Origin: an uncultured Alphaproteobacteria bacterium
Lineage (GTDB): Bacteria > Pseudomonadota > Alphaproteobacteria > HIMB59 > GCA-002718135
Reading direction: 5' to 3'
Assembly (NCBI GenBank): GCA_902621305.1
Contig: CACNLM010000009.1
Span: forward strand, 1 to 61,999
DNA: 61,999 nucleotides
Translations under genes and position numbers: made by a program
Notes under the pieces: generated by a model
What the model saw: only the letters and a program-made list of their open reading frames with translations
Database searches by the model: none
What the model was told of the DNA's origin: nothing
In this document: positions 1-61,999 of the stretch, one piece after another
Position numbering within the stretch: position 1 is the first letter of the stretch
How the letters are laid out: each line of letters starts with the position of its first letter

Positions 1-3000
1 ATGGTCGGTATTTATATAAATTTTCGCTAAATATAGTAAGTTCAAATTGAAAATTAGTTTCTGATACTGTTATAAATGCATATTTTTTTCCATCCTTATT
101 TGATCTTTCTTTAATATCTAAAATAGCACCACAAACTTTAATAACACTTGTGTCATATTTTTCTGAATAGTTTTTAAAAGATACAATATTCTCTAATTCA
201 AAAAACTTTTTTGGATAATGATTTAATGGGTGATCAGAAAAATAAAATCCAATAACCTCTAATTCGTTTGATAAAATTTTGGCATTCTTCCATTTTTCAT
301 AATTTTGATTGAACAGGTTTTTATCTTCAAAAGAAATCTCGTTTTCTTCAAAGAGCATATCTTGATTAGTACTTTTTTCTCCTCCATATAGATCAACAAA
401 CTTCGGAACATTATTAAACAATTTTGATCTATTGGGTTCAATACTATCAAATGCACCCGACTGTATAAGTTTTTCAAGTTGTCTTTTATTTATTACTTCC
501 TTAGAAACTCTATTCATAAAATCAATTATGCTTTTAAATTTGCCATTTTTGTTTCTTTCATCAACCATGCTAGAAATTGATTTTAAACCGACACCTTTAA
601 TTGCTGCCAATCCAAATCTTATTGATTTTAAGTTGTCATTAATTTCAATTGAAAATAAAGGATCAGAGAAATTTATATCTGGCTTTAAAAAATTGATATT
701 TAGTCTTTCTATTTCTTGTTTAAGTAAAATAATTTTTTCTGTTCTATCTATAGAATAGTTTAAAGTTGCTGTAAGAAATTCATGAGGAAAATTAGCTTTT
801 AGATAAGCAGTTTGATAAGATATTAAAGCATATGCTGCAGCATGACTTTTATTAAAGCCATAACCTGCAAATTTATCAACTAAATCAAATATTTTTGAAG
901 CTTCTTTTTTATCAATATTATTTTGAACAGCACCTTCTATAAATCTTGATTTTTGCATATCCATTTCTTTTTGAATTTTTTTTCCCATTGCTCTTCTTAG
1001 TAAGTCTGCTTCACCTAAAGAATAATTTGATAAAACTTGTGCAATCTGCATTACTTGTTCTTGATAAACAATAATTCCATATGTTTCTTTTAAGACGTCT
1101 TCTAACATAGAATGAAGATATTTGATTTCTTCACGTCCATGTTTTCTATTACAAAAAGAGGGAATATTATCCATTGGTCCAGGTCTAAACAAAGCAACTA
1201 CAGCAATTATTTCTTCAAATCTATCTGGTTGTAATTGACGAAGAACACTTCCCATACCATTGCTTTCCAATTGGAAGATTCCAACTGTGTCACCTTTACT
1301 TAACTGATCATATGTATTTTTGTCATCTAGAGGTATGTTATTTATTAAAAAATTCTTCTTCTCTTTAATTATCAATTTTATACAGTCATCAATGATTGAT
1401 AATGTGGTTAATCCAAGAAAATCAAATTTTATTAAACCTGCTTCTTCAACATATTTCATAGAAAATTGTGTTGCATTTGTGTTGGTATTTTGATCTTTGT
1501 ATAAAGGAACTACTTTAGATAATTTTTCATGACCAATAACAACTCCTGCAGCATGTGTTGAAGCATGTCTGTGAGTTCCTTCAATTTTAAGACTTACATC
1601 GATAATATTTGAAATTCTTTCATCACTGCTTATCCTTTCTTGTAGACTTCTCTCAGATTTAATTGACTCACTTAAAGTCAGTGGATTTGATGGATTAAAA
1701 GGTATTAGTTTAGCAAAAGAGTCTACCTCTCCATAAGGTACTTCTAAAACTCTACCAATATCTCTAACGGCAGCTCTAGATGCAAGTGTTCCAAATGTAA
1801 TTATATGAGCAACACATTCACTTCCATATTTATTATTTACGTATTCGATAACTTCATCTCTTCTAGTTTGACAAAAATCTATGTCAAAATCCGGCATTGA
1901 CACTCTTTCTGGATTTAAAAATCTTTCAAATAACAATTCATATTCTAATGGATCTAAATCTGTTATGCCTAAACACCAAGCTACTAAACTACCTGCCCCT
2001 GAACCTCTTCCAGGACCAACAGGGATGGATTGCTCTTTAGCCCAATTAACAAAATCTGCTACTATTAAAAAATATCCAGCAAACCCCATTCTAATGATGA
2101 TTTCATTTTCATATTTCAATCTATCTCTGTAAATTTGTATATTATTAATATTCTTTTCTTTTATTTTTTTTTCAAGTCCCAATTCTGAGGTTTTTAATAA
2201 AAAATCTTCTGCTGATAGATCTAAATCATTTTTAAATTCCGGCAATTGTGGTTTTGTTGATTCAGGAAAATAGTTACAAGATAGAGAAATATTTAAATTG
2301 TTTTGTATTATCTCAGGAATATCTTCAAAATTTTCATACATTTCTTCATTTGACTTAAAATATATATTTTCATTAGAAGTATTTCTTTGAGAATTGTTAA
2401 TTGTAGATTTTTGAGCAATACAAAGTAATGCATCATGAGCTGAATAATCATCTTTATTTGCGTACTTTATATTATTTGAACCAATAAGCGGTATGTCAAA
2501 TTCTTTTGATAAATTAATAAATTCTTTTTCAAAAACATCGATATTTTGATCATTTATTCTTTGAATTTCAAACAGAAAATTTTGCTTAAAAACTTTTTTA
2601 AAATTATCTAATAATTGAATGATATCTTTTTTTTTGTTTTCTTTATTTAATAAAAGTAAAGGATTTAATTCACCACCTATATAACAGAATAAACCTTCAG
2701 AAAATTTCTCTAATTGAAAAAAGTATATACCAACATTATTGCCTTCATTAAGATGAGAAAGTGAGCTTAATTGTAATAGATTTCTATACCCAATTTCATT
2801 TTTGACTAAAAATGTAACTTGGGAAATTTGATTATTTACAATAATATCTAATAAATTTATTGAAGTTCCAATTATCGGTTGAATATTATTTTTTACACAT
2901 TCTTTGGAAAATTCAAAAACTCCAAACATATTGTTATTATCTGTAATTGCAATTGCAGGCATGTCATTTTTTTTAGCTAGATCTACTAAATTTGTAATTT

Positions 3001-3064
3001 TTAGAGTACTTTCAGATAAAGAATATGAAGATAAAGATCTTAAATGAATAAAAGGATTATTCAT
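1..3064 (-). CDS. dnaE: DNA polymerase III alpha subunit, C-terminus cut by window edge
   Basis: Replicative polymerase catalytic subunit. About 1021 N-terminal residues are visible and the frame is still open at base 1, so roughly the last 130-150 residues of a usual ~1150 lie outside. Visible features are the N-terminal PHP domain, the palm aspartates in PDFDIDFCQTRRDEV, the third aspartate in KFDFLGLTTLS, and the PGRGSGAGSLVAW and FNKSHAAAYALISYQTAYLK segments typical of DnaE. The ATG at 3064 overlaps the end of lolD by 8 bases, so the gene is probably translationally coupled at the end of the long minus-strand block. The first PHP metal motif reads HLRSLSSYS, lacking the second histidine of the HLRVHSxYS form, so the PHP site is probably not an active exonuclease. 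Family assignment is certain. Confidence 0.97.
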   Translation of the reverse strand, partial: MNNPFIHLRSLSSYSLSESTLKITNLVDLAKKNDMPAIAITDNNNMFGVFEFSKECVKNNIQPIIGTSINLLDIIVNNQISQVTFLVKNEIGYRNLLQLSSLSHLNEGNNVGIYFFQLEKFSEGLFCYIGGELNPLLLLNKENKKKDIIQLLDNFKKVFKQNFLFEIQRINDQNIDVFEKEFINLSKEFDIPLIGSNNIKYANKDDYSAHDALLCIAQKSTINNSQRNTSNENIYFKSNEEMYENFEDIPEIIQNNLNISLSCNYFPESTKPQLPEFKNDLDLSAEDFLLKTSELGLEKKIKEKNINNIQIYRDRLKYENEIIIRMGFAGYFLIVADFVNWAKEQSIPVGPGRGSGAGSLVAWCLGITDLDPLEYELLFERFLNPERVSMPDFDIDFCQTRRDEVIEYVNNKYGSECVAHIITFGTLASRAAVRDIGRVLEVPYGEVDSFAKLIPFNPSNPLTLSESIKSERSLQERISSDERISNIIDVSLKIEGTHRHASTHAAGVVIGHEKLSKVVPLYKDQNTNTNATQFSMKYVEEAGLIKFDFLGLTTLSIIDDCIKLIIKEKKNFLINNIPLDDKNTYDQLSKGDTVGIFQLESNGMGSVLRQLQPDRFEEIIAVVALFRPGPMDNIPSFCNRKHGREEIKYLHSMLEDVLKETYGIIVYQEQVMQIAQVLSNYSLGEADLLRRAMGKKIQKEMDMQKSRFIEGAVQNNIDKKEASKIFDLVDKFAGYGFNKSHAAAYALISYQTAYLKANFPHEFLTATLNYSIDRTEKIILLKQEIERLNINFLKPDINFSDPLFSIEINDNLKSIRFGLAAIKGVGLKSISSMVDERNKNGKFKSIIDFMNRVSKEVINKRQLEKLIQSGAFDSIEPNRSKLFNNVPKFVDLYGGEKSTNQDMLFEENEISFEDKNLFNQNYEKWKNAKILSNELEVIGFYFSDHPLNHYPKKFFELENIVSFKNYSEKYDTSVIKVCGAILDIKERSNKDGKKYAFITVSETNFQFELTIFSENLYKYRP

Positions 3065-3746
3065 TTGTCAAATGTATTTTCTTGTTTTTAAAATAATAAA
3101 TTTCATCAGCTAATAATGAATAAGTTTTGTTATGAGTAACATATACTAAAGTTTTATTATTTTGTTCGATATAATTTATAAAAAATTTAAAAATATTGTT
3201 AGCAGTATCTTCGTCAAGATTGCCAGTCATTTCATCAGCTAAAATTAAATCTGGATCATTTACCAAAGATCTAGCAATAGCGACTCTTTGTTGCTCTCCT
3301 CCTGATAATTTTAAAGGTTTATAATTTATTCTTTCATCTAAACCGAATTCAAGAAGTAGGTTTTTAGAAATTTCATAACTTTTCTTTTCATTTTTATTAA
3401 TTAATAATGGTAGCATAACATTCTCGATCACAGTGAGTTCAGGAATCAGATGAAAAAATTGATGAATAAAACCAATAGATAATCCTCTAATTTTATTCGT
3501 TTCATCTTTAGAACACAAAGAAATATCTTTATTCTTAAAATAAAAGTTTCCATCATATTCTGAGTCAAGTAAACCAATAATATTGAGCAGAGTTGTTTTG
3601 CCTGAACCTGAGGGCCCAACAATTGAAACTTTAGTGTTTTGCTTTAATTTAAAATTTAAATTTTTAACTATCTCAATTTTTGAATTATTCTCATTTGTAT
3701 AATTTTTACAAAGATTGGTTATCTCTAATAAATATTTGTTATTCAC
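3057..3746 (-). CDS. lolD: Lipoprotein-releasing ABC transporter ATPase LolD
   Basis: ATPase that powers release of lipoproteins from the inner membrane towards the outer membrane. The 229 residues are the normal length for LolD/MacB-type ATPases. Walker A is GPSGSGKT at residues 44-51, the signature is [15 protein letters not shown], and Walker B is [13 protein letters not shown], where most family members have DEPTGNLD, so a Met replaces the Pro. The gene overlaps its permease partner upstream and dnaE downstream by 8 bases each. The lolC-lolD-dnaE order is common in alphaproteobacteria. The related FtsE/MacB families are less likely because the partner is a LolC/E-type permease. Confidence 0.93.
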
Positions 3747-4989
3747 TTCTTAAACTCTTAATAGGATCTATTCTGGCTGAACTTAAAGCTGGAAAAATAG
3801 TTGAGATAATTGATATGATTATAACCACACAAAGTACGTAAACAACCTCATTTATACTAATCTTTGAAGGTAAAGATGATAAATAATAGACTTCTTCAGA
3901 AAAGAGCTTTGTCCCAAGCAAATATTCTAAAAAACTTTGAATTGATTTAATATTTATTGTGAAAAGTATTCCAATTATTAATCCTATTAATGAGCCAATC
4001 AAGCCAATTGAGATTCCAATAGTAAAAAATATTTTAATAATACTTTTATTACTCATTCCAATAGTTTTTAATATGCCAATATCCTTATTTTTTTCTTTTA
4101 CAAAAATAATTAAACCTGAAATAATATTTAATGATGCAACTAAGATGATTAAAGAAAGGATAATAAACATAACATTCTTTTCCACTTTAAGTGCATTTAT
4201 TAAAGTTTTGTTTTGATCCTTCCAAGATATTGAATAAAAATTTAATAAAAGATTAGATGTTTCTAATTCAACTTTATTTTTAAATAATTCAATTTCATTA
4301 GGAGATGATGTAAAGAATTCAATTTTGTTATATATATCTTCATCATATAAGAGTAATTTTCTAACAAGTTCTGAAGATAAAAAAATTAAATTTGAATCAT
4401 ATTCATATAAACCTAGATCAAATACACCTACTACTTGCAATGTTTTAAACCTTGGAATATTTCCTAATATTGTTTTATCAGTCTTTGGAATTGCAATTTT
4501 AACCTTATCTCCCACATTTAAATTCATTTCGTTTGCTAAGGAGTCTCCAATTAATATTTCACTTTTTGGATTTTGAATTAATGCGCCCATATCAATTGAA
4601 TTAAACAAATAATGATTTTTATCATATCTATCATAGCCTTTGATCATCACACCTTTTGATTTATTTGATTTTATAATTAATCCATTTGTTTCAATAGATT
4701 TATAGTGTTGGTAAAAAAAAGAATTATCAATATTCAATATAAGTTCATCAGCTTGCTTATTTGTTATCTCATTATCAAAACTATAAATATTAAGGTGCGA
4801 ATTAAGTCCTATTATTCTGTTAGTTAAATCAATTCTAAAACCATTCATAACAGACATAACTATAATAATTGCTGCTACTCCTAAACTAATACCTATTATT
4901 GAAAACCAAGCGAAAATAGACACATAGCCATCGGATTTCTTAGAAAATAAAAACCTAAAAATCAGTAATCGTTCTGATTTAGAAATCAT
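3739..4989 (-). CDS. lolC: Lipoprotein-releasing ABC permease, LolC/LolE (LolF-like)
   Basis: Inner-membrane permease of the Lol lipoprotein export system, 416 residues. It has one N-terminal membrane helix (about 25-50), a long periplasmic MacB-like core domain, and three C-terminal helices of the FtsX domain (about 275-400) ending in the conserved [12 protein letters not shown] tail. The N-terminal FAWFSIIGISLGVAAIIIV segment is typical. Only one permease gene is present. In alphaproteobacteria a single LolF-type subunit is thought to act as a homodimer, so this is probably a LolC/E hybrid. The ATG follows the proS TAG directly with no spacer. Confidence 0.92.
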   Translation of the reverse strand: MISKSERLLIFRFLFSKKSDGYVSIFAWFSIIGISLGVAAIIIVMSVMNGFRIDLTNRIIGLNSHLNIYSFDNEITNKQADELILNIDNSFFYQHYKSIETNGLIIKSNKSKGVMIKGYDRYDKNHYLFNSIDMGALIQNPKSEILIGDSLANEMNLNVGDKVKIAIPKTDKTILGNIPRFKTLQVVGVFDLGLYEYDSNLIFLSSELVRKLLLYDEDIYNKIEFFTSSPNEIELFKNKVELETSNLLLNFYSISWKDQNKTLINALKVEKNVMFIILSLIILVASLNIISGLIIFVKEKNKDIGILKTIGMSNKSIIKIFFTIGISIGLIGSLIGLIIGILFTINIKSIQSFLEYLLGTKLFSEEVYYLSSLPSKISINEVVYVLCVVIIISIISTIFPALSSARIDPIKSLRSE

Positions 4990-6285
4990 CTATTTTTTTA
5001 ACTTATTATTAATAAAATCAATTACACTACTGGATGAAATTTTTTCACTTTCATTATTTTGGCGATTTTTTATTTCTACTAAATTATCTTTTAAATCTCT
5101 TTTGCCAATAATAATTTGATATGGTGTCCCAATTAATTCATTATCAGATAATTTTTTTCCTATACTGCAGATTCTATCATCTAAAATGACTTCAATATTA
5201 TTTTTCATAAAGTATTCATAATATTCTGATGATTTTGTGGCACAATCTTGATCTTCTGGCATTAAATTGACTATGGAAACCTTAAATGGAGCAACTTCTA
5301 AAGGCCACCTAATTCCTTTTTCATCATGATAAGCTTCTATAATAGCACCCACAAGTCTTGAAACACCAATGCCATATGATCCCATATGCACTGGAACATT
5401 TTTTCCACTTTTATCTTGAACAAATGCGTTTAATTTCTCAGAATATTTTGTTCCAAAATAAAATATATGACCCACTTCAATACCCTTAGAAATTTTTAAA
5501 TCTTCATTTGAAATTGGGCAATTCGTTTCATCATGTTGATCATCAACTGCAGCATAAAATGACTGCAACTCATTTGGGTCTATAGTTTCAGGGTTTAGTG
5601 TTTCTAATTTTTTATCATAATAAAGTGTACTTTCACCAGTCTTAGCTAGTATTTGAAATTCATGACTTAGATTACCGCCAATTGGTCCAGTTTCTGCTCT
5701 TAAGGAAATTGGTGTTAAACCCATTCTAATAAAAGTTTTTATGTATGCTTTAAACATATTGTCATAAGATTTTTTTGCTTCGTTTTCATCAAGATCAAAT
5801 GAATAATTATCCTTCATTAAGAATTCTCTTCCTCGCATTACTCCAAACCTAGGCCTAACTTCATCTCGGAATTTCCATTGAATATGGTATAGATTTTTTG
5901 GAAGATCTTTGTAAGAATTTATATGTGCTTGAAATATATCTGTAATTAATTCTTCATTTGTTGGGCCGTAAAGCATTTCCCTTCCACTTCTATCTGTAAT
6001 CCTTAACATTTCTTTTCCATAATCATCGTATCTTCCTGATTTAATCCATAAATCAGAAGATTGAATCGTAGGCATAAGCAGTTCTACTGCCCCTGCATTA
6101 TTTTGTTCCTCTCTAACAATCTGTTCAATTTTTTTTAATACAAGTAGACCTAGAGGTAACCACGAATAAATACCAGCACTAGATTGTTTAATCATTCCAG
6201 CTCTAATCATTAATTTATGTGAAATTATTTCAGCATCTGATGGCGCGTCTTTAATAGTAGGAAGAAAAAAGTTAGAATATTTCAT
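4990..6285 (-). CDS. proS: Prolyl-tRNA synthetase, short alphaproteobacterial type
   Basis: Class II synthetase that charges tRNA-Pro. At 431 residues it is the short form: the ~180-residue editing insertion between motifs 2 and 3 in the E. coli enzyme is absent, as in most alphaproteobacteria and mitochondria. Motif 2 is WKFRDEVRPRFGVMRGREF, motif 3 includes GSYGIGVSRLVGAI, and the C-terminal anticodon-binding domain covers about 330-431. The ATG overlaps the stop of the DUF1467 gene by 4 bases (ATGA). With no cis editing domain, clearance of Ala-tRNA-Pro would need a free-standing deacylase such as ProXp-ala, and none is in this window. Confidence 0.97.
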   Translation of the reverse strand: MKYSNFFLPTIKDAPSDAEIISHKLMIRAGMIKQSSAGIYSWLPLGLLVLKKIEQIVREEQNNAGAVELLMPTIQSSDLWIKSGRYDDYGKEMLRITDRSGREMLYGPTNEELITDIFQAHINSYKDLPKNLYHIQWKFRDEVRPRFGVMRGREFLMKDNYSFDLDENEAKKSYDNMFKAYIKTFIRMGLTPISLRAETGPIGGNLSHEFQILAKTGESTLYYDKKLETLNPETIDPNELQSFYAAVDDQHDETNCPISNEDLKISKGIEVGHIFYFGTKYSEKLNAFVQDKSGKNVPVHMGSYGIGVSRLVGAIIEAYHDEKGIRWPLEVAPFKVSIVNLMPEDQDCATKSSEYYEYFMKNNIEVILDDRICSIGKKLSDNELIGTPYQIIIGKRDLKDNLVEIKNRQNNESEKISSSSVIDFINNKLKK

Positions 6286-6515
6286 TTATTAAATATATTT
6301 GATAAATCAAATCCAAATAAAATCAAAAAAAATAAAATTAAAGCTGATATTAATGAAGTTGCTATAAATTTTATTAGAAGATATGGCTTACTTGGAGCAC
6401 TTTTTGCATGTCCAGATTCTACTTTTTGGGGTACTTTTATCTTAATCGGTAGGAGTATGAAAAATAAAATCCACCAAATAAGGATAAAAATTAGAACATG
6501 AGTAAATAGTGCCAT
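6282..6515 (-). CDS. DUF1467 family small membrane protein
   Basis: 77-residue protein with two predicted membrane helices (about 5-25 and 50-72) joined by a short loop containing KIKVPQKVESGHAKSAPSKP. It matches the alphaproteobacterial DUF1467 family in size, the W-I-L-F-F-I-L-L-P pattern of helix 1, the loop, and its fixed position between RNase J and proS. Its start overlaps the rnj stop by one base (TAATG) and its stop overlaps proS by four. The function is not known to me; the locus only suggests a conserved envelope protein. Confidence 0.85.
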   Translation of the reverse strand: MALFTHVLIFILIWWILFFILLPIKIKVPQKVESGHAKSAPSKPYLLIKFIATSLISALILFFLILFGFDLSNIFNK

Positions 6516-8188
6516 TAAGATCGTATTAAATGAACTTCAATTTCTGGTTTTTTTTGAATTGAATTTTTTATAATCTTTCTAAAACTACTTTTAACTAAGT
6601 CAGATACTATAAGATCTGATGATTTTTGATCTTTGTTAAGTTTTGTATAGTTTTCTATAAAAAGTATTTTAAAATCATTTTTAATATTTTCTTCATCTAT
6701 TCCCGGCAATCCTTTTAAAGTAAGTAACATATTTTTATTAATTGAATAGTCATCATCATTGATAATTAAAGAAATTAAAACTAACCCCTCAAATGAATAT
6801 TTCCTTCTCTCTTTAATAAAAGCAGATTCAGAGTCGTAAAGATTTTTACCCTCAACAATTAACTTTCCAGTTTCAAATTTTTCTACAATTTTAGGTTCAC
6901 CTGGTGCTATTTTGAGACATTTTCCATTTTCTAAAATTTTAGTAAATGGTACTTGAGATGAGTAAGATAATTGTTTATGTGCCTCTAGATGCATAGGTTC
7001 ACCATGCACAGGAATAGATAAGTAAGGTTTTGTCCAATTATACATTTGTTTTATTTCATCTGCATAACCATGACCTGAAACATGTACTAAATCATCATCA
7101 GCAGTTACTATCTCAACTCTTTGTCTAATAAGTAAGTTCTTTAAATTATTTATTGATTTTTCATTACCAGGAATATCTCTAGAGCTAAAAATTACTACAT
7201 CTTCAGGCTCTAAATGTAAATGTTGATGAGAATTATAAGCTATTCTGAAAAGCGCAGATCTTTTTTCACCCTGACTTCCAGTACAAATTATGACTAAATT
7301 TTCTCTTGGTATATAAGAGGCTTCATCTTCACTGATAAAAATTTCATCATCTGCAACATAACCACATTTTCTTGCTACTTCGATATTTTTTTTCATACTC
7401 CTACCAACAAGAGCGACCTTTCTTTTATTTTTTTTTGCTGCTTGAATAATATTTTTCATTCGTGCAATATTTGAAGAAAAACAGGTAACAACAATTCTAT
7501 TTGAAAATCTTGAAAATATACTTGTCAGTTCATCTCTAACATCACTTTCAGATTCTGATTTACCTGGCACATTTGCGTTAGTAGAGTCACCTATTAAGGC
7601 AAGTAATCCATCATTTCCTAATTTTTCAAATTTTTCTTTTGAAAATGAGTCTCCTAAAGTAGGTGAATGATCTATTTTCCAATCAGCAGTATGAAGTAAT
7701 GATCCATATGTTGTTTTAATTACTATTGCAGTTGGTTCAGGAATTGAGTGTGTAGTTGGAATAAAACTTATATCAAAATTATTGAGTATTAATTTCTTGT
7801 CTAAATTTATCTCTTTTAAAGTAAATCCTTCTACTTTATTGAATTCTTTTAGCCTATTTTCGATAAGAAATTTTGCAAATTTACTAGCATATACAGGACA
7901 TTTAATTTTATTTGCTAAGAACGCAACAGCTCCTGCATGATCTTCATGACCATGGCTGATAATAATAGCCTCGAGATTATCTTCTAAACTTTCAATATGA
8001 TCTATTTTTGGTACCAATAAATCTACACCAGGAAACTTTTCATCTGCAAATGAAAGACCTAAATCTATCATTATCCATTTTCCATCACATCCGTAAAGAT
8101 AACAATTTGCACCTATTTCTCCAATACCTCCGAGAGATAAAAAGTGTAGTCCTTCATTAAAATCATTTAGTTGTAAATTATTACTCAT
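6515..8188 (-). CDS. rnj: Ribonuclease J
   Basis: Metallo-beta-lactamase/beta-CASP ribonuclease for mRNA decay and rRNA maturation, 557 residues, close to the family norm. The zinc motif is SHGHEDHAGA (about 79-88), with a further His in TTHSIPEP and Asp in HTADWKIDH. The beta-CASP part carries GDSTNANVPGKSESE and the phosphate-binding region VSGHGYADEIKQM. The C-terminal domain is present. The gene overlaps coaX by 8 bases and is followed by DUF1467, the usual alphaproteobacterial arrangement. Presence of RNase J is normal for this class and does not exclude RNase E elsewhere. Confidence 0.96.
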   Translation of the reverse strand: MSNNLQLNDFNEGLHFLSLGGIGEIGANCYLYGCDGKWIMIDLGLSFADEKFPGVDLLVPKIDHIESLEDNLEAIIISHGHEDHAGAVAFLANKIKCPVYASKFAKFLIENRLKEFNKVEGFTLKEINLDKKLILNNFDISFIPTTHSIPEPTAIVIKTTYGSLLHTADWKIDHSPTLGDSFSKEKFEKLGNDGLLALIGDSTNANVPGKSESESDVRDELTSIFSRFSNRIVVTCFSSNIARMKNIIQAAKKNKRKVALVGRSMKKNIEVARKCGYVADDEIFISEDEASYIPRENLVIICTGSQGEKRSALFRIAYNSHQHLHLEPEDVVIFSSRDIPGNEKSINNLKNLLIRQRVEIVTADDDLVHVSGHGYADEIKQMYNWTKPYLSIPVHGEPMHLEAHKQLSYSSQVPFTKILENGKCLKIAPGEPKIVEKFETGKLIVEGKNLYDSESAFIKERRKYSFEGLVLISLIINDDDYSINKNMLLTLKGLPGIDEENIKNDFKILFIENYTKLNKDQKSSDLIVSDLVKSSFRKIIKNSIQKKPEIEVHLIRS

Positions 8189-8942
8189 AAAAATGTTTGT
8201 TACCGATTTCTTTTATTCCTTCTAATGTCAAATGTTCCATATATATAGGTTTATAAATAATTTTATCCCTAAATATTTTACCTAGACCACCCGTAATATA
8301 GACTTTGGGCTTAAAGTTATTCTCCTTAATAATTTGCTTTAATATGCCATTAACTGCATGCAAATAACCAAAATAGAAACCTGATTGAATAGAAGCTGAT
8401 GTATTATTATTAACAATTTTATTTGATTTTGAGATTTTTGAAGTTTTAATTAACTCAGCATTTTTTAAAAGTGTCTCCATTGAAAGATTTATACCTGGAA
8501 AAATTAATCCACCTAAATATTTATTATTTTTAATGACATCAAAAGTAGTAGCTGTACCAAAGTCGAGAATTATACAGTCTTTGATTTTATTATTATATAC
8601 ATAGGCATAGTTTGCTATTCGATCACTTCCAATTTGATTTAAATTATAATTGATACTATTTCTAAATGATATTTTTTTGGGATTAATTACATAAAATTTG
8701 AATTTATTTTTTTGAAAAATATTTTTTAAAATTAAATTTAAGGAAGGTACTACAGAGGACAAGATACAAAATCTATCTTTAAGATTATAAATCAACTTTT
8801 TGTTAGATTTAAAAAATTTATTTATTTCTTTTTTTGTAATATTGGTTTTTTTTTCTGTTTTTAATCTAATAATTTTAATTAATTTATTTTTTGTATAAAA
8901 ACCTATAACTATATTCGTATTACCTGCATCTATAACAATCAT
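8181..8942 (-). CDS. coaX: Type III pantothenate kinase
   Basis: Phosphorylates pantothenate in the first step of coenzyme A synthesis. The 253 residues match the CoaX family. Landmarks are the N-terminal phosphate motif DAGNTNIVIGFY, GSDRIANYAYVYN, the acidic DFGTATTFDVI motif, GGLIFPGI and the C-terminal YITGGLGKIF. The ATG shares one base with the birA stop (TAATG), and the birA-coaX-rnj order is standard in alphaproteobacteria. Type III kinases are not feedback-inhibited by CoA (family knowledge). Lysine-rich, very AT-rich coding as in the neighbours. Confidence 0.95.
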   Translation of the reverse strand: MIVIDAGNTNIVIGFYTKNKLIKIIRLKTEKKTNITKKEINKFFKSNKKLIYNLKDRFCILSSVVPSLNLILKNIFQKNKFKFYVINPKKISFRNSINYNLNQIGSDRIANYAYVYNNKIKDCIILDFGTATTFDVIKNNKYLGGLIFPGINLSMETLLKNAELIKTSKISKSNKIVNNNTSASIQSGFYFGYLHAVNGILKQIIKENNFKPKVYITGGLGKIFRDKIIYKPIYMEHLTLEGIKEIGNKHFYE

Positions 8943-9676
8943 TAAATTATTCTAGCATTATATATATTTTCAAAATTAATATTATTTTTTAAAGTGATTG
9001 AACCATCTGGGTTAAGATTATAAAATATTCCTTGTTTTACATTTTGTTCATCAATTTTTAAATTAATATTGCTTCCTAAATATAATAATCTGCTTTTATA
9101 TTCAGTCATAATTTTTTCATGATTATTTAGCAGTTGTTTAAAATTATTAAAATACTCTTCCATAATTTCATATACAAAATAAAAATTGTTAATTTCTTTA
9201 TTGTATTTATTAATATTAGTTGTTGGATAATTTTCAATTTTAGGAGAAGATACTATATTAACTCCAAAACCAGTATTTATATATTTATCGCTTTTGATAC
9301 TAAATATTTCAGAAATTATTCCAGAAATTTTTTCTTTATTAATTAAAATGTCATTTGGCCATTTAATTTGAGTTTTAACATTACAAATATTTTCAATCAC
9401 AGAACAGATCATATTAGTAATAAAAGCATTATTTAAAAAATGATTTTCTATTGGCAATATATTTTTAGATAAAATAGAAATATAGACATTATTTTTTGGG
9501 CTTTCCCAAGTTGTTCCCCGTCTTCCAAATCCTTTTTTTTGTTCATTTGCCATCAAACATATATTTCTATTATCAATAAGTTTTTTAACTTCTGACATTG
9601 TAGAATCTACAGATTCAATAAAATGAAAATCAAAATTGTTTTTATCTAATAGATTTTTAATTTTATCTAATGACAT
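8942..9676 (-). CDS. birA: Biotin-[acetyl-CoA-carboxylase] ligase
   Basis: Attaches biotin to the carrier domain of acetyl-CoA carboxylase, using ATP to form biotinyl-AMP. The 244 residues are the catalytic and C-terminal domains only. The N-terminal DNA-binding helix-turn-helix of bifunctional BirA is absent, so it should not repress biotin genes. Key motifs are ESVDSTMSEVKK, GFGRRGTTW (the GRGRxG biotinyl-AMP loop with Phe in second position) and QIKWPNDILI with the catalytic Lys. It begins 3 bases after nuoN and leads into coaX. Confidence 0.94.
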   Translation of the reverse strand: MSLDKIKNLLDKNNFDFHFIESVDSTMSEVKKLIDNRNICLMANEQKKGFGRRGTTWESPKNNVYISILSKNILPIENHFLNNAFITNMICSVIENICNVKTQIKWPNDILINKEKISGIISEIFSIKSDKYINTGFGVNIVSSPKIENYPTTNINKYNKEINNFYFVYEIMEEYFNNFKQLLNNHEKIMTEYKSRLLYLGSNINLKIDEQNVKQGIFYNLNPDGSITLKNNINFENIYNARII

Positions 9677-9679
9677 TAA

Positions 9680-11116
9680 TCAAATGGTCAAACTTGCAGA
9701 TATATTAATCAATAAGGACGGGTAAAATATAAAGCAAATAATTAAAAATAAACTTAAGGATAAAATAATTTTTGATTGAAAAGAAATTTGAAAATTAATT
9801 ATTCCTTCACTTTTACTTTCATCAAAATACATTATCTTAATAATCCTTAAATAATAAAAAGCAGAAATTACACTAGCTAGGACACCAAGAACTGAAAGTA
9901 CATATAATTCTTGTTCAATGGCAGCAATGAAAACATAAAACTTCCCAAAAAATCCTATAAATGGTGGGATGCCAGCCATAGATAGCATTATTATTGAAAT
10001 AGAAAGACTAACGATTGGATTACTTTTACTTAACCCTTTTAAATCACTAATATTAATTAAATATTCATTTTTTACTTTTAACGAGAGTAAAATAGCAAAA
10101 ATTGCAACATTCATTATCATGTATGAAAACATATAAATTGATGCTGCCTTAATTCCATCATCATTTGCGGCAACTAAAGCTATTAATATATAACCTATAT
10201 GTCCGATAGAACTATAAGCTAATAATCTTTTAATATTTGACTGTGCTATAGCTGCGATAGCTCCAAGAAACATTGAGGCTATTGATAAAAATAAAATTAT
10301 TTGACTCCATTCTAAGTAAAAATTTTCAAATGGAACTAAGCAAAAACGATAAATTAAAGCTACTGCAGCAATCTTAGGAACAATAGCAAAAAAACCTGTA
10401 ATTGAATTTGGGGCTCCTTCATAAACATCGGGAGTCCACATATGAAAAGGTACGGCTGAAACCTTAAAAGCCAAGCCTACCATCACAAATACAAGCCCAA
10501 ATATTAGACCTAAATTTAGATTATCATATTTTGATAAATAGAAACTTATCTCATTAAAATTCATTGAACCAGTAAATCCATAAATTAATGAGAAACCGTA
10601 CAAAAGTATACCAGAAGATAATGCTCCTAAAATAAAGTATTTTACTCCTGACTCAGCTGATGAAATTGAATCTCTTTTTATTGCTGCAGCAACATAAAGA
10701 GATAAACTTTGTAGTTCTATTGCTAGATACATGGACATAAGATTATTTGAAGCAATCATTAACATCATCCCAAGTGTTGAGAATAAAAATAAAATAGGAA
10801 TTTCAAAATTTTTAAGCTTAATGCCAGAGAAATAATCTTTAGAAATGATGATACTAGCTATAGACCCTAATAAAGCTAAAATTTTAAAAAAATTTATAAA
10901 AGAAGAGTGGCTAAATAAACTTTTGTAATTTGCAAAATTTGATTCACTATCATAGTAAACAAGCAAAATGGTTAATAATAAAACAAAAACTGCTAGATTG
11001 GAAGTTTGCCTAAATGCATTCTTTTTTAAAAAAAGACCAAAAAGTAGGCAAACAAAAGAGGAGCATGCTAAAAAAATTTCGGGAATAAAAAAAATATTGT
11101 AAATATTATTTAGCAT
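9680..11116 (-). CDS. nuoN: NADH-quinone oxidoreductase subunit N
   Basis: Antiporter-like proton-pumping membrane subunit of complex I, 478 residues with about 14 membrane helices. Characteristic segments are VPFHMWTPDVYEGAPNSITGF, the ANDDGIKAA loop and LSMAGIPPFIGFFGKFYVF. Conserved charged residues include the Lys in the IKRLLAYSSIGHIGYILIA helix. It is the last nuo gene and overlaps nuoM by 11 bases, with birA following after 3 bases. The complex I operon therefore runs directly into housekeeping genes with no visible terminator. Confidence 0.97.
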   Translation of the reverse strand: MLNNIYNIFFIPEIFLACSSFVCLLFGLFLKKNAFRQTSNLAVFVLLLTILLVYYDSESNFANYKSLFSHSSFINFFKILALLGSIASIIISKDYFSGIKLKNFEIPILFLFSTLGMMLMIASNNLMSMYLAIELQSLSLYVAAAIKRDSISSAESGVKYFILGALSSGILLYGFSLIYGFTGSMNFNEISFYLSKYDNLNLGLIFGLVFVMVGLAFKVSAVPFHMWTPDVYEGAPNSITGFFAIVPKIAAVALIYRFCLVPFENFYLEWSQIILFLSIASMFLGAIAAIAQSNIKRLLAYSSIGHIGYILIALVAANDDGIKAASIYMFSYMIMNVAIFAILLSLKVKNEYLINISDLKGLSKSNPIVSLSISIIMLSMAGIPPFIGFFGKFYVFIAAIEQELYVLSVLGVLASVISAFYYLRIIKIMYFDESKSEGIINFQISFQSKIILSLSLFLIICFIFYPSLLINISASLTI

Positions 11117-12590
11117 TAACTATTTCATAGTTTGTTATAATTAGTTCAAGTGATAATCTCATAGGATCTAAAAATAGATTTGGAAATACACCTAATAATA
11201 TTACTGAAATTGCTAAAGGAATTAATATGATTTTCTCTCTTGTGTTTATATCTAAAATATCTGCAAGTTTATTATTAGTTATGGTGCCAAAAATAATTCT
11301 TTTATAAAGGTATAGCATGTAAACAGCGGATAATATTATTCCAAAAGCCGCACCAATAACAACGTAACTTGAAAATTTAAATGCACCAACAATAACTAAA
11401 AATTCTCCAATAAAACCACTAGTCCCAGGTAATCCAACTGATCCCAGCATAAAAATCATGAATACTGTTGCATAGAGTGGCATTCTTTGAACTAATCCTC
11501 CGTAAAATTCAATTTCTCTAGTATGCATTCGATCATAAATAACACCAACACATAAAAATAAAGCTGCTGAGACTAGTCCATGACTAATCATTTGCATCAT
11601 TGCTCCTTCTAAGCCTTGTTGATTAACCAAAAAAATTCCAATTGTTACAATTCCCATATGAGCAACGGATGAATATGCAATTAGTTTTTTTATATCAGTT
11701 TGTGCTAGTGCCACTAACGAAGTGTATACTATAGCAACTATACTTAATGTCATAATTAAAGGAATAAAAAACTCTGTTGCTTCTGGAAGCATACCTAGAG
11801 AGAAGCGGATAAAACCATATCCGCCCATTTTTAAAAGTACTCCTGCTAAAATAACAGATCCAGCCGTTGGAGCTTCAACATGGGCATCGGGCAACCATGT
11901 ATGAAAAGGCCACATAGGAATTTTAACTGCAAAGGAAGCAAAAAAGGCAAGCCAAAGAAACAACTGAGTATTATATGAAAAATAATTACCTTGTAAGAAC
12001 TCAATACTCATTGAACTTGTATTTCTATACATCACAATAATAGCAATCAACATGAGTACTGAACCCAAAAGAGTGTAGAGAAAGAATTTAAAAGAAGCAT
12101 AGATTCTTCTATTGCCTCCCCATATACCTATGATTAGATACATTGGTATTAATACTGCTTCAAAAAAAATATAAAATAAAAGTATGTCTATAGAAGCAAA
12201 CATTCCAATCATTACAGTCTCTAAAAATAAAAAAGAAAGCATGTATTCCTTGACTCTTTTTTTAATATTATTCCAACTAGCTAAAATACAAAGTGGGGTC
12301 AAAAATGTACTTAATAAAATCATAAAAAGTGAAATACCATCAACTCCAACATGGTAGAAGAAATTAAAATCATCAAACCATCTAAATTTTTCTTCATATT
12401 GGTAAGACGGATTGGAATAATCAAAACGTAGCCAGAGAATTAAACTTAAAATAAATGCTCCTAACGTTGTTAGCAAAGCAGCCCATTTAATATTAATTGA
12501 TGTTAATTCATCTTCTTTAATAAAAAGAATAATTAAAGCGCCAATTAAAGGTAAAAAAATTATTACTGATACTAATGGCCAGTCAATCAT
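11106..12590 (-). CDS. nuoM: NADH-quinone oxidoreductase subunit M
   Basis: Antiporter-like membrane subunit of complex I, 494 residues with about 14 helices. Recognisable pieces are the proton-channel Glu in FLFLETVMIGMF, FAVKIPMWPFHTWLPDAHVE, APTAGSVILAGVLLKMGGYG and TDIKKLIAYSSVAHMG. The 11-base overlap with nuoN and direct abutment to nuoL (next base) indicate coupled translation. Length and motifs are ordinary for NuoM. Confidence 0.97.
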   Translation of the reverse strand: MIDWPLVSVIIFLPLIGALIILFIKEDELTSINIKWAALLTTLGAFILSLILWLRFDYSNPSYQYEEKFRWFDDFNFFYHVGVDGISLFMILLSTFLTPLCILASWNNIKKRVKEYMLSFLFLETVMIGMFASIDILLFYIFFEAVLIPMYLIIGIWGGNRRIYASFKFFLYTLLGSVLMLIAIIVMYRNTSSMSIEFLQGNYFSYNTQLFLWLAFFASFAVKIPMWPFHTWLPDAHVEAPTAGSVILAGVLLKMGGYGFIRFSLGMLPEATEFFIPLIMTLSIVAIVYTSLVALAQTDIKKLIAYSSVAHMGIVTIGIFLVNQQGLEGAMMQMISHGLVSAALFLCVGVIYDRMHTREIEFYGGLVQRMPLYATVFMIFMLGSVGLPGTSGFIGEFLVIVGAFKFSSYVVIGAAFGIILSAVYMLYLYKRIIFGTITNNKLADILDINTREKIILIPLAISVILLGVFPNLFLDPMRLSLELIITNYEIVNAK

Positions 12591-14498
12591 TTAGTAATAT
12601 AAAAACCATGTTAAAATTATTACTAAGCCACCAAGCATAGCAAAAGCATAATGAAACAAATACCCTGATTGAAATAAACTTACATAAGATGAAGATTTTG
12701 AAATAATCCAGGATACCCCGTTTGGCCCTAAACCATCAATAGTTTTTTCATCCCCTCTTTTCCAGAAAAAGTTTGCTAACTTGAAAAAAGTTAAAACAAA
12801 TACTTTATGATATAGCTCATCCACATACCATTTATTTTTAGAAAGAGAATATAAAGGATCTAAATTATAGGAAAGATTTTTTGCTCTGTTTAAATTATTT
12901 GAATATATCAACACACAGACAAGAATTCCAACTGCAACAGCAGACTTTGATATTAATGATTGTGTAAGAGGAAGATATTTATGAGAACTTTCTGTTAGTA
13001 ATATAGCATTATCCCAAAATTCTTTTTTAAAATATCCAATAAAATAATCAGCAAAGAATATTCCAGAAAAAATAGAACCAATTGCAAGAATAAATAATGG
13101 AGCTGTCATTACTAAAGGTGATTCATGGGCGTGATCATATGTTTTATTATTTGATCTATTTTCACCATGAAATGTTAGGAATAATAATCTCCATGAATAA
13201 AAAGCAGTAAGTAAAGCAGTTAAAATACCTACTATATATGCAAAGTATGCTATTCCATTTGAAGCATAGAAAGCATTTTCTAAAATACTTTCTTTTGAAT
13301 AGTAACCAGATAGATATGGGAAACCAATAATTGCAAGAGACCCAATCCACATCATTGAGGCAGTAAAAGGTATTTTTTTGAAAAGTCCCCCCATTTTTCT
13401 CATATCCTGTTCATGATGCATTGCGTGAATTACAGAACCTGCAGAAAGAAATAGAAGAGCTTTAAAAAATGCATGAGTTGTTAAGTGAAATATTGATGCA
13501 TTATAAGCTCCTACACCTGCTGCAAAAAACATATATCCTAATTGACTACATGTTGAATATGCAATGACTCGTTTAATATCATTTTGTGTTAAGGCTATAG
13601 AGGCAGCAAAAATAGCTGTGGCTGCACCAATAAAAGTAATGAATAAATTAGTAAATGTCGCAAACTCATAAAGAGGACTCATTCTTGCAACTAAAAATAC
13701 ACCTGCAGTTACCATTGTTGCAGCATGTATTAGTGCAGATACAGGAGTAGGTCCCTCCATGGCATCTGGCAACCATGTGTGTAAACCTAATTGGGCAGAT
13801 TTACCCATTGCACCTATGAATAAAAGAAAGCATAAGAAATCTAAAGTTGGAAAACTGAATGAAAGGAATTGAATTTGATGCTCACTAAATCGATCCACTT
13901 GTGAAAATATACTATCGAAACTTATCGTACCAAAAATATAAAAAATGCCAGCAATTCCAATTGCGTATCCAAAATCTCCAACTCTGTTTACAACAAATGC
14001 TTTTATAGCAGCTTTATTTGCTGAATCTTTATGGTGCCAAAAACCAATTAATAAATAGGAGGCTAGCCCAACACCTTCCCAACCAAAGAACATTTGCAGC
14101 AAGTTATTACTTGATACAAGAACAAGCATAAAAAAAGTAAATAAGCTTAGATAACCCATAAATCTTATTTTTGATGGATCTTCTTCCATATAGCCTATTG
14201 AATATAAATGAACACAAGCAGAAACAGTTGTAACCACAATGAACATCACAGAAGTTAAAGTGTCTAATCTAATTGACCAATCAACAATAAAGTTTCCAGA
14301 AGTGATCCAGTTAAGAATAAAAATTATTTCAGTTTCCTTATTATTAATAAACTGAATGAATATTATCCAAGAAAATAAAGTACAAAGAAAAAGGATTGAA
14401 GTTGTTGATATTTGATAAACCTTATAGTTAAACTGTTTACCGAGTAAAAAACAAAAAAGAAAACCAAGTAGAGGTAGAAATATAATTAAGGTTGCCAT
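12591..14498 (-). CDS. nuoL: NADH-quinone oxidoreductase subunit L
   Basis: Distal proton-pumping subunit of complex I, 635 residues: about 14 antiporter-like helices followed by the C-terminal lateral helix and a last membrane helix. Motifs include FFGWEGVGLASYLLIGFWH, VNRVGDFGYAIGI, LHTWLPDAMEGPTPVSALIHA, TQNDIKRVIAYSTCSQLGYM and the FPYLSGYYSKESILE segment. The gene ends one base before nuoM starts and begins 3 bases after nuoK. Confidence 0.97.
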   Translation of the reverse strand: MATLIIFLPLLGFLFCFLLGKQFNYKVYQISTTSILFLCTLFSWIIFIQFINNKETEIIFILNWITSGNFIVDWSIRLDTLTSVMFIVVTTVSACVHLYSIGYMEEDPSKIRFMGYLSLFTFFMLVLVSSNNLLQMFFGWEGVGLASYLLIGFWHHKDSANKAAIKAFVVNRVGDFGYAIGIAGIFYIFGTISFDSIFSQVDRFSEHQIQFLSFSFPTLDFLCFLLFIGAMGKSAQLGLHTWLPDAMEGPTPVSALIHAATMVTAGVFLVARMSPLYEFATFTNLFITFIGAATAIFAASIALTQNDIKRVIAYSTCSQLGYMFFAAGVGAYNASIFHLTTHAFFKALLFLSAGSVIHAMHHEQDMRKMGGLFKKIPFTASMMWIGSLAIIGFPYLSGYYSKESILENAFYASNGIAYFAYIVGILTALLTAFYSWRLLFLTFHGENRSNNKTYDHAHESPLVMTAPLFILAIGSIFSGIFFADYFIGYFKKEFWDNAILLTESSHKYLPLTQSLISKSAVAVGILVCVLIYSNNLNRAKNLSYNLDPLYSLSKNKWYVDELYHKVFVLTFFKLANFFWKRGDEKTIDGLGPNGVSWIISKSSSYVSLFQSGYLFHYAFAMLGGLVIILTWFLYY

Positions 14499-14501
14499 CT
14501 A

Positions 14502-14807
14502 CTATCCCTTAAGCTGATTAATTTTATTTACTTCAATTGATCCTAAATTTCTAAAAAATACCACAAGTATAGCGAGTCCAATTGCTGCTTCAGCGGCTGC
14601 AACAGTAAGTGTAAGCATTGCGAAGATTTGCCCTGAGATATCATTAATATACGCTGAGAAAGCAATAAAATTAATATTTACCGACAACAAGATGAGTTCT
14701 ATAGACATTAAAATTATAATTAAATTTTTCTTATTTAAAAATATTCCTAAAACACCAAAGGTAAAAATAATTGCGCCGAGAAAAAGATAGTGTTCAAGAG
14801 TAATCAT
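14502..14807 (-). CDS. nuoK: NADH-quinone oxidoreductase subunit K
   Basis: Small membrane subunit of complex I, 101 residues with three helices. It carries the two conserved buried glutamates, in [17 protein letters not shown] and in [19 protein letters not shown], which line the central proton path. Exact family length and the usual place between nuoJ and nuoL. Confidence 0.97.
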
Positions 14808-14810
14808 TAA

Positions 14811-15422
14811 TTAAATTCCTTCGCCTATTTTTACTTTTTTCTTTTCTATAGCTGTGGATGCATCAACTGTATTTTGAGAATCTATATTTTGCCTTTTAAC
14901 ACCACCTTTATCTCTTAATGTAAGTGTAATAGAGCCAATCATTGCGACTAATAGAATTATCCCACATATTTGAAACAAATAAAAATATTCAGTGTAGAGT
15001 ATTTGCCCAATCATTTTTGTATTTTCCACTTCATTAACTATAGGTTGTAGTGGTGTTTGGTTGTTATAAATATTAGACGATCTATCTGTTAAAAAAAGTA
15101 TTCCAAGTTCAATTACCAGAACTATCCCTAATAATGCTCCAAAAGGTAAATATTGCAAAAAACCTTCTCTCAATTTTACAAAATTTATATCAAGCATCAT
15201 TACAACAAATAGAAAAAGGACGGCAACAGCCCCAACATATACAACTACAAGGATCATTGCCAAAAATTCAGCACCTAATAAAACAAAGAGTCCTGATGCG
15301 TTAACAAAGCTTAAAATTAAGAACAAAACTGAATGAACTGGATTTTTTGCACTTATTACCATTAGAGCAGAAAGAACTGCAACAGATGAAAAAAGATAAA
15401 ATGTTAATGAATAAAGAAACAT
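14811..15422 (-). CDS. nuoJ: NADH-quinone oxidoreductase subunit J
   Basis: Membrane subunit of complex I, 203 residues with five helices. The conserved segment AVLFLFVVMMLDINF includes the pi-bulge helix near the quinone-coupling region. The C-terminal tail (about 170-203) is hydrophilic and lysine-rich and should be cytoplasmic. Separated from nuoI by 2 bases and from nuoK by 3. Confidence 0.96.
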   Translation of the reverse strand: MFLYSLTFYLFSSVAVLSALMVISAKNPVHSVLFLILSFVNASGLFVLLGAEFLAMILVVVYVGAVAVLFLFVVMMLDINFVKLREGFLQYLPFGALLGIVLVIELGILFLTDRSSNIYNNQTPLQPIVNEVENTKMIGQILYTEYFYLFQICGIILLVAMIGSITLTLRDKGGVKRQNIDSQNTVDASTAIEKKKVKIGEGI

Positions 15423-15424
15423 TC

Positions 15425-15904
15425 TTATCTATATTTTCTATCGAGATGAATATTTTGAGCAATTTCTTGCTCCCATCTATCTCCATTTTCTAAAAGTTTA
15501 TCTTTATTATAAATTAATTCTTCTCTTGTTTCAGTGGCAAATTCAAAATTTGGTCCTTCTACTATCGCATCTACTGGGCAAGATTCTTGACATAAACCAC
15601 AGTAAATACATTTAGTCATATCTATATCATATCTTGTTGTTCTTCTGCTTCCATCCTCTCTTGGCTCTGCTTCAATTGTAATTGCCTGAGCAGGACATAC
15701 TGCTTCACAAAGTTTACATGCGATACATCTCTCTTCCCCACTTGGATATCTTCTCAAAGCATGCTCGCCTCTAAAACGTGGGCTTAATGGACCTTTTTCG
15801 TGAGGATAATTTATAGTAACTTTAGATTTAAATATGTATTTGAAAGTTAAAAATAGTCCTTGAAATAATTCAAATAAAGTAAAAGATTTAATTAATTTAT
15901 ACAT
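15425..15904 (-). CDS. nuoI: NADH-quinone oxidoreductase subunit I (two 4Fe-4S clusters)
   Basis: Iron-sulfur subunit that passes electrons through clusters N6a and N6b towards the quinone site. Two ferredoxin motifs are visible: [16 protein letters not shown] and [17 protein letters not shown] chose the ATG at 15904, giving [16 protein letters not shown], which matches the usual alphaproteobacterial N-terminus and begins one base after the nuoH stop. A longer start at 15925 would add seven atypical residues and overlap nuoH. The product is about 159 residues. Confidence 0.96.
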
Positions 15905-15905
15905 A

Positions 15906-16907
15906 TTAATTTGGCAGCATTTCAAAATATACTAAAAAACCAGAAGTTGCCACAACCCAAAACAAAGAAAATGGTAGAAAAACTTTCCATCCAAGTCTCA
16001 TTAACTGATCATATCTATATCTTGGGAAAGTTCCTCTAACCCAAATAAATAAAAATAATATAAATATTACTTTCACAGTAAACCAGATTACTCCAGGAAC
16101 AACATTTAATGGGTATATATCAAATGGAGGTAGCCATCCGCCTAAAAAAAGAATGACAGTCATAGAAGACATTAAAATCATACTCGCGTATTCACCTAAA
16201 AAAAATAATACAAATGAAGCAGATGAATATTCAGTAAAAAATCCTGCAACAAGTGTTGATTCATCTTCAGGAAGATCAAAAGGTAATCTATTTGTTTCAG
16301 CTAACGCAGAAATAAAAAAAATAATGAACATAGGTAATAATGGAATTGCAAACCATACAGTCTGCTGAGCTAAAACTATCTTTGATAAATTTAAAGAACC
16401 TACACATAATAATACTGTAATTATTACAAATCCAATAGATACTTCATATGAAACCATTTGAGCAGCAGATCTTAATGCTCCTAAAAAAGGATATTGAGAG
16501 TTACTAGCCCATCCAGCCATGATTATTCCATATACTCCAAGAGATGATACTGCAAACAGATACATGATACCTACGTTAATATCAGAGACTACCCATCCTG
16601 GAGCAAAAGGTATGACTGCCCAACCTGCTAAGCTAAGTACCATTGTTATTATGGGTGCTAAAATAAAAACAATTTTATTTGATCCACTAGGTATAATATT
16701 TTCTTTAGTAATAAGTTTTAATGCATCGGCAAAGCTTTGTAATATACCGAAAGGCCCTACTATATTTGGACCTCTTCTTAATTGAATTAAGGCTAAAACT
16801 TTTCTTTCAGCATAAACTAAAAAAGCTACAGATATTAAAACCGGAACAACAACAGCAAGTATTTGGGCAATAATTATTAATCCTGTAATTAATATATCAT
16901 AAGTCAT
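15906..16907 (-). CDS. nuoH: NADH-quinone oxidoreductase subunit H
   Basis: Membrane subunit that forms the quinone chamber with NuoB and NuoD, 333 residues with about 8-9 helices. Signature stretches are [57 protein letters not shown] and [19 protein letters not shown]. It begins 7 bases after nuoG. Normal length and composition. Confidence 0.97.
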
Positions 16908-16914
16908 CTAATTA

Positions 16915-18954
16915 TTATGCTGCCTTATTTAAAATATCTTTAGTACATTTTGCCATTGTTTCAGAAGATCTAGAAATAGAATCATTCATATAAAAATTTT
17001 CAATGTTATATTTAATTTTAATATTCTCAATTTTATTATTTTTAGCAAAAGTTATTTCGCCAATAGAATTAACTTCATTTAAGAGAGCAAATTGACCATA
17101 GGTACTTGTAAGCTCATTTCGAAGCTCCCCAAGATTATTAAAATTTAAATTTTTTTCAAATAAGTCACTTAAAACTCTAAAAATTTTCCACTCCTCTTTT
17201 GCTTCACCTATTGGATTATGACACTTAGTTGTTTGAATAACTCTACCTTCTATATTCATAAAAGTAGAACTTTTCTCAGTATATGCAGGGGTTGGTAAAA
17301 TTATATCAGCTATAGATGCTGAAACATCTCCATGATGACCAAGATAAACAACAAAAGCATTTTCAAATGTTGAAAAATTTATCTCATCTAACCCCATTAA
17401 GAAAACTACAGGTTTTGTTTTATCAATATGTTTTTTTAATTGTTTATTGTAATCATTATCAAATTTTATATTATAAAATTTCAAATCTAATGCTCCTACT
17501 CTAGAAATATCTTGGTTAAGAATATTTAATGGATTTATATTTTTATTTTTTTGAATTTTTTTCGCAATTAATCCTGCAGTTTCTAATATTTTTTTTCCAT
17601 GATCATTATTTATTGCTGAAGTACCTAATATTATAAGTGGGTTTTTTGCAGATTTTAAAACTTTATTGAATTCAGATTTATTATTAGATAATTTATTAAG
17701 GTAATCTAAAGAATCAGATAAATGTTGATAATCGTAAGTGAGATCTAATTTAGGACCTATAAGACCAATTTTGCAGTTATTTTCAATATATGCCTTTCTA
17801 ATTCTAGCGTTTAGTACCGCTGCTTCCCATCTAGGGTTTGATCCGATTAAAAGAATAGCATCAGCCTTTTCAATTTCTTGAATTGTTGAATTAAATTTAT
17901 AACTTGAAGATGAATTATCGATAATTTGTGTATTATCAAATCTGCAATCATAGTTTTTTGATTTTAGTGAATTGCTAAATTTTTGTGCGGAATATAAAGT
18001 TTCAATATCGGTAAACTTACCAGAAAGAAATACAGTATTTTCTTTACCTCTTTTTGTAATTTCTTTTTTTATTAATTCAAATGCATTATCCCATGAAGAT
18101 TTTTGAAGTTTTTTATTTGATTTAGAATATACATTATCCAATCTTTGACTTGAGAGTCCATCAACTGCAAATCTAGATTTATCACTTATCCATTCTTCAT
18201 TGGTTTCTTCATTTATTCTAGGAAGAGCTCTTAAAACTTTTTTTCCTCTTGTATCAATCCTTATACTTGAACCTATACCATCGAACACATCAAATGTTTC
18301 TGTCTTGGTAAGCTCCCATGGTCTAGATTTAAATGCATATGGTTTACTTGTTAAAGCACCTACGGGGCATAAATCAATTACATTTCCAGATAATTCTGAC
18401 TCAATAGTTTTTTCTAAGTACGTCGTGATCTCAGCATTTTCACCTCTGCCAAGTAATCCTATATCATCAACACCTGCAACTTCTGTAGAAAACCTTACGC
18501 ATCTTGTACAATGTATACATCTTGTCATAATTGTTTTGACAAGTGGTCCCATATTTTTATTTTGAACTGCTCTTTTGTTTTCTTCATATCTAGTTTTATC
18601 AAAACCATAATACATCGCTTGATCTTGAAGATCACATTCTCCTCCTTGATCACAAATAGGGCAATCCAATGGATGATTAATGAGAAGAAACTCCATTACA
18701 CCTTTTCGAGCTTTTTTAACTGTTTCTGTTTTTGTTTTTATAACCATTCCATCTGCAGCTGGCATGGCACATGATGCAATAGGTTTTGGAGCTTTTTCCA
18801 TTTCTACTAAACACATTCTGCAGTTTCCTGCTATTGAGAGTTTTTCATGATAACAAAATCTTGGAATTTCAGTTCCTGCTTGTTCACAAGCTTGCATTAC
18901 GGTCATGCCGTTTTCAAATTCGTATTCTTTATTATCAATTATTATCTTTGGCAC
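16915..18954 (-). CDS. nuoG: NADH-quinone oxidoreductase subunit G
   Basis: Largest peripheral-arm subunit of complex I, 679 residues. The N-terminal 2Fe-2S ferredoxin domain has CYHEKLSIAGNCRMC, followed by the HPLDCPICDQGGECDLQDQ cluster motif and the ITRCIHCTRCVRF-type motif (here MTRCIHCTRCVRF). After that comes a molybdopterin-oxidoreductase-like domain without cofactor function. The start is GTG at 18954, sharing its first base with the nuoF stop (TAGTG). The C-terminal half is lysine- and asparagine-rich and more divergent, as is common for this subunit. Confidence 0.96.
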   Translation of the reverse strand: MPKIIIDNKEYEFENGMTVMQACEQAGTEIPRFCYHEKLSIAGNCRMCLVEMEKAPKPIASCAMPAADGMVIKTKTETVKKARKGVMEFLLINHPLDCPICDQGGECDLQDQAMYYGFDKTRYEENKRAVQNKNMGPLVKTIMTRCIHCTRCVRFSTEVAGVDDIGLLGRGENAEITTYLEKTIESELSGNVIDLCPVGALTSKPYAFKSRPWELTKTETFDVFDGIGSSIRIDTRGKKVLRALPRINEETNEEWISDKSRFAVDGLSSQRLDNVYSKSNKKLQKSSWDNAFELIKKEITKRGKENTVFLSGKFTDIETLYSAQKFSNSLKSKNYDCRFDNTQIIDNSSSSYKFNSTIQEIEKADAILLIGSNPRWEAAVLNARIRKAYIENNCKIGLIGPKLDLTYDYQHLSDSLDYLNKLSNNKSEFNKVLKSAKNPLIILGTSAINNDHGKKILETAGLIAKKIQKNKNINPLNILNQDISRVGALDLKFYNIKFDNDYNKQLKKHIDKTKPVVFLMGLDEINFSTFENAFVVYLGHHGDVSASIADIILPTPAYTEKSSTFMNIEGRVIQTTKCHNPIGEAKEEWKIFRVLSDLFEKNLNFNNLGELRNELTSTYGQFALLNEVNSIGEITFAKNNKIENIKIKYNIENFYMNDSISRSSETMAKCTKDILNKAA

Positions 18955-20228
18955 TAGGCTACTCTTCTATTTCTTTCTTGAATTCTTTTTTCAATTTCAG
19001 GTCTAAAGTGTCTAAACAAACCTTGAATAGGCCAAGCAGCAGCATCACCTAAGGCACAAATAGTATGACCTTCAATTTGCTTAGTCACATCTAAAATTTT
19101 ATCAATATCTTGATGTTCAACATTTCCATGAACCATTTTTTCCATCATTCTGTACATCCATCCAGTACCTTCTCTGCAAGGTGTACATTGACCGCAGCTT
19201 TCATGTTTATAAAAATGTGATAATCTAGCTATTGCTTCAACAATATCTGTTGATTTATTCATTACAATAACAGCAGCAGTTCCTAATCCACTTTGAACTT
19301 CTTTTAGGCTATCAAAATCCATCTTAACTGTATCGCAAATAGACTTAGGTAATAAAGGCACACTTGCACCTCCAGGAATTACAGCTAATAAATTTTCCCA
19401 ACCACCAATTACACCACCTGCATGTTTTTCAATCAGTTCTTTTAATGGTATCCCCATTTCCTCTTCTACATTGCATGGGTTATTAACATGTCCTGAAATA
19501 CTAAAAATTTTTGTACCTGTATTGTTGGCACTTCCTAAATCAGCGAACCATTTTGAACCACGTCTTAAAATAGTTGGTGAAACGGCAACTGTTTCAACAT
19601 TTGTAACTGTTGTTGGACATCCATATAAACCTGCGCCAGCGGGAAACGGAGGTTTTAATCGAGGTTGGCCTTTTTTACCCTCTAAACTTTCAAGTAAAGC
19701 AGTTTCTTCACCACAAATATATGCTCCTGCTCCTCTGTGAAGATAAATATCAAAATCCCACCCTGTACCACATGCATTTTTACCAATTAAATTATTTGCG
19801 TAGGCTTCATCTATTGCTTTTTGTAAATTAGAAGATTCAGAATAATATTCACCCCTTATATAAATATAACAAGTATGTGCATGCATAGCAAAGGCAGCAA
19901 CTAAACAACCTTCTAAAAGAAGATGTGGGTCGTTTCTCATAATTTCTCGATCTTTACATGTACCTGGCTCTGACTCATCTGCATTAACAACTAGGTAATG
20001 ATCTTTTCCAGAGTCTTTTGGCATAAATGACCACTTAAGTCCCGCAGGGAAACCTGCTCCTCCCCTTCCTCTTAGTTGACTATTTTTAATTTCCTCAACA
20101 ATTTTTTCGCTACCCATTTTAATAAGTTCTTTAGTATTTGACCAAATACCTCTTTTTTTGGCACCTTCTAATTTCCAGTCTTCAAAACCGTATAAATTTT
20201 TAAAAATTTTATCTTTCTCCTTAAGCAT
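18954..20228 (-). CDS. nuoF: NADH-quinone oxidoreductase subunit F (NADH and FMN site)
   Basis: Oxidises NADH through FMN and cluster N3. The NADH/FMN region shows [17 protein letters not shown] and [16 protein letters not shown]. The 4Fe-4S ligands lie in [15 protein letters not shown] plus the later Cys in [17 protein letters not shown] chose the ATG at 20228 ([14 protein letters not shown]), which matches the family N-terminus and overlaps the nuoE stop by 8 bases. An upstream ATG at 20264 would add 12 unusual residues inside nuoE. Product about 424 residues. Confidence 0.96.
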
Positions 20229-20820
20229 CAAATTTTCTTTCAGGTTGTGATGAATTTCTACCAATTTGTGAACCTACTTTTATTGATTTATTATCTTTTA
20301 AATCTTGAAGTATTTTTTTAAAACTCTCTTCATCTAAATCTTCATAATAATTATCATTGATCTGGACCATAGGAGCATTGCAACATGCACCTAAGCATTC
20401 AACTTCAACAACTGTAAATATTTCATCATTACTTGTCTCGCCAATATTAGTTTCGCAAACTTCTTGTGCAACTTTAGACAGTTTATCACTCCCTCTTAAC
20501 CAACAAGGTGTCGTTCTACAAATTTGTACAAAATTTTTACCAATAGGTTCTAAATTAAACATCGAATAAAAAGTGGCAACTTCCAACACTCTTATATAAG
20601 ACATACTTAGAGTTTCAGCTACTTTTTCCATTGAGTTTTTACTTAGCCATCCATTATTTTGTCTTTGTGCTAAATCAAGTAAAGGAATAACTGCGCTTTG
20701 AATACGGTTTGATGGATATTTTTTTATTATTTCAGAAATTTTTTTAAAATTTTCTGATGACCATTCAAAATTATCATTAATTTTTTTATATACTTTGTTA
20801 TTTGTACCAGGATGATGCAT
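20221..20820 (-). CDS. nuoE: NADH-quinone oxidoreductase subunit E
   Basis: Thioredoxin-like 2Fe-2S subunit (cluster N1a), 199 residues. The four cysteine ligands appear as CRTTPC and CLGACC in the usual spacing, and the N-terminal helical part contains [20 protein letters not shown]. The start shares one base with the nuoD stop. The last ~35 residues form a charged tail that many family members lack. Confidence 0.95.
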
Positions 20821-21998
20821 TATCTATCAATCTCTCCAAAAACAATATCTAAGCTACCTAGTATAGCGGCTATGTCAGCCATTAAGTGGCCTTTAGATAA
20901 ATGATCCAATGTTTGAAGGTGTGCAAAACCTGGTGCTCTTATTTTACATCTATATGGTTTACTAGATCCATCAGAAACAAGGTAAACGCCAAATTCACCC
21001 TTTGGAGCTTCTACTGCACTATAAACTTGACCAGCGGGAACACGGTAACCTTCAGTGAAAAGTTTAAAATGATGAATTAAAGCTTCCATTGATTTTTTCA
21101 TTTGATTTCTTTTAGGAGGTGTAATTTTATTATCCTCAATTGATATTGGACCTGGTTTGATTTTATTTAAACATTGGTTAATAATACTAATGCTTTGTCT
21201 CATTTCCTCTATGCGAACCAAATATCGATCAAAACAATCACCCTTTTTTCCAACAGGAACTTCAAAATCAACTTGATCATAGGCGTCATAAGGTTGAGAT
21301 CTTCTTAAATCCCATGCTACACCTGCACTTCTTAATACAGGACCAGAACACCCCCATTCAATTGCTTCTGACTTTGAAATTATTCCTATATCAACTGATC
21401 TTTGTCTTAAAATTCTGTTATTAGTAAGCAAGCTTTCAAGATCATCAATAAATTTTGGAAGAGTTTTAAAATGGTCAAATAATTTTTCTTCCATTCCTTC
21501 TGGCATATCCTGATGAACGCCGCCAGGTCTAAAATAGGCTGCATGAAATCTTGCCCCAGATACTGCTTCATGAAACTCCAAAAGCTTTTCCCTTTCTTCA
21601 AAACACCATAAAAAAGGTGTCACTGCACCAATGTCAGCAGCATAGGCAGGTATATTTAATAAATGATTTAGTATTCTAGTAATTTCGGCAAAAATAACCC
21701 GAATATATTTAGCCCTTTCAGGAACTTTGATACCTAGGAGATTTTCAGTTGCCAATGCAAAAGCATGTTCTTGGCACATTGGTGAAACGTAATCAAGTCT
21801 ATCAAAATAAGGGACAGCTTGAAGATAAGTTTTATATTCAATTAATTTTTCTGTTCCTCTATGTAACAATCCGATGTGTGGTTCTGCTCTTTGGACTACT
21901 TCACCTTCCAGCTCAACTACTAAACGTAAAACACCATGCGCTGCTGGATGTTGGGGGCCAAAGTTAATTGTAGTTGTATTAAGCTCTACTTCTTTCAT
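20820..21998 (-). CDS. nuoD: NADH-quinone oxidoreductase subunit D
   Basis: 49-kDa-type subunit that lines the quinone cavity, 392 residues, encoded separately from nuoC. Family motifs are [45 protein letters not shown], the [12 protein letters not shown] region and a C-terminus ending in DIVFGEIDR with the conserved terminal Arg. It abuts nuoC directly and overlaps nuoE by one base. Confidence 0.97.
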
Positions 21999-22580
21999 TT
22001 AATTTTCACCATTAGATTTCTCATCACCAAAAAGTTTATTTTCCATTCCTTCCCAAGGAGATTCACTATCGAAATTTCTAAATTCTTGAATTAACTTAAC
22101 AGGCTCATATATTACTTTTTTTTCAAGGTCATCGTAGCGAACTTCTGTGTGTCCTGTTAAAGGAAAATCTTTGCGCAATGGATAGCCTTCAAAATTGTAA
22201 TCCGTCATTATCCTTCTTAAATCAGGATGGTTAATGAATTCAATTCCAAATAAATCATAACATTCTCTTTCATACCAATCCGCAGATTTGTGAATATTGG
22301 TTATTGATTCTATGTTTTCTTTTTCTTTAATAAAAGTTTTAAGAATAATTTTTTTATTTTTTGTTAAACTTTGCAAAATATAAACCAAATCAAATCTAAA
22401 TTCTCTTGAAGGATAGTCTACAGCTGTGATATCTAATAATTGATTAAAATTAAGCTTAGTGTTGTCTTTTAATTCGTTAAAAATTTTTATAATATTTTTT
22501 TTTTCAAATTCTATTTCTAACAAATTATTATTTTCTAAAATATTATTTATACCATCTATTTTAGTAAGAATCTTAATCAT
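21999..22580 (-). CDS. nuoC: NADH-quinone oxidoreductase subunit C
   Basis: 30-kDa-type subunit of the complex I peripheral arm, 193 residues. The identifying motif is ESITNIHKSADWYERECYD followed by LFGIEFINHPDLRRIMTDY and GYPLRKDFPLTGHTEVRYDD. The N-terminal third is divergent and lysine/asparagine-rich. Lies 6 bases after nuoB and directly before nuoD. Confidence 0.96.
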   Translation of the reverse strand: MIKILTKIDGINNILENNNLLEIEFEKKNIIKIFNELKDNTKLNFNQLLDITAVDYPSREFRFDLVYILQSLTKNKKIILKTFIKEKENIESITNIHKSADWYERECYDLFGIEFINHPDLRRIMTDYNFEGYPLRKDFPLTGHTEVRYDDLEKKVIYEPVKLIQEFRNFDSESPWEGMENKLFGDEKSNGEN

Positions 22581-22586
22581 ATAAAA

Positions 22587-23099
22587 TTATCTTTTAAATT
22601 TATTTTCTCTTCTAATTTTTTTCTGTAATTGTAAAATGCCGTAGACTAATGCTTCTGCTGTTGGGGGGCATCCTGGTACGTATACATCAACAGGGACTAT
22701 CCTATCGCATCCTCTAACAACTGAATAAGAATAGTGATAATATCCACCACCATTTGCACATGAGCCCATTGATATTACCCACCGAGGTTCTGGCATTTGA
22801 TCATAAACTTTTCTTAAGGCCGGTGCCATTTTATTTGTTAGTGTGCCAGCAACAATCATTACATCAGATTGTCTAGGACTACCTCTTGGTATGACTCCAT
22901 AACGATCTAGATCGTATCTTGCCATGTAAGAATGAATCATTTCTACTCCACAACATGCCAATCCAAATGTCATTGGCCATAAGGAACCAGTTCTAGCCCA
23001 GGTAAGTATTTTATCATAGCTAGCGACTAGGAAGCCCTTAGAGGATAATTCTGACTTTATAGTATCATCAACAATTTTTTTTGCTTCGTCTACTCCCAT
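22587..23099 (-). CDS. nuoB: NADH-quinone oxidoreductase subunit B (cluster N2)
   Basis: Carries cluster N2, the last electron carrier before quinone. Cluster ligands are the adjacent Cys pair in [13 protein letters not shown], plus MGSCANGGG and [11 protein letters not shown] chose the ATG at 23099 (MGVDEAKK) over the one at 23120: an AAGGTG ribosome site sits about 8 bases upstream, and the start overlaps the nuoA stop by 10 bases. Product about 170 residues. Confidence 0.96.
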
Positions 23100-23455
23100 T
23101 CTAAAGCACCTTTTTTCCATTCATAAATAAAACCAACAGTTAAAACAGTTAGAAAAATCATCATTGACCAAAAACCAAACAATCCAATTTTACCAAGTGT
23201 TATTGCCCATGGAAACAAGAAGGCAACTTCTAAATCAAAGATAATAAATAAGATTGCTACTAAATAAAATCTCACATCAAATCTTCCACGAGCATCGTCA
23301 AAAGCCTCAAATCCACACTCATAAGCAGATAATTTTTCTTGATCTGGCTGAGAGTCTCCAACTACAAAAGATAATAAAGTCATTCCAACAGCCAATGCCA
23401 AAGCTATGAAAATAAAAATTAATATGGGTAAATATTCAAATAGAAACTCTGACAC
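23090..23455 (-). CDS. nuoA: NADH-quinone oxidoreductase subunit A
   Basis: First gene of the complex I operon. The 121-residue membrane subunit has three helices and the conserved loop [24 protein letters not shown] (Cys in the quinone-gating loop) followed by [20 protein letters not shown]. About 100 bases of AT-rich DNA separate it from the upstream tRNA-Asp and must contain either the nuo promoter or read-through from the tRNAs. I could not define a convincing promoter there. Confidence 0.96.
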
Positions 23456-23507
23456 TATAATCTCACAATTAAATTAGTAATGTATTTAACGATTTATTCA
23501 ATAATAA

Positions 23508-23522
23508 CAACGTGTCTCGTTG
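23508..23522 (-). other. Short inverted repeat between tRNA-Asp and nuoA
   Basis: CAACG and CGTTG arms flank a 5-base loop. On the minus strand the hairpin is followed by TTATTATT, so it could be a weak terminator behind the tRNAs or a processing signal ahead of nuoA. The stem is short and the call is tentative. Confidence 0.3.
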
Positions 23523-23555
23523 CGACTTTAATACACAAAAAAACACTGAAAAAAG

Positions 23556-23632
23556 TGGCGCGAGAGACGGGATTCGAACCCGCGGCCTCTGCCGTGACAG
23601 GGCAGCGTTCTAACCAGCTGAACTACTCCCGC
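23556..23632 (-). tRNA. tRNA-Asp (GTC)
   Basis: Full cloverleaf: acceptor GCGGGAG pairing with CTCTCGC, D-arm with AGCTGGTTA, anticodon arm CTGCC-CTGTCAC-GGCAG giving anticodon GTC, and T-loop TTCGAAT. The discriminator base is G, as expected for Asp, and CCA is encoded (23556-23558). It lies 3 bases after tRNA-Val on the same strand. Confidence 0.97.
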
Positions 23633-23635
23633 GCA

Positions 23636-23711
23636 TGGTGGGTGTTGAGAGACTTGAACTCCCGACCCTCTCGGTGTAAACGAGATGCTCTACCAACTGA
23701 GCTAAACACCC
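23636..23711 (-). tRNA. tRNA-Val (TAC)
   Basis: Cloverleaf with acceptor GGGTGTT/AACACCC, D-arm AGCTCAGTTGGTAGAGC, anticodon loop TTTACAC (anticodon TAC), discriminator A and encoded CCA. First of a Val-Asp tRNA pair between hup and nuoA, a placement also seen in other alphaproteobacteria. Confidence 0.97.
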
Positions 23712-23716
23712 AAATA

Positions 23717-23746
23717 AAAGCGGCTGTTAAATTTATTTAACAGCCG
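23717..23746 (-). terminator. Intrinsic terminator downstream of hup
   Basis: Perfect 12-base-pair inverted repeat (arms 23721-23732 and 23735-23746, two-base loop). On the minus strand it is followed by CTTTTATTT. It lies 20 bases past the HU stop and just before tRNA-Val, so it ends the hup transcript. The tRNAs must then use read-through or a promoter overlapping this site. Confidence 0.75.
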
Positions 23747-23765
23747 GTGCAAGAAAAAAAGATAA

Positions 23766-24041
23766 TTAATTGTTTACTGTGTCTTTTAGAGCTTTTCCGA
23801 CAGTAAATTTGGGTCTTTTAGAGGCTGGTATTTGAATTGACTCACCTGTTCTAGGATTTCTACCAGTAGTTGCTTTTCTATGACTTACACTAAAATTACC
23901 AAAACCCACAATACTAACCTTTTCGTCTCTTTTTAAAGAATTAGTTATTGCGTCTAGAAAACTTTCAATTGCTCTAGTTGCGTCAGATTTTGATAATCCA
24001 GCGGAAGATGCTACAGATGCGATAAGATCGTTTTTATTCAC
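23766..24041 (-). CDS. hup: HU-family DNA-binding protein
   Basis: Histone-like nucleoid protein, 91 residues, the standard HU length. It has the helical dimerisation half and the DNA-binding arm with GRNPRTGESIQIPASKRPKFTVGKALKD. The start codon is GTG at 24041, preceded by an AAGGAG ribosome site 8 bases upstream. It has its own candidate promoter (24070-24098) and a strong terminator, so it is probably a separate, highly expressed unit between lon and the tRNA pair. Confidence 0.96.
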   Translation of the reverse strand: MNKNDLIASVASSAGLSKSDATRAIESFLDAITNSLKRDEKVSIVGFGNFSVSHRKATTGRNPRTGESIQIPASKRPKFTVGKALKDTVNN

Positions 24042-24069
24042 TTTAAATCTCCTTTATAAAAAATTTCTT

Positions 24070-24098
24070 AATAATTGTCTGTTTTTCAAACAAGTCAA
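24070..24098 (-). promoter_or_regulatory. Candidate sigma-70 promoter for hup
   Basis: On the minus strand TTGACT (24093-24098) is followed after exactly 17 bases by ATTATT (24070-24075), about 30 bases before the hup start. The -35 match is good (5 of 6). The -10 is ambiguous because the region is AT-rich. Confidence 0.5.
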
Positions 24099-24112
24099 CA
24101 AGATTATAAAAA

Positions 24113-24133
24113 TTTTCCCGGAAATAAGGGAAT
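24113..24133 (-). terminator. Possible weak terminator after lon
   Basis: TTCCC/GGGAA arms (24115-24119 and 24128-24132) with an 8-base loop. On the minus strand it is followed by AATTTTTATAAT. It lies about 46 bases beyond the lon stop. The 5-base-pair stem is short, so this is tentative. Confidence 0.4.
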
Positions 24134-24178
24134 TTATCAAAAAAATGTTATAAATTCTGAATAATTTAATATGAAAAA

Positions 24179-26545
24179 TTAATGGGTACTTGAGATATTT
24201 TGATTATTTTTTAATTGAGATTCGGTTAAATTTAAGGGAATTACTGATTTAGTTAAAGTATGTTCAAGAATTGAGAATGCTTCAGATACTGGGATTATCT
24301 TTATACCTCTAATAACTTCTTTATCAAACTCAGAAACTTCCCTGAAATTTTCTTGAGGTATAAGAACTTTTTTTATACCTGCTCTACTAGCTGCATATAT
24401 TTTTTCTTTTAAACCGCCAATTGGAAGTACTCGACCCCTTAGTGTTATTTCACCAGTCATTGCTACATCTCTTCTAATTTTATTATTTGTTAAAGATGAG
24501 ACAAGAGAGTTAAAGATGGCTATTCCTGCACTTGGACCATCCTTTGGTGTAGCACCTTCAGGTACATGTATATGAATATCATAATTTTCGAAATCTTTAG
24601 GATTTATTCCAAGACTCAAAGACTTTGATTTAACATATGAAGTTGCTGCATGAATTGACTCTTTCATTACGTCACCTAGTTTACCTGTAATAGTTAGTTT
24701 TCCTTTACCTATAGATAAGAGAACCTCAACTGACAAAATTTCTCCACCCACTTCTGTCCATGCCAGACCATTAGTAATACCTATTAGGTTCTTTTTTTCA
24801 ATTTCACTTGATCTAAATTTCACTATACCCAAAAAATCTTGTAGTGATTTTTCATTCAGTTTAATTTTTTTAAGTCTAGTAGTTTCTAATTTCTTTACTG
24901 TCTTTCTACAAACTTTTGATATTTCCTTTTCAAGATTTCTAACCCCAGCTTCTTTGGTATAATTTCTAATTATTGCATTTAAAACCTTTGAATTAAATGA
25001 AATTTCAGTTTTTTTTATTCCATGATTTTTAATTTGTTTAGGTACTAAATATTTTTTTGCAATTTGATTTTTTTCTTTTTCAGTGTAACCGGGAATTCTT
25101 ATAACTTCCATTCTATCTAAAAGTGCTGGTGGTATGTTTAATGTATTTGCAGTACATACAAACATTACATCAGAAAGATCATAATCAAGTTCTAGATAAT
25201 GATCATTGAATTTACTATTTTGTTCAGGATCGAGAACTTCTAAAAGCGCGGAAGATGGATCACCTCTCCAATCTGCGCCTAGTTTATCAATTTCATCTAA
25301 TAATATTAATGGATTAGACGATTTTGATTTTTTCATTGCTTGAATGAATCTACCAGGCATTGATCCAATATATGTTTTCCTATGGCCTCTAATTTCGGCT
25401 TCATCTCTAACGCCTCCAAGAGACATCCTGACAAAACTTCTACCAGTAGAATTCGCAATCGATTTACCAAGTGAAGTTTTGCCGACACCAGGTGGGCCTA
25501 CTAGACATAAAATAGGACCTTTGAGTTTATTTGTTCTTTTTTGAACTGCTAAATATTCAAGAATTCTCTCTTTAACCTTTTCTAAGCCATAATGATCATT
25601 TTCTAAAATTGAGGATGCTTTATTTATGTTTTGAGATATTTGATCAGGATTATTCCAAGGTATAGATGTGACCCAGTCTAGGTAGTTTCTAATAACTGTT
25701 GCCTCTGCTGACATAGGGCTCATATTTTTTAATTTTTTAATTTCTGATGTGCATTTATCCTTAGCTTCTTTAGATAGGTTATATTGATTTAGTTTCTTTT
25801 CAAGTTCGGCAATTTCATCTAAGTCCTCATTTTCTCCTAACTCTTTTTGTATTGCCTTCATTTGTTCATTTAAATAATATTCCTTCTGAGTTTTCTCCAT
25901 CTGTCTTTTGACACGCCCTTTTATTTTTTTTTCGACTTGAAATGAATCAATCTCAGATACTAAGTAGCCATAGATTTTGTTTAGTCTTTCTTCTGTATTT
26001 ATAATTTCCAAGATTTCTTGTTTTTGAGATAAAGAAATCGAAATGTTTGAGACGATTATATCAACAGTTTTATCAGGATCATTTAATGTTCTAACGTTAT
26101 TAATTACATCAAGAGATACTTTTTTATTTATTTTTTGAAACTCAGTAAACTGTTCGATGGTAAGTTTTTGTAAAGCTCTTACATTTGAATTTTTTTTAGT
26201 TTTTTGATTAATTTCTCTAACTGAAGCTATAATAAATTCTTTATTAAAATTGATCTTGTTTACTTTGGCTCTTTGAATACCTTCTACCAAAACTTTTAGA
26301 GTTCCATCAGGAAGCTTTAAAAGCTGGATAATTTTAGCAACAGTTCCAAAAGAATATAGATTTTCCTTATTAGGGTTATCAACTTTTGAATTCTTTTGCG
26401 CAAGTAAAAAAATTTTTTTATCGCCTGCCATTACATGGTTGAGTGCGTTTACTGATTGCTCCCTTCCAACAAATAGCGGTGCAACCATATTTGGGAAAAC
26501 TACAATATCTCTAAGTGGGAGAACAGGAATTAAATTACTAACCAT
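24179..26545 (-). CDS. lon: ATP-dependent Lon protease
   Basis: Cytoplasmic AAA+ serine protease for misfolded and regulatory proteins, 788 residues (full length). The N-terminal LON substrate domain covers about 1-200. The AAA+ module has Walker A GPPGVGKTSLGKSIA and a Walker B region with LLDEIDKLG. The proteolytic domain shows the catalytic Ser in DGPSAGIAIFNS and the Lys in IGGLKEKIYAA. It follows clpX by 30 bases in the conserved tig-clpP-clpX-lon order. Confidence 0.98.
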   Translation of the reverse strand: MVSNLIPVLPLRDIVVFPNMVAPLFVGREQSVNALNHVMAGDKKIFLLAQKNSKVDNPNKENLYSFGTVAKIIQLLKLPDGTLKVLVEGIQRAKVNKINFNKEFIIASVREINQKTKKNSNVRALQKLTIEQFTEFQKINKKVSLDVINNVRTLNDPDKTVDIIVSNISISLSQKQEILEIINTEERLNKIYGYLVSEIDSFQVEKKIKGRVKRQMEKTQKEYYLNEQMKAIQKELGENEDLDEIAELEKKLNQYNLSKEAKDKCTSEIKKLKNMSPMSAEATVIRNYLDWVTSIPWNNPDQISQNINKASSILENDHYGLEKVKERILEYLAVQKRTNKLKGPILCLVGPPGVGKTSLGKSIANSTGRSFVRMSLGGVRDEAEIRGHRKTYIGSMPGRFIQAMKKSKSSNPLILLDEIDKLGADWRGDPSSALLEVLDPEQNSKFNDHYLELDYDLSDVMFVCTANTLNIPPALLDRMEVIRIPGYTEKEKNQIAKKYLVPKQIKNHGIKKTEISFNSKVLNAIIRNYTKEAGVRNLEKEISKVCRKTVKKLETTRLKKIKLNEKSLQDFLGIVKFRSSEIEKKNLIGITNGLAWTEVGGEILSVEVLLSIGKGKLTITGKLGDVMKESIHAATSYVKSKSLSLGINPKDFENYDIHIHVPEGATPKDGPSAGIAIFNSLVSSLTNNKIRRDVAMTGEITLRGRVLPIGGLKEKIYAASRAGIKKVLIPQENFREVSEFDKEVIRGIKIIPVSEAFSILEHTLTKSVIPLNLTESQLKNNQNISSTH

Positions 26546-26575
26546 ATTATATAAATGTCTATATATTAATTAAAT

Positions 26576-27841
26576 TCAAGAGTTATTAGACATTAATTTT
26601 TGACTATTTTCTTTATTTGAATAAATTAAAATTGGATCAGATTTTTTTGCAATTACATCTTTATTTATAACAACTTTGTATAAATCTTTATGATCTGGAA
26701 CTTTATACATAAGATCCATTAGTGCATCTTCTATTATTGACCTTAAACCTCTTGCACCTGTATTTTGTGAAACTGCTAACTTTGCAATTTCTTTCAAAGC
26801 ATCTTCTTTAATCTCCAATTTAACATTATCCATTTTCATAAGAGTTTCGAATTGTTTTACAATAGCATTCTTTGGCTGAGTCATTATTCGAATTAGCATA
26901 TCTTCGTCTAATTCACTTAAAGTAGTGATTACAGGTAGTCTTCCAATAAATTCTGGTATCATTCCAAATTTTAATAAATCTTGGTTCTCAAGTTTTTTTA
27001 GTGATGCTCCAATACTTTTTTTAGGTTCTAGATCTAATTTAGAATTAAAACCTATTGCTGTACCTTTTAAACGATAATTAATAATTTCTTCTAATCCTGA
27101 AAATGCACCTCCACATATGAAAAGTATGTTAGAAGTGTCAACTTGTAAAAATTCTTGCTGAGGATGTTTTCTTCCTCCTTGTGGTGGAACACTAGCTATG
27201 GTACCTTCCATAATTTTAAGAAGAGCCTGTTGTACTCCTTCACCAGAAACATCTCTAGTAATAGAAGGATTATCACTTTTTCTACCAATTTTATCAATCT
27301 CATCAATATAAACTATCCCCTTTTGTGCACGCTCAACATTGTAATCTGAAGCTTGTAATAATTTAAGAATTATGTTTTCTACATCCTCCCCAACGTATCC
27401 TGCTTCTGTTAGACTAGTTGCATCTGCGACTGTAAAAGGAACATCTAATATTTTTGCTAAAGTTTGAGCTAATAATGTTTTTCCTGTTCCAGTGGGACCG
27501 ACTAAAAGAATATTTGATTTTGAGATTTCTATATTATCATTATCTAAATTAGATGATAATCTTTTATAGTGATTATAAACGGCTACAGAAAGTATTTTTT
27601 TTGAATCTTTTTGACCTATGACATAGTCGTTTAAAAATTTATTTATCTCTGAAGGTTTCGGTATATCTTTTTTAATTTTAAATTGATTATTCTTATTATC
27701 CTCTTTTATAATATCCATACATAGTTCAACACATTCATCACATACAAAAACAGTCGGACCAGCAATTAACTTTTTAACCTCTTTCTGATTTTTGCCACAA
27801 AAAGAACAAAATAGTGAATCTTTATCATTTTTTTTATTCAT
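26576..27841 (-). CDS. clpX: ClpX, ATPase subunit of the ClpXP protease
   Basis: Unfoldase that recognises tagged substrates and feeds ClpP, 421 residues. The N-terminal zinc domain has Cys12, Cys15, Cys34 and Cys37. Walker A is [15 protein letters not shown], Walker B contains [12 protein letters not shown], and the pore loop GYVGEDVE is intact. The clpP stop and clpX start share one base, so the two subunits are co-translated. Confidence 0.98.
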
Positions 27842-28452
27842 TACTTCCTATCCTTTACAACTTTGTCTATAAGACCAAACTTAATAGCTTCATCAGCAGA
27901 AAAATACTTATCTCTTTCCATGATACTTGATATTTCAGATATTTTTTTTCCTGTATGTTTTGAATAAATTTCATTTAGTTTTAACTTTGCTCTCTTTATT
28001 TCATTAGTTTGAATTTCAATATCAGTTACCTGACCTTGATAACCTCCACTTGGTTGATGAACCATAATTCGTGAATTAGGTAGTGAATACCTCATGCCTT
28101 TTTCTCCAGCTGTCAAAAGAAGAGAGCCAGCAGAAGCAGCTTGACCGATACATATAGTCATAATTTTTGAAGAAACATATTGCATAGTATCGTAAATAGC
28201 CAACCCAGACCAAACAATGCCTCCCGGTGAATTAATATAAAAAGAAATTTCCTTTTTTGGATTTTCGGACTCTAGAAATAATATTTGAGCACATATTAAG
28301 CTTGCAACATTATCATCAATAGGTCCAGTAAGGAAAATTATTCTTTCTTTCAATAACCTTGAATAGATATCATACGATCTTTCACCTCTTGAAGATTGCT
28401 CAACGACCATAGGGATAAGATTATTTGTGATATTATCTATCGGATCTTTCAT
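27841..28452 (-). CDS. clpP: ClpP proteolytic subunit
   Basis: Serine peptidase subunit of ClpXP/ClpAP, 203 residues. The catalytic Ser lies in [11 protein letters not shown], the His in [11 protein letters not shown], and an Asp follows in the C-terminal third. The N-terminal [20 protein letters not shown] segment is typical. It overlaps trigger factor by 4 bases and clpX by 1. Confidence 0.98.
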
Positions 28453-29801
28453 TTTTTTATATCTTTAATATCAAATGTTTTAACTTCAAGTTTTTTATAA
28501 TCATCCTCGTTCAATTTTATAACATTTGTTTTCGATTTGGAAATGATTGAATCAATTACTTTTTGCTCGATAAGAGGTGCTCGAATCGTATCCAGAGATG
28601 ATGGATTTTTTTCAAAATATTCCATAATCTGCTTTTCTTGACCAGGATATTGTCTAGTATATTCTAATATCCCTTTATTAATTTCTTCTTCAGATACAAC
28701 AACTTTTTCTTCTGAGGCGATATGTTGCATTAATAAACCAAGCTTAACTCTTCTTTCTGAAATATTTTTATATCTTTTTTTAAGATCGTCATCTTTTAGT
28801 AACTTATCATCCTCATCTAAACTACCTTCTTTTTTAGCCTGTTCTAAACGATTCCATATTTGAGTAAAATCATCTTCTAATACCCCATCAGGTAATTCAA
28901 ATGTATAATTATTATCTAAAAGATCCATCAATTCTTTTTTTTCAATCTGTTTTATTCCTTGTTCATATTGAGTCTTCATATTACTCACTAGAAAATCTTT
29001 AAGATCCTTTTCCGTTTTAAAACCATTCTTTTCTAAAAACTCTTGTGTAAGTTCAAATTTAATTTTTTCTTCAATTGAAATTATTTCAAAATTGAAACTT
29101 GTTTTTTTAAATTTATCATCATTGAGAATTTTAGATAAATCAATTATTAATTCAATTTTATCTCCAGCTTTTACTTTTTTTTCTATCAATACTTTATTTA
29201 AACCCGGAAGTATTCCATCATCAAAACCCAAATCAATTGGAAAATTTTTTTGTGATTTTAAATATTTTGGAAGATCTTCTTGTGAGGAATCAAAATTAAC
29301 AATGACCTTATCGGAATTTTTAACCTGTCTAGAGCTTTCAATTTTTTTAAAACTTTTTTGTGAGTCAATAAAACTCTTAAATTGATTTTCTTCTGCTTTT
29401 TTACCTAATTCAATTTCATACTTATTAATTTTGAGATCTTTAAAATCTTTGAGTTTGATTTCAGGTTTTAAATCAAATTTTAAATTTATTGTTATTGGCT
29501 TATTTTTTTCATAGTTACTAAGCTCAACTTTAGGAGCTCTAAAAAGAGAAAATTTTTTTTCATCAATTAATTTTTTAGTATTTGTATCTATTACTTTTTG
29601 AATAACTTCATTTAAGACATTATCTTCATATTTTTTTTTAACAATATTTAGTGGGGCTTTACCTTTTCTAAAACCAGGAATATTTACAGTAGGTAGTATT
29701 TGATTTATTTTATTATCTACTTCAATATCAATTTCTTCATAAGGAATTTCTAAAGAGTATTCCTTATAAAGGTTTTTAGATTTTAATTCTTTTGTATTCA
29801 T
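28449..29801 (-). CDS. tig: Trigger factor, ribosome-associated chaperone
   Basis: Ribosome-bound chaperone and prolyl isomerase, 450 residues. The N-terminal ribosome-docking motif is [16 protein letters not shown] (about 40-55). The FKBP-like domain is around 150-240, and a helical C-terminal arm completes the protein. It is strongly lysine-rich. The ATG lies only 16 bases after the encoded CCA of tRNA-Leu on the same strand, with no ribosome site visible in that gap. Its mRNA 5' end may therefore be produced by tRNA processing. Confidence 0.97.
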
Positions 29802-29817
29802 AATTTGTCAAACCCAA

Positions 29818-29902
29818 TGGTAGGCCGGAAAGGACTTGAACCTTCACACCTCGCGGCACTAGAACCTAAATCTAGCGTGTCTACCAATTCCACCACCGGC
29901 CC
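29818..29902 (-). tRNA. tRNA-Leu (TAG)
   Basis: Class II tRNA with a long variable arm. The acceptor is GGGCCGG, the D-loop region GGAATTGGTAGACAC is typical of Leu, the anticodon loop is TTTAGGT (anticodon TAG), and discriminator A with CCA is encoded. The first acceptor pair appears to be G-U. It lies directly ahead of tig. Confidence 0.95.
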
Positions 29903-29968
29903 TATTATTTTATGTCTTTTATGTACAATAAATTAAAAAACAATAGAGAAAATTGACTAAATGTGAAT

Positions 29969-30046
29969 TGGGGCGAACGATGGGATTCGAACCCACGGCA
30001 TCAGGCACCACAAGCCTGCGCTCTAACCAACTGAGCTACGTTCGCC
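29969..30046 (-). tRNA. tRNA-His (GTG)
   Basis: Cloverleaf with the His-specific extra 5' G facing discriminator C, acceptor GCGAACG/CGTTCGC, anticodon arm CAGGC-TTGTGGT-GCCTG (anticodon GTG) and encoded CCA. It is the first gene of the minus-strand block, divergent from the aminotransferase gene 52 bases away. Confidence 0.96.
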
Positions 30047-30098
30047 ATATAACTTAATTAAAAGTTTAATTTTTATATTAAATCGCTATATCAAAAAT

Positions 30099-31256
30099 AT
30101 GGAAGTTTCAAAAAGAATATTTAACTTAGAGACTGAAACAGCATTTTCTATTCTTGCTAAAGCAAATGAACTTGCTGCTAAAGGTAAAGATATTATTAAT
30201 TTGGGAATAGGACAGCCCGATTTTCCTACACCAATAAATATTCAGGAAGCTGCTATTAAAGCAATCAAAGATGGTCATCACGGTTATACTCCATCAAATG
30301 GAATACCTGAATTACGAAAAGCAATATCAGAACTAATATTCAGTAAATACAAAGCAAATATTAAACCAGAAAATATTTTAATAACTCCAGGAGGCAAGCC
30401 TGTAATTTTTATTTCAGCATTATTATTAGGTAGTGAAAATAGAGAAATAATTTTCCCTGATCCAGGATTTCCAATTTATAGATCTATGATAAAATACAGT
30501 GGTGCAAAATCTATACCATTACAACTTTCCGAAAAAGATAATTTTGAAATTAATACTGAAAAATTAAAAGAATTAATTTCTGATAAAACAAGTTTGATAA
30601 TAATAAACAATCCAAACAATCCAACAGGATCATATATGAATAAGAAAAAAATTACTGATCTTGTTAATTTATTAGAGGAGTATCCAAACATATGCATTTT
30701 AAGTGATGAAATTTATAGTAATATCATTTTCAATAATGAAAAAATGCCATCATTATTAGAATATGAGAGCATAAGAGACAGACTAATAGTCCTTGAAGGA
30801 TGGAGCAAAACATATTGTATGACTGGATGGAGGTTGGGGTGGAGTGTATGGCCAGACAATTTAATTGAACATGCTAATAAAATATGTGTCAATTACAATT
30901 CCTGCGCTACCTCAATTTCACAATATGCAGGTATAGAAGCAATAAAAGGATCGCAAAAAGAAATAACAAAAATTGTTAGTGAATTTCAAAAAAGAAAAGA
31001 GTACGTTTTTAATGAATTGAATAAATTAGATAAAATTTCTTGTTTTGAACCAGGTGGTGCGTTTTATGCATTTCCCAATATTGCAAAAACTGGATTGAGC
31101 GGTAATAAATTTGCAGAAATTGCACTTGAAGAGAAAGGTGTTGCATTAGTTCCAGGCTCTAGTTTTGGTGATAATGCTGATGAATTTGTTAGAATAAGTT
31201 TTGCTAATTCTCTAGAAAACATTAAAGAAGCTATAGATAGATTATCAACAATATGA
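30099..31256 (+). CDS. Class I/II PLP-dependent aminotransferase
   Basis: Transfers an amino group between an amino acid and a 2-oxo acid using pyridoxal phosphate, 385 residues. Motifs are GIGQPDFPTP near the N-terminus, the YTPSNGIPELRKAI substrate region, NNPNNPTGS, and the PLP lysine in GWSKTYCMTGWRLGW. It resembles the aspartate-aminotransferase (AspB/AspC-like) subgroup, but the amino acid cannot be fixed from sequence alone. It overlaps glnB by 4 bases (ATGA), so the two are co-translated, tying the enzyme to nitrogen signalling. The pairing with glnB is unusual; glnB usually precedes glnA directly. Confidence 0.9.
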   Translation: MEVSKRIFNLETETAFSILAKANELAAKGKDIINLGIGQPDFPTPINIQEAAIKAIKDGHHGYTPSNGIPELRKAISELIFSKYKANIKPENILITPGGKPVIFISALLLGSENREIIFPDPGFPIYRSMIKYSGAKSIPLQLSEKDNFEINTEKLKELISDKTSLIIINNPNNPTGSYMNKKKITDLVNLLEEYPNICILSDEIYSNIIFNNEKMPSLLEYESIRDRLIVLEGWSKTYCMTGWRLGWSVWPDNLIEHANKICVNYNSCATSISQYAGIEAIKGSQKEITKIVSEFQKRKEYVFNELNKLDKISCFEPGGAFYAFPNIAKTGLSGNKFAEIALEEKGVALVPGSSFGDNADEFVRISFANSLENIKEAIDRLSTI

Positions 31257-31594
31257 AAAAAATAGAAGCAATCATTAAACCATTTAAACTTTCTCAAGTT
31301 AAAGAGGCTTTGCATGAACTTGGAATATCCGGTATGACATTGGTAGATGTAAAAGGTTTTGGTAGACAAAGAGGATCAACTGGTGGGATTGATCCTAACG
31401 ATGGGTATGATGATGAATTTTTAGCAAAAATGAAACTAGAGGTAATTGTTGAAGATCATCAAGTAGACGATGTTATTAAATCAATAAAAACTAGCGCATA
31501 TTCAGGTAAAATCGGTGATGGTAAGATTTTTGTATCAAACATTGAACAAGTAATCAGAATAAGAACTGGTGAAAAAGACAGTGATGCTGTCTAA
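31253..31594 (+). CDS. glnB: P-II nitrogen regulatory protein with altered T-loop
   Basis: Trimeric signal protein that reads 2-oxoglutarate and ATP/ADP and controls glutamine synthetase and other targets, 113 residues. The body is classical: MKKIEAIIKPFKLSQVKEAL at the start, GFGRQRG before the T-loop, and SGKIGDGKIF plus IRIRTGEKD at the end. The T-loop (about 41-56) reads GSTGGIDPNDGYDDEF. It is one residue longer than the usual HTELYRGAEY version, with the RGAEY motif around the uridylylated Tyr51 replaced by NDGY (Tyr52). Canonical uridylylation is therefore doubtful. It is separated from glnA by 245 bases holding two glutamine riboswitches. Confidence 0.94.
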   Translation: MKKIEAIIKPFKLSQVKEALHELGISGMTLVDVKGFGRQRGSTGGIDPNDGYDDEFLAKMKLEVIVEDHQVDDVIKSIKTSAYSGKIGDGKIFVSNIEQVIRIRTGEKDSDAV

Positions 31595-31637
31595 TTCTTC
31601 TTTACTTTTATATAAAACCAAGTAATTATATAATAAT

Positions 31638-31684
31638 CGTTCAACTCTTTTAGAGTCGGAAGTAGGCATTGTGCCGAAGGAACG
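31638..31684 (+). ncRNA. Glutamine riboswitch aptamer 1 (glnA RNA motif)
   Basis: Matches the glnA-motif consensus. P1 arms CGTTC and GAACG (31638-31642, 31680-31684) enclose a hairpin ACTC...GAGT, the conserved CGGAAGTAGG core, a small GGC/GCC hairpin and the conserved GAAGGAACGC 3' side. Known aptamers of this class bind L-glutamine and sit ahead of nitrogen-assimilation genes. First of two copies. Confidence 0.93.
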
Positions 31685-31702
31685 CATGCAAAAGTTATAA
31701 AT

Positions 31703-31751
31703 CGTTCAACCTATGATATAGGTCGGAAGTAAGCAAAAAGCTGAAGGAACG
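31703..31751 (+). ncRNA. Glutamine riboswitch aptamer 2 (glnA RNA motif)
   Basis: Second copy, 18 bases after the first. It has the same P1 arms CGTTC/GAACG, hairpin ACCTA...TAGGT, core CGGAAGTAAG, small AGC/GCT hairpin and 3' GAAGGAACGC. The paired arms differ from copy 1 in sequence but conserve pairing, so both copies are under structural selection. Two aptamers in series would give a steeper or cooperative response. Confidence 0.93.
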
Positions 31752-31792
31752 CGCATAAAAAGCAGATTTCATAACTAGAGCATGATTTAACC

Positions 31793-31815
31793 GGGTAACG
31801 CTGGATAGCATACCC
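31793..31815 (+). promoter_or_regulatory. Possible expression-platform hairpin before glnA
   Basis: GGGTA and TACCC arms, with an inner GCT/AGC pairing, are followed by TTTTGTTG. It lies between aptamer 2 and the AGGAG ribosome site of glnA. It could act as a weak terminator or attenuator controlled by the riboswitches. The alternative is control of ribosome access; the sequence alone does not decide. Confidence 0.45.
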
Positions 31816-31839
31816 TTTTGTTGAAGTAAGGAGATAGAT

Positions 31840-33270
31840 ATGAAATTAAAAAGCTCGACTCCAAAAGATTTAATGTCTGAAATTAAAGATATGGACATTA
31901 AAATGGTTGATATGCGCTTTACTGATATACCAGGAACAACTCAACATTTTACAATACCAATTAAATTTTTAGATGAAGATATATTTTCTGATGGACTTGG
32001 TTTTGATGGATCTTCAGTAAGAGGTTTCCAGGAAATTCAAGACAGTGACATGATTGTTTTGCCAGATGCAACAACAGCCTACATAGATCCATTTTTTTCA
32101 GAAAAAACTTTAGCATTACATTGTAATATTAAAGATCCTGTAACTTTGGTTGATTATAGTCGTGACCCAAGAAATATTGCTAAAAAAGCTGAGGCATATT
32201 TGAGATCATCTGGAATTGGTGACACAGCATTTTTTGGACCTGAAGCAGAATTTTTTGTATTTAATAATGTTCAATTTGATTCTGGATCAAACTTTGCATT
32301 TCATGAAGTTGATTCTGTTGAAGGCACCTGGAATAGTGGTGCTGAAGAAAACCCAAACTTAGGTCATAAACCTAGACATAAAGAAGGTTATTTTCCTTTA
32401 CCGCCAGTAGATACACTTCAGGATGTAAGGACTGAAATGGTAATGACAATGCAAGACATTGGTCTTACTGTTGAAGCTCATCACCATGAAGTTGCAACAG
32501 GAGGACAGTGTGAAATTGATTTAGAATTTTCACCACTCTTGAAGATGGCTGATGATATGATGAAATATAAGTATGTTGTTAAAAATGTTGCGAGACAACA
32601 TGGAATGACTGCTACATTTATGCCTAAACCTTTATTTGAGGATAATGGTTCAGGTATGCACGTTCATCAAAGTGTTTGGAAAGACGGTGACACATTAATG
32701 TATAAAGAGGGTAACTATGCTAACCTAAGTGATCTTGCTCTAAACTATATTGGAGGTATTCTTAAGCATGCACCTGCTCTCTTAGCTTTTTGTGCTCCTA
32801 CTACTAATTCTTATAAAAGATTGGTCCCAGGCTTTGAGGCTCCGGTGAACATTGTTTACTCTCAAAGAAATAGAACTGCATCTGTTAGAATTCCTGCTTA
32901 TTCTCAAAGCCCTAAAGCAAAAAGAATGGAATTTAGATGTCCAGATCCTAGTGCAAATCCATATCTAGCATTCTCAGCAATGTTAATGGCAGGATTAGAC
33001 GGGATTAAAAATAAAATTGATCCCGGTGATCCAACAGATATAAATCTTTATGCTGCTAGCGAAGAAGTTTTATCTAAAATTCAATCTACTCCTGGATCCT
33101 TAGCTGAATCTCTTGAAGCTCTAGAAAAAGATCATGCATTTTTATTAGAGGGCGATGTTTTTACTAAAGATGTAATTGAAACTTATATTAGCTATAAAAA
33201 AGAGAGTGAGGTCGACCCTATTAATATTAGACCTCATCCACACGAGTTTAAACTATACTACGACGTGTAG
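31840..33270 (+). CDS. glnA: Glutamine synthetase type I
   Basis: Makes glutamine from glutamate, ammonia and ATP. The 476 residues match the GSI dodecamer family. Motifs include [30 protein letters not shown] (metal Glu), [27 protein letters not shown] and [20 protein letters not shown] Tyr in [10 protein letters not shown] corresponds to the adenylylation site of GSI-beta enzymes. The ATG is preceded by AAGGAGATAG. Two tandem glutamine riboswitches precede it, so end-product control of expression is expected. A strong terminator follows, making this a single-gene transcript unless read from glnB. Confidence 0.97.
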
Positions 33271-33289
33271 AATTACACTTGTCTCTATA

Positions 33290-33318
33290 AAAAAAACCGC
33301 CTTAGGGCGGTTTTTTTT
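33290..33318 (+). terminator. Intrinsic terminator after glnA
   Basis: CCGCC (33297-33301) and GGCGG (33306-33310) with a TTAG loop, preceded by a run of A and followed by a run of T. A strong textbook terminator 20 bases past the glnA stop; the A-run would also let it work on the other strand. Confidence 0.92.
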
Positions 33319-33354
33319 ATGTTTTTAGAACAACACTTTTGATAAGAAATATTA

Positions 33355-35289
33355 GTGGCTAAAAAATCTACTTATAATGCCAAGGATATTGAGGTACTTG
33401 AAGGTCTTGAGCCTGTTCGTAAAAGACCAGGAATGTATATTGGAAGCACAAACCAAGATGGCCTTCATCATTTAGTTAATGAGGTATTAGATAATAGTAT
33501 AGATGAAGTTTTAGCAGGTCATGCAACTGATATAAATTTTCAATATAAAAAAGATGGTTCAATAAAAATAAAAGATAATGGAAGAGGTATTCCTATTGAT
33601 TTTCATCCAAAATATAAAAATAAAAGAGCACTTGAAGTAGTTTTAACTACACTTCACGCAGGTGGTAAATTTAATAGTAATGCTTACAAAACTTCTGGTG
33701 GATTACACGGGGTTGGGATTTCTGTTGTAAATGCATTAAGTTCTTTATTACAAGTTCAGGTATTCAAAGATGGAAAAGTGTATAGACAAGATTACTCAAA
33801 AGGAAAGGTTAAGACAAAAATAAAAATTGAAAAATGTAGCAAAAAATTAAAAGGTACAGAAATTTCTTTTATCCCAGATGAAAGCATATTTGAAGAAACA
33901 CAATTTGTTCCAAAAAAATTATATAATTTTATAAATATGAAATCAGTATTAGTTGGAGGCACAACTATCAACTTTGAAATTGATAAAGAATTAATAAAAG
34001 ATAAGACCCCTAACAAAAAAAGTTTTTTTTATAAAAAAGGAATTGAAGATTATTTTCAATTAGAATACGCAAACAACTCTAAATTATTTGAAAAAAATTT
34101 TTTATTAAAATCAAAAATTAAAGATAATGAAAATTTTGAAACTTTAATTTTATTTAATACTAATGAAAATTCAAGTTTAATGTCATATTGTAACACTATT
34201 GAAACACCAGATGGCGGCTCTCATGAAAATGGTATTCGTAATGGAATTCTTAAAGCTATAAAACTTTATGGCCAAAAAAATCAATTCTCAAAAATCGGTA
34301 ATATCAATCACAGTGATATTTTTGATTACTCTAACGTTATTATTTCAATCTTTATAAATGATCCAAGTTTTGAAGGTCAAACTAAAAAGAGAATAATAAT
34401 GCCAAGTTTACAAAAAGAAATTGAAACAAAAACACAACAAGAATTTTTATTATGGTTAAATGCTAATAAGAAAAATTCAAAAATACTTTTAGATAATTTA
34501 ATTGAAAGAGCTCTTCAAAGAACTGATTTATCAAAAATTAAAGAGTTAGATAGGAAAAGTATTAAGGAAAGAAATCGTCTTCCAGGTAAATTAGTAGATT
34601 GTTCGAGTAAATCAATAAAAGATTCTGAAATATTTATTGTTGAAGGCGACAGTGCTGGAGGTTCTGCTAAACAAGCAAGAAATAGAGAATTTCAAGCAAT
34701 ACTTCCTTTAAGGGGAAAAATATTAAATGTTTATAATGTTGGGCTATCTAAAATTGCTGATAACAATGAAATACAAAATCTTATTCAATCTTTAGGTTGT
34801 GGTATTGGAAAAAACTTTGAAATTTCAAAACTTCGATATGAGAAAATAATTTTAATGACTGATGCGGATGTAGATGGTTCACATATTGCAACTCTACTTA
34901 TTACTTTTTTTTATAAATATATGAAAAGTTTAATTGATGAAAATAAACTATATCTAGCAATGCCTCCTTTATTTAAAATTTATAACAAAAATAAATCTTT
35001 TTACGCATATGATGAAAAAGAGAAAGATAAATTAATTGAAAAAGAATTTAAGTCTGACAATTATAACATTACAAGATTTAAAGGTTTGGGTGAAATGCCA
35101 GCTGATCAATTGAAAGAGACTACAATGGATCAAAATAAAAGAAATCTATTATTGATTAACTCTGAAAAAGCTAAGAAAGATATCAAGAATACCGAAAGTT
35201 TATTCGAAACCTTGATGGGAAAACAAGCAGAGTTACGTTTTAAATTTATTCAAAATAATGCTAACTTCATTAAAAATTTAGACGTCTAA
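33355..35289 (+). CDS. parE: DNA topoisomerase IV subunit B
   Basis: ATPase subunit of a type II topoisomerase, 644 residues. The GHKL ATPase motifs are NEVLDNSIDE, DNGRGIPID and GGLHGVGISVVNALS. The TOPRIM domain has VEGDSAGGSAKQ and MTDADVDGSH, and PLRGKILNVYNVG lies between. The length (close to E. coli ParE, far shorter than GyrB at about 800) and the start DIEVLEGLEPVRKRPGMYIG favour ParE over GyrB. The start codon is GTG at 33355. glpK begins 3 bases after its stop, so the two may be co-transcribed. parC is not in the window. Confidence 0.9.
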   Translation: MAKKSTYNAKDIEVLEGLEPVRKRPGMYIGSTNQDGLHHLVNEVLDNSIDEVLAGHATDINFQYKKDGSIKIKDNGRGIPIDFHPKYKNKRALEVVLTTLHAGGKFNSNAYKTSGGLHGVGISVVNALSSLLQVQVFKDGKVYRQDYSKGKVKTKIKIEKCSKKLKGTEISFIPDESIFEETQFVPKKLYNFINMKSVLVGGTTINFEIDKELIKDKTPNKKSFFYKKGIEDYFQLEYANNSKLFEKNFLLKSKIKDNENFETLILFNTNENSSLMSYCNTIETPDGGSHENGIRNGILKAIKLYGQKNQFSKIGNINHSDIFDYSNVIISIFINDPSFEGQTKKRIIMPSLQKEIETKTQQEFLLWLNANKKNSKILLDNLIERALQRTDLSKIKELDRKSIKERNRLPGKLVDCSSKSIKDSEIFIVEGDSAGGSAKQARNREFQAILPLRGKILNVYNVGLSKIADNNEIQNLIQSLGCGIGKNFEISKLRYEKIILMTDADVDGSHIATLLITFFYKYMKSLIDENKLYLAMPPLFKIYNKNKSFYAYDEKEKDKLIEKEFKSDNYNITRFKGLGEMPADQLKETTMDQNKRNLLLINSEKAKKDIKNTESLFETLMGKQAELRFKFIQNNANFIKNLDV

Positions 35290-35292
35290 TTT

Positions 35293-36774
35293 ATGAAAAA
35301 ATATTTTTTGGTAATAGATCAAGGAACAACAAGTTCAAGAATTGTACTGTATAATAAAAAATTTGAAATATTCGATATTGTCCAAAAAGAATTTAAACAA
35401 TATTTTCCCAATGAAGGATGGGTAGAACATAATGCAACAGAAATTTGGGATGATGTTAGAAATTTAATTTCAAAAATATTAAGAAAAAATAAGTTAAATT
35501 CAAAAAATATAATTTCAATTGGAATTACTAATCAAAGAGAAACAACAGTTTTGTGGAATAAGAAAACTGGGAAACCAGTTTACAGAGCAATAGTCTGGCA
35601 AGATAGAAGAACAGCTAATCTTTGTGAAAATTTAAAAAGAAAAGGGATTGATAAAAAAATTCAAAAAATAACTGGTCTAGAGCTTGATCCATATTTTTCA
35701 GCTACTAAAATTAAATGGATTATTGATAATGTTAAGGAAGTAAATAAGAATTTAAAAAATAATAATTTACTTTTTGGAACAATAGACACCTGGCTATTAT
35801 GGAAATTAACCAAGGGAAAATCTCACCTAACAGATATATCAAATGCCTCAAGAACCATGATTTTTGATTCTCAAAAAGAGCAGTGGTCTGACAAAATTTT
35901 AAAAATATTTAGTATTCCAAAAAATATCTTACCAACAGTAGTAGAAAATGCGTATGATTTTGGGTCTACTAAATTATTTGGTGATTCAATACCAATTGGC
36001 GGCATGGCTGGAGATCAACAGTCAGCAACAATTGGTCAAGCGTGTTTTAAAAAAGGGCAATCAAAAAGTACGTATGGTACAGGCTGTTTTCTTCTTATGA
36101 ATATTGGAGAAAAATTTAAATTATCTAACAATAGATTACTAACAACTGTTGCTTTTAAAATAAATGGTAAAAAAATGTTTTGCTATGAAGGAAGTATTTT
36201 TGTAGCTGGTTCTGCCATACAATGGCTTCGGGATAATTTAAAATTTATAAAAAATTCTAGTGAAACTGATAAATTTTATAAAAAAGCTAATAAAGATGAA
36301 AATTTATTTTTTGTCCCGGCTTTAACTGGACTTGGCGCACCATATTGGAACCCTAATGCGAGAGGAACATTTTTTGGCATCACTAGAAATACGTCTAAAG
36401 AAGATATTATCAAAGCAACTTTGGACAGCCTATCTTTTCAAACCTATGAATTAATTGAGTGTATGGAAAAAGATTCTAAGACAAAGATTAGTGAAATAAG
36501 AGTTGATGGAGGTATGGTTAAAAATAATAGCTTTCTACAAAGTTTAGCAAATATTTCTCAAATTAAAATTATTAGACCAAGTAATGTAGAGACTACTTCA
36601 CTTGGCGCAGCATATCTTGCAGCAATTCAATCTGGATATTTAAAAAATACAAGCCAAATAAGTAAACTTTGGAAAAAAGATAAAACAGTAAAAGCAAATA
36701 TTAATAAATCCATTTCAACTTCTAGTATTAGTAAGTGGAAATCAATTATAAATGTAGTCAATAATTTTTATTAA
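35293..36774 (+). CDS. glpK: Glycerol kinase
   Basis: FGGY-family kinase making glycerol 3-phosphate from glycerol and ATP, 493 residues. Motifs are DQGTTSSRIVLYN at the N-terminus, GITNQRETTVLWN, WQDRRT, GTIDTWLLWKLT, TYGTGCFLLMNIG and the PALTGLGAPYWNP segment. All fit GlpK rather than xylulose or ribulose kinases. It lies 3 bases behind parE and its 3' end overlaps the convergent amidotransferase gene by 17 bases. No glycerol facilitator or glycerol-phosphate dehydrogenase is nearby. Confidence 0.94.
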   Translation: MKKYFLVIDQGTTSSRIVLYNKKFEIFDIVQKEFKQYFPNEGWVEHNATEIWDDVRNLISKILRKNKLNSKNIISIGITNQRETTVLWNKKTGKPVYRAIVWQDRRTANLCENLKRKGIDKKIQKITGLELDPYFSATKIKWIIDNVKEVNKNLKNNNLLFGTIDTWLLWKLTKGKSHLTDISNASRTMIFDSQKEQWSDKILKIFSIPKNILPTVVENAYDFGSTKLFGDSIPIGGMAGDQQSATIGQACFKKGQSKSTYGTGCFLLMNIGEKFKLSNNRLLTTVAFKINGKKMFCYEGSIFVAGSAIQWLRDNLKFIKNSSETDKFYKKANKDENLFFVPALTGLGAPYWNPNARGTFFGITRNTSKEDIIKATLDSLSFQTYELIECMEKDSKTKISEIRVDGGMVKNNSFLQSLANISQIKIIRPSNVETTSLGAAYLAAIQSGYLKNTSQISKLWKKDKTVKANINKSISTSSISKWKSIINVVNNFY

Positions 36775-37579
36775 GATTTAACCAATTTGAAAGTTCTAAA
36801 GAATGGATTTCTTCATCAACTACATCATCATATATATGTAATTCTTTTTTCTCAAGATTATCAGGGTTTTGTAAAATCATTTTTTCGTTTTCAAATTCTG
36901 ATAAATTTTCATATACTTTTTGTTCTAACAAAATATCTTTTCTCATTTCCATAAGTCCGGCCATCCATTTTGAATTAAATTCTGGATGGTATTGCACTGC
37001 CCAAACACTTGATTGATTTACTTCAAAGCTTATAGATTGGAATTGACTGATCTTATTTGAGGCTAGTACCTTAGTTTCTTTTGGAAGCTTTTCTGCTTCA
37101 TCATAATGCCAACAGAGTGCATTAAATGATTTTTTTTTGTTTTTATACATGGGATGAATTTCACCAACTTGATTTAATGTAATATTTTTAGCTAAAACTG
37201 CTTCAAGACCATTTGGATTTTTTCTTACTTTACCTCCTGCGGCAGTTACTAAAACCTGAAGCCCCCAACAACTTCCAAAAATTTTATTTTTTCTTTTAAA
37301 TAATTCTTTAGCTAACTCTATTTGATTGGTGATGGATTTAGTCATATTATATATATTAAGCAAACTACCTGTCCAAGCAACTGCTTCGAAATCATCTAGG
37401 CTTATGCCTAAAGGAAGATAATTATCATCAATAGCAGGGTGAATAATAGTTACATTTATTTTTGAATTTGAATATTTTTTTAAAATTTTTTCATACACTT
37501 GAAATTGAGTATCCATACTCAATTTTGTATACCGATCTGAGGCTTCTTTTTCATTTCCATCAACTAATAATATGTTCAT
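36758..37579 (-). CDS. Class I glutamine amidotransferase-like protein
   Basis: 273-residue protein with a GATase class 1 fold. The nucleophile elbow is FGSCWGLQVLV (Cys104), and the His-x-Glu pair lies in VQYHPEFNSKW. The usual synthase partner domain is absent, so it is a stand-alone amidotransferase or gamma-glutamyl hydrolase-type enzyme, similar in layout to proteins loosely labelled GMP synthase-like. The C-terminal ~50 residues are acidic and divergent. It converges on glpK (17-base overlap) and diverges from iolE across 43 bases. The substrate is unknown. Confidence 0.85.
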   Translation of the reverse strand: MNILLVDGNEKEASDRYTKLSMDTQFQVYEKILKKYSNSKINVTIIHPAIDDNYLPLGISLDDFEAVAWTGSLLNIYNMTKSITNQIELAKELFKRKNKIFGSCWGLQVLVTAAGGKVRKNPNGLEAVLAKNITLNQVGEIHPMYKNKKKSFNALCWHYDEAEKLPKETKVLASNKISQFQSISFEVNQSSVWAVQYHPEFNSKWMAGLMEMRKDILLEQKVYENLSEFENEKMILQNPDNLEKKELHIYDDVVDEEIHSLELSNWLNLNKNY

Positions 37580-37622
37580 ATTTATCTTTATTTTTCATCT
37601 ATCATGAAATATGTAAAACTTC

Positions 37623-38516
37623 ATGAAAATTAAACTTGGCATTGCGCCAATTGCATGGAGCAATGATGATATGCCAGAACTAGGAGGAGATACTCCTATT
37701 GAGAAATGTTTAGAGGATGCAAGCACATCTGGATTTACAGGTATTGAATTAGGTGGAAAATTTCCTAGAAACCCTGGAATTACAAAATTTCTTTTAGAAA
37801 AATTTAATTTAAAAATGCCAGGTGGTTGGTATGGTGCATTACTAAGAAAAAGAAGTGCTAAAGAAGAATGGTTAGCACTTCAAGATCATTTAAATTTATT
37901 AAAGTTAATAAATGCAGATGTTTTTGTTTTTGCTGATGTGTCTGGATCAATCCAAGGAGATCAATCAAAACCTCTTAGTAAAAGACCAAAACTTGAAAAA
38001 GATGAATGGGATAGCTATTGCAAAAAAATCAGTGAATTATCTGATATGCTGATGGATGAAGGAATGCCAATGTCGTATCATGAGCATATGGGAACTATTA
38101 TACAGTCCGAGGAAGATGTAGATCGATTTATGGATATGACAAATCAAAATACATTTTTGCTTTACGATACTGGACACTTAATGTTTGCCGAAGCAAATTA
38201 CGAAAGAGTATTAAAAAATTATATTTCTCGAATTAACCATGTTCATTGTAAGGATATTAGAAAAGATGTTTTTTTAAAATCTATTAAAGATGACTTAAGT
38301 TTTAGAGATTCTTTTTTAGATGGGGTTTTCACTGTTCCTGGAGATGGATGTATTGATTACGATCCATTGATTAAGATATTATATAAGGCAAAATATCAGG
38401 AATGGTTAATTATTGAAGCTGAGCAGGATCCAAAAAAAGCAAACCCTCTTGAATATGCAAAATTAGGACATAATTATTTGCATAATATAATAACAAAAAA
38501 TGGGTATATTCTTTAA
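37623..38516 (+). CDS. iolE: Myo-inosose-2 dehydratase
   Basis: Sugar-phosphate isomerase-type TIM barrel, 297 residues. It dehydrates scyllo-inosose in inositol breakdown. The N-terminus GIAPIAWSNDDMPELGGDT and FTGIELGGKFPR are strongly characteristic of IolE. Metal-site candidates include the Glu/His in MSYHEHMGTI, the Asp/His in YDTGHLMFAE and the final Glu in IIEAEQDP. No other iol gene (iolG, iolD, iolB, iolC) is in the window, so this copy is isolated here. It overlaps the following cytochrome gene by 17 bases. Confidence 0.92.
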   Translation: MKIKLGIAPIAWSNDDMPELGGDTPIEKCLEDASTSGFTGIELGGKFPRNPGITKFLLEKFNLKMPGGWYGALLRKRSAKEEWLALQDHLNLLKLINADVFVFADVSGSIQGDQSKPLSKRPKLEKDEWDSYCKKISELSDMLMDEGMPMSYHEHMGTIIQSEEDVDRFMDMTNQNTFLLYDTGHLMFAEANYERVLKNYISRINHVHCKDIRKDVFLKSIKDDLSFRDSFLDGVFTVPGDGCIDYDPLIKILYKAKYQEWLIIEAEQDPKKANPLEYAKLGHNYLHNIITKNGYIL

Positions 38517-38949
38517 AATAACGTTAAGTACTTTAATTTCATTCATTCCCTTATATGTTCTAGCACACAAAGTAACATTAGAAGACAAATCGTTAGAAAA
38601 GATTGTTAACGAAAGAATGGCAATAATGCAAAAAATTAAAAGCACATCATCAAAGCTTTACAGACTAATAAATTCAGATCAATATGAGGAAATGTTAGAG
38701 CTTAATGAAATTCTTCTTCACTCCGCATCTGAATTTAAAGATTTCTATCCAGAAAATAGTCAAGCAAAAGGAGCTAGTGATAATATTTGGAGTGATCGTG
38801 AGACATTTAATGAATATAACCAAAACTTTGTAGATGATATCGAAATGATATCTTTAAGTATAGAATTAGAAGATAAAGAGATGATAAGTGATGCTATTAA
38901 AGCAATGGCTGCAAATTGCAGCACTTGTCATAAAAAATTTAGAAATTAA
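38500..38949 (+). CDS. Cytochrome c'-type periplasmic haem protein
   Basis: 149-residue secreted c-type cytochrome. Residues 1-22 form a signal peptide ending near VLA-HK. The mature part is predicted all-helical with one haem-attachment motif near the C-terminus, CSTCH (Cys140, Cys143, His144), followed by KKFRN. That position and fold are those of cytochrome c', which binds NO or other gases in known cases. The start overlaps iolE by 17 bases and the stop overlaps the convergent permease gene by 4. Class II cytochrome c556 is the main alternative. Confidence 0.85.
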   Translation: MGIFFKITLSTLISFIPLYVLAHKVTLEDKSLEKIVNERMAIMQKIKSTSSKLYRLINSDQYEEMLELNEILLHSASEFKDFYPENSQAKGASDNIWSDRETFNEYNQNFVDDIEMISLSIELEDKEMISDAIKAMAANCSTCHKKFRN

Positions 38950-39656
38950 TTATTTAATCTTAAGTGTGGATTATATTTCCATTCTAAATATTTAACAAAT
39001 TGAACCATTAGAAAATTTAAAAAAAGATAAAGAATGCCTGCAGCAATAAATGCTTCTACTGGCGCAAATGTTTTAGCCATTATCTTTCTAGCAATACCTG
39101 TCATTTCCATGTATGTTGTTAGACTAACTAAAGAGGTTGCTTTAACCATTAGTATTAATTCATTACCATAAGATGGTAGAACTTTTCTTATAGCAATAGG
39201 TAAAATAATTTTTCTTAAAAGTAAAAATTTACCAAACCCAAGTGATAAACCTGATTCAACCTGACTTTTCTCAATTGATTGAATACCACCTCGAAAAATC
39301 TCTGCTCCATATGCAACAGTATTAATTGTAAGTGCTATTACCCCGCACCAAAAAGGTTCTTTTAATGCATACCACAAAAAACTTTCTCGAATAAATTTTA
39401 CAGAACCTAAACCGAAATAAATTAAATATATTTGAACGAGTAAAGGGGTTCCTCTAATGACAAAAATATAACTAGCAATTGTTCTTGATAAAAATGCAAT
39501 TTTAGAAACTCTTCCTAGAGCAAATAATAATGCTAAAACAAAACCAAGTGGCAATGAAATTAATAATAATAAAATTGTATTATCTAAGCCAGATAGGACC
39601 AAAAAGAAATTTTTATAAATTAGAGAATTTTGAATACTAGTTAAAAATTCAATCAT
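38946..39656 (-). CDS. Polar amino acid ABC transporter permease (HisM-like)
   Basis: Inner-membrane permease of a binding-protein-dependent amino acid importer, 236 residues with about 5 helices. It has the HisMQ-type motif VIRGTPLLVQIYLIYFGL and the EAA loop EKSQVESGLSLGFGKF...PIAIRKVLPSYGNE. It overlaps its partner permease by 4 bases and is translated second. Neither the ATPase nor the binding protein is in the neighbourhood, so they must be encoded elsewhere. Confidence 0.9.
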   Translation of the reverse strand: MIEFLTSIQNSLIYKNFFLVLSGLDNTILLLLISLPLGFVLALLFALGRVSKIAFLSRTIASYIFVIRGTPLLVQIYLIYFGLGSVKFIRESFLWYALKEPFWCGVIALTINTVAYGAEIFRGGIQSIEKSQVESGLSLGFGKFLLLRKIILPIAIRKVLPSYGNELILMVKATSLVSLTTYMEMTGIARKIMAKTFAPVEAFIAAGILYLFLNFLMVQFVKYLEWKYNPHLRLNN

Positions 39657-40360
39657 GTCGAAAATCCTTTTGAATAATTTACTTCTAAAGTCTTAAAAAC
39701 CCTGCCAGAGATTGTTGTTAAACATAAATATAATATTGCGGCTGTTATTAAGAAAGTTAAAGGTGAATGCTCAACGTTGGAAGATATTCTAGATTGACGC
39801 ATAATTTCGACAAGACCAGTAACGGAAATGAGGGAGGTATCTTTAAGAGTTATTTGCCACACATTCCCTATTCCCGGTAAAGCGTGTCTTATAACTTGAG
39901 GCGAAATAACTTTAAAAAAAATACTAAATTTATTCATACCCAGTGCTTTTGCAGCTTCTATTTGACCCTTAGATATAGACAAATAAGAAGCTCTTAAAAC
40001 TTCACTGGAATATGTAGCTGATATTACTGCAATGGCTATTGTTGCAATTGTAAGTGCGTTTAGTTCTATATATTTATTATATCCAAATACTTTAGCTATA
40101 CTCATAACAACAGCATTGCCGCCAAAGAAAATTAGATAAATAACTAATAATTCAGGAACACCTCTGATTACTGTTGTATAAAAATTTGCAATAAATCTTG
40201 TTATTCTGTTTTGTATTATCTTTGCCCAAACTGTAATAATTGCTAAAAAAAGACCTAACCCCATCGATAAAATGCTTACTAGTAGAGTCATGAGTGTTGC
40301 TATAAGAAATTCATCGCCCCACCCTGCATCTCCAAATACAAGTTTATCAAATTTGAACAT
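39653..40360 (-). CDS. Polar amino acid ABC transporter permease (HisQ-like)
   Basis: First permease of the pair, 235 residues with about 5 helices. The motif VIRGVPELLVIYLIFFGGNAV is typical of HisQ/ArtQ permeases, and the EAA loop is KGQIEAAKALGMNKFSIFFK...PQVIRHALPGIGN. It forms a heterodimer with the overlapping downstream gene. Arginine, histidine or opine-type substrates are typical of the family, but the permeases alone cannot show which. Confidence 0.9.
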   Translation of the reverse strand: MFKFDKLVFGDAGWGDEFLIATLMTLLVSILSMGLGLFLAIITVWAKIIQNRITRFIANFYTTVIRGVPELLVIYLIFFGGNAVVMSIAKVFGYNKYIELNALTIATIAIAVISATYSSEVLRASYLSISKGQIEAAKALGMNKFSIFFKVISPQVIRHALPGIGNVWQITLKDTSLISVTGLVEIMRQSRISSNVEHSPLTFLITAAILYLCLTTISGRVFKTLEVNYSKGFST

Positions 40361-40419
40361 ATAAGATTAAACAAGTAATGATGAAAAATATACTTGTCTA
40401 CCTTCTAATATATGAAATT

Positions 40420-41394
40420 TTAAATCAGAATTTTTTCTATTTCTTCAATCACTCTAGAGACTGGTATTTTATTGATATTTTTTGAGTTAAAATCACTTGA
40501 AGATATAGAAAATAGATTTGGATTTTCAGGAGTAAATTTTGTAGAATCTTTTGGACCAAAGAGTTTAATTAATGGGCAATATCCAGTGGACAACATATGA
40601 CTAACACCACTATCGTTCGATATGGCTAATTGTAAATATTTGGTGGTAGCCATAATAATTTCTATATTTTGAAATCCAGTAATATGATCCTCGATAAATA
40701 TTGAGTGAGGATAAAGATTTTTTAATTTTTCCTTTAAATATAGTTCATCAGGTCCAATAAAAAAAACTATAGTCTTATAATTTTCTTGAAGATAGTTGCA
40801 TAACTCGAAGTATTTCTTTAAAGGCCAAATCTTATTTTTTTCTCCAGCACCAGGTGCAATTCCTACATAGCTTTTATGTTTTAATAAAATATTACTTATT
40901 AATTCTTCGAGATTTTTACTTATTGGAATTTTAAAATCACTTCTATTTTTTTTAAAAACTATTAAATCTAATAAATCTAAAATGTAGTTTAAATAATATT
41001 TTCTTTTCTTAGTATTTTTAATCTTATTAGTAGAAAAGAATCCATTAGCTGATCCTGAAATAAAATTTTTATGCTTGATTCGTTTTAATGCTATAGTTCT
41101 TATTACTGATTTTTGTGTATCTAAAATATAATCAAAAAAATCATTCTCTAAATTATATCTTTTTGATATTTTATGCCAAAAAAATGGACTAAGATCTGCT
41201 TGATCAAGAATCTCATCAATATAATTACTTGCAATGAATTTAAGTGTGCTTGAATAAACTGTTTTACCCTTATTAGTCAGCCAATATAATTTATAGTCTG
41301 GAAGTCTTGTTTTAATTTCGTGAAGAAGTTGTAATTTAATTATTCCATCTCCAATTTTTTCACCATTTGAAAAAACTAAAATTTTTTTAGTCAT
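40420..41394 (-). CDS. Glycosyltransferase family 9 (heptosyltransferase-like)
   Basis: About 324 residues with the GT-B fold of LPS heptosyltransferases: an N-terminal Rossmann half beginning KKILVFSNGEKIGDGIIKLQ, and a C-terminal half with VGIAPGAGEKNKIWPLKKYFEL and AISNDSGVSHMLSTGYCPLIKLFGP, which contains the donor-site D-S/T-G motif. It probably adds a sugar to the LPS core or another cell-surface glycan. I prefer the ATG at 41394 because the fold starts at once there; an ATG six codons upstream (41412) is possible. The 224 bases upstream, to tRNA-Phe, are AT-rich with no gene I can recognise. Confidence 0.85.
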   Translation of the reverse strand: MTKKILVFSNGEKIGDGIIKLQLLHEIKTRLPDYKLYWLTNKGKTVYSSTLKFIASNYIDEILDQADLSPFFWHKISKRYNLENDFFDYILDTQKSVIRTIALKRIKHKNFISGSANGFFSTNKIKNTKKRKYYLNYILDLLDLIVFKKNRSDFKIPISKNLEELISNILLKHKSYVGIAPGAGEKNKIWPLKKYFELCNYLQENYKTIVFFIGPDELYLKEKLKNLYPHSIFIEDHITGFQNIEIIMATTKYLQLAISNDSGVSHMLSTGYCPLIKLFGPKDSTKFTPENPNLFSISSSDFNSKNINKIPVSRVIEEIEKILI

Positions 41395-41618
41395 ATTAGA
41401 ACACTTTAACACAAATTTTTTAAGAGTCTAATTTTGAAGAATTGTAGTATTAAATAGCGTAAATAAAACAATACATTTCGAGGGTGATAAAAGGTAACAT
41501 TTGCGACCTAATTAACTAAGCAAAAATTATCAAAAATTAGACTTTTCTCTAATAAAAGCTGTGTAGTTTATCTTTGCAAAAGCAAAAAAGTTACACTCAA
41601 AAAAAAAGTAAAAAAAAG

Positions 41619-41694
<76 letters not shown>

Positions 41695-41746
41695 ACAAAA
41701 CACCAGATAAAGTATTTATAATTAAATTCAATTAAAAATAGGATAA

Positions 41747-41926
41747 TTAATCAGATTTTATTTGCAGCCCATGTTCATCAGTTAGCCATTTCATCAAATC
41801 AATACTAGCACATTTTTTTGAACAAAAAGGTATAAATGGTTCTTTAGAAACCTTTTTACATGTTGGACATTTAGATTTTTTTTTTAAAGTAATGATATTA
41901 TTTTTTTTAGATTTTTTTATTTCCAT
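41747..41926 (-). CDS. yacG: YacG-like zinc protein (DUF329, DNA gyrase inhibitor family)
   Basis: 59-residue zinc-binding protein. Ligands are Cys20, Cys23, Cys35 and Cys39 in the pattern KCPTCKK...[17 protein letters not shown], which is the YacG signature including the IDLxxW motif. Family members bind GyrB and inhibit gyrase in E. coli. The ATG lies inside the last codons of infA (10-base overlap), in the infA-yacG arrangement common in alphaproteobacteria (the intervening maf is absent here). The N-terminal 18 residues are lysine-rich. Confidence 0.88.
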
Positions 41927-42135
41927 CTAAAAGTAATTCTGCCTTTTGTTAAATCATAAGGTGTCATTTCTACTGTCACTTTATCACCAGCTAATACTCT
42001 TATTCTATTTTTTCTCATTTTACCTGATGAATGAGCTAGAATTTCATGATCATTTTCTAATTTTACTTTAAACATTGCGTTTGGCAGAAGTTCTAAGACA
42101 ACTCCTTGAAATTCAATCGATCCTTCTTTTGGCAT
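41917..42135 (-). CDS. infA: Translation initiation factor IF-1
   Basis: 72-residue OB-fold initiation factor that binds the ribosomal A site. Sequence [20 protein letters not shown] through [19 protein letters not shown] to GRITFRWK matches IF-1 across its whole length. It follows hisD by 24 bases and overlaps yacG. Confidence 0.97.
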
Positions 42136-42159
42136 ATTTTTATAAGCTTATAGTAAATA

Positions 42160-43440
42160 TTATTTCTTTTGTCTAATTTTAACTGATAATTTATGTCCAT
42201 CTAGACCTTCAAGTCCCGACATTTTTTGAGTATCTTTTGAAAGAGCATTAAAAGATTTTTTATTCATCTCAACAACAGAGGTTCTTTTCATAAAATCTAA
42301 AACACCTAACCCTGATGAAAATTTTGCCGCTCCTGATGTCGGCAATACATGATTAGTTCCTACAATATAATCACCAAAAGCTTCAACAGAGTATTCTCCT
42401 AAAAATATACCGCCAGCATTATTTATATTCGATAATAATTTTTTATTATTAGAAATGTGAATATGTAAATGTTCTGGTGCAACAAAATTTATGATTTCTG
42501 AAGCGAGTTCTATATTATCGACCAAAGCAATAATTCCATTATTATTTAAACTTTTTTCAATTATTTTCTTTTTTGATAAATATTTTTTAATTTTTTTAAT
42601 TGAACTTAAGACTTTAGTTGCAAAATCTTTACTATCCGTAATTAAAATTGATTGTGCATTTTCATCATGTTCTGCTTGAGCTATTAGATCTGAAGCTACC
42701 CAATCTGGATTATTGTTGTTGTTTGCAACAACTATTATTTCAGATGGTCCTGCTAGTAAATCTATACCTACTTTTCCATATAATTGTTTTTTTGCCTCTG
42801 CTACATAAGCATTACCAGGTCCAAATATTTTATTGACTGGCTTAATAGTTTGAGTGCCAAACGTTAGTGCACTAATAGCTTGAGCTCCTCCTACAAAATA
42901 TGTTTCTTTAATACCTAATTCCTTTATTAATTTTATAAAATATGGATTAATTGATTTAGTTGGTGGTGTGATACAAACAATTCTTTTAACTCCAGCTATG
43001 ATTGCAGGTACTGCATTCATAATTAAAGATGAGGGGTAAAAAGCCTTGCCTCCAGGTACGTACAAGCCAACTGAGTCAATAGGTTTCCATACAGATTTCA
43101 AGGTTGCACCATTGTTAGTATAGATGATATTTTTAGGTAATTGTTTTTTGTGAAATGATGAAATATTTTTTATAGCTTTTTTAAAACTATTAAATATTAG
43201 TGATTCACCTTTACTTTGTATTTTTATTTTTGATAAATTTAAACTAAGATCTTGTTTGCTAATTTTAACTTTATCAAATTTTGCTGCATACTTAATTAGA
43301 GATTTATCGCCATTTTTTTTAACATCATAAATAATTTTTTTTACATCTTCTTGAATTGATTTACTTGATAATGAATTTCTTTTTTCAATCTTTGTCTTAA
43401 ATTGATTATAAAAATTTTTATTAAATTTTATTATTTTCAT
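42160..43440 (-). CDS. hisD: Histidinol dehydrogenase
   Basis: Last two oxidation steps of histidine synthesis (histidinol to histidine), zinc- and NAD-dependent, 426 residues. Motifs are VGLYVPGGKAFYPSSLIMNA, FGPGNAYVAEAK, the LLAGPSEIIVVA segment, AQAEHDENAQSILIT and the zinc/catalytic EHLHIH plus GTNHVLPT. It overlaps hisG by 4 bases. The other his genes are not in the window. Confidence 0.97.
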   Translation of the reverse strand: MKIIKFNKNFYNQFKTKIEKRNSLSSKSIQEDVKKIIYDVKKNGDKSLIKYAAKFDKVKISKQDLSLNLSKIKIQSKGESLIFNSFKKAIKNISSFHKKQLPKNIIYTNNGATLKSVWKPIDSVGLYVPGGKAFYPSSLIMNAVPAIIAGVKRIVCITPPTKSINPYFIKLIKELGIKETYFVGGAQAISALTFGTQTIKPVNKIFGPGNAYVAEAKKQLYGKVGIDLLAGPSEIIVVANNNNNPDWVASDLIAQAEHDENAQSILITDSKDFATKVLSSIKKIKKYLSKKKIIEKSLNNNGIIALVDNIELASEIINFVAPEHLHIHISNNKKLLSNINNAGGIFLGEYSVEAFGDYIVGTNHVLPTSGAAKFSSGLGVLDFMKRTSVVEMNKKSFNALSKDTQKMSGLEGLDGHKLSVKIRQKK

Positions 43441-44084
43441 TTAACAAAAGTACCTATTTCAGAAATAATTTTTGAAACCTCATTCATATTTGTCTTATAA
43501 GCTGATCTATTGACAATTAATTTAGATTGAATTTTCATTATTTCTTCAATTTCAGTCAAACCATTTTCTTTTAATGTTTTTCCTGTAGAAACTAAATCTA
43601 CAATTCTCCTACACATATTTAAAGAAGGGGCTAATTCCATTGATCCACTGAGTTTTATAATTTCTACTTGTATTCCCTTATTATAAAAAAATTTTTTAGT
43701 AATATTTGGGTATTTAGTAGCAATTCTAATATTACTCCAGGTTTCTGGATCCTCTTTTTTTAATAAAGATTTCAGAGCAGCTACAGAAATTCGACAATGA
43801 CCAATATTTAAATCAAGTGGAGCATATATTTCTGAGTAATCAAATTCATTAATTACATCCTCACCAGTTATTCCTATTTGTGCAGCTCCAAATGCAACAA
43901 ATGTACATGCATCAAAGGCTCTTACTTTAATATACTCAATGTTTCTTTTTTTAGATTTGAACGTTAACTTTCTTGTATCTTTATCAAATAGTAAAGGATC
44001 AGGGGCAAAACTTGTTTTAAGTAACAGGTTTTTGCATTCTTTTGTTATTCTGCCTCTTGGTACTGCAATAACTATTTTGCTCAT
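43437..44084 (-). CDS. hisG: ATP phosphoribosyltransferase, short form
   Basis: First enzyme of histidine synthesis, 215 residues. This is the short HisG form, lacking the C-terminal ACT-like regulatory domain, which in known cases works only in complex with HisZ. No hisZ is present here. Motifs include IAVPRGRITKE, FGAAQIGITGEDV, and the PRPP-binding region around RIVDLVSTGKTLKENGL. It overlaps hisD by 4 bases, and 46 bases separate it from murA. Confidence 0.94.
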   Translation of the reverse strand: MSKIVIAVPRGRITKECKNLLLKTSFAPDPLLFDKDTRKLTFKSKKRNIEYIKVRAFDACTFVAFGAAQIGITGEDVINEFDYSEIYAPLDLNIGHCRISVAALKSLLKKEDPETWSNIRIATKYPNITKKFFYNKGIQVEIIKLSGSMELAPSLNMCRRIVDLVSTGKTLKENGLTEIEEIMKIQSKLIVNRSAYKTNMNEVSKIISEIGTFVK

Positions 44085-44130
44085 AAATTGGAGGCTTTTA
44101 TATTGTGATCAAAGAAAAAACTAGAAAAAG

Positions 44131-45387
44131 TTAGTTTTTCTGTCTTTTTATTTTTGCTCCCAAACTACCTAATGTTTTTTCAATATTTTCATAGCCTCTA
44201 TCAAGATGATAGACACGATTTAGTGTCGTTTGACCATTTGCATTCATAGCAGCTAACACTAAACTTATACTAGCTCGTAAATCACTAGCCATTACCTGAG
44301 CTCCTTTAAATGTTTGATTGCCTATTATTGTAGCGGTATCTTTTTCTACTGCAATATTCGCACCTAATCGATTCAGTTCAGGAACATGCATGAATCTATT
44401 TTCAAAAATTGTTTCTTTAATTTTTGACTTCCCATCAGAGATACACATAAGAGACATTAACTGAGCTTGTAAATCGGTTGGAAAACCTGGATATGGACTA
44501 GTTGAAAGAATAGTAGATTTTAGTTTTGATCCTTTAGAGACTTTTATCGAATTTTTACTTACTTTTAACTTTGCACCCATTTTTTTTAAAATATCAATTA
44601 AGGATTTTAAATAAATAGTATTAAAGTTATTTATTTCTAAAGCTGAATTTAACATCAAAGCTGCAATTATATATGTGCCGGCAACAATTCTATCGGAAAT
44701 TATCTCATGCTCTGCTTTTTTTAATTTTGTAACGCCTTGAACAAGAATAGTTTTTGTTCCATGGCCTTTGATTTTTGCACCCATTTTTATAAGACAGTTA
44801 GACAAATCTTCTATTTCTGGTTCTCTTGCAGCATTAGAAATTTTAGTTTCACCTTTTGCCAATACCGAGGCCATTAATATATTTTCCGTAGCTCCTACAC
44901 TTGGAAAAGGTAATTTAATTTTATTACCAATCAATTGTGATTTAACACTGCCAACAACAAAACCATTTTGAATTTCAAAATTAGCTCCCAATTTTGATAA
45001 ACCTGCAAGATGTATATCTATTGGCCTAGTTCCAATGGCGCATCCTCCTGGCAAAGATATTCTAGCCTCACCAAATCGAGAAAGTAATGGGCCTAGAATC
45101 AATATAGAGGCTCTCATTTTTCGCACGACATCATAATCTGCTGATAGATTCTTAATTTTTGAGGGATTTATTTTTAATTTATTTTTTTTGTGTTCAATTT
45201 TTACACCATAATTTTTCAGTAATTTTATTAAATTTAGAACATCAACCACATTAGGTATATTTGATAGTTTTAAAGTTTCTTTAGATAGAAGAGAAGATAC
45301 AATAATCGGTAGTGCAGAATTTTTTGAACCGTGAACATTAACTGAGCCAGAAATTTTAGAACCACCTTTTATTATTAATTTATCCAT
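44131..45387 (-). CDS. murA: UDP-N-acetylglucosamine 1-carboxyvinyltransferase
   Basis: First committed step of peptidoglycan synthesis, adding enolpyruvate to UDP-GlcNAc, 418 residues. The active-site Cys116 lies in LPGGCAIGTRPIDIHL, so the enzyme should be fosfomycin-sensitive in principle. The N-terminal KISGSVNVHGSKNSALP has the conserved Lys. The end ENIEKTLGSLGAKIKR is standard. The start overlaps the tiny upstream gene by 8 bases. Confidence 0.97.
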   Translation of the reverse strand: MDKLIIKGGSKISGSVNVHGSKNSALPIIVSSLLSKETLKLSNIPNVVDVLNLIKLLKNYGVKIEHKKNKLKINPSKIKNLSADYDVVRKMRASILILGPLLSRFGEARISLPGGCAIGTRPIDIHLAGLSKLGANFEIQNGFVVGSVKSQLIGNKIKLPFPSVGATENILMASVLAKGETKISNAAREPEIEDLSNCLIKMGAKIKGHGTKTILVQGVTKLKKAEHEIISDRIVAGTYIIAALMLNSALEINNFNTIYLKSLIDILKKMGAKLKVSKNSIKVSKGSKLKSTILSTSPYPGFPTDLQAQLMSLMCISDGKSKIKETIFENRFMHVPELNRLGANIAVEKDTATIIGNQTFKGAQVMASDLRASISLVLAAMNANGQTTLNRVYHLDRGYENIEKTLGSLGAKIKRQKN

Positions 45388-45529
45388 TTTTGCTAATAGC
45401 TTGTTTTCTTTTTAAAATATTTGATTTCAGTTTTTTTTCTAACCTTTTTAATCTCGTTAAGCGTATTTCTTTTTTAGAATCATCTTTTGCTTTATGTGTA
45501 TCTTTTTCTTTATTTAATTTATCTGTCAT
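45380..45529 (-). CDS. 49-residue basic small protein upstream of murA
   Basis: ATG at 45529 to TAA at 45380-45382, giving a very basic peptide beginning MTDKLNKEKDTHKAKDD and ending LKRLEKKLKSNILKRKQAIS. The second half should form one amphipathic helix. The stop overlaps the murA ATG by 8 bases, which suggests translational coupling and a real gene. Alphaproteobacteria often have a tiny arginine-rich protein of this design beside murA. Function unknown. Confidence 0.6.
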   Translation of the reverse strand: MTDKLNKEKDTHKAKDDSKKEIRLTRLKRLEKKLKSNILKRKQAISKNG

Positions 45530-45538
45530 AAATACGAT

Positions 45539-45685
45539 TTAATTATTATTATTTTTTTTTAATCCATTTTTAGAGCATTTCTTAGAACAATATAAAACAT
45601 TCTTCCAATCTCTTTCCCATTTTTTTCTCCAAGAGAATGGCTTATTGCAAACAATACAAACTTTAGCTGGTAAGTTTTTCTTCAA
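45539..45685 (-). CDS. DUF2256 family small zinc-ribbon protein
   Basis: About 48 residues: [19 protein letters not shown] followed by YCSKKCS matches DUF2256 (CxxCxxPFxWRKKW...YCSxxC), a probable four-cysteine zinc knuckle. I prefer the TTG at 45685, four bases after the stop of the upstream transporter, because family members start just before this point. An ATG at 45724 would overlap that gene by 35 bases. Function unknown; the family often occurs beside photolyase or cryptochrome genes, which are not seen here. Confidence 0.75.
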
Positions 45686-45689
45686 GATT

Positions 45690-46838
45690 TTACTCAAATA
45701 GGTAAAAATATCCGTAGGCAACAACTAATGCAGGAATTGCACTATAAAGGGTTGCTAAAATCGCAGCTTTTGGGGCAAGAGCAATAGCTGGGAATAAAGC
45801 ATCACCATCATTTGAAATAGCATTGCCAAGCTCTGCAGAAAGAGGAATATAGCCATTTAGATAAAACGTTGCTACAACAACTTGCGGTCCACAACCAGGT
45901 AAAAAACCAAATAGAATTGCTACCAATGGAACAAACGGTAGCCATAAATCAAAAAATATTTTTAAATCTAAACTTGTAAAGTAAATAAATATTTCAAAGA
46001 CAAGAAAGCCACTAATGACCCAGGTGGTTACAAAATTAGTTGTATCTACTACTCTTGATAATAATCCTCTACTTTTGTCAGTTGAGCATTGAAAATCACT
46101 TAATGGATTTAATGACCACATAAATATTGAAAGTATTGCTCCAGCAGAAGCTACAAAAACTAAAAGTGAGTTGTAAGCTGGTGAAAATTCTATCTGGAAT
46201 GCAACTAAAATACCTAAAATAAAACCAGGGATAAATAAAAAAAGCCAAAAGAAATTAAAATTTGATACGAAAGTTTTATTTATTTTTTCAAATTCAACTT
46301 TTATTTTTTTCTCTGATTGCATAAAATTTATGCCATGAACAAAATCAATTATATAACCTGAAATCGATCCAACAATTATTCCAATACCAAATATTAAAAG
46401 TCCTGTTGTAGGCTCAATGGCAAGTATTAAAAATGCTGCGTCGCCCATTGTTGCTGTTAACACAGCAACTAAGGATCCAAAAGAAATACGTCCCTGAATA
46501 TATTGCGTTACAACTATTATAGCTCCACCACATCCAGGTATTGCACCTAAAAAAGCAGCTATGCCGACATGGAACTTTTGTGTCTTAGATAAAAAATTCT
46601 TTACATCAAACCGTGTTAAACTGTCCAATCCAATAAAAACAAAAAGAGTAAATCCTACAAAAACAGATACTTGGATATAAGCATCTATCATTGATGATCT
46701 TATAACTTCCCCAAACTCTCCTCCTTGAAAAACAAGAGAAAGCAATAATAGACCAAAAAAAGATTTCTTTAATAACCTTCCATCATTTTCAAGAATGATC
46801 TTTGTTTTTTCATTAATAGCATTAATTAGTGCATTCAT
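45690..46838 (-). CDS. Putative manganese/heavy-metal exporter (ArsP_2 / DUF2899 family)
   Basis: 382-residue polytopic membrane protein with about 10 helices. Two repeated halves carry [19 protein letters not shown] (residues ~95-113) and [19 protein letters not shown] (~315-333), the inverted-repeat core of the putative 10-TM metal exporter family. [21 protein letters not shown] and [15 protein letters not shown] are the paired following helices. It diverges from an MntR-type regulator, so manganese is the likeliest substrate. Start at 46838; the promoter region holds two TAGCTA boxes. Confidence 0.85.
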
Positions 46839-46850
46839 TAAATGTATATA

Positions 46851-46869
46851 TAGCTAATAAATATAGCTA
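46851..46869. promoter_or_regulatory. Candidate MntR operator between exporter and regulator
   Basis: Two palindromic TAGCTA boxes at 46851-46856 and 46864-46869, 13 bases apart start to start, lie in the 65-base divergent region. They are flanked by ATGTA and TACAT (outer inverted repeat, 46842-46846 and 46874-46878). The symmetry and location suit binding by the dimeric regulator encoded next door, which could control both genes. No experimental site is known to me for this lineage. Confidence 0.5.
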
Positions 46870-46903
46870 TGGCTACATTTTCTGTTAATTTTTATTGATT
46901 ATT

Positions 46904-47308
46904 ATGTTAAAAAAAAGGATGTCATTTAGCAAAGTCCGAAATGCTCATAAAACGGAAAATACTGAAGATTATTTAGAATTAATTGCAGAACTTTTAAATT
47001 CCAAAGGTGAAGCTCGTATTGTTGATATTGCTGAAAACTTGGGTATTGCACAAGCCACAGCCAATAAAACGATACAAAGATTACAGACACAGGGTTACGT
47101 TAAAAGAGAACCTTATCGATCAATTTTTTTAACTTTTAAAGGTCAAAAAATAGCAAGTGAATCAAAAAAAAGGCATAATATTGTATACAATTTTTTACTA
47201 AATCTTGGTTTAGACAAGAATACAGCCTCTGAAGATGCTGAAGGAATAGAGCATCATGTTAGTGAAAAGACACTTCGAAAAATGGATAATTTTAACTCAA
47301 AGAAATAA
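46904..47308 (+). CDS. mntR: MntR-type (DtxR family) manganese-responsive regulator
   Basis: About 134 residues: an N-terminal winged helix with recognition helix IAQATANKTIQRLQTQGYV, then a metal-binding and dimerisation helix pair with RHNIVYNFLLNLGLDKNTA and EDAEGIEHHVSEKTL, the MntR ligand pattern (His, Glu, Glu, His). It lacks the SH3-like domain of DtxR/IdeR, as MntR does. I chose the ATG at 46904; TTG at 46895 and ATG at 46919 are alternatives. It is divergent from the putative manganese exporter and followed by a strong hairpin. Confidence 0.9.
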   Translation: MLKKRMSFSKVRNAHKTENTEDYLELIAELLNSKGEARIVDIAENLGIAQATANKTIQRLQTQGYVKREPYRSIFLTFKGQKIASESKKRHNIVYNFLLNLGLDKNTASEDAEGIEHHVSEKTLRKMDNFNSKK

Positions 47309-47343
47309 ATTTAATTTGTTGCCAAATCAATTTTATCTAGTGT

Positions 47344-47467
47344 ATAAAAAAAGAAGGGACACGGCGAATATCCCTTCTTTTCATCGTTGGTTTATGGATA
47401 GAAAATAAACCTAAGTAATAAATACCCGATTCTCGGTTTTGGCTCAAATTTTTTAATTAAAAAGCCT
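47344..47467 (-). ncRNA. Candidate structured RNA: four hairpins in a row
   Basis: Reading the minus strand after the methyltransferase stop: GGCT...AGCC (arms near 47464-47467 and 47440-47443), CCGA...TCGG (47426-47436), GGTTTAT...ATAAACC (47389-47411), then the 9-base-pair terminator stem with a T run. Four stems within about 120 bases and no open frame suggest a small RNA or a structured 3' region of the preceding mRNA. I do not recognise a known RNA family. Confidence 0.35.
47351..47387. terminator. Bidirectional terminator between mntR and the methyltransferase gene
   Basis: Nine-base-pair stem AAGAAGGGA (47351-47359) with TCCCTTCTT (47371-47379) and an 11-base loop. On the plus strand it is followed by TTTC. 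On the minus strand it is followed by seven T, so it is stronger for transcripts coming from the methyltransferase side. Confidence 0.8.
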
Positions 47468-47472
47468 AAATT

Positions 47473-48096
47473 TTAATATTTTTGTAATAAAACAATTTTT
47501 ATTTTTATTTTATTTTTGAAATCATTGTTCAAAGGTAAATAATTTAAAGGTCTAGAAATTTTACTGATTTTTAATGTCTTTTGATGTTTTTTTAAAATAC
47601 TTAAAAAATCCTGTTTCTCCCATAAATCTATTCTATGGGTAAATAGTACAAAGCCTTTTTCTTTGATATTTTTATTAATATTATCAAAAAATTTGTCAAA
47701 GTTTTTGCAATACGTCATCGAACCAATCAATGAAATAAGATCAAATTTTATTTTATAATGATGTAATTGTTCAAAGTTTTTTATTTGTAATTTTTTATAA
47801 ATTTTTTTTCCTGATGAAATTTTCACACTTTTTTTTGAAATATCTGAACCATAAATATGACTTTTTGGATAAACTGTTTTTAATTCAGCACCAAATAAGC
47901 CAGTTCCACATGCTAAATCTAAGATATTTTTTGGTTTAAAATTATTTGTTTCTTTTAAAAATTTAATGCTCTTTTTAGGTGCTTGATAATTCCATAACTT
48001 AAGTGTTTCATCATATGTTGCTGACCAATCATCATAATATTTTCTAGTTTTATTTACATTTCCAACACCTGAAACTAATGATTTAAAATTAGTCAT
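47473..48096 (-). CDS. Class I SAM-dependent methyltransferase
   Basis: 207 residues with the SAM-binding motif I ILDLACGTGLFGAEL and motif II HIYGSDISKKSV. The N-terminus KTRKYYDDWSATYDETLKLWNY resembles UbiE/Coq5-like and TPR-type methyltransferases. The substrate cannot be read from the sequence. It overlaps the carbon-nitrogen hydrolase by 8 bases, so it is the last gene of the accessory operon and is followed by hairpins. Confidence 0.82.
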   Translation of the reverse strand: MTNFKSLVSGVGNVNKTRKYYDDWSATYDETLKLWNYQAPKKSIKFLKETNNFKPKNILDLACGTGLFGAELKTVYPKSHIYGSDISKKSVKISSGKKIYKKLQIKNFEQLHHYKIKFDLISLIGSMTYCKNFDKFFDNINKNIKEKGFVLFTHRIDLWEKQDFLSILKKHQKTLKISKISRPLNYLPLNNDFKNKIKIKIVLLQKY

Positions 48097-48895
48097 ATTT
48101 TAAAGAAGGAATTTTTTTTCTTATTTTTTTAACATTAGAAATATTAATCGTTGAATTAAGAATTGCAGGCGTATTTTTAGTACTATTTACAATGTTCCCC
48201 CATGGATCTGCTACAAGAGAATATCCATAAGTCTTTCTTTTCATATGATGATTTCCACACATACCTGTTGCTACAATAAAAATATTATTCTCTATAGCTC
48301 GTGATCTATTCAAAACTTCCCAATGATCTTTTCCGGTTGGTCTAGTAAAAGCAGCAGGAACTAAAATAATTGAACAATCTTTTTTAGCAAGCTGCCTATA
48401 CAAATTAGGAAATCGTAAATCATAACAAATTGTCATTCCTAATTTAATATTATTAATTTTTGTAAAAATTATTTTATTTCCTGCTTTAAATAAATATGAT
48501 TCTTGATGTTTTTCATTATTATTAATTTTGACATCAAACATATGAATTTTATCATATGTTTTTTTTATCACTCCATGATTATCAATAAAAAAAGATCTGT
48601 TAACTAGTTTGCGTTGTTTTTTTACTCTTAAGAGTAAAGAACCAAGATTTATATTAACCTTATTTTTTTTAGCAAAATTTTTTGCCATTTTTAAAACTGG
48701 GCATGTATTTTGATATGGGGCATTTAATAATAAAAAATTTTTATCATTAGTAATAATGTTGGAGCATTCTGGTGTGCAAATCAAATGAGGTTTAAATTTT
48801 AATGTTTTTTTAAAATTTTGTTCTAAATTGTTTGCATTCAAATTTGCTATGTGACTAGCTGAAAATTGAATTTGAGATATTCTAAGTTTACCCAT
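48089..48895 (-). CDS. Carbon-nitrogen hydrolase (Nit/omega-amidase family)
   Basis: About 268 residues. The nitrilase-superfamily catalytic triad is visible as Glu in ICTPECSN, Lys in YDKIHMFD and Cys in GMTICYDLRFP. The DHWEVLNRSRAIENNIFIV segment is typical of NIT1-like deaminated-glutathione amidases, so metabolite repair is a plausible role. I chose the ATG at 48895 (MGKLRISQIQFSA), just after the MFS gene stop. A longer start at 48946 would add 17 hydrophobic residues that overlap that gene and do not belong to the fold. Confidence 0.88.
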   Translation of the reverse strand: MGKLRISQIQFSASHIANLNANNLEQNFKKTLKFKPHLICTPECSNIITNDKNFLLLNAPYQNTCPVLKMAKNFAKKNKVNINLGSLLLRVKKQRKLVNRSFFIDNHGVIKKTYDKIHMFDVKINNNEKHQESYLFKAGNKIIFTKINNIKLGMTICYDLRFPNLYRQLAKKDCSIILVPAAFTRPTGKDHWEVLNRSRAIENNIFIVATGMCGNHHMKRKTYGYSLVADPWGNIVNSTKNTPAILNSTINISNVKKIRKKIPSLKYD

Positions 48896-48899
48896 TATT

Positions 48900-50060
48900 T
48901 TACTTATATTTAAATAAAAATATAACAGCACAAATAAATACAACAAATGTTAATAAATACATATTTAATGTTAATGAATATGTTTCAGCTAGAAAACCAA
49001 TTCCAGCAGGCAAAATCATTGTAGAAGACAATCCAATAGTTATCAGATTAGTCACAGTCATTGGGATACTTTCATTGGATTGTTTAACCGCTTGTCGAAT
49101 TATTATAGGAACTAAATTTGCAATAGCAAATCCATAAATACATAGAACTCCTAGTATAATATAGAAGTTATTTGTTAATAAAGACAAAAACATTATAGCT
49201 GCGCCAATCATCACAAAGTGACAACCTACAACTTTTTCAGTGAATAAATTAATCAAAGAATTTGAAAATAAATTTGCAAAAATTCCTCCAATGCTAAAAA
49301 AAATTAATCCCATACTTGCAAAGTATAGAGGAGTATTTAAATCTTTTGACAACCATAATGTCGACCAATCCATAATTATTCCACCTGATCCAAAAACAAA
49401 AAATAACAAAAATCCAAATAAAAGAACATTTGTCTCTGGTAATTTAAATTTCTCACCTTCGCCTTTAAAATCTAAATCTCGAGGTAATCCATAAGAATAT
49501 ACAAAAGAGGAAACTAAGATTGATAAAAAGGATAAGATCGTAAACGATATGTAAGGTTCATAATTATTTCTCATTATTAAACCCGCTAATCCCCCTCCAA
49601 GGAGAATTCCTAAATTAAATCCCATGGCATAATACGGTGTAATAATTTTTTTAAAATGTCTTTCAATAAGTTGACTATGTATACCTCCAATTGGTCCAGA
49701 AGCACCCCATCCTATTCCGCCAGATATAAAAGTTAATAAAAAATAAAAATATGATGAGGAAATAACAGTCAATAAGGCGGAAAATGTAACAATAGGAAAA
49801 GCTAAAGTCATAACTAATTTAGTTCCATATTTTGGGACTAATATCCTTCCAGCAATTTGATTAGAAATTATAAAAAAAATACCAAAAAGTAATATTGCAT
49901 AGCTTAAATCAGACTCGTCAATTGAAAGTCTTTCCATATTCCAAGGTGTTATTCCAAAATAACAGCCCACGACTATCATTGGATAGGTAGAAGTAATTAC
50001 TGACGCAATGGTAGCTCTTCTAAAAATTATTTTTTCTTCTAACACAAAATTTTTTACCAA
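48900..50060 (-). CDS. Major facilitator superfamily transporter
   Basis: 386-residue inner-membrane carrier with about 12 predicted helices. The loop 2-3 region GRILVPKYGTKLVM and the gating GYxxG-like pieces fit MFS carriers. The substrate is unknown; the overall look (short loops, GxxxGG-rich helix 5) resembles YbjJ- and fucose-permease-like sugar carriers. It overlaps the aldo/keto reductase by 7 bases, placing it in the ADP-ribosylglycohydrolase-like operon, where it might export a product or import a second substrate. Confidence 0.85.
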   Translation of the reverse strand: MVKNFVLEEKIIFRRATIASVITSTYPMIVVGCYFGITPWNMERLSIDESDLSYAILLFGIFFIISNQIAGRILVPKYGTKLVMTLAFPIVTFSALLTVISSSYFYFLLTFISGGIGWGASGPIGGIHSQLIERHFKKIITPYYAMGFNLGILLGGGLAGLIMRNNYEPYISFTILSFLSILVSSFVYSYGLPRDLDFKGEGEKFKLPETNVLLFGFLLFFVFGSGGIIMDWSTLWLSKDLNTPLYFASMGLIFFSIGGIFANLFSNSLINLFTEKVVGCHFVMIGAAIMFLSLLTNNFYIILGVLCIYGFAIANLVPIIIRQAVKQSNESIPMTVTNLITIGLSSTMILPAGIGFLAETYSLTLNMYLLTFVVFICAVIFLFKYK

Positions 50061-51037
50061 CGATGATGCACATCATCAAAAAAGTATTCTGTGTAAATAT
50101 TACTAATTTTTTCCATCAAAGAGGAAATTTCATTAATATTTGAAGAAGAAGTATTTAAATTCACATGATCTTTATTTTTAGCACCCGGAATAACAACACT
50201 AACTGCATCATGCATCAAAATCCATCTTAACGATAATTGTGATAAAGTTATTTCAGTTGGCATAATATTTTTTAAATCTTCAACTGCATCTAATGCTTTA
50301 TTAAAATTAACACCTGAAAATGTTTCTCCAACATCAAATGCATCACCATTTATATTATAATTTCTATGATCATCAGGAGCAAAAGAAGAATCTTTTGAGA
50401 ACTTACCTGTTAACAAACCACTTGCAAGAGGCACCCTGACTATAATTGCAACTTTTTTTTCTTTTGCTATTTCAAATAATTTTTCAGCAGGTTTTTGTCT
50501 AAAAATATTAAAAATAACTTGTATCGATTTTGTATTTGGACGTTTGATACAAGCTAAAGCTTCATCAACTGTTTGAACACTAAATCCGTAATGTTGAATT
50601 TTTCCTTTACTCACTAAATAATCTAACATTTCAAATGTATGATCAGATGAATATACTTCGGTTGGAGGACAATGCATTTGTAATAGATCAATTGTTTCAA
50701 CATTAAGATTGGATAAAGATTGATCTACATAAGACTCCATTAATTCCTTATTATAGTATCCCTCGGCTATATGAGGATTGATTTGTCTCCCAGCTTTTGT
50801 TGCCACATAAATTCTTTCAGATACTGATTTAATAAATTCACCTACAAATTTTTCACTTCTACCCATGCCATAGACATCAGCAGTATCAAAAAAATTAACA
50901 CCATTTTCAAATGATGATTTTAATACTTCTTTAGCTTTATCTTCACTAACTTCTCCCCAGTCTGCTCCAATTTGCCAGCAACCCAATCCAATTTCGGATA
51001 CGTTCCAATCTAATGATCCAAATTTTCTATATTTCAT
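50054..51037 (-). CDS. Aldo/keto reductase
   Basis: NADPH-linked TIM-barrel oxidoreductase, 327 residues. The catalytic set is visible: Asp and Tyr in FDTADVYGMGRSEKFV, Lys in IYVATKAG, His in LLQMHCPP. The C-terminal NADP-binding part includes VSVVIPGAKN. It starts 2 bases after the first 720-residue paralog's stop and overlaps the MFS gene. In a sugar-processing operon it would reduce or oxidise a released sugar or aldehyde; this is inference. Confidence 0.92.
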   Translation of the reverse strand: MKYRKFGSLDWNVSEIGLGCWQIGADWGEVSEDKAKEVLKSSFENGVNFFDTADVYGMGRSEKFVGEFIKSVSERIYVATKAGRQINPHIAEGYYNKELMESYVDQSLSNLNVETIDLLQMHCPPTEVYSSDHTFEMLDYLVSKGKIQHYGFSVQTVDEALACIKRPNTKSIQVIFNIFRQKPAEKLFEIAKEKKVAIIVRVPLASGLLTGKFSKDSSFAPDDHRNYNINGDAFDVGETFSGVNFNKALDAVEDLKNIMPTEITLSQLSLRWILMHDAVSVVIPGAKNKDHVNLNTSSSNINEISSLMEKISNIYTEYFFDDVHHRW

Positions 51038-51039
51038 AT

Positions 51040-53199
51040 TTATCCTACAACTATTTCATCAGTGACTAATGTACCATCTTCAACAATCAATCCCATAGCT
51101 CCTGAGTCAAGAAGATTATTTTTATCTTCATATTCTAAAACTAATTTATTTTCTAAATATGCAGAAAGAACATTATCTTTAATTTTAAGAGATAATTTAT
51201 AATTTTTAAAATATTCTAAATTAAAATCCATCTCCTTTAAAACATTTACTTCATTCACTACTTTTATTAACTGAAGTTTGTTTGAAGAATTAATTACCAG
51301 TCCATAATATCTATTTAAACCTTGCACTCTTACAGCAAGTCCGCCGGTAGTTAGTCTTTGCATCGCTAAATCTGCGCTAACAGTATAGTTTTTCCAAGCT
51401 TCATTACCCGTTATGATAATCCCTCTCCCACTATCTTTTGTTATTCTAAATGTTCTTGCGCCTACTTCCCATTTATCAACAGCATTTACCCAACTTGATT
51501 TCCACATAACCGCTTTTGATGTTTTCACACCCCGTTTATGTTCTCCAATATGTTTTGGTTTATAAAATGAACAATTTGGTTCTCCCGTAAATGTTAGATA
51601 GTTTATTAATAAGCTGCCAGAATTTGCTTCTTCAGATTCAATAGAAAATCCAACTTGAGTAATTGGATTTCCCTCAGTTGAAGGAATTTTCCATTTTAAG
51701 TTATGTGATTTACCTGGATACAAAATTATTTCCTCTGAATTAATTCTTTCATATTCATCATCTTTCCCAAACATATTTATGAAACATTTAACATTGATTG
51801 GTTTATCTGAACTTGTAACAAAATTAATTTCAGATTCAATTGTTTGACCAGAATATAATAATGGAGATGAAATAAAATTATAACTTTGAAAAAATCTCTC
51901 TTTAGCTTTCCCCGTTAATTCATGTAACTCTTGAGGAAAAAATACATCTACCAATGCTTCAGAGAAGACACCGGGTGCTACTCTATCAAATTTAATCTCA
52001 AGGGCTCTTTTTCCAATTTTACTATCATATTTTATATTTTGTACATGAGTGGAAATGTTCTTATTTTCTTTATAGTTAGCTCTCCACCCTTGAACTGAAC
52101 CAGGCATTTCAAAATGAAATCTAGATCCATTTTTAGGCTGAACAATTTCCTCATTGTTCATTCTTTTTGCAGTATTAATTACTTTATAAGCTTCAGTTAA
52201 TGCGTCTGTCTGTGTTTCGCCACCATTTGCCGTAGGGCAATACATTCTATCTTGGATTGGAGAAAGATAATCTGGGCCATTATTTAATCCTTCAAGACCA
52301 TTTTTAATTCCCATCAGGCAACCAACATTTCCTGAGTTACAATCTGTATCTCGACCTGCAGTATTAACAATCATTAATGTTTTTTGAAGATCATCATCCC
52401 CAAATAATAATGATAGAATGATAATAGCATGGTTAGGTATCATATGACACTCACCTAGATATTTATCATAATCATAGTTTTCAGCTAAAAATTCTCTTGC
52501 TTGCATCCAGTTACTATTACCTGATCGTATATTTTGTAATTCTCCAATTACTTTGTAAATCTCAGATGTATTTGGAATATATTTTTTACTTTCATTAATT
52601 ATTTTATTAATATCTTTTTCAATAAAAGCTAAAGACTCCATTGCGGCTACCATTTGTGCTCCGTAAATCGCTTCGCCATCATGACTTACACTTGCAGCTT
52701 TTTTTGCAAGATCAGCAGCTTTTTCTGGATCACCTGGCGATACTAAAGCCCATCCATCAATAAATATTTGAGCTCCTATTTGTTGTGCAACAACTTCTCC
52801 ATTTGTTTCAATCGAACCACTCATTGGGGCGTGAATGCCTGCCTTAAGGTTTTGGAATGCAGTATCCTCAGCTGAATGACCTCTGCCTCCCCACCACAAA
52901 ACAGTTTTATTTTCTATAAGATTATTTAACCAACTTTGACCAATTTGTTTTGGAGTAATATTAGGATCATAATTATTTTCTCTTAAAGCTCTTAAAAAAG
53001 TAAAGGTACCGGTAATATCATCATCAGTTACTACTAATGGAACATTTAATTTCTCATTTACATAGTAATTAATCTCACCTAACTCTTCTAATATTCTTTC
53101 GTGAGTCCATTGCTCAAAAGGACGTCCTAGATAAACACCTATTAATTTGCCAAGTACACCTGCATATACTTTTTCCTCATAAACTTTATCTAGTTTCAT
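51040..53199 (-). CDS. ADP-ribosylglycohydrolase-like multidomain protein, paralog 4 (last in operon)
   Basis: About 719 residues, cytoplasmic (no signal peptide or membrane helix). The N-terminal ADP-ribosylglycohydrolase-like domain (~1-340) carries the two metal motifs VTDDDITGTF and AGRDTDCNSGNVGC. A beta-rich middle domain (~360-540) and a lectin/DUF1080-like C-terminal domain (~580-719, with GGLAVRVQGLNRYYGLVI) follow. The active-site-side loop reads VLWWGGRGHSAEDTAF, like paralog 1. It is the most divergent copy overall (for example GRDTD instead of GWDTD). The ATG at 53199 is preferred over 53202 because it gives proper spacing to the GAGGAGG ribosome site. Confidence 0.88.
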   Translation of the reverse strand: MKLDKVYEEKVYAGVLGKLIGVYLGRPFEQWTHERILEELGEINYYVNEKLNVPLVVTDDDITGTFTFLRALRENNYDPNITPKQIGQSWLNNLIENKTVLWWGGRGHSAEDTAFQNLKAGIHAPMSGSIETNGEVVAQQIGAQIFIDGWALVSPGDPEKAADLAKKAASVSHDGEAIYGAQMVAAMESLAFIEKDINKIINESKKYIPNTSEIYKVIGELQNIRSGNSNWMQAREFLAENYDYDKYLGECHMIPNHAIIILSLLFGDDDLQKTLMIVNTAGRDTDCNSGNVGCLMGIKNGLEGLNNGPDYLSPIQDRMYCPTANGGETQTDALTEAYKVINTAKRMNNEEIVQPKNGSRFHFEMPGSVQGWRANYKENKNISTHVQNIKYDSKIGKRALEIKFDRVAPGVFSEALVDVFFPQELHELTGKAKERFFQSYNFISSPLLYSGQTIESEINFVTSSDKPINVKCFINMFGKDDEYERINSEEIILYPGKSHNLKWKIPSTEGNPITQVGFSIESEEANSGSLLINYLTFTGEPNCSFYKPKHIGEHKRGVKTSKAVMWKSSWVNAVDKWEVGARTFRITKDSGRGIIITGNEAWKNYTVSADLAMQRLTTGGLAVRVQGLNRYYGLVINSSNKLQLIKVVNEVNVLKEMDFNLEYFKNYKLSLKIKDNVLSAYLENKLVLEYEDKNNLLDSGAMGLIVEDGTLVTDEIVVG

Positions 53200-53219
53200 C
53201 ATTCCTCCTCTTTTCTAGT

Positions 53220-55382
53220 TTATTCTATTGAGATTGAATCACTTTGAATAGCACCATTTTCAGTAAAAAATCCAATCATTCCCTCTTCATATGGGTTCGA
53301 TTTATCTTCAACTTCAATTAATAATTTATTATCAACAAAACCTTGTAATTTATTACCATCAACCTTAAATTTTAATTCATAGTCCTTAAAGAATTCAAGA
53401 TCAAAATCAATTTCTTTGAGAGTTTTCAAATCGTATTCCATTTTATTAATTTTAAGTTTATTTTCTTTTGTAAGTTCAAGAGAATAATATCTTTTAAGTC
53501 CTTGAGATCTAAGTATCAAACCTCCAGCAGATGCAAGAGGAATAGAAATCTTTGCTGAAATTGAATAATCTTTCCATGTTTCGCTTCCAGTCATTATATG
53601 GCCACGGCCTATACCTCTGACAACTTTAAATGACTCGTTGTGACGGTATTGCCATTTATCTACATCATTTACCCAAGCTCTTTTCCATAATTGGCCGTAA
53701 ACTTCCTCTTTGTAAAAAATACCTCTTTTAAATTCATCTATATGATCTGGTTTTTTGAATGTCATTTTTGGGGAACCAGATATGTTTAAATAATTAATTA
53801 ATAATTTTCCTGAAATATTATCATCAGAGTTTATACTTATACCAATTTGACCAATTGGGTTAGAAAATGTATCAGGAACACTCCACTCTAAAACACTATT
53901 TTCATTTGCTTTGAGATTATAATCTTCTGAGGTAATTTTAATTAATTTATCACCATCACCCCAATATTTTATAAACAAATTAATTCTTAGATCTTTTTCA
54001 GATCTTGAAATAATCTCTGTTTTTATCTTTTGTCCCGTGTAAACTATAGGGCAAGCAACATAGTCATAATGAAAATATCGTTGTACTTGATAGCCTTCTA
54101 ATTTGGTAAACCATTCAGGAAAAAAACTATCAACAAAAACTTCACTTGAAAGTCCAAAAGATAAATCTGTAAAGCTAACTTGTAATGCTCTCGTTCCATT
54201 ATCAGATTTAAATTCAACATTAGATAAACTAGTATTTAGATTGTTATCATTCGTTTTATCAACCATCCACCCTTGAGTTGCAGTTTCCATTTCAAAATTG
54301 TATCTTGCATTATTTTTAATAACTTTACTTTCAAGGCCATTCATTCTTCTTGTTATATTAATAATATTTTGACTTTCTAATAATGCGTCAGTCATGGTTT
54401 CAGAGCCATAAGCAGTTGGTAAATAAATTATATCATTAACTGGTGTTATAAAATCTGGACCCTTCTGGATACCTTCTAATTCATTTTTAATACCTAAAAT
54501 ACAACCGACGTTTCCTGAGTTGCAATCTGTATCCCAACCAGCAGTATTAACTATCATTAATGATTTTTGAAAATCATCATCTCCAAATAGTAAAGCTAAG
54601 ATAATGAGTGCATGGTTAGGTACGATATGACAATTTCCTGGAAATTTACTGTATCCATACTTATCTTCAATTTTAGATCTTGCTTGTTCCCAATCTAAAT
54701 TACCAGAACTCCAATCCTGAATATCTGATATGAGTTTGTAAATTGTTGAGTCAGTTGGTACAAATTTTTTACTTTCTTCGATAATTTTTTTAATATCATT
54801 TTCAATAAATGCCATAGCTTCCATTGCAGCAACAACTTGAGCGCCGTATACAGACTCTCCATCATGACTAACACTTCCGGCTCTTTTTGCTAAATCAACT
54901 GCTTGTTCTGGATCTCCAGGAGAAACCATTCCCCAACCATCAATAAATATTTGCGCTCCAATTTGTTCAGCAATTACTTTACCATTTTGTGCAATTGAGC
55001 CACTTTCAGGTGCATGAATGCCTTGTTTAAGATTCATGTAGGCACTTTCTTCAGTTAAAACTCCCTTTCCAGCCCAAGCAAGTACTGTCTGGTTTTCTAT
55101 GCAATAATTTAACCAAGTTTGACCAATTTGTTTGGGAGAAATATTTTTATCAAAGTTAAAATGTTTTAAAGCATTTATAAATCTAAACGTACCAGTTAAA
55201 TCATCATCTGTAACGTGTATTGGAAAATCAAGTTTATCGTTTACATAATAATTTATAGGACCTAGTTCTTCCATGATCCTATCATAATACCAACCTTCAA
55301 ATGGTCTGCCCAAATAAACCCCAATGATCTTTCCTAGAACGCCGGCATAAACTTTACTTTCAAATACTTTATCTAAATTCAT
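53220..55382 (-). CDS. ADP-ribosylglycohydrolase-like multidomain protein, paralog 3
   Basis: 720 residues with the same three-domain plan. Metal motifs are VTDDDLTGTF (~58-67) and AGWDTDCNSGNVGC (~281-294), and VSHDGESVYGAQVVAAMEAM lies between. The loop near residue 102 reads VLAWAGKGVLTEESAY, so it belongs with paralog 2 in a second active-site subtype. The C-terminal domain has GGLILRSQGLKRYYSLEL. A GGGAG ribosome site precedes the start; the gene follows paralog 2 after 25 bases. Confidence 0.88.
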   Translation of the reverse strand: MNLDKVFESKVYAGVLGKIIGVYLGRPFEGWYYDRIMEELGPINYYVNDKLDFPIHVTDDDLTGTFRFINALKHFNFDKNISPKQIGQTWLNYCIENQTVLAWAGKGVLTEESAYMNLKQGIHAPESGSIAQNGKVIAEQIGAQIFIDGWGMVSPGDPEQAVDLAKRAGSVSHDGESVYGAQVVAAMEAMAFIENDIKKIIEESKKFVPTDSTIYKLISDIQDWSSGNLDWEQARSKIEDKYGYSKFPGNCHIVPNHALIILALLFGDDDFQKSLMIVNTAGWDTDCNSGNVGCILGIKNELEGIQKGPDFITPVNDIIYLPTAYGSETMTDALLESQNIINITRRMNGLESKVIKNNARYNFEMETATQGWMVDKTNDNNLNTSLSNVEFKSDNGTRALQVSFTDLSFGLSSEVFVDSFFPEWFTKLEGYQVQRYFHYDYVACPIVYTGQKIKTEIISRSEKDLRINLFIKYWGDGDKLIKITSEDYNLKANENSVLEWSVPDTFSNPIGQIGISINSDDNISGKLLINYLNISGSPKMTFKKPDHIDEFKRGIFYKEEVYGQLWKRAWVNDVDKWQYRHNESFKVVRGIGRGHIMTGSETWKDYSISAKISIPLASAGGLILRSQGLKRYYSLELTKENKLKINKMEYDLKTLKEIDFDLEFFKDYELKFKVDGNKLQGFVDNKLLIEVEDKSNPYEEGMIGFFTENGAIQSDSISIE

Positions 55383-55407
55383 TTTATTCTCCCAAATGAT
55401 TGTTCTA

Positions 55408-57612
55408 TCAATTTATAGAAATTTCATCACTGATAATAGTTCCATTTTCAACAATACAACCTATCATTCCTTTCTCAAATTGATTTGTTTTATCTTCAAC
55501 TTCAATTAACAACTTATTGTTAATAAAACCTCTTAAAATATTATTATTTGCCTCAAAACGCATTTCGTATTCCTCAAATGGTTCAAATTTAAAATCTATT
55601 TCTTTTAGAGTTTTTAGACCATACTCCATTTTATTAATTTGTAATTTATTTACAGATTTAATTTCTAGAGAATAATATCTTTTGAGTCCTTGTGATCTTA
55701 TCACTAATCCTCCAGAGGACGCTAATCGAAACATTATTTTTGAATTAACTGAATAATTTTTCCATTCAGAAGAACCAGTAAAAACATGGCCTCTAGATGC
55801 GTTTTTTATTAAGCCGAAAGAATTTTTTCCGTACCCATACCATTTGTCTACATCATTTACCCACGCTAGTTTCCATAATTGACCATAATATTTATCTTCA
55901 TCAGGAATATAAACGCCATTTGTTAAAGATTTGATATCATGACTTACAAGATTTGCTCGATTATCTTTAATATGTTCAGGTTTTCTAAATGTCATTTTAG
56001 GTATTCCAGTAATATCAAGATAATTAATTAAGACTTCACCCGATGCTTGTTCATCAGAGGAAATAGAATATCCAATCTGAGTAATGGGATTTGAAAATGT
56101 ATCAGGAACTTTCCATTCTATTGTTTTACTTTCATCATCTGAAAAGAAGTATTCTTCTGAACTTATTTTATATAACTTATCTCCTTCTCCATAATATTTA
56201 ATAAATAATTTAATATTTATATCTTTTTTAGTTTTTGAAATTATTTCAGTTTTAATATTTTGACCAGAATAAATTATAGGACAGCCAACAAAACTGTACA
56301 CCATAAGCATCATTTCCTGTTGTTCATTTAAAGTTGTAAACTCTTCTGGAAAAAAAGTATTTACATATAACTCGCTATTAATACCTTTTGTTAAATTATT
56401 AAAATTTATCTCAAGTGCTCTATTTCCAATTTTAGATTTATATTCGATATTTTTTAAATGAGTATTCTGATTATTATCATTTGATTTATCAACTATCCAT
56501 CCTTGAGTAGATGTTTCCATTTCAAAATTATATCTTGCATTATTTTTTATAACCTTACTTTCAAGACCATCTAACTTTCTTCTTATGTTGATTATATTTT
56601 GACTCTCTCTAAGAGCATCTGTCATCGTTTCTGAACCACGAGCTGACGTTATATATAATGTATCATTTACTGGTGAAATAAAATCTGGACCCTTCTGAAT
56701 TCCTTCTATGCCATTTTTAATACCCATATAGCAGCCTACATTTCCTGAGTTGCAATCTGTATCCCAGCCAGCAGTATTAACAATCATTAACGTTTTCTGA
56801 AAATCATCATCTCCAAATAACAATGCCAAAATAATTAAAGCATGGTTTGGAACAATATGACAGAAACCTTGATATTTATTATATCCATATTTTTCCTCAA
56901 TTTTAGATCTTGCTTGCTCCCAATCTAAATTACCAGATCTCCAATCCTGAATGTCTGAAATTAATTTATATATAATAGAATCATTAGGAATATATTTTTT
57001 ACAATGTTCTATTATTTTCTTTGTATCTTTCTCAATAAATGCCATCGCTTCCATAGATGCAACCATTTGAGCTCCATATACAGACTCGCCATCATGACTA
57101 ACACTTCCTGCTCTTTTTGCCAAATCTGCTGCAAAATCAGGATCACCAGCAGCGATCATACCCCATCCATCTATAAAAATTTGAGCACCTATTTGTTCAG
57201 CTATAATTTTACCATTTCTTTTAATTGATCCACTTTCAGGTGCTTCTATACCTTCTTTTAAATTTAAATAAGCGCTTTCTTCCGTCAGTAATCCTTTCCC
57301 AGCCCATGCTAAAACAGCTTGATTTTCTAAACAATAATTTAACCAGGTATCGCCAATTTGCTTTGATGTAATGTTTTTGTCAAAATTAAAATCTTTAAAA
57401 GCTTTAATGAAAGTAAAAGTACCATTTAGATCATCATCTGTTACGTGCATTGGTACATTTAATTTATCATTCACATAATAATAAACAGGACCTAGTTCTT
57501 TCATTATTTTATCGTATGGCCAACCCTCAAAAGGTCTTCCTAAATATACTCCAATAATTTTTCCTAAGACGCCTGCGTAAACTTTATTTTCAAATATATG
57601 ATCTAATTTCAT
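55408..57612 (-). CDS. ADP-ribosylglycohydrolase-like multidomain protein, paralog 2
   Basis: 734 residues, the longest copy. Metal motifs VTDDDLNGTF and AGWDTDCNSGNVGC are kept; the first has Asn where the other copies have Thr. The loop reads VLAWAGKGLLTEESAY. An insertion of about 14 residues around NRANLVSHDIKSLTNG lies before the C-terminal domain. No ribosome site is visible ahead of its ATG, unlike the other three copies, so it may depend on ribosomes arriving from paralog 1, whose stop is 12 bases upstream. Confidence 0.88.
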   Translation of the reverse strand: MKLDHIFENKVYAGVLGKIIGVYLGRPFEGWPYDKIMKELGPVYYYVNDKLNVPMHVTDDDLNGTFTFIKAFKDFNFDKNITSKQIGDTWLNYCLENQAVLAWAGKGLLTEESAYLNLKEGIEAPESGSIKRNGKIIAEQIGAQIFIDGWGMIAAGDPDFAADLAKRAGSVSHDGESVYGAQMVASMEAMAFIEKDTKKIIEHCKKYIPNDSIIYKLISDIQDWRSGNLDWEQARSKIEEKYGYNKYQGFCHIVPNHALIILALLFGDDDFQKTLMIVNTAGWDTDCNSGNVGCYMGIKNGIEGIQKGPDFISPVNDTLYITSARGSETMTDALRESQNIINIRRKLDGLESKVIKNNARYNFEMETSTQGWIVDKSNDNNQNTHLKNIEYKSKIGNRALEINFNNLTKGINSELYVNTFFPEEFTTLNEQQEMMLMVYSFVGCPIIYSGQNIKTEIISKTKKDINIKLFIKYYGEGDKLYKISSEEYFFSDDESKTIEWKVPDTFSNPITQIGYSISSDEQASGEVLINYLDITGIPKMTFRKPEHIKDNRANLVSHDIKSLTNGVYIPDEDKYYGQLWKLAWVNDVDKWYGYGKNSFGLIKNASRGHVFTGSSEWKNYSVNSKIMFRLASSGGLVIRSQGLKRYYSLEIKSVNKLQINKMEYGLKTLKEIDFKFEPFEEYEMRFEANNNILRGFINNKLLIEVEDKTNQFEKGMIGCIVENGTIISDEISIN

Positions 57613-57624
57613 TTATTATCAAAC

Positions 57625-59790
57625 TTATTCTATACTAATTGAGTTAGATGATAATGTTCCGTCTTGAGCAATAAAACCAATCATCCCTGATTCAAATGAA
57701 TTATCTTTATCTTGTGTCTCAATTAAAAGTTTTCCATCTACATAACCTGATAATTTATTTCCATTAACTGTAAATCGTAATTCATAATCTTTATAAAATT
57801 CAAAATTAAAATCTACTTCTTTTAATGTTTCGAGTTCATAAAACATTTTATTTATCTGTAATTTATTTTTTGAAGTTAATTCTAAAGAATAATACCTTTT
57901 TACACCTTGAGATCTTATCACTAATCCTCCAGCTGATGCCAAAGGAAAATTCACTTTAGAAGAAACAGAATAATCCTTCCAAGAAGATGAACCCTGTAAA
58001 ATATGCCCTCTTCCCACACCGTTAATTATTTTAAAAGACTCCATCCATCTATATTGCCACTTATCAATATCGTTAACCCATGCTCTTTTCCATAATTGGC
58101 CATAAAATTCTTGATTGAAAAAATATCCATTTTTTGAAGCATTTTCTATATGATCAGGTCTTTTGAAAATTGTTTTCGGTGTACCTTCAATATCAAGATA
58201 ATTTATTAAAAGTTTTCCTGAAGAATTTGTATCTGAGGAAATTACAAACCCAATTTGTCCAATTGGATTAGAAAATGTATCTGGAACAGTCCACTCAATA
58301 GATTTTACTTCATTATTTAAAAGTTCATATTCCTCTGTATCTATTTGTTGTAATTTATCCTCTTCTCCCCAATATTTTATAAATAAAGTAACTTTAATAT
58401 TATTTTTACTTTTAGAAATTATTTCTGTTTTAATTTTTTGACCAGTATAAACTATTGGACATCCAACAAAATCATAGTGAAAAAATTTCTGCCTCTGAGC
58501 ACCTTTTAATTCAGTAAACCAATCTGGGAAAAAAGTATCTACATACACAACACTTGAATGACCAACTGATAAATTAGAAAAGTCAATTTCTAGAGCTCTT
58601 TGACCAATTTTTGATTCATAAGCAACATTTGCAATTCTAGTATTAAGATTGTTATCATTTAACTTATTCACCTTCCAAGCTTGAGTAGAACCTGGCATTT
58701 CAAAATTGTATCTTGCATTATTTTTTATTAAATTATTTTCCAAACCGTTAATCCGTCTTGTAATATTTACAATATTTTGACTTTCTCTAAGAGCATCAGT
58801 CATTGTTTCCGCTCCGTTACTAGTTGGAAGATAAATTGTATCATTAACAGGAGTAATATAATCAGGACCATCTTTTATACTTTCAAGTCCATTTTTAATT
58901 CCAAGAAAACATCCTACATTTCCTGAATTACAATCTGTATCCCATCCTGAAGTGTTAACAATCATTAAAGATTTTTGAAAATTATCATCGCCAAATAGTA
59001 ATGCTAATATAATTAATGCGTGATTTGGTACAATATGAACACCGCCTATAAATTTTTCATAACCATAGATATAATCTATTTTTTCTCTTGCTTGCTCCCA
59101 ATCTAAATTTCCTGATCTCCAATCTTGAATGTCAGATATAAGTTTAAAAATTGTTGAATCTTTTGGAATATATCTTTTGCAATGCTCAATAATTTTTTTT
59201 GTATCCTTTTCTATAAAAGCCATGGCCTCCATTGCAGCAACAACTTGAGCCGCATATACTGACTCACCATCGTGGCTAACACTCCCTGCTTTTTTAGCAA
59301 AATCGGCTGCTTGATCTGGATCTCCTGGTGAAACTAACCCCCAACCATCAATAAAGATCTGAGCACCTATTTGTTCGGCAACAATTTTACCATTTGTTTT
59401 AATAGATCCACTATCAGGAGCATGAATACCCTGTTTTAAATTTTGATAAGCAGTATCTTCTGATGACGTACCTTTACCACCCCACCATAAAACAGCCTGA
59501 TTTTCTAAACAATAATTTAACCATGTTTGACCGATTTGCTTTGAAGAAATATTTTTATCAAAATTAAAATCTTTTAAGGCGTTTATAAATCTAAATGTTC
59601 CAGTTAAATCATCATCTGTGATTTGAATAGGCATATTTAATTTATCATTTACATAATAATTAATTGGCCCTAATTCCTTTATAATTCTATCATACCACCA
59701 ACCTTCAAAAGGTCTGCCAAGATAGACACCTATGATTTTACCTAAAACTCCTGAATAGACTTTCTCCTGATATTCTTTGTTAAGTTCCAT
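57625..59790 (-). CDS. ADP-ribosylglycohydrolase-like multidomain protein, paralog 1 (first in operon)
   Basis: 721 residues. Domain 1 (~1-345): ADP-ribosylglycohydrolase-like, with ITDDDLTGTF at 57-66, VLWWGGKGTSSEDTAY at 100-115, VSHDGESVYAAQ at 171-182 and SGWDTDCNSGNVGC at 281-294. The two acidic motifs correspond to the paired metal-site motifs of DraG/ARH enzymes. Domain 2 (~357-545) is beta-rich, probably jelly-roll. Domain 3 (~585-721) resembles LamG/DUF1080 lectin-like folds. There is no signal peptide. A GGGAGG ribosome site precedes the start. It lies 15 bases behind the MalG-type permease, so the enzyme is made together with the importer. The true substrate is unknown; ADP-ribose chemistry is only the namesake. 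Confidence 0.88.
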   Translation of the reverse strand: MELNKEYQEKVYSGVLGKIIGVYLGRPFEGWWYDRIIKELGPINYYVNDKLNMPIQITDDDLTGTFRFINALKDFNFDKNISSKQIGQTWLNYCLENQAVLWWGGKGTSSEDTAYQNLKQGIHAPDSGSIKTNGKIVAEQIGAQIFIDGWGLVSPGDPDQAADFAKKAGSVSHDGESVYAAQVVAAMEAMAFIEKDTKKIIEHCKRYIPKDSTIFKLISDIQDWRSGNLDWEQAREKIDYIYGYEKFIGGVHIVPNHALIILALLFGDDNFQKSLMIVNTSGWDTDCNSGNVGCFLGIKNGLESIKDGPDYITPVNDTIYLPTSNGAETMTDALRESQNIVNITRRINGLENNLIKNNARYNFEMPGSTQAWKVNKLNDNNLNTRIANVAYESKIGQRALEIDFSNLSVGHSSVVYVDTFFPDWFTELKGAQRQKFFHYDFVGCPIVYTGQKIKTEIISKSKNNIKVTLFIKYWGEEDKLQQIDTEEYELLNNEVKSIEWTVPDTFSNPIGQIGFVISSDTNSSGKLLINYLDIEGTPKTIFKRPDHIENASKNGYFFNQEFYGQLWKRAWVNDIDKWQYRWMESFKIINGVGRGHILQGSSSWKDYSVSSKVNFPLASAGGLVIRSQGVKRYYSLELTSKNKLQINKMFYELETLKEVDFNFEFYKDYELRFTVNGNKLSGYVDGKLLIETQDKDNSFESGMIGFIAQDGTLSSNSISIE

Positions 59791-59805
59791 CTTCCTCCCA
59801 TTGAA

Positions 59806-60648
59806 CTAACCTTTTGTTGCTCCACTGGTTAAACCAGCAATAAAACGTCTTTGAAAAAACATAAATAAAATAGCAATTGGTGCAGCCATTAAAATGGAAG
59901 CTGCGCTTACCAATCCATAATCATTTGCAAATCTACTTTGAAATGTAAATAAAATTGAGGAAATGGGTTTGTATTCATCAGTAATAATAAAAGTGATGGC
60001 AAATAAAAACTCATTCCAAACTGTTAATGATACAATAAGTGCAGTTGTTAAAAAAACTGGCCAAGAAAGAGGTAGGGCGACTCTTGTAAACAATTGCATC
60101 ACTGATGCCCCATCTAGTTTAGCAGCTTCAAAAAGTTCTGTAGGTAATTGCAACATATAAGAGCGAATTAAGAAAGTAGCAAAGGGGGCATTTAAGGCGC
60201 TATAAATAATAACTAAACCAATCCTTGTGTCTAGGAGGTATAAACTTTTCCACATTAAAAATAATGGTAAAATAAATAATTGAGCAGGAATACTTATTCC
60301 AACTAAAAGGTATAAGCCAACAACAATAGTTTGAATTCCTCTTGGATTTAAAACTGCCAAACTGAAGGCAGCTAAACCAGAAACGGTCAAATTTAATATC
60401 AATGTTCCGATCACTAAAGTAAGTGAATTCATAAATATTTGAGTGTAATTTCCATTCACCCAAGCATCATAATAATTCATTAATCTTATTTCATTTGGAA
60501 AACCTAAAGGATTTGCTCCAAATTCAGAAGATGGTTTTATAGAATTAAAAGCTAAAACTAGTAATGGTAAAATAATTGTTAAAGCCATAAAAATCAAAAT
60601 GGCGTGATTTATATAACTCGATCTTTGTCTAAATCTTGCAGTTGCCAT
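59806..60648 (-). CDS. Carbohydrate ABC transporter permease, MalG type
   Basis: 280-residue inner-membrane permease with 6 helices. The EAA loop is LPTELFEAAKLDGASVMQLFTRVALPLSWP, which belongs to the CUT1 (oligosaccharide/glycoside) family, and the C-terminus ends QRRFIAGLTSGATKG as in MalG-like proteins. The gene lies 8 bases after its partner permease and 15 before paralog 1. No ATPase gene is present in the visible operon. Confidence 0.94.
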   Translation of the reverse strand: MATARFRQRSSYINHAILIFMALTIILPLLVLAFNSIKPSSEFGANPLGFPNEIRLMNYYDAWVNGNYTQIFMNSLTLVIGTLILNLTVSGLAAFSLAVLNPRGIQTIVVGLYLLVGISIPAQLFILPLFLMWKSLYLLDTRIGLVIIYSALNAPFATFLIRSYMLQLPTELFEAAKLDGASVMQLFTRVALPLSWPVFLTTALIVSLTVWNEFLFAITFIITDEYKPISSILFTFQSRFANDYGLVSAASILMAAPIAILFMFFQRRFIAGLTSGATKG

Positions 60649-60656
60649 TTATAATT

Positions 60657-61535
60657 TTATACCTCCCAACCCATCCGCCTTAAAATTGCAAAGAAACCAA
60701 CTATAATTCCGACATAGAAGAACATCATAACACCTATAGTAGACGCATAACCAACATTCATTCGTTGAAAGGCTTGCGAGTACAGATGATTTGCTACAAC
60801 TTCAGAACTATACGCTGGCCCACCCATTGTTAAAATGTATACATAGTCAAATGTTGGGACAGACCAGATGATTATAATTATTAAAGATAGAACAAAAATT
60901 GGACGTATCATTGGTAAAGTAATGTATCTAAATTTTTGAAATTTTGTTGCTCCTTCAATATCAGCGGCCTCATAAAGAGAGTCATCCACTTGATACATTC
61001 CAGTTAAATAAATAATAACTAAGAAGCCCCAAAAATGCCACATATCTACCCAGGCAACAGCGTATAAAGCAGTCTCCTTCATTGCAAAAGGTGACTTAGC
61101 AAGAAAATCAATACCTTGATTCTCAAACCAACCACCTAAACCATGTCGTGGATGGAATATGTATCTCCAAATCAAACAGTTAACGATACTGGCTAGAATG
61201 TATGGAAAAAAATACACTAGTCTATAAAAAAGCTGTCCTCTTTTTATTCCAGTTAAAAGATATGCTATAATAAGTGCTACGATTACTGGTATTGTTAAGA
61301 ACATTACTGTCCAAATTATGTTGTGTTTAACTGCTTTCTTGAAAACACGGTCTCTAAATAATTCTTGAAAGTTTTCTAATCCAACGTAATTTATTCTGCC
61401 AAAACCATTCCAGTCCGTTAAACATAACAATAAACTTAGTATCGATGGGAATGCTACCACAAAGAAATGAATAAATATAACTGGAAATAAAAAGTACCAG
61501 GAAATTGCATTTATACTTGTTAAAAATTTTGGCAT
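60657..61535 (-). CDS. Carbohydrate ABC transporter permease, MalF type
   Basis: 292 residues with 6 helices. The EAA loop is VDDSLYEAADIEGATKFQKFRYITLPMIRP, the CUT1-type signature. The N-terminal WYFLFPVIFIHFFVVAFPSI and the NFQELFRDRVFKKAVKHNIIW region are typical. It is preceded by a 12-base-pair hairpin after the binding-protein gene, which probably reduces its expression relative to the binding protein. Confidence 0.94.
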   Translation of the reverse strand: MPKFLTSINAISWYFLFPVIFIHFFVVAFPSILSLLLCLTDWNGFGRINYVGLENFQELFRDRVFKKAVKHNIIWTVMFLTIPVIVALIIAYLLTGIKRGQLFYRLVYFFPYILASIVNCLIWRYIFHPRHGLGGWFENQGIDFLAKSPFAMKETALYAVAWVDMWHFWGFLVIIYLTGMYQVDDSLYEAADIEGATKFQKFRYITLPMIRPIFVLSLIIIIIWSVPTFDYVYILTMGGPAYSSEVVANHLYSQAFQRMNVGYASTIGVMMFFYVGIIVGFFAILRRMGWEV

Positions 61536-61550
61536 AATTTCTTTATTTTT

Positions 61551-61577
61551 AATAAGGGGAAAAAATTTCCCCTTATT
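61551..61577 (-). other. Hairpin between binding-protein and permease genes
   Basis: Perfect 12-base-pair inverted repeat AATAAGGGGAAA/TTTCCCCTTATT with a 3-base loop. On the minus strand it is not followed by a T run, so it is more likely a 3'-end stabiliser or partial attenuator of the binding-protein mRNA than a full terminator. Confidence 0.75.
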
Positions 61578-61589
61578 TAAATTTATAAA

Positions 61590-61999
61590 TTATCTTTTTC
61601 CAACTGGAACTAATGCATCGTCTGCACGAGCTTGATCCCAAAGTCTTTGAGATTCTTCCATGAATTCAAGTGGAGTAATATCTCCAGCCCAAACCACTTC
61701 CATATCTTTCCAAATATGAACACCTGGATCATTCGGATAGAACGTCCATGTTGTATATCCATAATTTCCAGAATCAGAAGCTTCTGCGAATTCAGTTAAG
61801 AATCTTTTTTGTCTTGGATCAATATTAGGATCAAAGTCAGCATCAGTGTATTTTAGTGGTAACAACCAAGCGCCATATCCTAAACTACCAGTAACTTTAA
61901 GAGCTCTTGCTTTATCCGAAAGAATCCAATCAATTACTTTTGCTGCTCCATCTGCATTTTTAGATGACGCGTTGATGGACATTGTTCCACCTGTTGCAA
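61590..61999 (-). CDS. ABC transporter solute-binding protein (sugar type), N-terminus cut by window edge
   Basis: Only the C-terminal ~135 residues are visible. The frame stays open through base 61999, reading ..ATGGTMSINASSKNADGAAKVIDW. The Met in that stretch is internal, not a start. GGT-x-S-I-x-x-x-SKN and AAKVIDWILSDKARAL are typical of family 1 sugar-binding lipoprotein or periplasmic proteins. Its place ahead of two CUT1 permeases confirms a carbohydrate or glycoside importer. The ligand cannot be inferred from the visible part. Confidence 0.9.
   Translation of the reverse strand, partial: ATGGTMSINASSKNADGAAKVIDWILSDKARALKVTGSLGYGAWLLPLKYTDADFDPNIDPRQKRFLTEFAEASDSGNYGYTTWTFYPNDPGVHIWKDMEVVWAGDITPLEFMEESQRLWDQARADDALVPVGKR

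Follow-up and report, generated by a model that had tools for sequence, protein, structure and literature searches.

What do four adjacent genes for ADP-ribosylglycohydrolase-like proteins do beside a sugar importer? The question is raised by the stretch of DNA analysed here (61,999 nucleotides, hereafter the window), whose source is presumably a marine alphaproteobacterium of the HIMB59/AEGEAN-169 type. The original prediction placed four complete paralogs of 720-734 aa at positions 51040-59790 in the same orientation as a CUT1 importer, an aldo/keto reductase and an MFS carrier, and the open reading frames and the PF03747 domain agree with it (Table 1; paralogs ARH1 to ARH4 are not to be confused with the known hydrolases of similar name). 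We consider it rather likely that these proteins are cytoplasmic metal-dependent hydrolases of an imported glycoside, the operon serving to import and split a small compound of this kind, which is probably a ribosyl glycoside.

Table 1. Genes of the operon in the window.
Feature	Coordinates	Strand	Length (aa)	Remarks
Carbon-nitrogen hydrolase (nitrilase family)	48089..48946	-		Co-oriented; putative pathway member
MFS transporter	48900..50060	-		7-bp overlap with aldo/keto reductase gene
Aldo/keto reductase	50054..51037	-	327	2 bp after ARH4
Paralog ARH4	51040..53202	-	720	PF03747; Arg replaces Trp before DTDC
Paralog ARH3	53220..55382	-	720	PF03747; AWAG for WWGG motif; orthologue in two-copy loci
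Paralog ARH2	55408..57612	-	734	PF03747; AWAG for WWGG motif
Paralog ARH1	57625..59790	-	721	PF03747 at residues 14-306; about 360-560 unassigned; lectin/CBM66-like towards the end
CUT1 permease B	59806..60648	-	280	GlcU/UgpE-like; by NCBIfam similarity and custom profile only
CUT1 permease A	60657..61535	-	292	GlcT/UgpA-like
SBP_bac_1 solute-binding protein	61590..61997	-		Cut by contig end (61590-61982 in the ORF list)

Since the gaps between the ARH genes and the adjoining genes are only 2-25 bp, the ARH genes and their neighbours likely form one transcription unit. A methyltransferase-like ORF, recognised by eye, lies downstream of the ARH set in the same orientation. The solute-binding protein (SBP; 445 aa in full length in relatives' loci L005 and L009) and two BPD_transp permeases are co-oriented with the hydrolases, which is the layout of a CUT1 sugar-uptake operon. 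As in CUT1 carbohydrate operons with cytoplasmic glycosidases, SBP and permease genes stand by a hydrolase gene. Unlike in those operons, the hydrolase is of the ARH type with a predicted metal site instead of a classical glycosidase, and the ATPase would have to come from outside: no MalK/UgpC ATPase gene is found in the operon, and UgpC-like candidate ATPases are encoded elsewhere in the genome (best score at C4:54297-55334, 49% identity). Named relatives of the SBP include chitin-, xylo-, and malto-oligosaccharide binders, with modest scores. No PF03747 gene beyond the four is found in the genome (1.45 Mb, 87% complete).

All four proteins match PF03747 with 156.9-172.1 bits, far above the curated cut-off of 26.2 (E values of 1.2e-45 for ARH1 and ARH2, 9.1e-48 for ARH3, and 2.7e-50 for ARH4). 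A database search with one paralog found 7,343 of 7,998 candidate proteins at E 1e-10 or better, and the descriptive names among the matches listed for this and two further searches are mostly ADP-ribosylglycohydrolase. A profile made from the domain also picks up DraG and the known ARH3. No NCBIfam model, however, matches any of the four at its cut-off, so that the profile search leads to no characterised family with a known substrate. Both acidic motifs, TDDDxxGTF and DTDCNSGNVGC, are present in every paralog as originally described, the latter preceded by W in three and by R in ARH4 (51040-53202). The stated absence of a signal peptide fits as well: no hydrophobic signal sequence is visible by eye at any of the four N-termini.

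The metal site itself differs from what these motifs had been taken to imply. Two alignments were compared: A1 (84 sequences) consists of 77 database proteins that we chose from 121 retained of 240 matches, the four window proteins and three locus sequences, and A2 (13 sequences) includes three short ARH proteins and a 577-aa neighbour at L028. The flap glutamate E29 (position of hARH3 Glu41) and the metal aspartates D60, D61, D284, and D286 (hARH3 Asp77, 78, 314, and 316; for their roles in hARH3 see Table 2 of PMC8141533) are invariant in both. The positions of the Thr/Ser metal ligands (Thr76 and Thr317 in hARH3, Ser54 and Ser305 in hARH1), in contrast, are Asp59 and Cys287 in 84 of 84 members of A1. 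Thus the first Asp of the DDD motif, and not the preceding Thr, occupies the position of ARH3's Thr ligand. Profile alignments with DraG and MJ1187 back this register; GAAMRIYPLG of MJ1187 falls there on GAQIFIDGWG of the window proteins. Only two of the long frames outside HIMB59 fail by motif: L148_7374, in which no second motif is found, and L151, which is partial. Judged by sequence, the four proteins and their relatives form a long subfamily with a metal site distinct from that of ARH1/ARH3.

Could they nevertheless be ordinary ADP-ribosyl hydrolases, which free proteins or nucleic acids of ADP-ribose or recover ADP-ribose-like metabolites, next to an importer by coincidence? The PF03747 domain (about 290 residues) with its flap Glu and four metal Asp is shared with ARH3, ARH1, DraG, and MJ1187, its profile similarity extends to DraG and ARH3, and many related loci lack importer genes. 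The window proteins differ from those enzymes in their length of about 720 aa with added C-terminal regions, in their sugar-importer operon and in having no known ADP-ribosylated partner. With both Thr/Ser ligands replaced throughout A1, no NCBIfam model at cut-off, LacI fusions in the family and recurrent linkage to CUT1 genes and ribokinase (below), this reading is unlikely. Because of the sugar-uptake operon and the altered metal site, splitting of an imported sugar compound is the more likely activity.

The C-terminal region adds to the picture. Part of it (profile positions 612-698) matches three levanase entries at E 1e-4 (PDB 4b1l, 4azz, and 4b1m), which we take to be the CBM66 of B. 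subtilis levanase SacC (cf. PMC6560043). Unlike CBM66 of SacC, the region belongs to an enzyme without a visible signal sequence, and the similarity is partial, with a modest E value. It is reported that CBM66 specificities vary (PMC11002231). One paralog also shows weak similarity, below cut-off, to PF06439 (3-keto-disaccharide hydrolase), which probably reflects a shared lectin-like fold only.

Within the genus, the order SBP-permease-permease-ARH recurs in loci that have one, two or four copies of ARH; one comparison of HIMB59 loci covered eight of nine one-copy loci (without L072) and four of ten two-copy loci. Rhizobia/Phyllobacteriaceae and Deinococcus have CUT1 genes and long ARH genes in one co-oriented row, and the rhizobial versions include a LacI regulator and a UgpC-type ATPase as well. 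The importer linkage is therefore not unique to the source genome, and hydrolysis of an imported glycoside, as first proposed, is the best-supported reading. The glycoside need not be marine as had been supposed: for relatives encoded on plasmids, the source fields of the records name soil, rhizosphere, root nodules, and a blood isolate.

In the Chloroflexota search, CUT1 genes directly adjoin a long ARH gene in five of 21 loci (L028, L137, L148, L149, and L150), and 13 adjoin neither importer nor kinase. None of seven Poribacteria loci adjoins either. A complete CUT1 set occurs in three of 20 control windows. Two further Chloroflexota contigs (L029 and L031, 5.5 and 3.1 kb), which are outside the 21 loci, show no importer. 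A ribokinase gene lies directly upstream of long ARH in L143, L145, and L146 (322, 321, and 327 bits vs a cut-off of 299.65), and ribokinase-type PfkB proteins below that cut-off are encoded near ARH in L088, L089, and L090. The three ribokinase loci are one clade in the tree, so they may represent one event. Rough binomial figures for the neighbour frequencies (0.047 with ribokinase as one event) are not taken as proof because the loci are related: two of the importer loci come from G637, and those with ribokinase are a single clade. A GH1 gene near the same three ribokinase-ARH pairs was dropped as operon evidence, since in L143 and L146 it is separated from them by a conserved ORF on the opposite strand, as judged by eye.

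Ribokinase neighbours also bear on whether the proteins are nucleoside hydrolases in disguise, with a nucleoside or modified nucleoside as the imported substrate. In E. coli, yegTUV is described as coding for a predicted ADP-ribosylglycohydrolase (YegU) together with a sugar kinase and a nucleoside symporter, both putative (PMC10819704), a comparable placement of an ARH-type gene by a transporter gene. The symporter there is of the MFS type, whereas the window has a CUT1 importer, and oligosaccharide binders are among the SBP's modestly scoring relatives. The "nucleoside-like" part of the original prediction gains from the kinase neighbours in other lineages but not from the HIMB59 operon itself, which has no ribokinase gene. 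Ordinary nucleosides have the beta linkage. Known ARH1 and ARH3, in contrast, are selective for alpha-1'' linkages (PMC7050489). We regard a nucleoside substrate as quite improbable. For the preferred ribosyl glycoside, a ribokinase (309.5 bits) is encoded elsewhere in the source genome, as it is in HIMB59 relatives both with and without ARH.

Another candidate partner is the aldo/keto reductase. It follows the ARH set in the HIMB59 loci that extend far enough, and in relatives the copies in this place are 71-99% identical. As a pathway clue it failed: reductases 60-65% identical are also found in ARH-less relatives in unrelated places, and therefore the reductase does not define the pathway. 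Its position would fit an oxidoreductive (3-keto type) pathway, in which an oxidoreductase oxidises the glycoside, ARH cleaves or dehydrates the product, and the reductase closes the redox cycle. Gfo/Idh/MocA genes lie on both sides of ARH in Poribacteria L030 and 1-3 kb from it in L182, L183, and L185, and the PF06439 similarity points the same way if it is more than a common fold. No Gfo/Idh/MocA gene is found, however, in the HIMB59 operon, in those loci of the Chloroflexota search that have CUT1 linkage (custom profile), or in L180, L181, and L184, and three of 20 control windows have one. Such a pathway is rather unlikely.

Why four copies? With dN/dS of 0.045-0.104, each paralog is under purifying selection. 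Each also has its own fixed changes at positions that vary hardly or not at all across the wider family (52 rows of A1 as background). For example, AWAG for WWGG is fixed in ARH2 in all 11 four-copy loci that were compared, and Arg before DTDC in ARH4 is His in its orthologue of two-copy loci. The original idea of one substrate variant per paralog fits these changes, the substrates themselves being conjectured. Tandem paralogs with copy-specific changes would also suit an immunity array, in which ARH-fold proteins undo ADP-ribosylation by rival or phage toxins and are duplicated in an arms race; the ARH-fold entry 6dre, presumably a toxin-immunity protein, is among the profile matches. This is very improbable given the fixed operon position beside a sugar importer, the strong purifying selection, the lectin-like C-terminus, and the lack of any PADLOC or PHROGs family match for each of the four.

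In the tree, ARH4 and its two-copy orthologue are sister to the other HIMB59 copies. The tree took in frames of at least 600 aa, including eight HIMB59 loci, and left aside L151 (partial match) and a frame of 635 aa that surrounds the short protein of L090; most are stop-to-stop frames with extended N-termini. Between four-copy L009 and two-copy L022, dS is 0.06 for SBP and 0.20-0.26 for the permeases, compared with 0.88 for the reductase, 1.17 for ARH3, and 1.50 for ARH4. This points to recombination. A merely faster evolution of the enzymes than of the importer was rejected, as dS itself differs between the gene sets. Strains with one, two, and four copies amount to an experiment set up by nature, in which almost the same importer is combined with different sets of enzymes.

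For the favoured glycoside reading, we infer the substrate, the reaction, and the division of labour as follows. The CUT1 importer (SBP and two permeases, with an ATPase borrowed from elsewhere in the genome) would take up the glycoside, and the four cytoplasmic proteins would hydrolyse it. By analogy with ARH3, a dinuclear metal site may bind the furanose cis-diol, and flap glutamate E29 may assist in activating water or, at C1, the leaving group. D59-D60-D61, D284, D286, and C287 would replace the Thr/Asp/Asp and Asp/Asp/Thr ligand set. The lectin-like C-terminal part probably recognises the remainder of the molecule, and the paralogs probably differ in the aglycones or linkages that they accept. 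The sugar released would most likely be ribose, to be phosphorylated by the ribokinase encoded elsewhere, and the aglycone may be handled by the aldo/keto reductase and the MFS protein.

Should the long proteins indeed split imported glycosides, the label ADP-ribosylglycohydrolase would be misleading; in one study, enrichment of the PF03747 domain was read as protein de-ADP-ribosylation (PMC7251102). AEGEAN-169/HIMB59 is described as having broad sugar uptake compared with SAR11, with a sugar route into glycolysis called unclear (PMC10308909), and this group would gain one more step of sugar use. Among the literature titles listed from a full-text search, which largely excludes subscription journals, none names an ARH-type protein as a glycosidase, and in the main texts of two AEGEAN-169 papers (PMC10308909 and PMC11366302) no word begins with "ribosyl" or "glycohydrolase". 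More tentatively, and with more doubt than confidence, the long DDD/DTDCN proteins could be a hitherto undescribed class of furanosidases (ribofuranosidases) that depend on metal: an ARH fold retuned by a metal site with Asp and Cys and by lectin-like domains, fed by CUT1 importers, drained by ribokinase, with a LacI-fused form that senses the substrate and four specialised copies in open-ocean HIMB59. Fusions of a LacI-type HTH with the ARH domain make up 39 of the 120 matches listed for a query that is itself such a fusion, and it is therefore suggested that the ARH domain there senses a small ligand.

Four complete ORFs in tandem were the core of the original prediction, and ORF reading of the window found all of them complete at the predicted positions. 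As listed in the table, they encode the ADP-ribosylglycohydrolase-like (ARH) proteins ARH1-ARH4, with intergenic gaps of 12-25 bp, all on the minus strand. Each has one PF03747 domain at about residues 14-306 (Pfam profiles). NCBIfam has no model for them except one ARH3 match far below its cut-off, and the window's genome (1,450,322 bases, 87% complete) has no PF03747 genes besides these four. The C-terminal region gives weak lectin-like matches only, the best of which (PF21708, in ARH4) lies exactly at the cut-off. It also matches three levanase entries (E 1e-4), which we take to be SacC CBM66. Characterised CBM66 modules have fructan ends or xanthan as ligands, as described in passages of PMC11002231.

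Features of the window's ARH operon and of ARH loci from other genomes (L-numbers)
Locus	Feature	Position (strand)	Remarks
Window	ARH1	57625-59790 (-)	721 aa, first in transcription order
Window	ARH2	55408-57612 (-)	734 aa, second
Window	ARH3	53220-55382 (-)	720 aa, third
Window	ARH4	51040-53202 (-)	720 aa, fourth
Window	CUT1 permeases	59806-60648, 60657-61535	upstream of ARH1
Window	solute-binding protein (SBP)		upstream of ARH1, truncated by contig end
Window	aldo/keto reductase		2 bp downstream of ARH4; then MFS protein, carbon-nitrogen hydrolase
L084-L088	LacI, permease, permease, SBP, short ARH, long ARH, UgpC		Rhizobiaceae/Phyllobacteriaceae plasmids
L088	ribokinase		after LacI-to-UgpC row
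L086, L087	CaiB-type CoA transferase, CitE-like lyase	12171-14230 (L086)	directly after ARH-UgpC
L037	ARH, UgpC only		sixth annotated rhizobial-type locus, behind IS element
L035, L081	LacI, SBP, permease, permease, ARH, UgpC		unannotated (custom profiles)
L090	LacI, permease, permease, SBP, hypothetical gene, ARH, ribokinase, long ARH		Deinococcus
L036	SBP, permease, RICIN-domain gene, long ARH, trehalase-family gene		Deinococcus
L034	LacI, ARH, SBP		Enterobacter plasmid, without permeases
L089	LacI, 408-aa ARH, SBP, two permeases, ribokinase, UgpC		Mycolicibacterium
L148	tandem long-ARH pair	7371-11587 (-)	Chloroflexota search
L028	LacI-ARH fusion	2850-4460 (-)
L028	577-aa ARH	4676-6409 (-)	beside fusion gene
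L077	cassette flank	1-8000	genome G430
L009	HpcH/HpaI-type aldolase	5778-6566 (-)	orthologues in other HIMB59 loci

In an alignment of 84 long-family proteins, E29, D59, D60, D61, D284, D286, and C287 are invariant. Conservation does not extend to Thr58. The register was set by a second alignment, which includes short ARH proteins and whose profile matches MJ1187 and DraG. According to passages of PMC8141533, MgA of hARH3 is bound by Thr76, Asp77, Asp78, and Asp316 and MgB by Asp314, Asp316, and Thr317, and Asp77 and Asp314 also contact the terminal ribose through its 2''- and 3''-OH. In hARH1, Ser takes both of these Thr places (passages of PMC9738213). D60-D61 and D284-x-D286 equal the metal aspartates of hARH3; D59 replaces Thr76 and C287 replaces Thr317. 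The long family is therefore predicted to have a dinuclear metal site of ARH type that includes one more carboxylate and a thiol. Outside HIMB59, the listed long ARH frames have both DDD and DTDCN, with the exceptions of L148_7374, whose second motif was missed by the search pattern, and the partial L151. Short ARH partners in the same gene row have the canonical TDDT motif, together with DTDS (L084-L088) or DADT (L149 and L150).

An ARH protein is found in 21 of the 61 genomes searched, the window's own included: 20 of the 36 other genomes of the genus have it and none of 24 genomes of another family in the order. Copy-number classes rest on loci where the ARH set is seen between the permease and reductase genes. 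Four copies are found in the window, L005, L007-L011, L013-L015, L017, and L018, two in L016 and L019-L027, and one in L071-L079 and in L186, whose genome is 96% complete. Contig ends truncate L006, L012, L032, and L080, which were therefore not assigned to a class. Loci near-identical to the window's come from marine alphaproteobacterial single cells, presumably of the HIMB59/AEGEAN-169 group, and one of them, L005, may represent the same cell or a sister cell.

The dN/dS ratios of ARH1-4 (window against L009, L007, and L018) are 0.045-0.104, indicating that selection maintains each of the four copies. Fixed, copy-specific changes occur at positions that 52 non-HIMB59 relatives keep unchanged or almost so; the comparison covers 11 four-copy and 9 two-copy loci, mutually related and not independent. 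W102 is present in 52/52 relatives. Ala replaces it in ARH2 and ARH3 (11/11 each) and in two-copy ARH3 (9/9), but ARH1, ARH4, and the nine one-copy proteins retain the Trp. The Trp preceding D284 (51/52 relatives) is Arg in ARH4 (11/11) and His in its two-copy orthologue (9/9). N250/C251 vary between copies; E29, D59-D61, D284, D286, and C287 are constant across them. Judging from their sequence neighbourhood, the changed residues probably line the pocket, and pocket specialisation would look like this.

When eight one-copy loci are compared with the four-copy L009, the module itself is of another version, with identities of 52-60% for SBP, 63-73% for the permeases, and 54-65% for ARH, and the flanks are close in six of them (ABC-F 96-98%, reductase 82-88%, MFS 81-94%). 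MurA (92-98%) and HisG (98-100%) are close in the five loci that hold them. Importer and enzyme therefore appear to have been exchanged together as a cassette. The flanks of L077 and L079 diverge too (reductase 71 and 77%; L079 ABC-F 65%). L077 lacks the MFS gene and the genes normally found downstream, and has unrelated ORFs after the nitrilase, so the cassette flank differs there. In four two-copy loci, SBP is 98-100% identical to that of L009, while identity is 74-87% for the ARH3 orthologues and 83% for those of ARH4. Between L009 and the two-copy L022, dS is 0.06 for SBP and 0.20-0.26 for the permeases versus 1.17 for ARH3 and 1.50 for ARH4, a contrast suggesting that the importer genes recombined recently. 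In trees, one clade holds all HIMB59 ARH copies; ARH4 and its two-copy orthologue are sister to the others, and ARH1-3 separated late. The deep branching order is provisional because the tree program flagged long branches and uneven amino-acid composition.

Few Proteobacteria have long ARH genes: at E 1e-40 they occur in 2 of 398 genomes, the window's own included, and a rhizobial query at E 1e-60 found 2 of 385 Alphaproteobacteria, both from the window's genus. Phylum searches found the long protein in 19 of 301 Chloroflexota genomes (that of L028 counted) and 7 of 84 Poribacteria genomes. Among 21 Chloroflexota-search loci (L028 and 20 fetched stretches), a co-oriented SBP/permease set adjoins ARH in five and a ribokinase lies directly upstream in three; 20 control windows, taken from six of these genomes, contain a complete CUT1 set in three and a ribokinase-type gene in two. 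One of the five loci with an adjoining SBP/permease set, L148, has an independent tandem ARH pair. Only some lineages show clear linkage to importer genes. ARH adjoins neither importer nor ribokinase in 13 of the 21 loci (several contigs are short; in L132, L134, and L151 importer genes lie farther away or on the opposite strand), and custom profiles found neither in the seven Poribacteria loci (L030, L180-L185), among which Gfo/Idh/MocA genes directly adjoin ARH in L030 only. The use of the ARH fold seen here is real and recurrent; riboside hydrolysis is our hypothesis for its role. A full-text literature search, with subscription journals largely outside its scope, found no description of this use.

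ARH chemistry known so far concerns ribosyl bonds, in passages of PMC8141533 and PMC7050489. The three Chloroflexota ribokinases beside ARH score 322, 321, and 327 against a curated cut-off of 299.65, and their loci are all in one clade; the kinases of L088-L090 fall under this cut-off, with ribokinase nonetheless their best model. A ribokinase over the cut-off exists in 48 of the 61 genomes, the window's included, with or without ARH, and is therefore a permissive clue only. L028 encodes a fusion of a LacI DNA-binding domain with an ARH domain, and both Pfam domains occur in 39 of 120 homologues among the matches listed with this fusion as query (P0121-P0240). An ARH-type domain serving as sensor argues for a small-molecule ligand. 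The neighbouring 577-aa ARH has, by eye, a hydrophobic signal-like N-terminus and is perhaps exported. SBP itself points to no substrate: among its named relatives with solved structures, which score modestly, are binders of chitin-oligosaccharide, xylo-oligosaccharide, and maltose. Kinase neighbours, LacI fusions, ribosyl chemistry, and the genome's own ribokinase together favour a riboside, tentatively, as the substrate of long ARH enzymes, though it may instead be another furanoside or an oligosaccharide. In HIMB59 loci that reach far enough, the aldolase gene and the importer genes are divergently oriented, with an extra ORF between them in L020, L078, and L079, and the aldolase is a possible partner.
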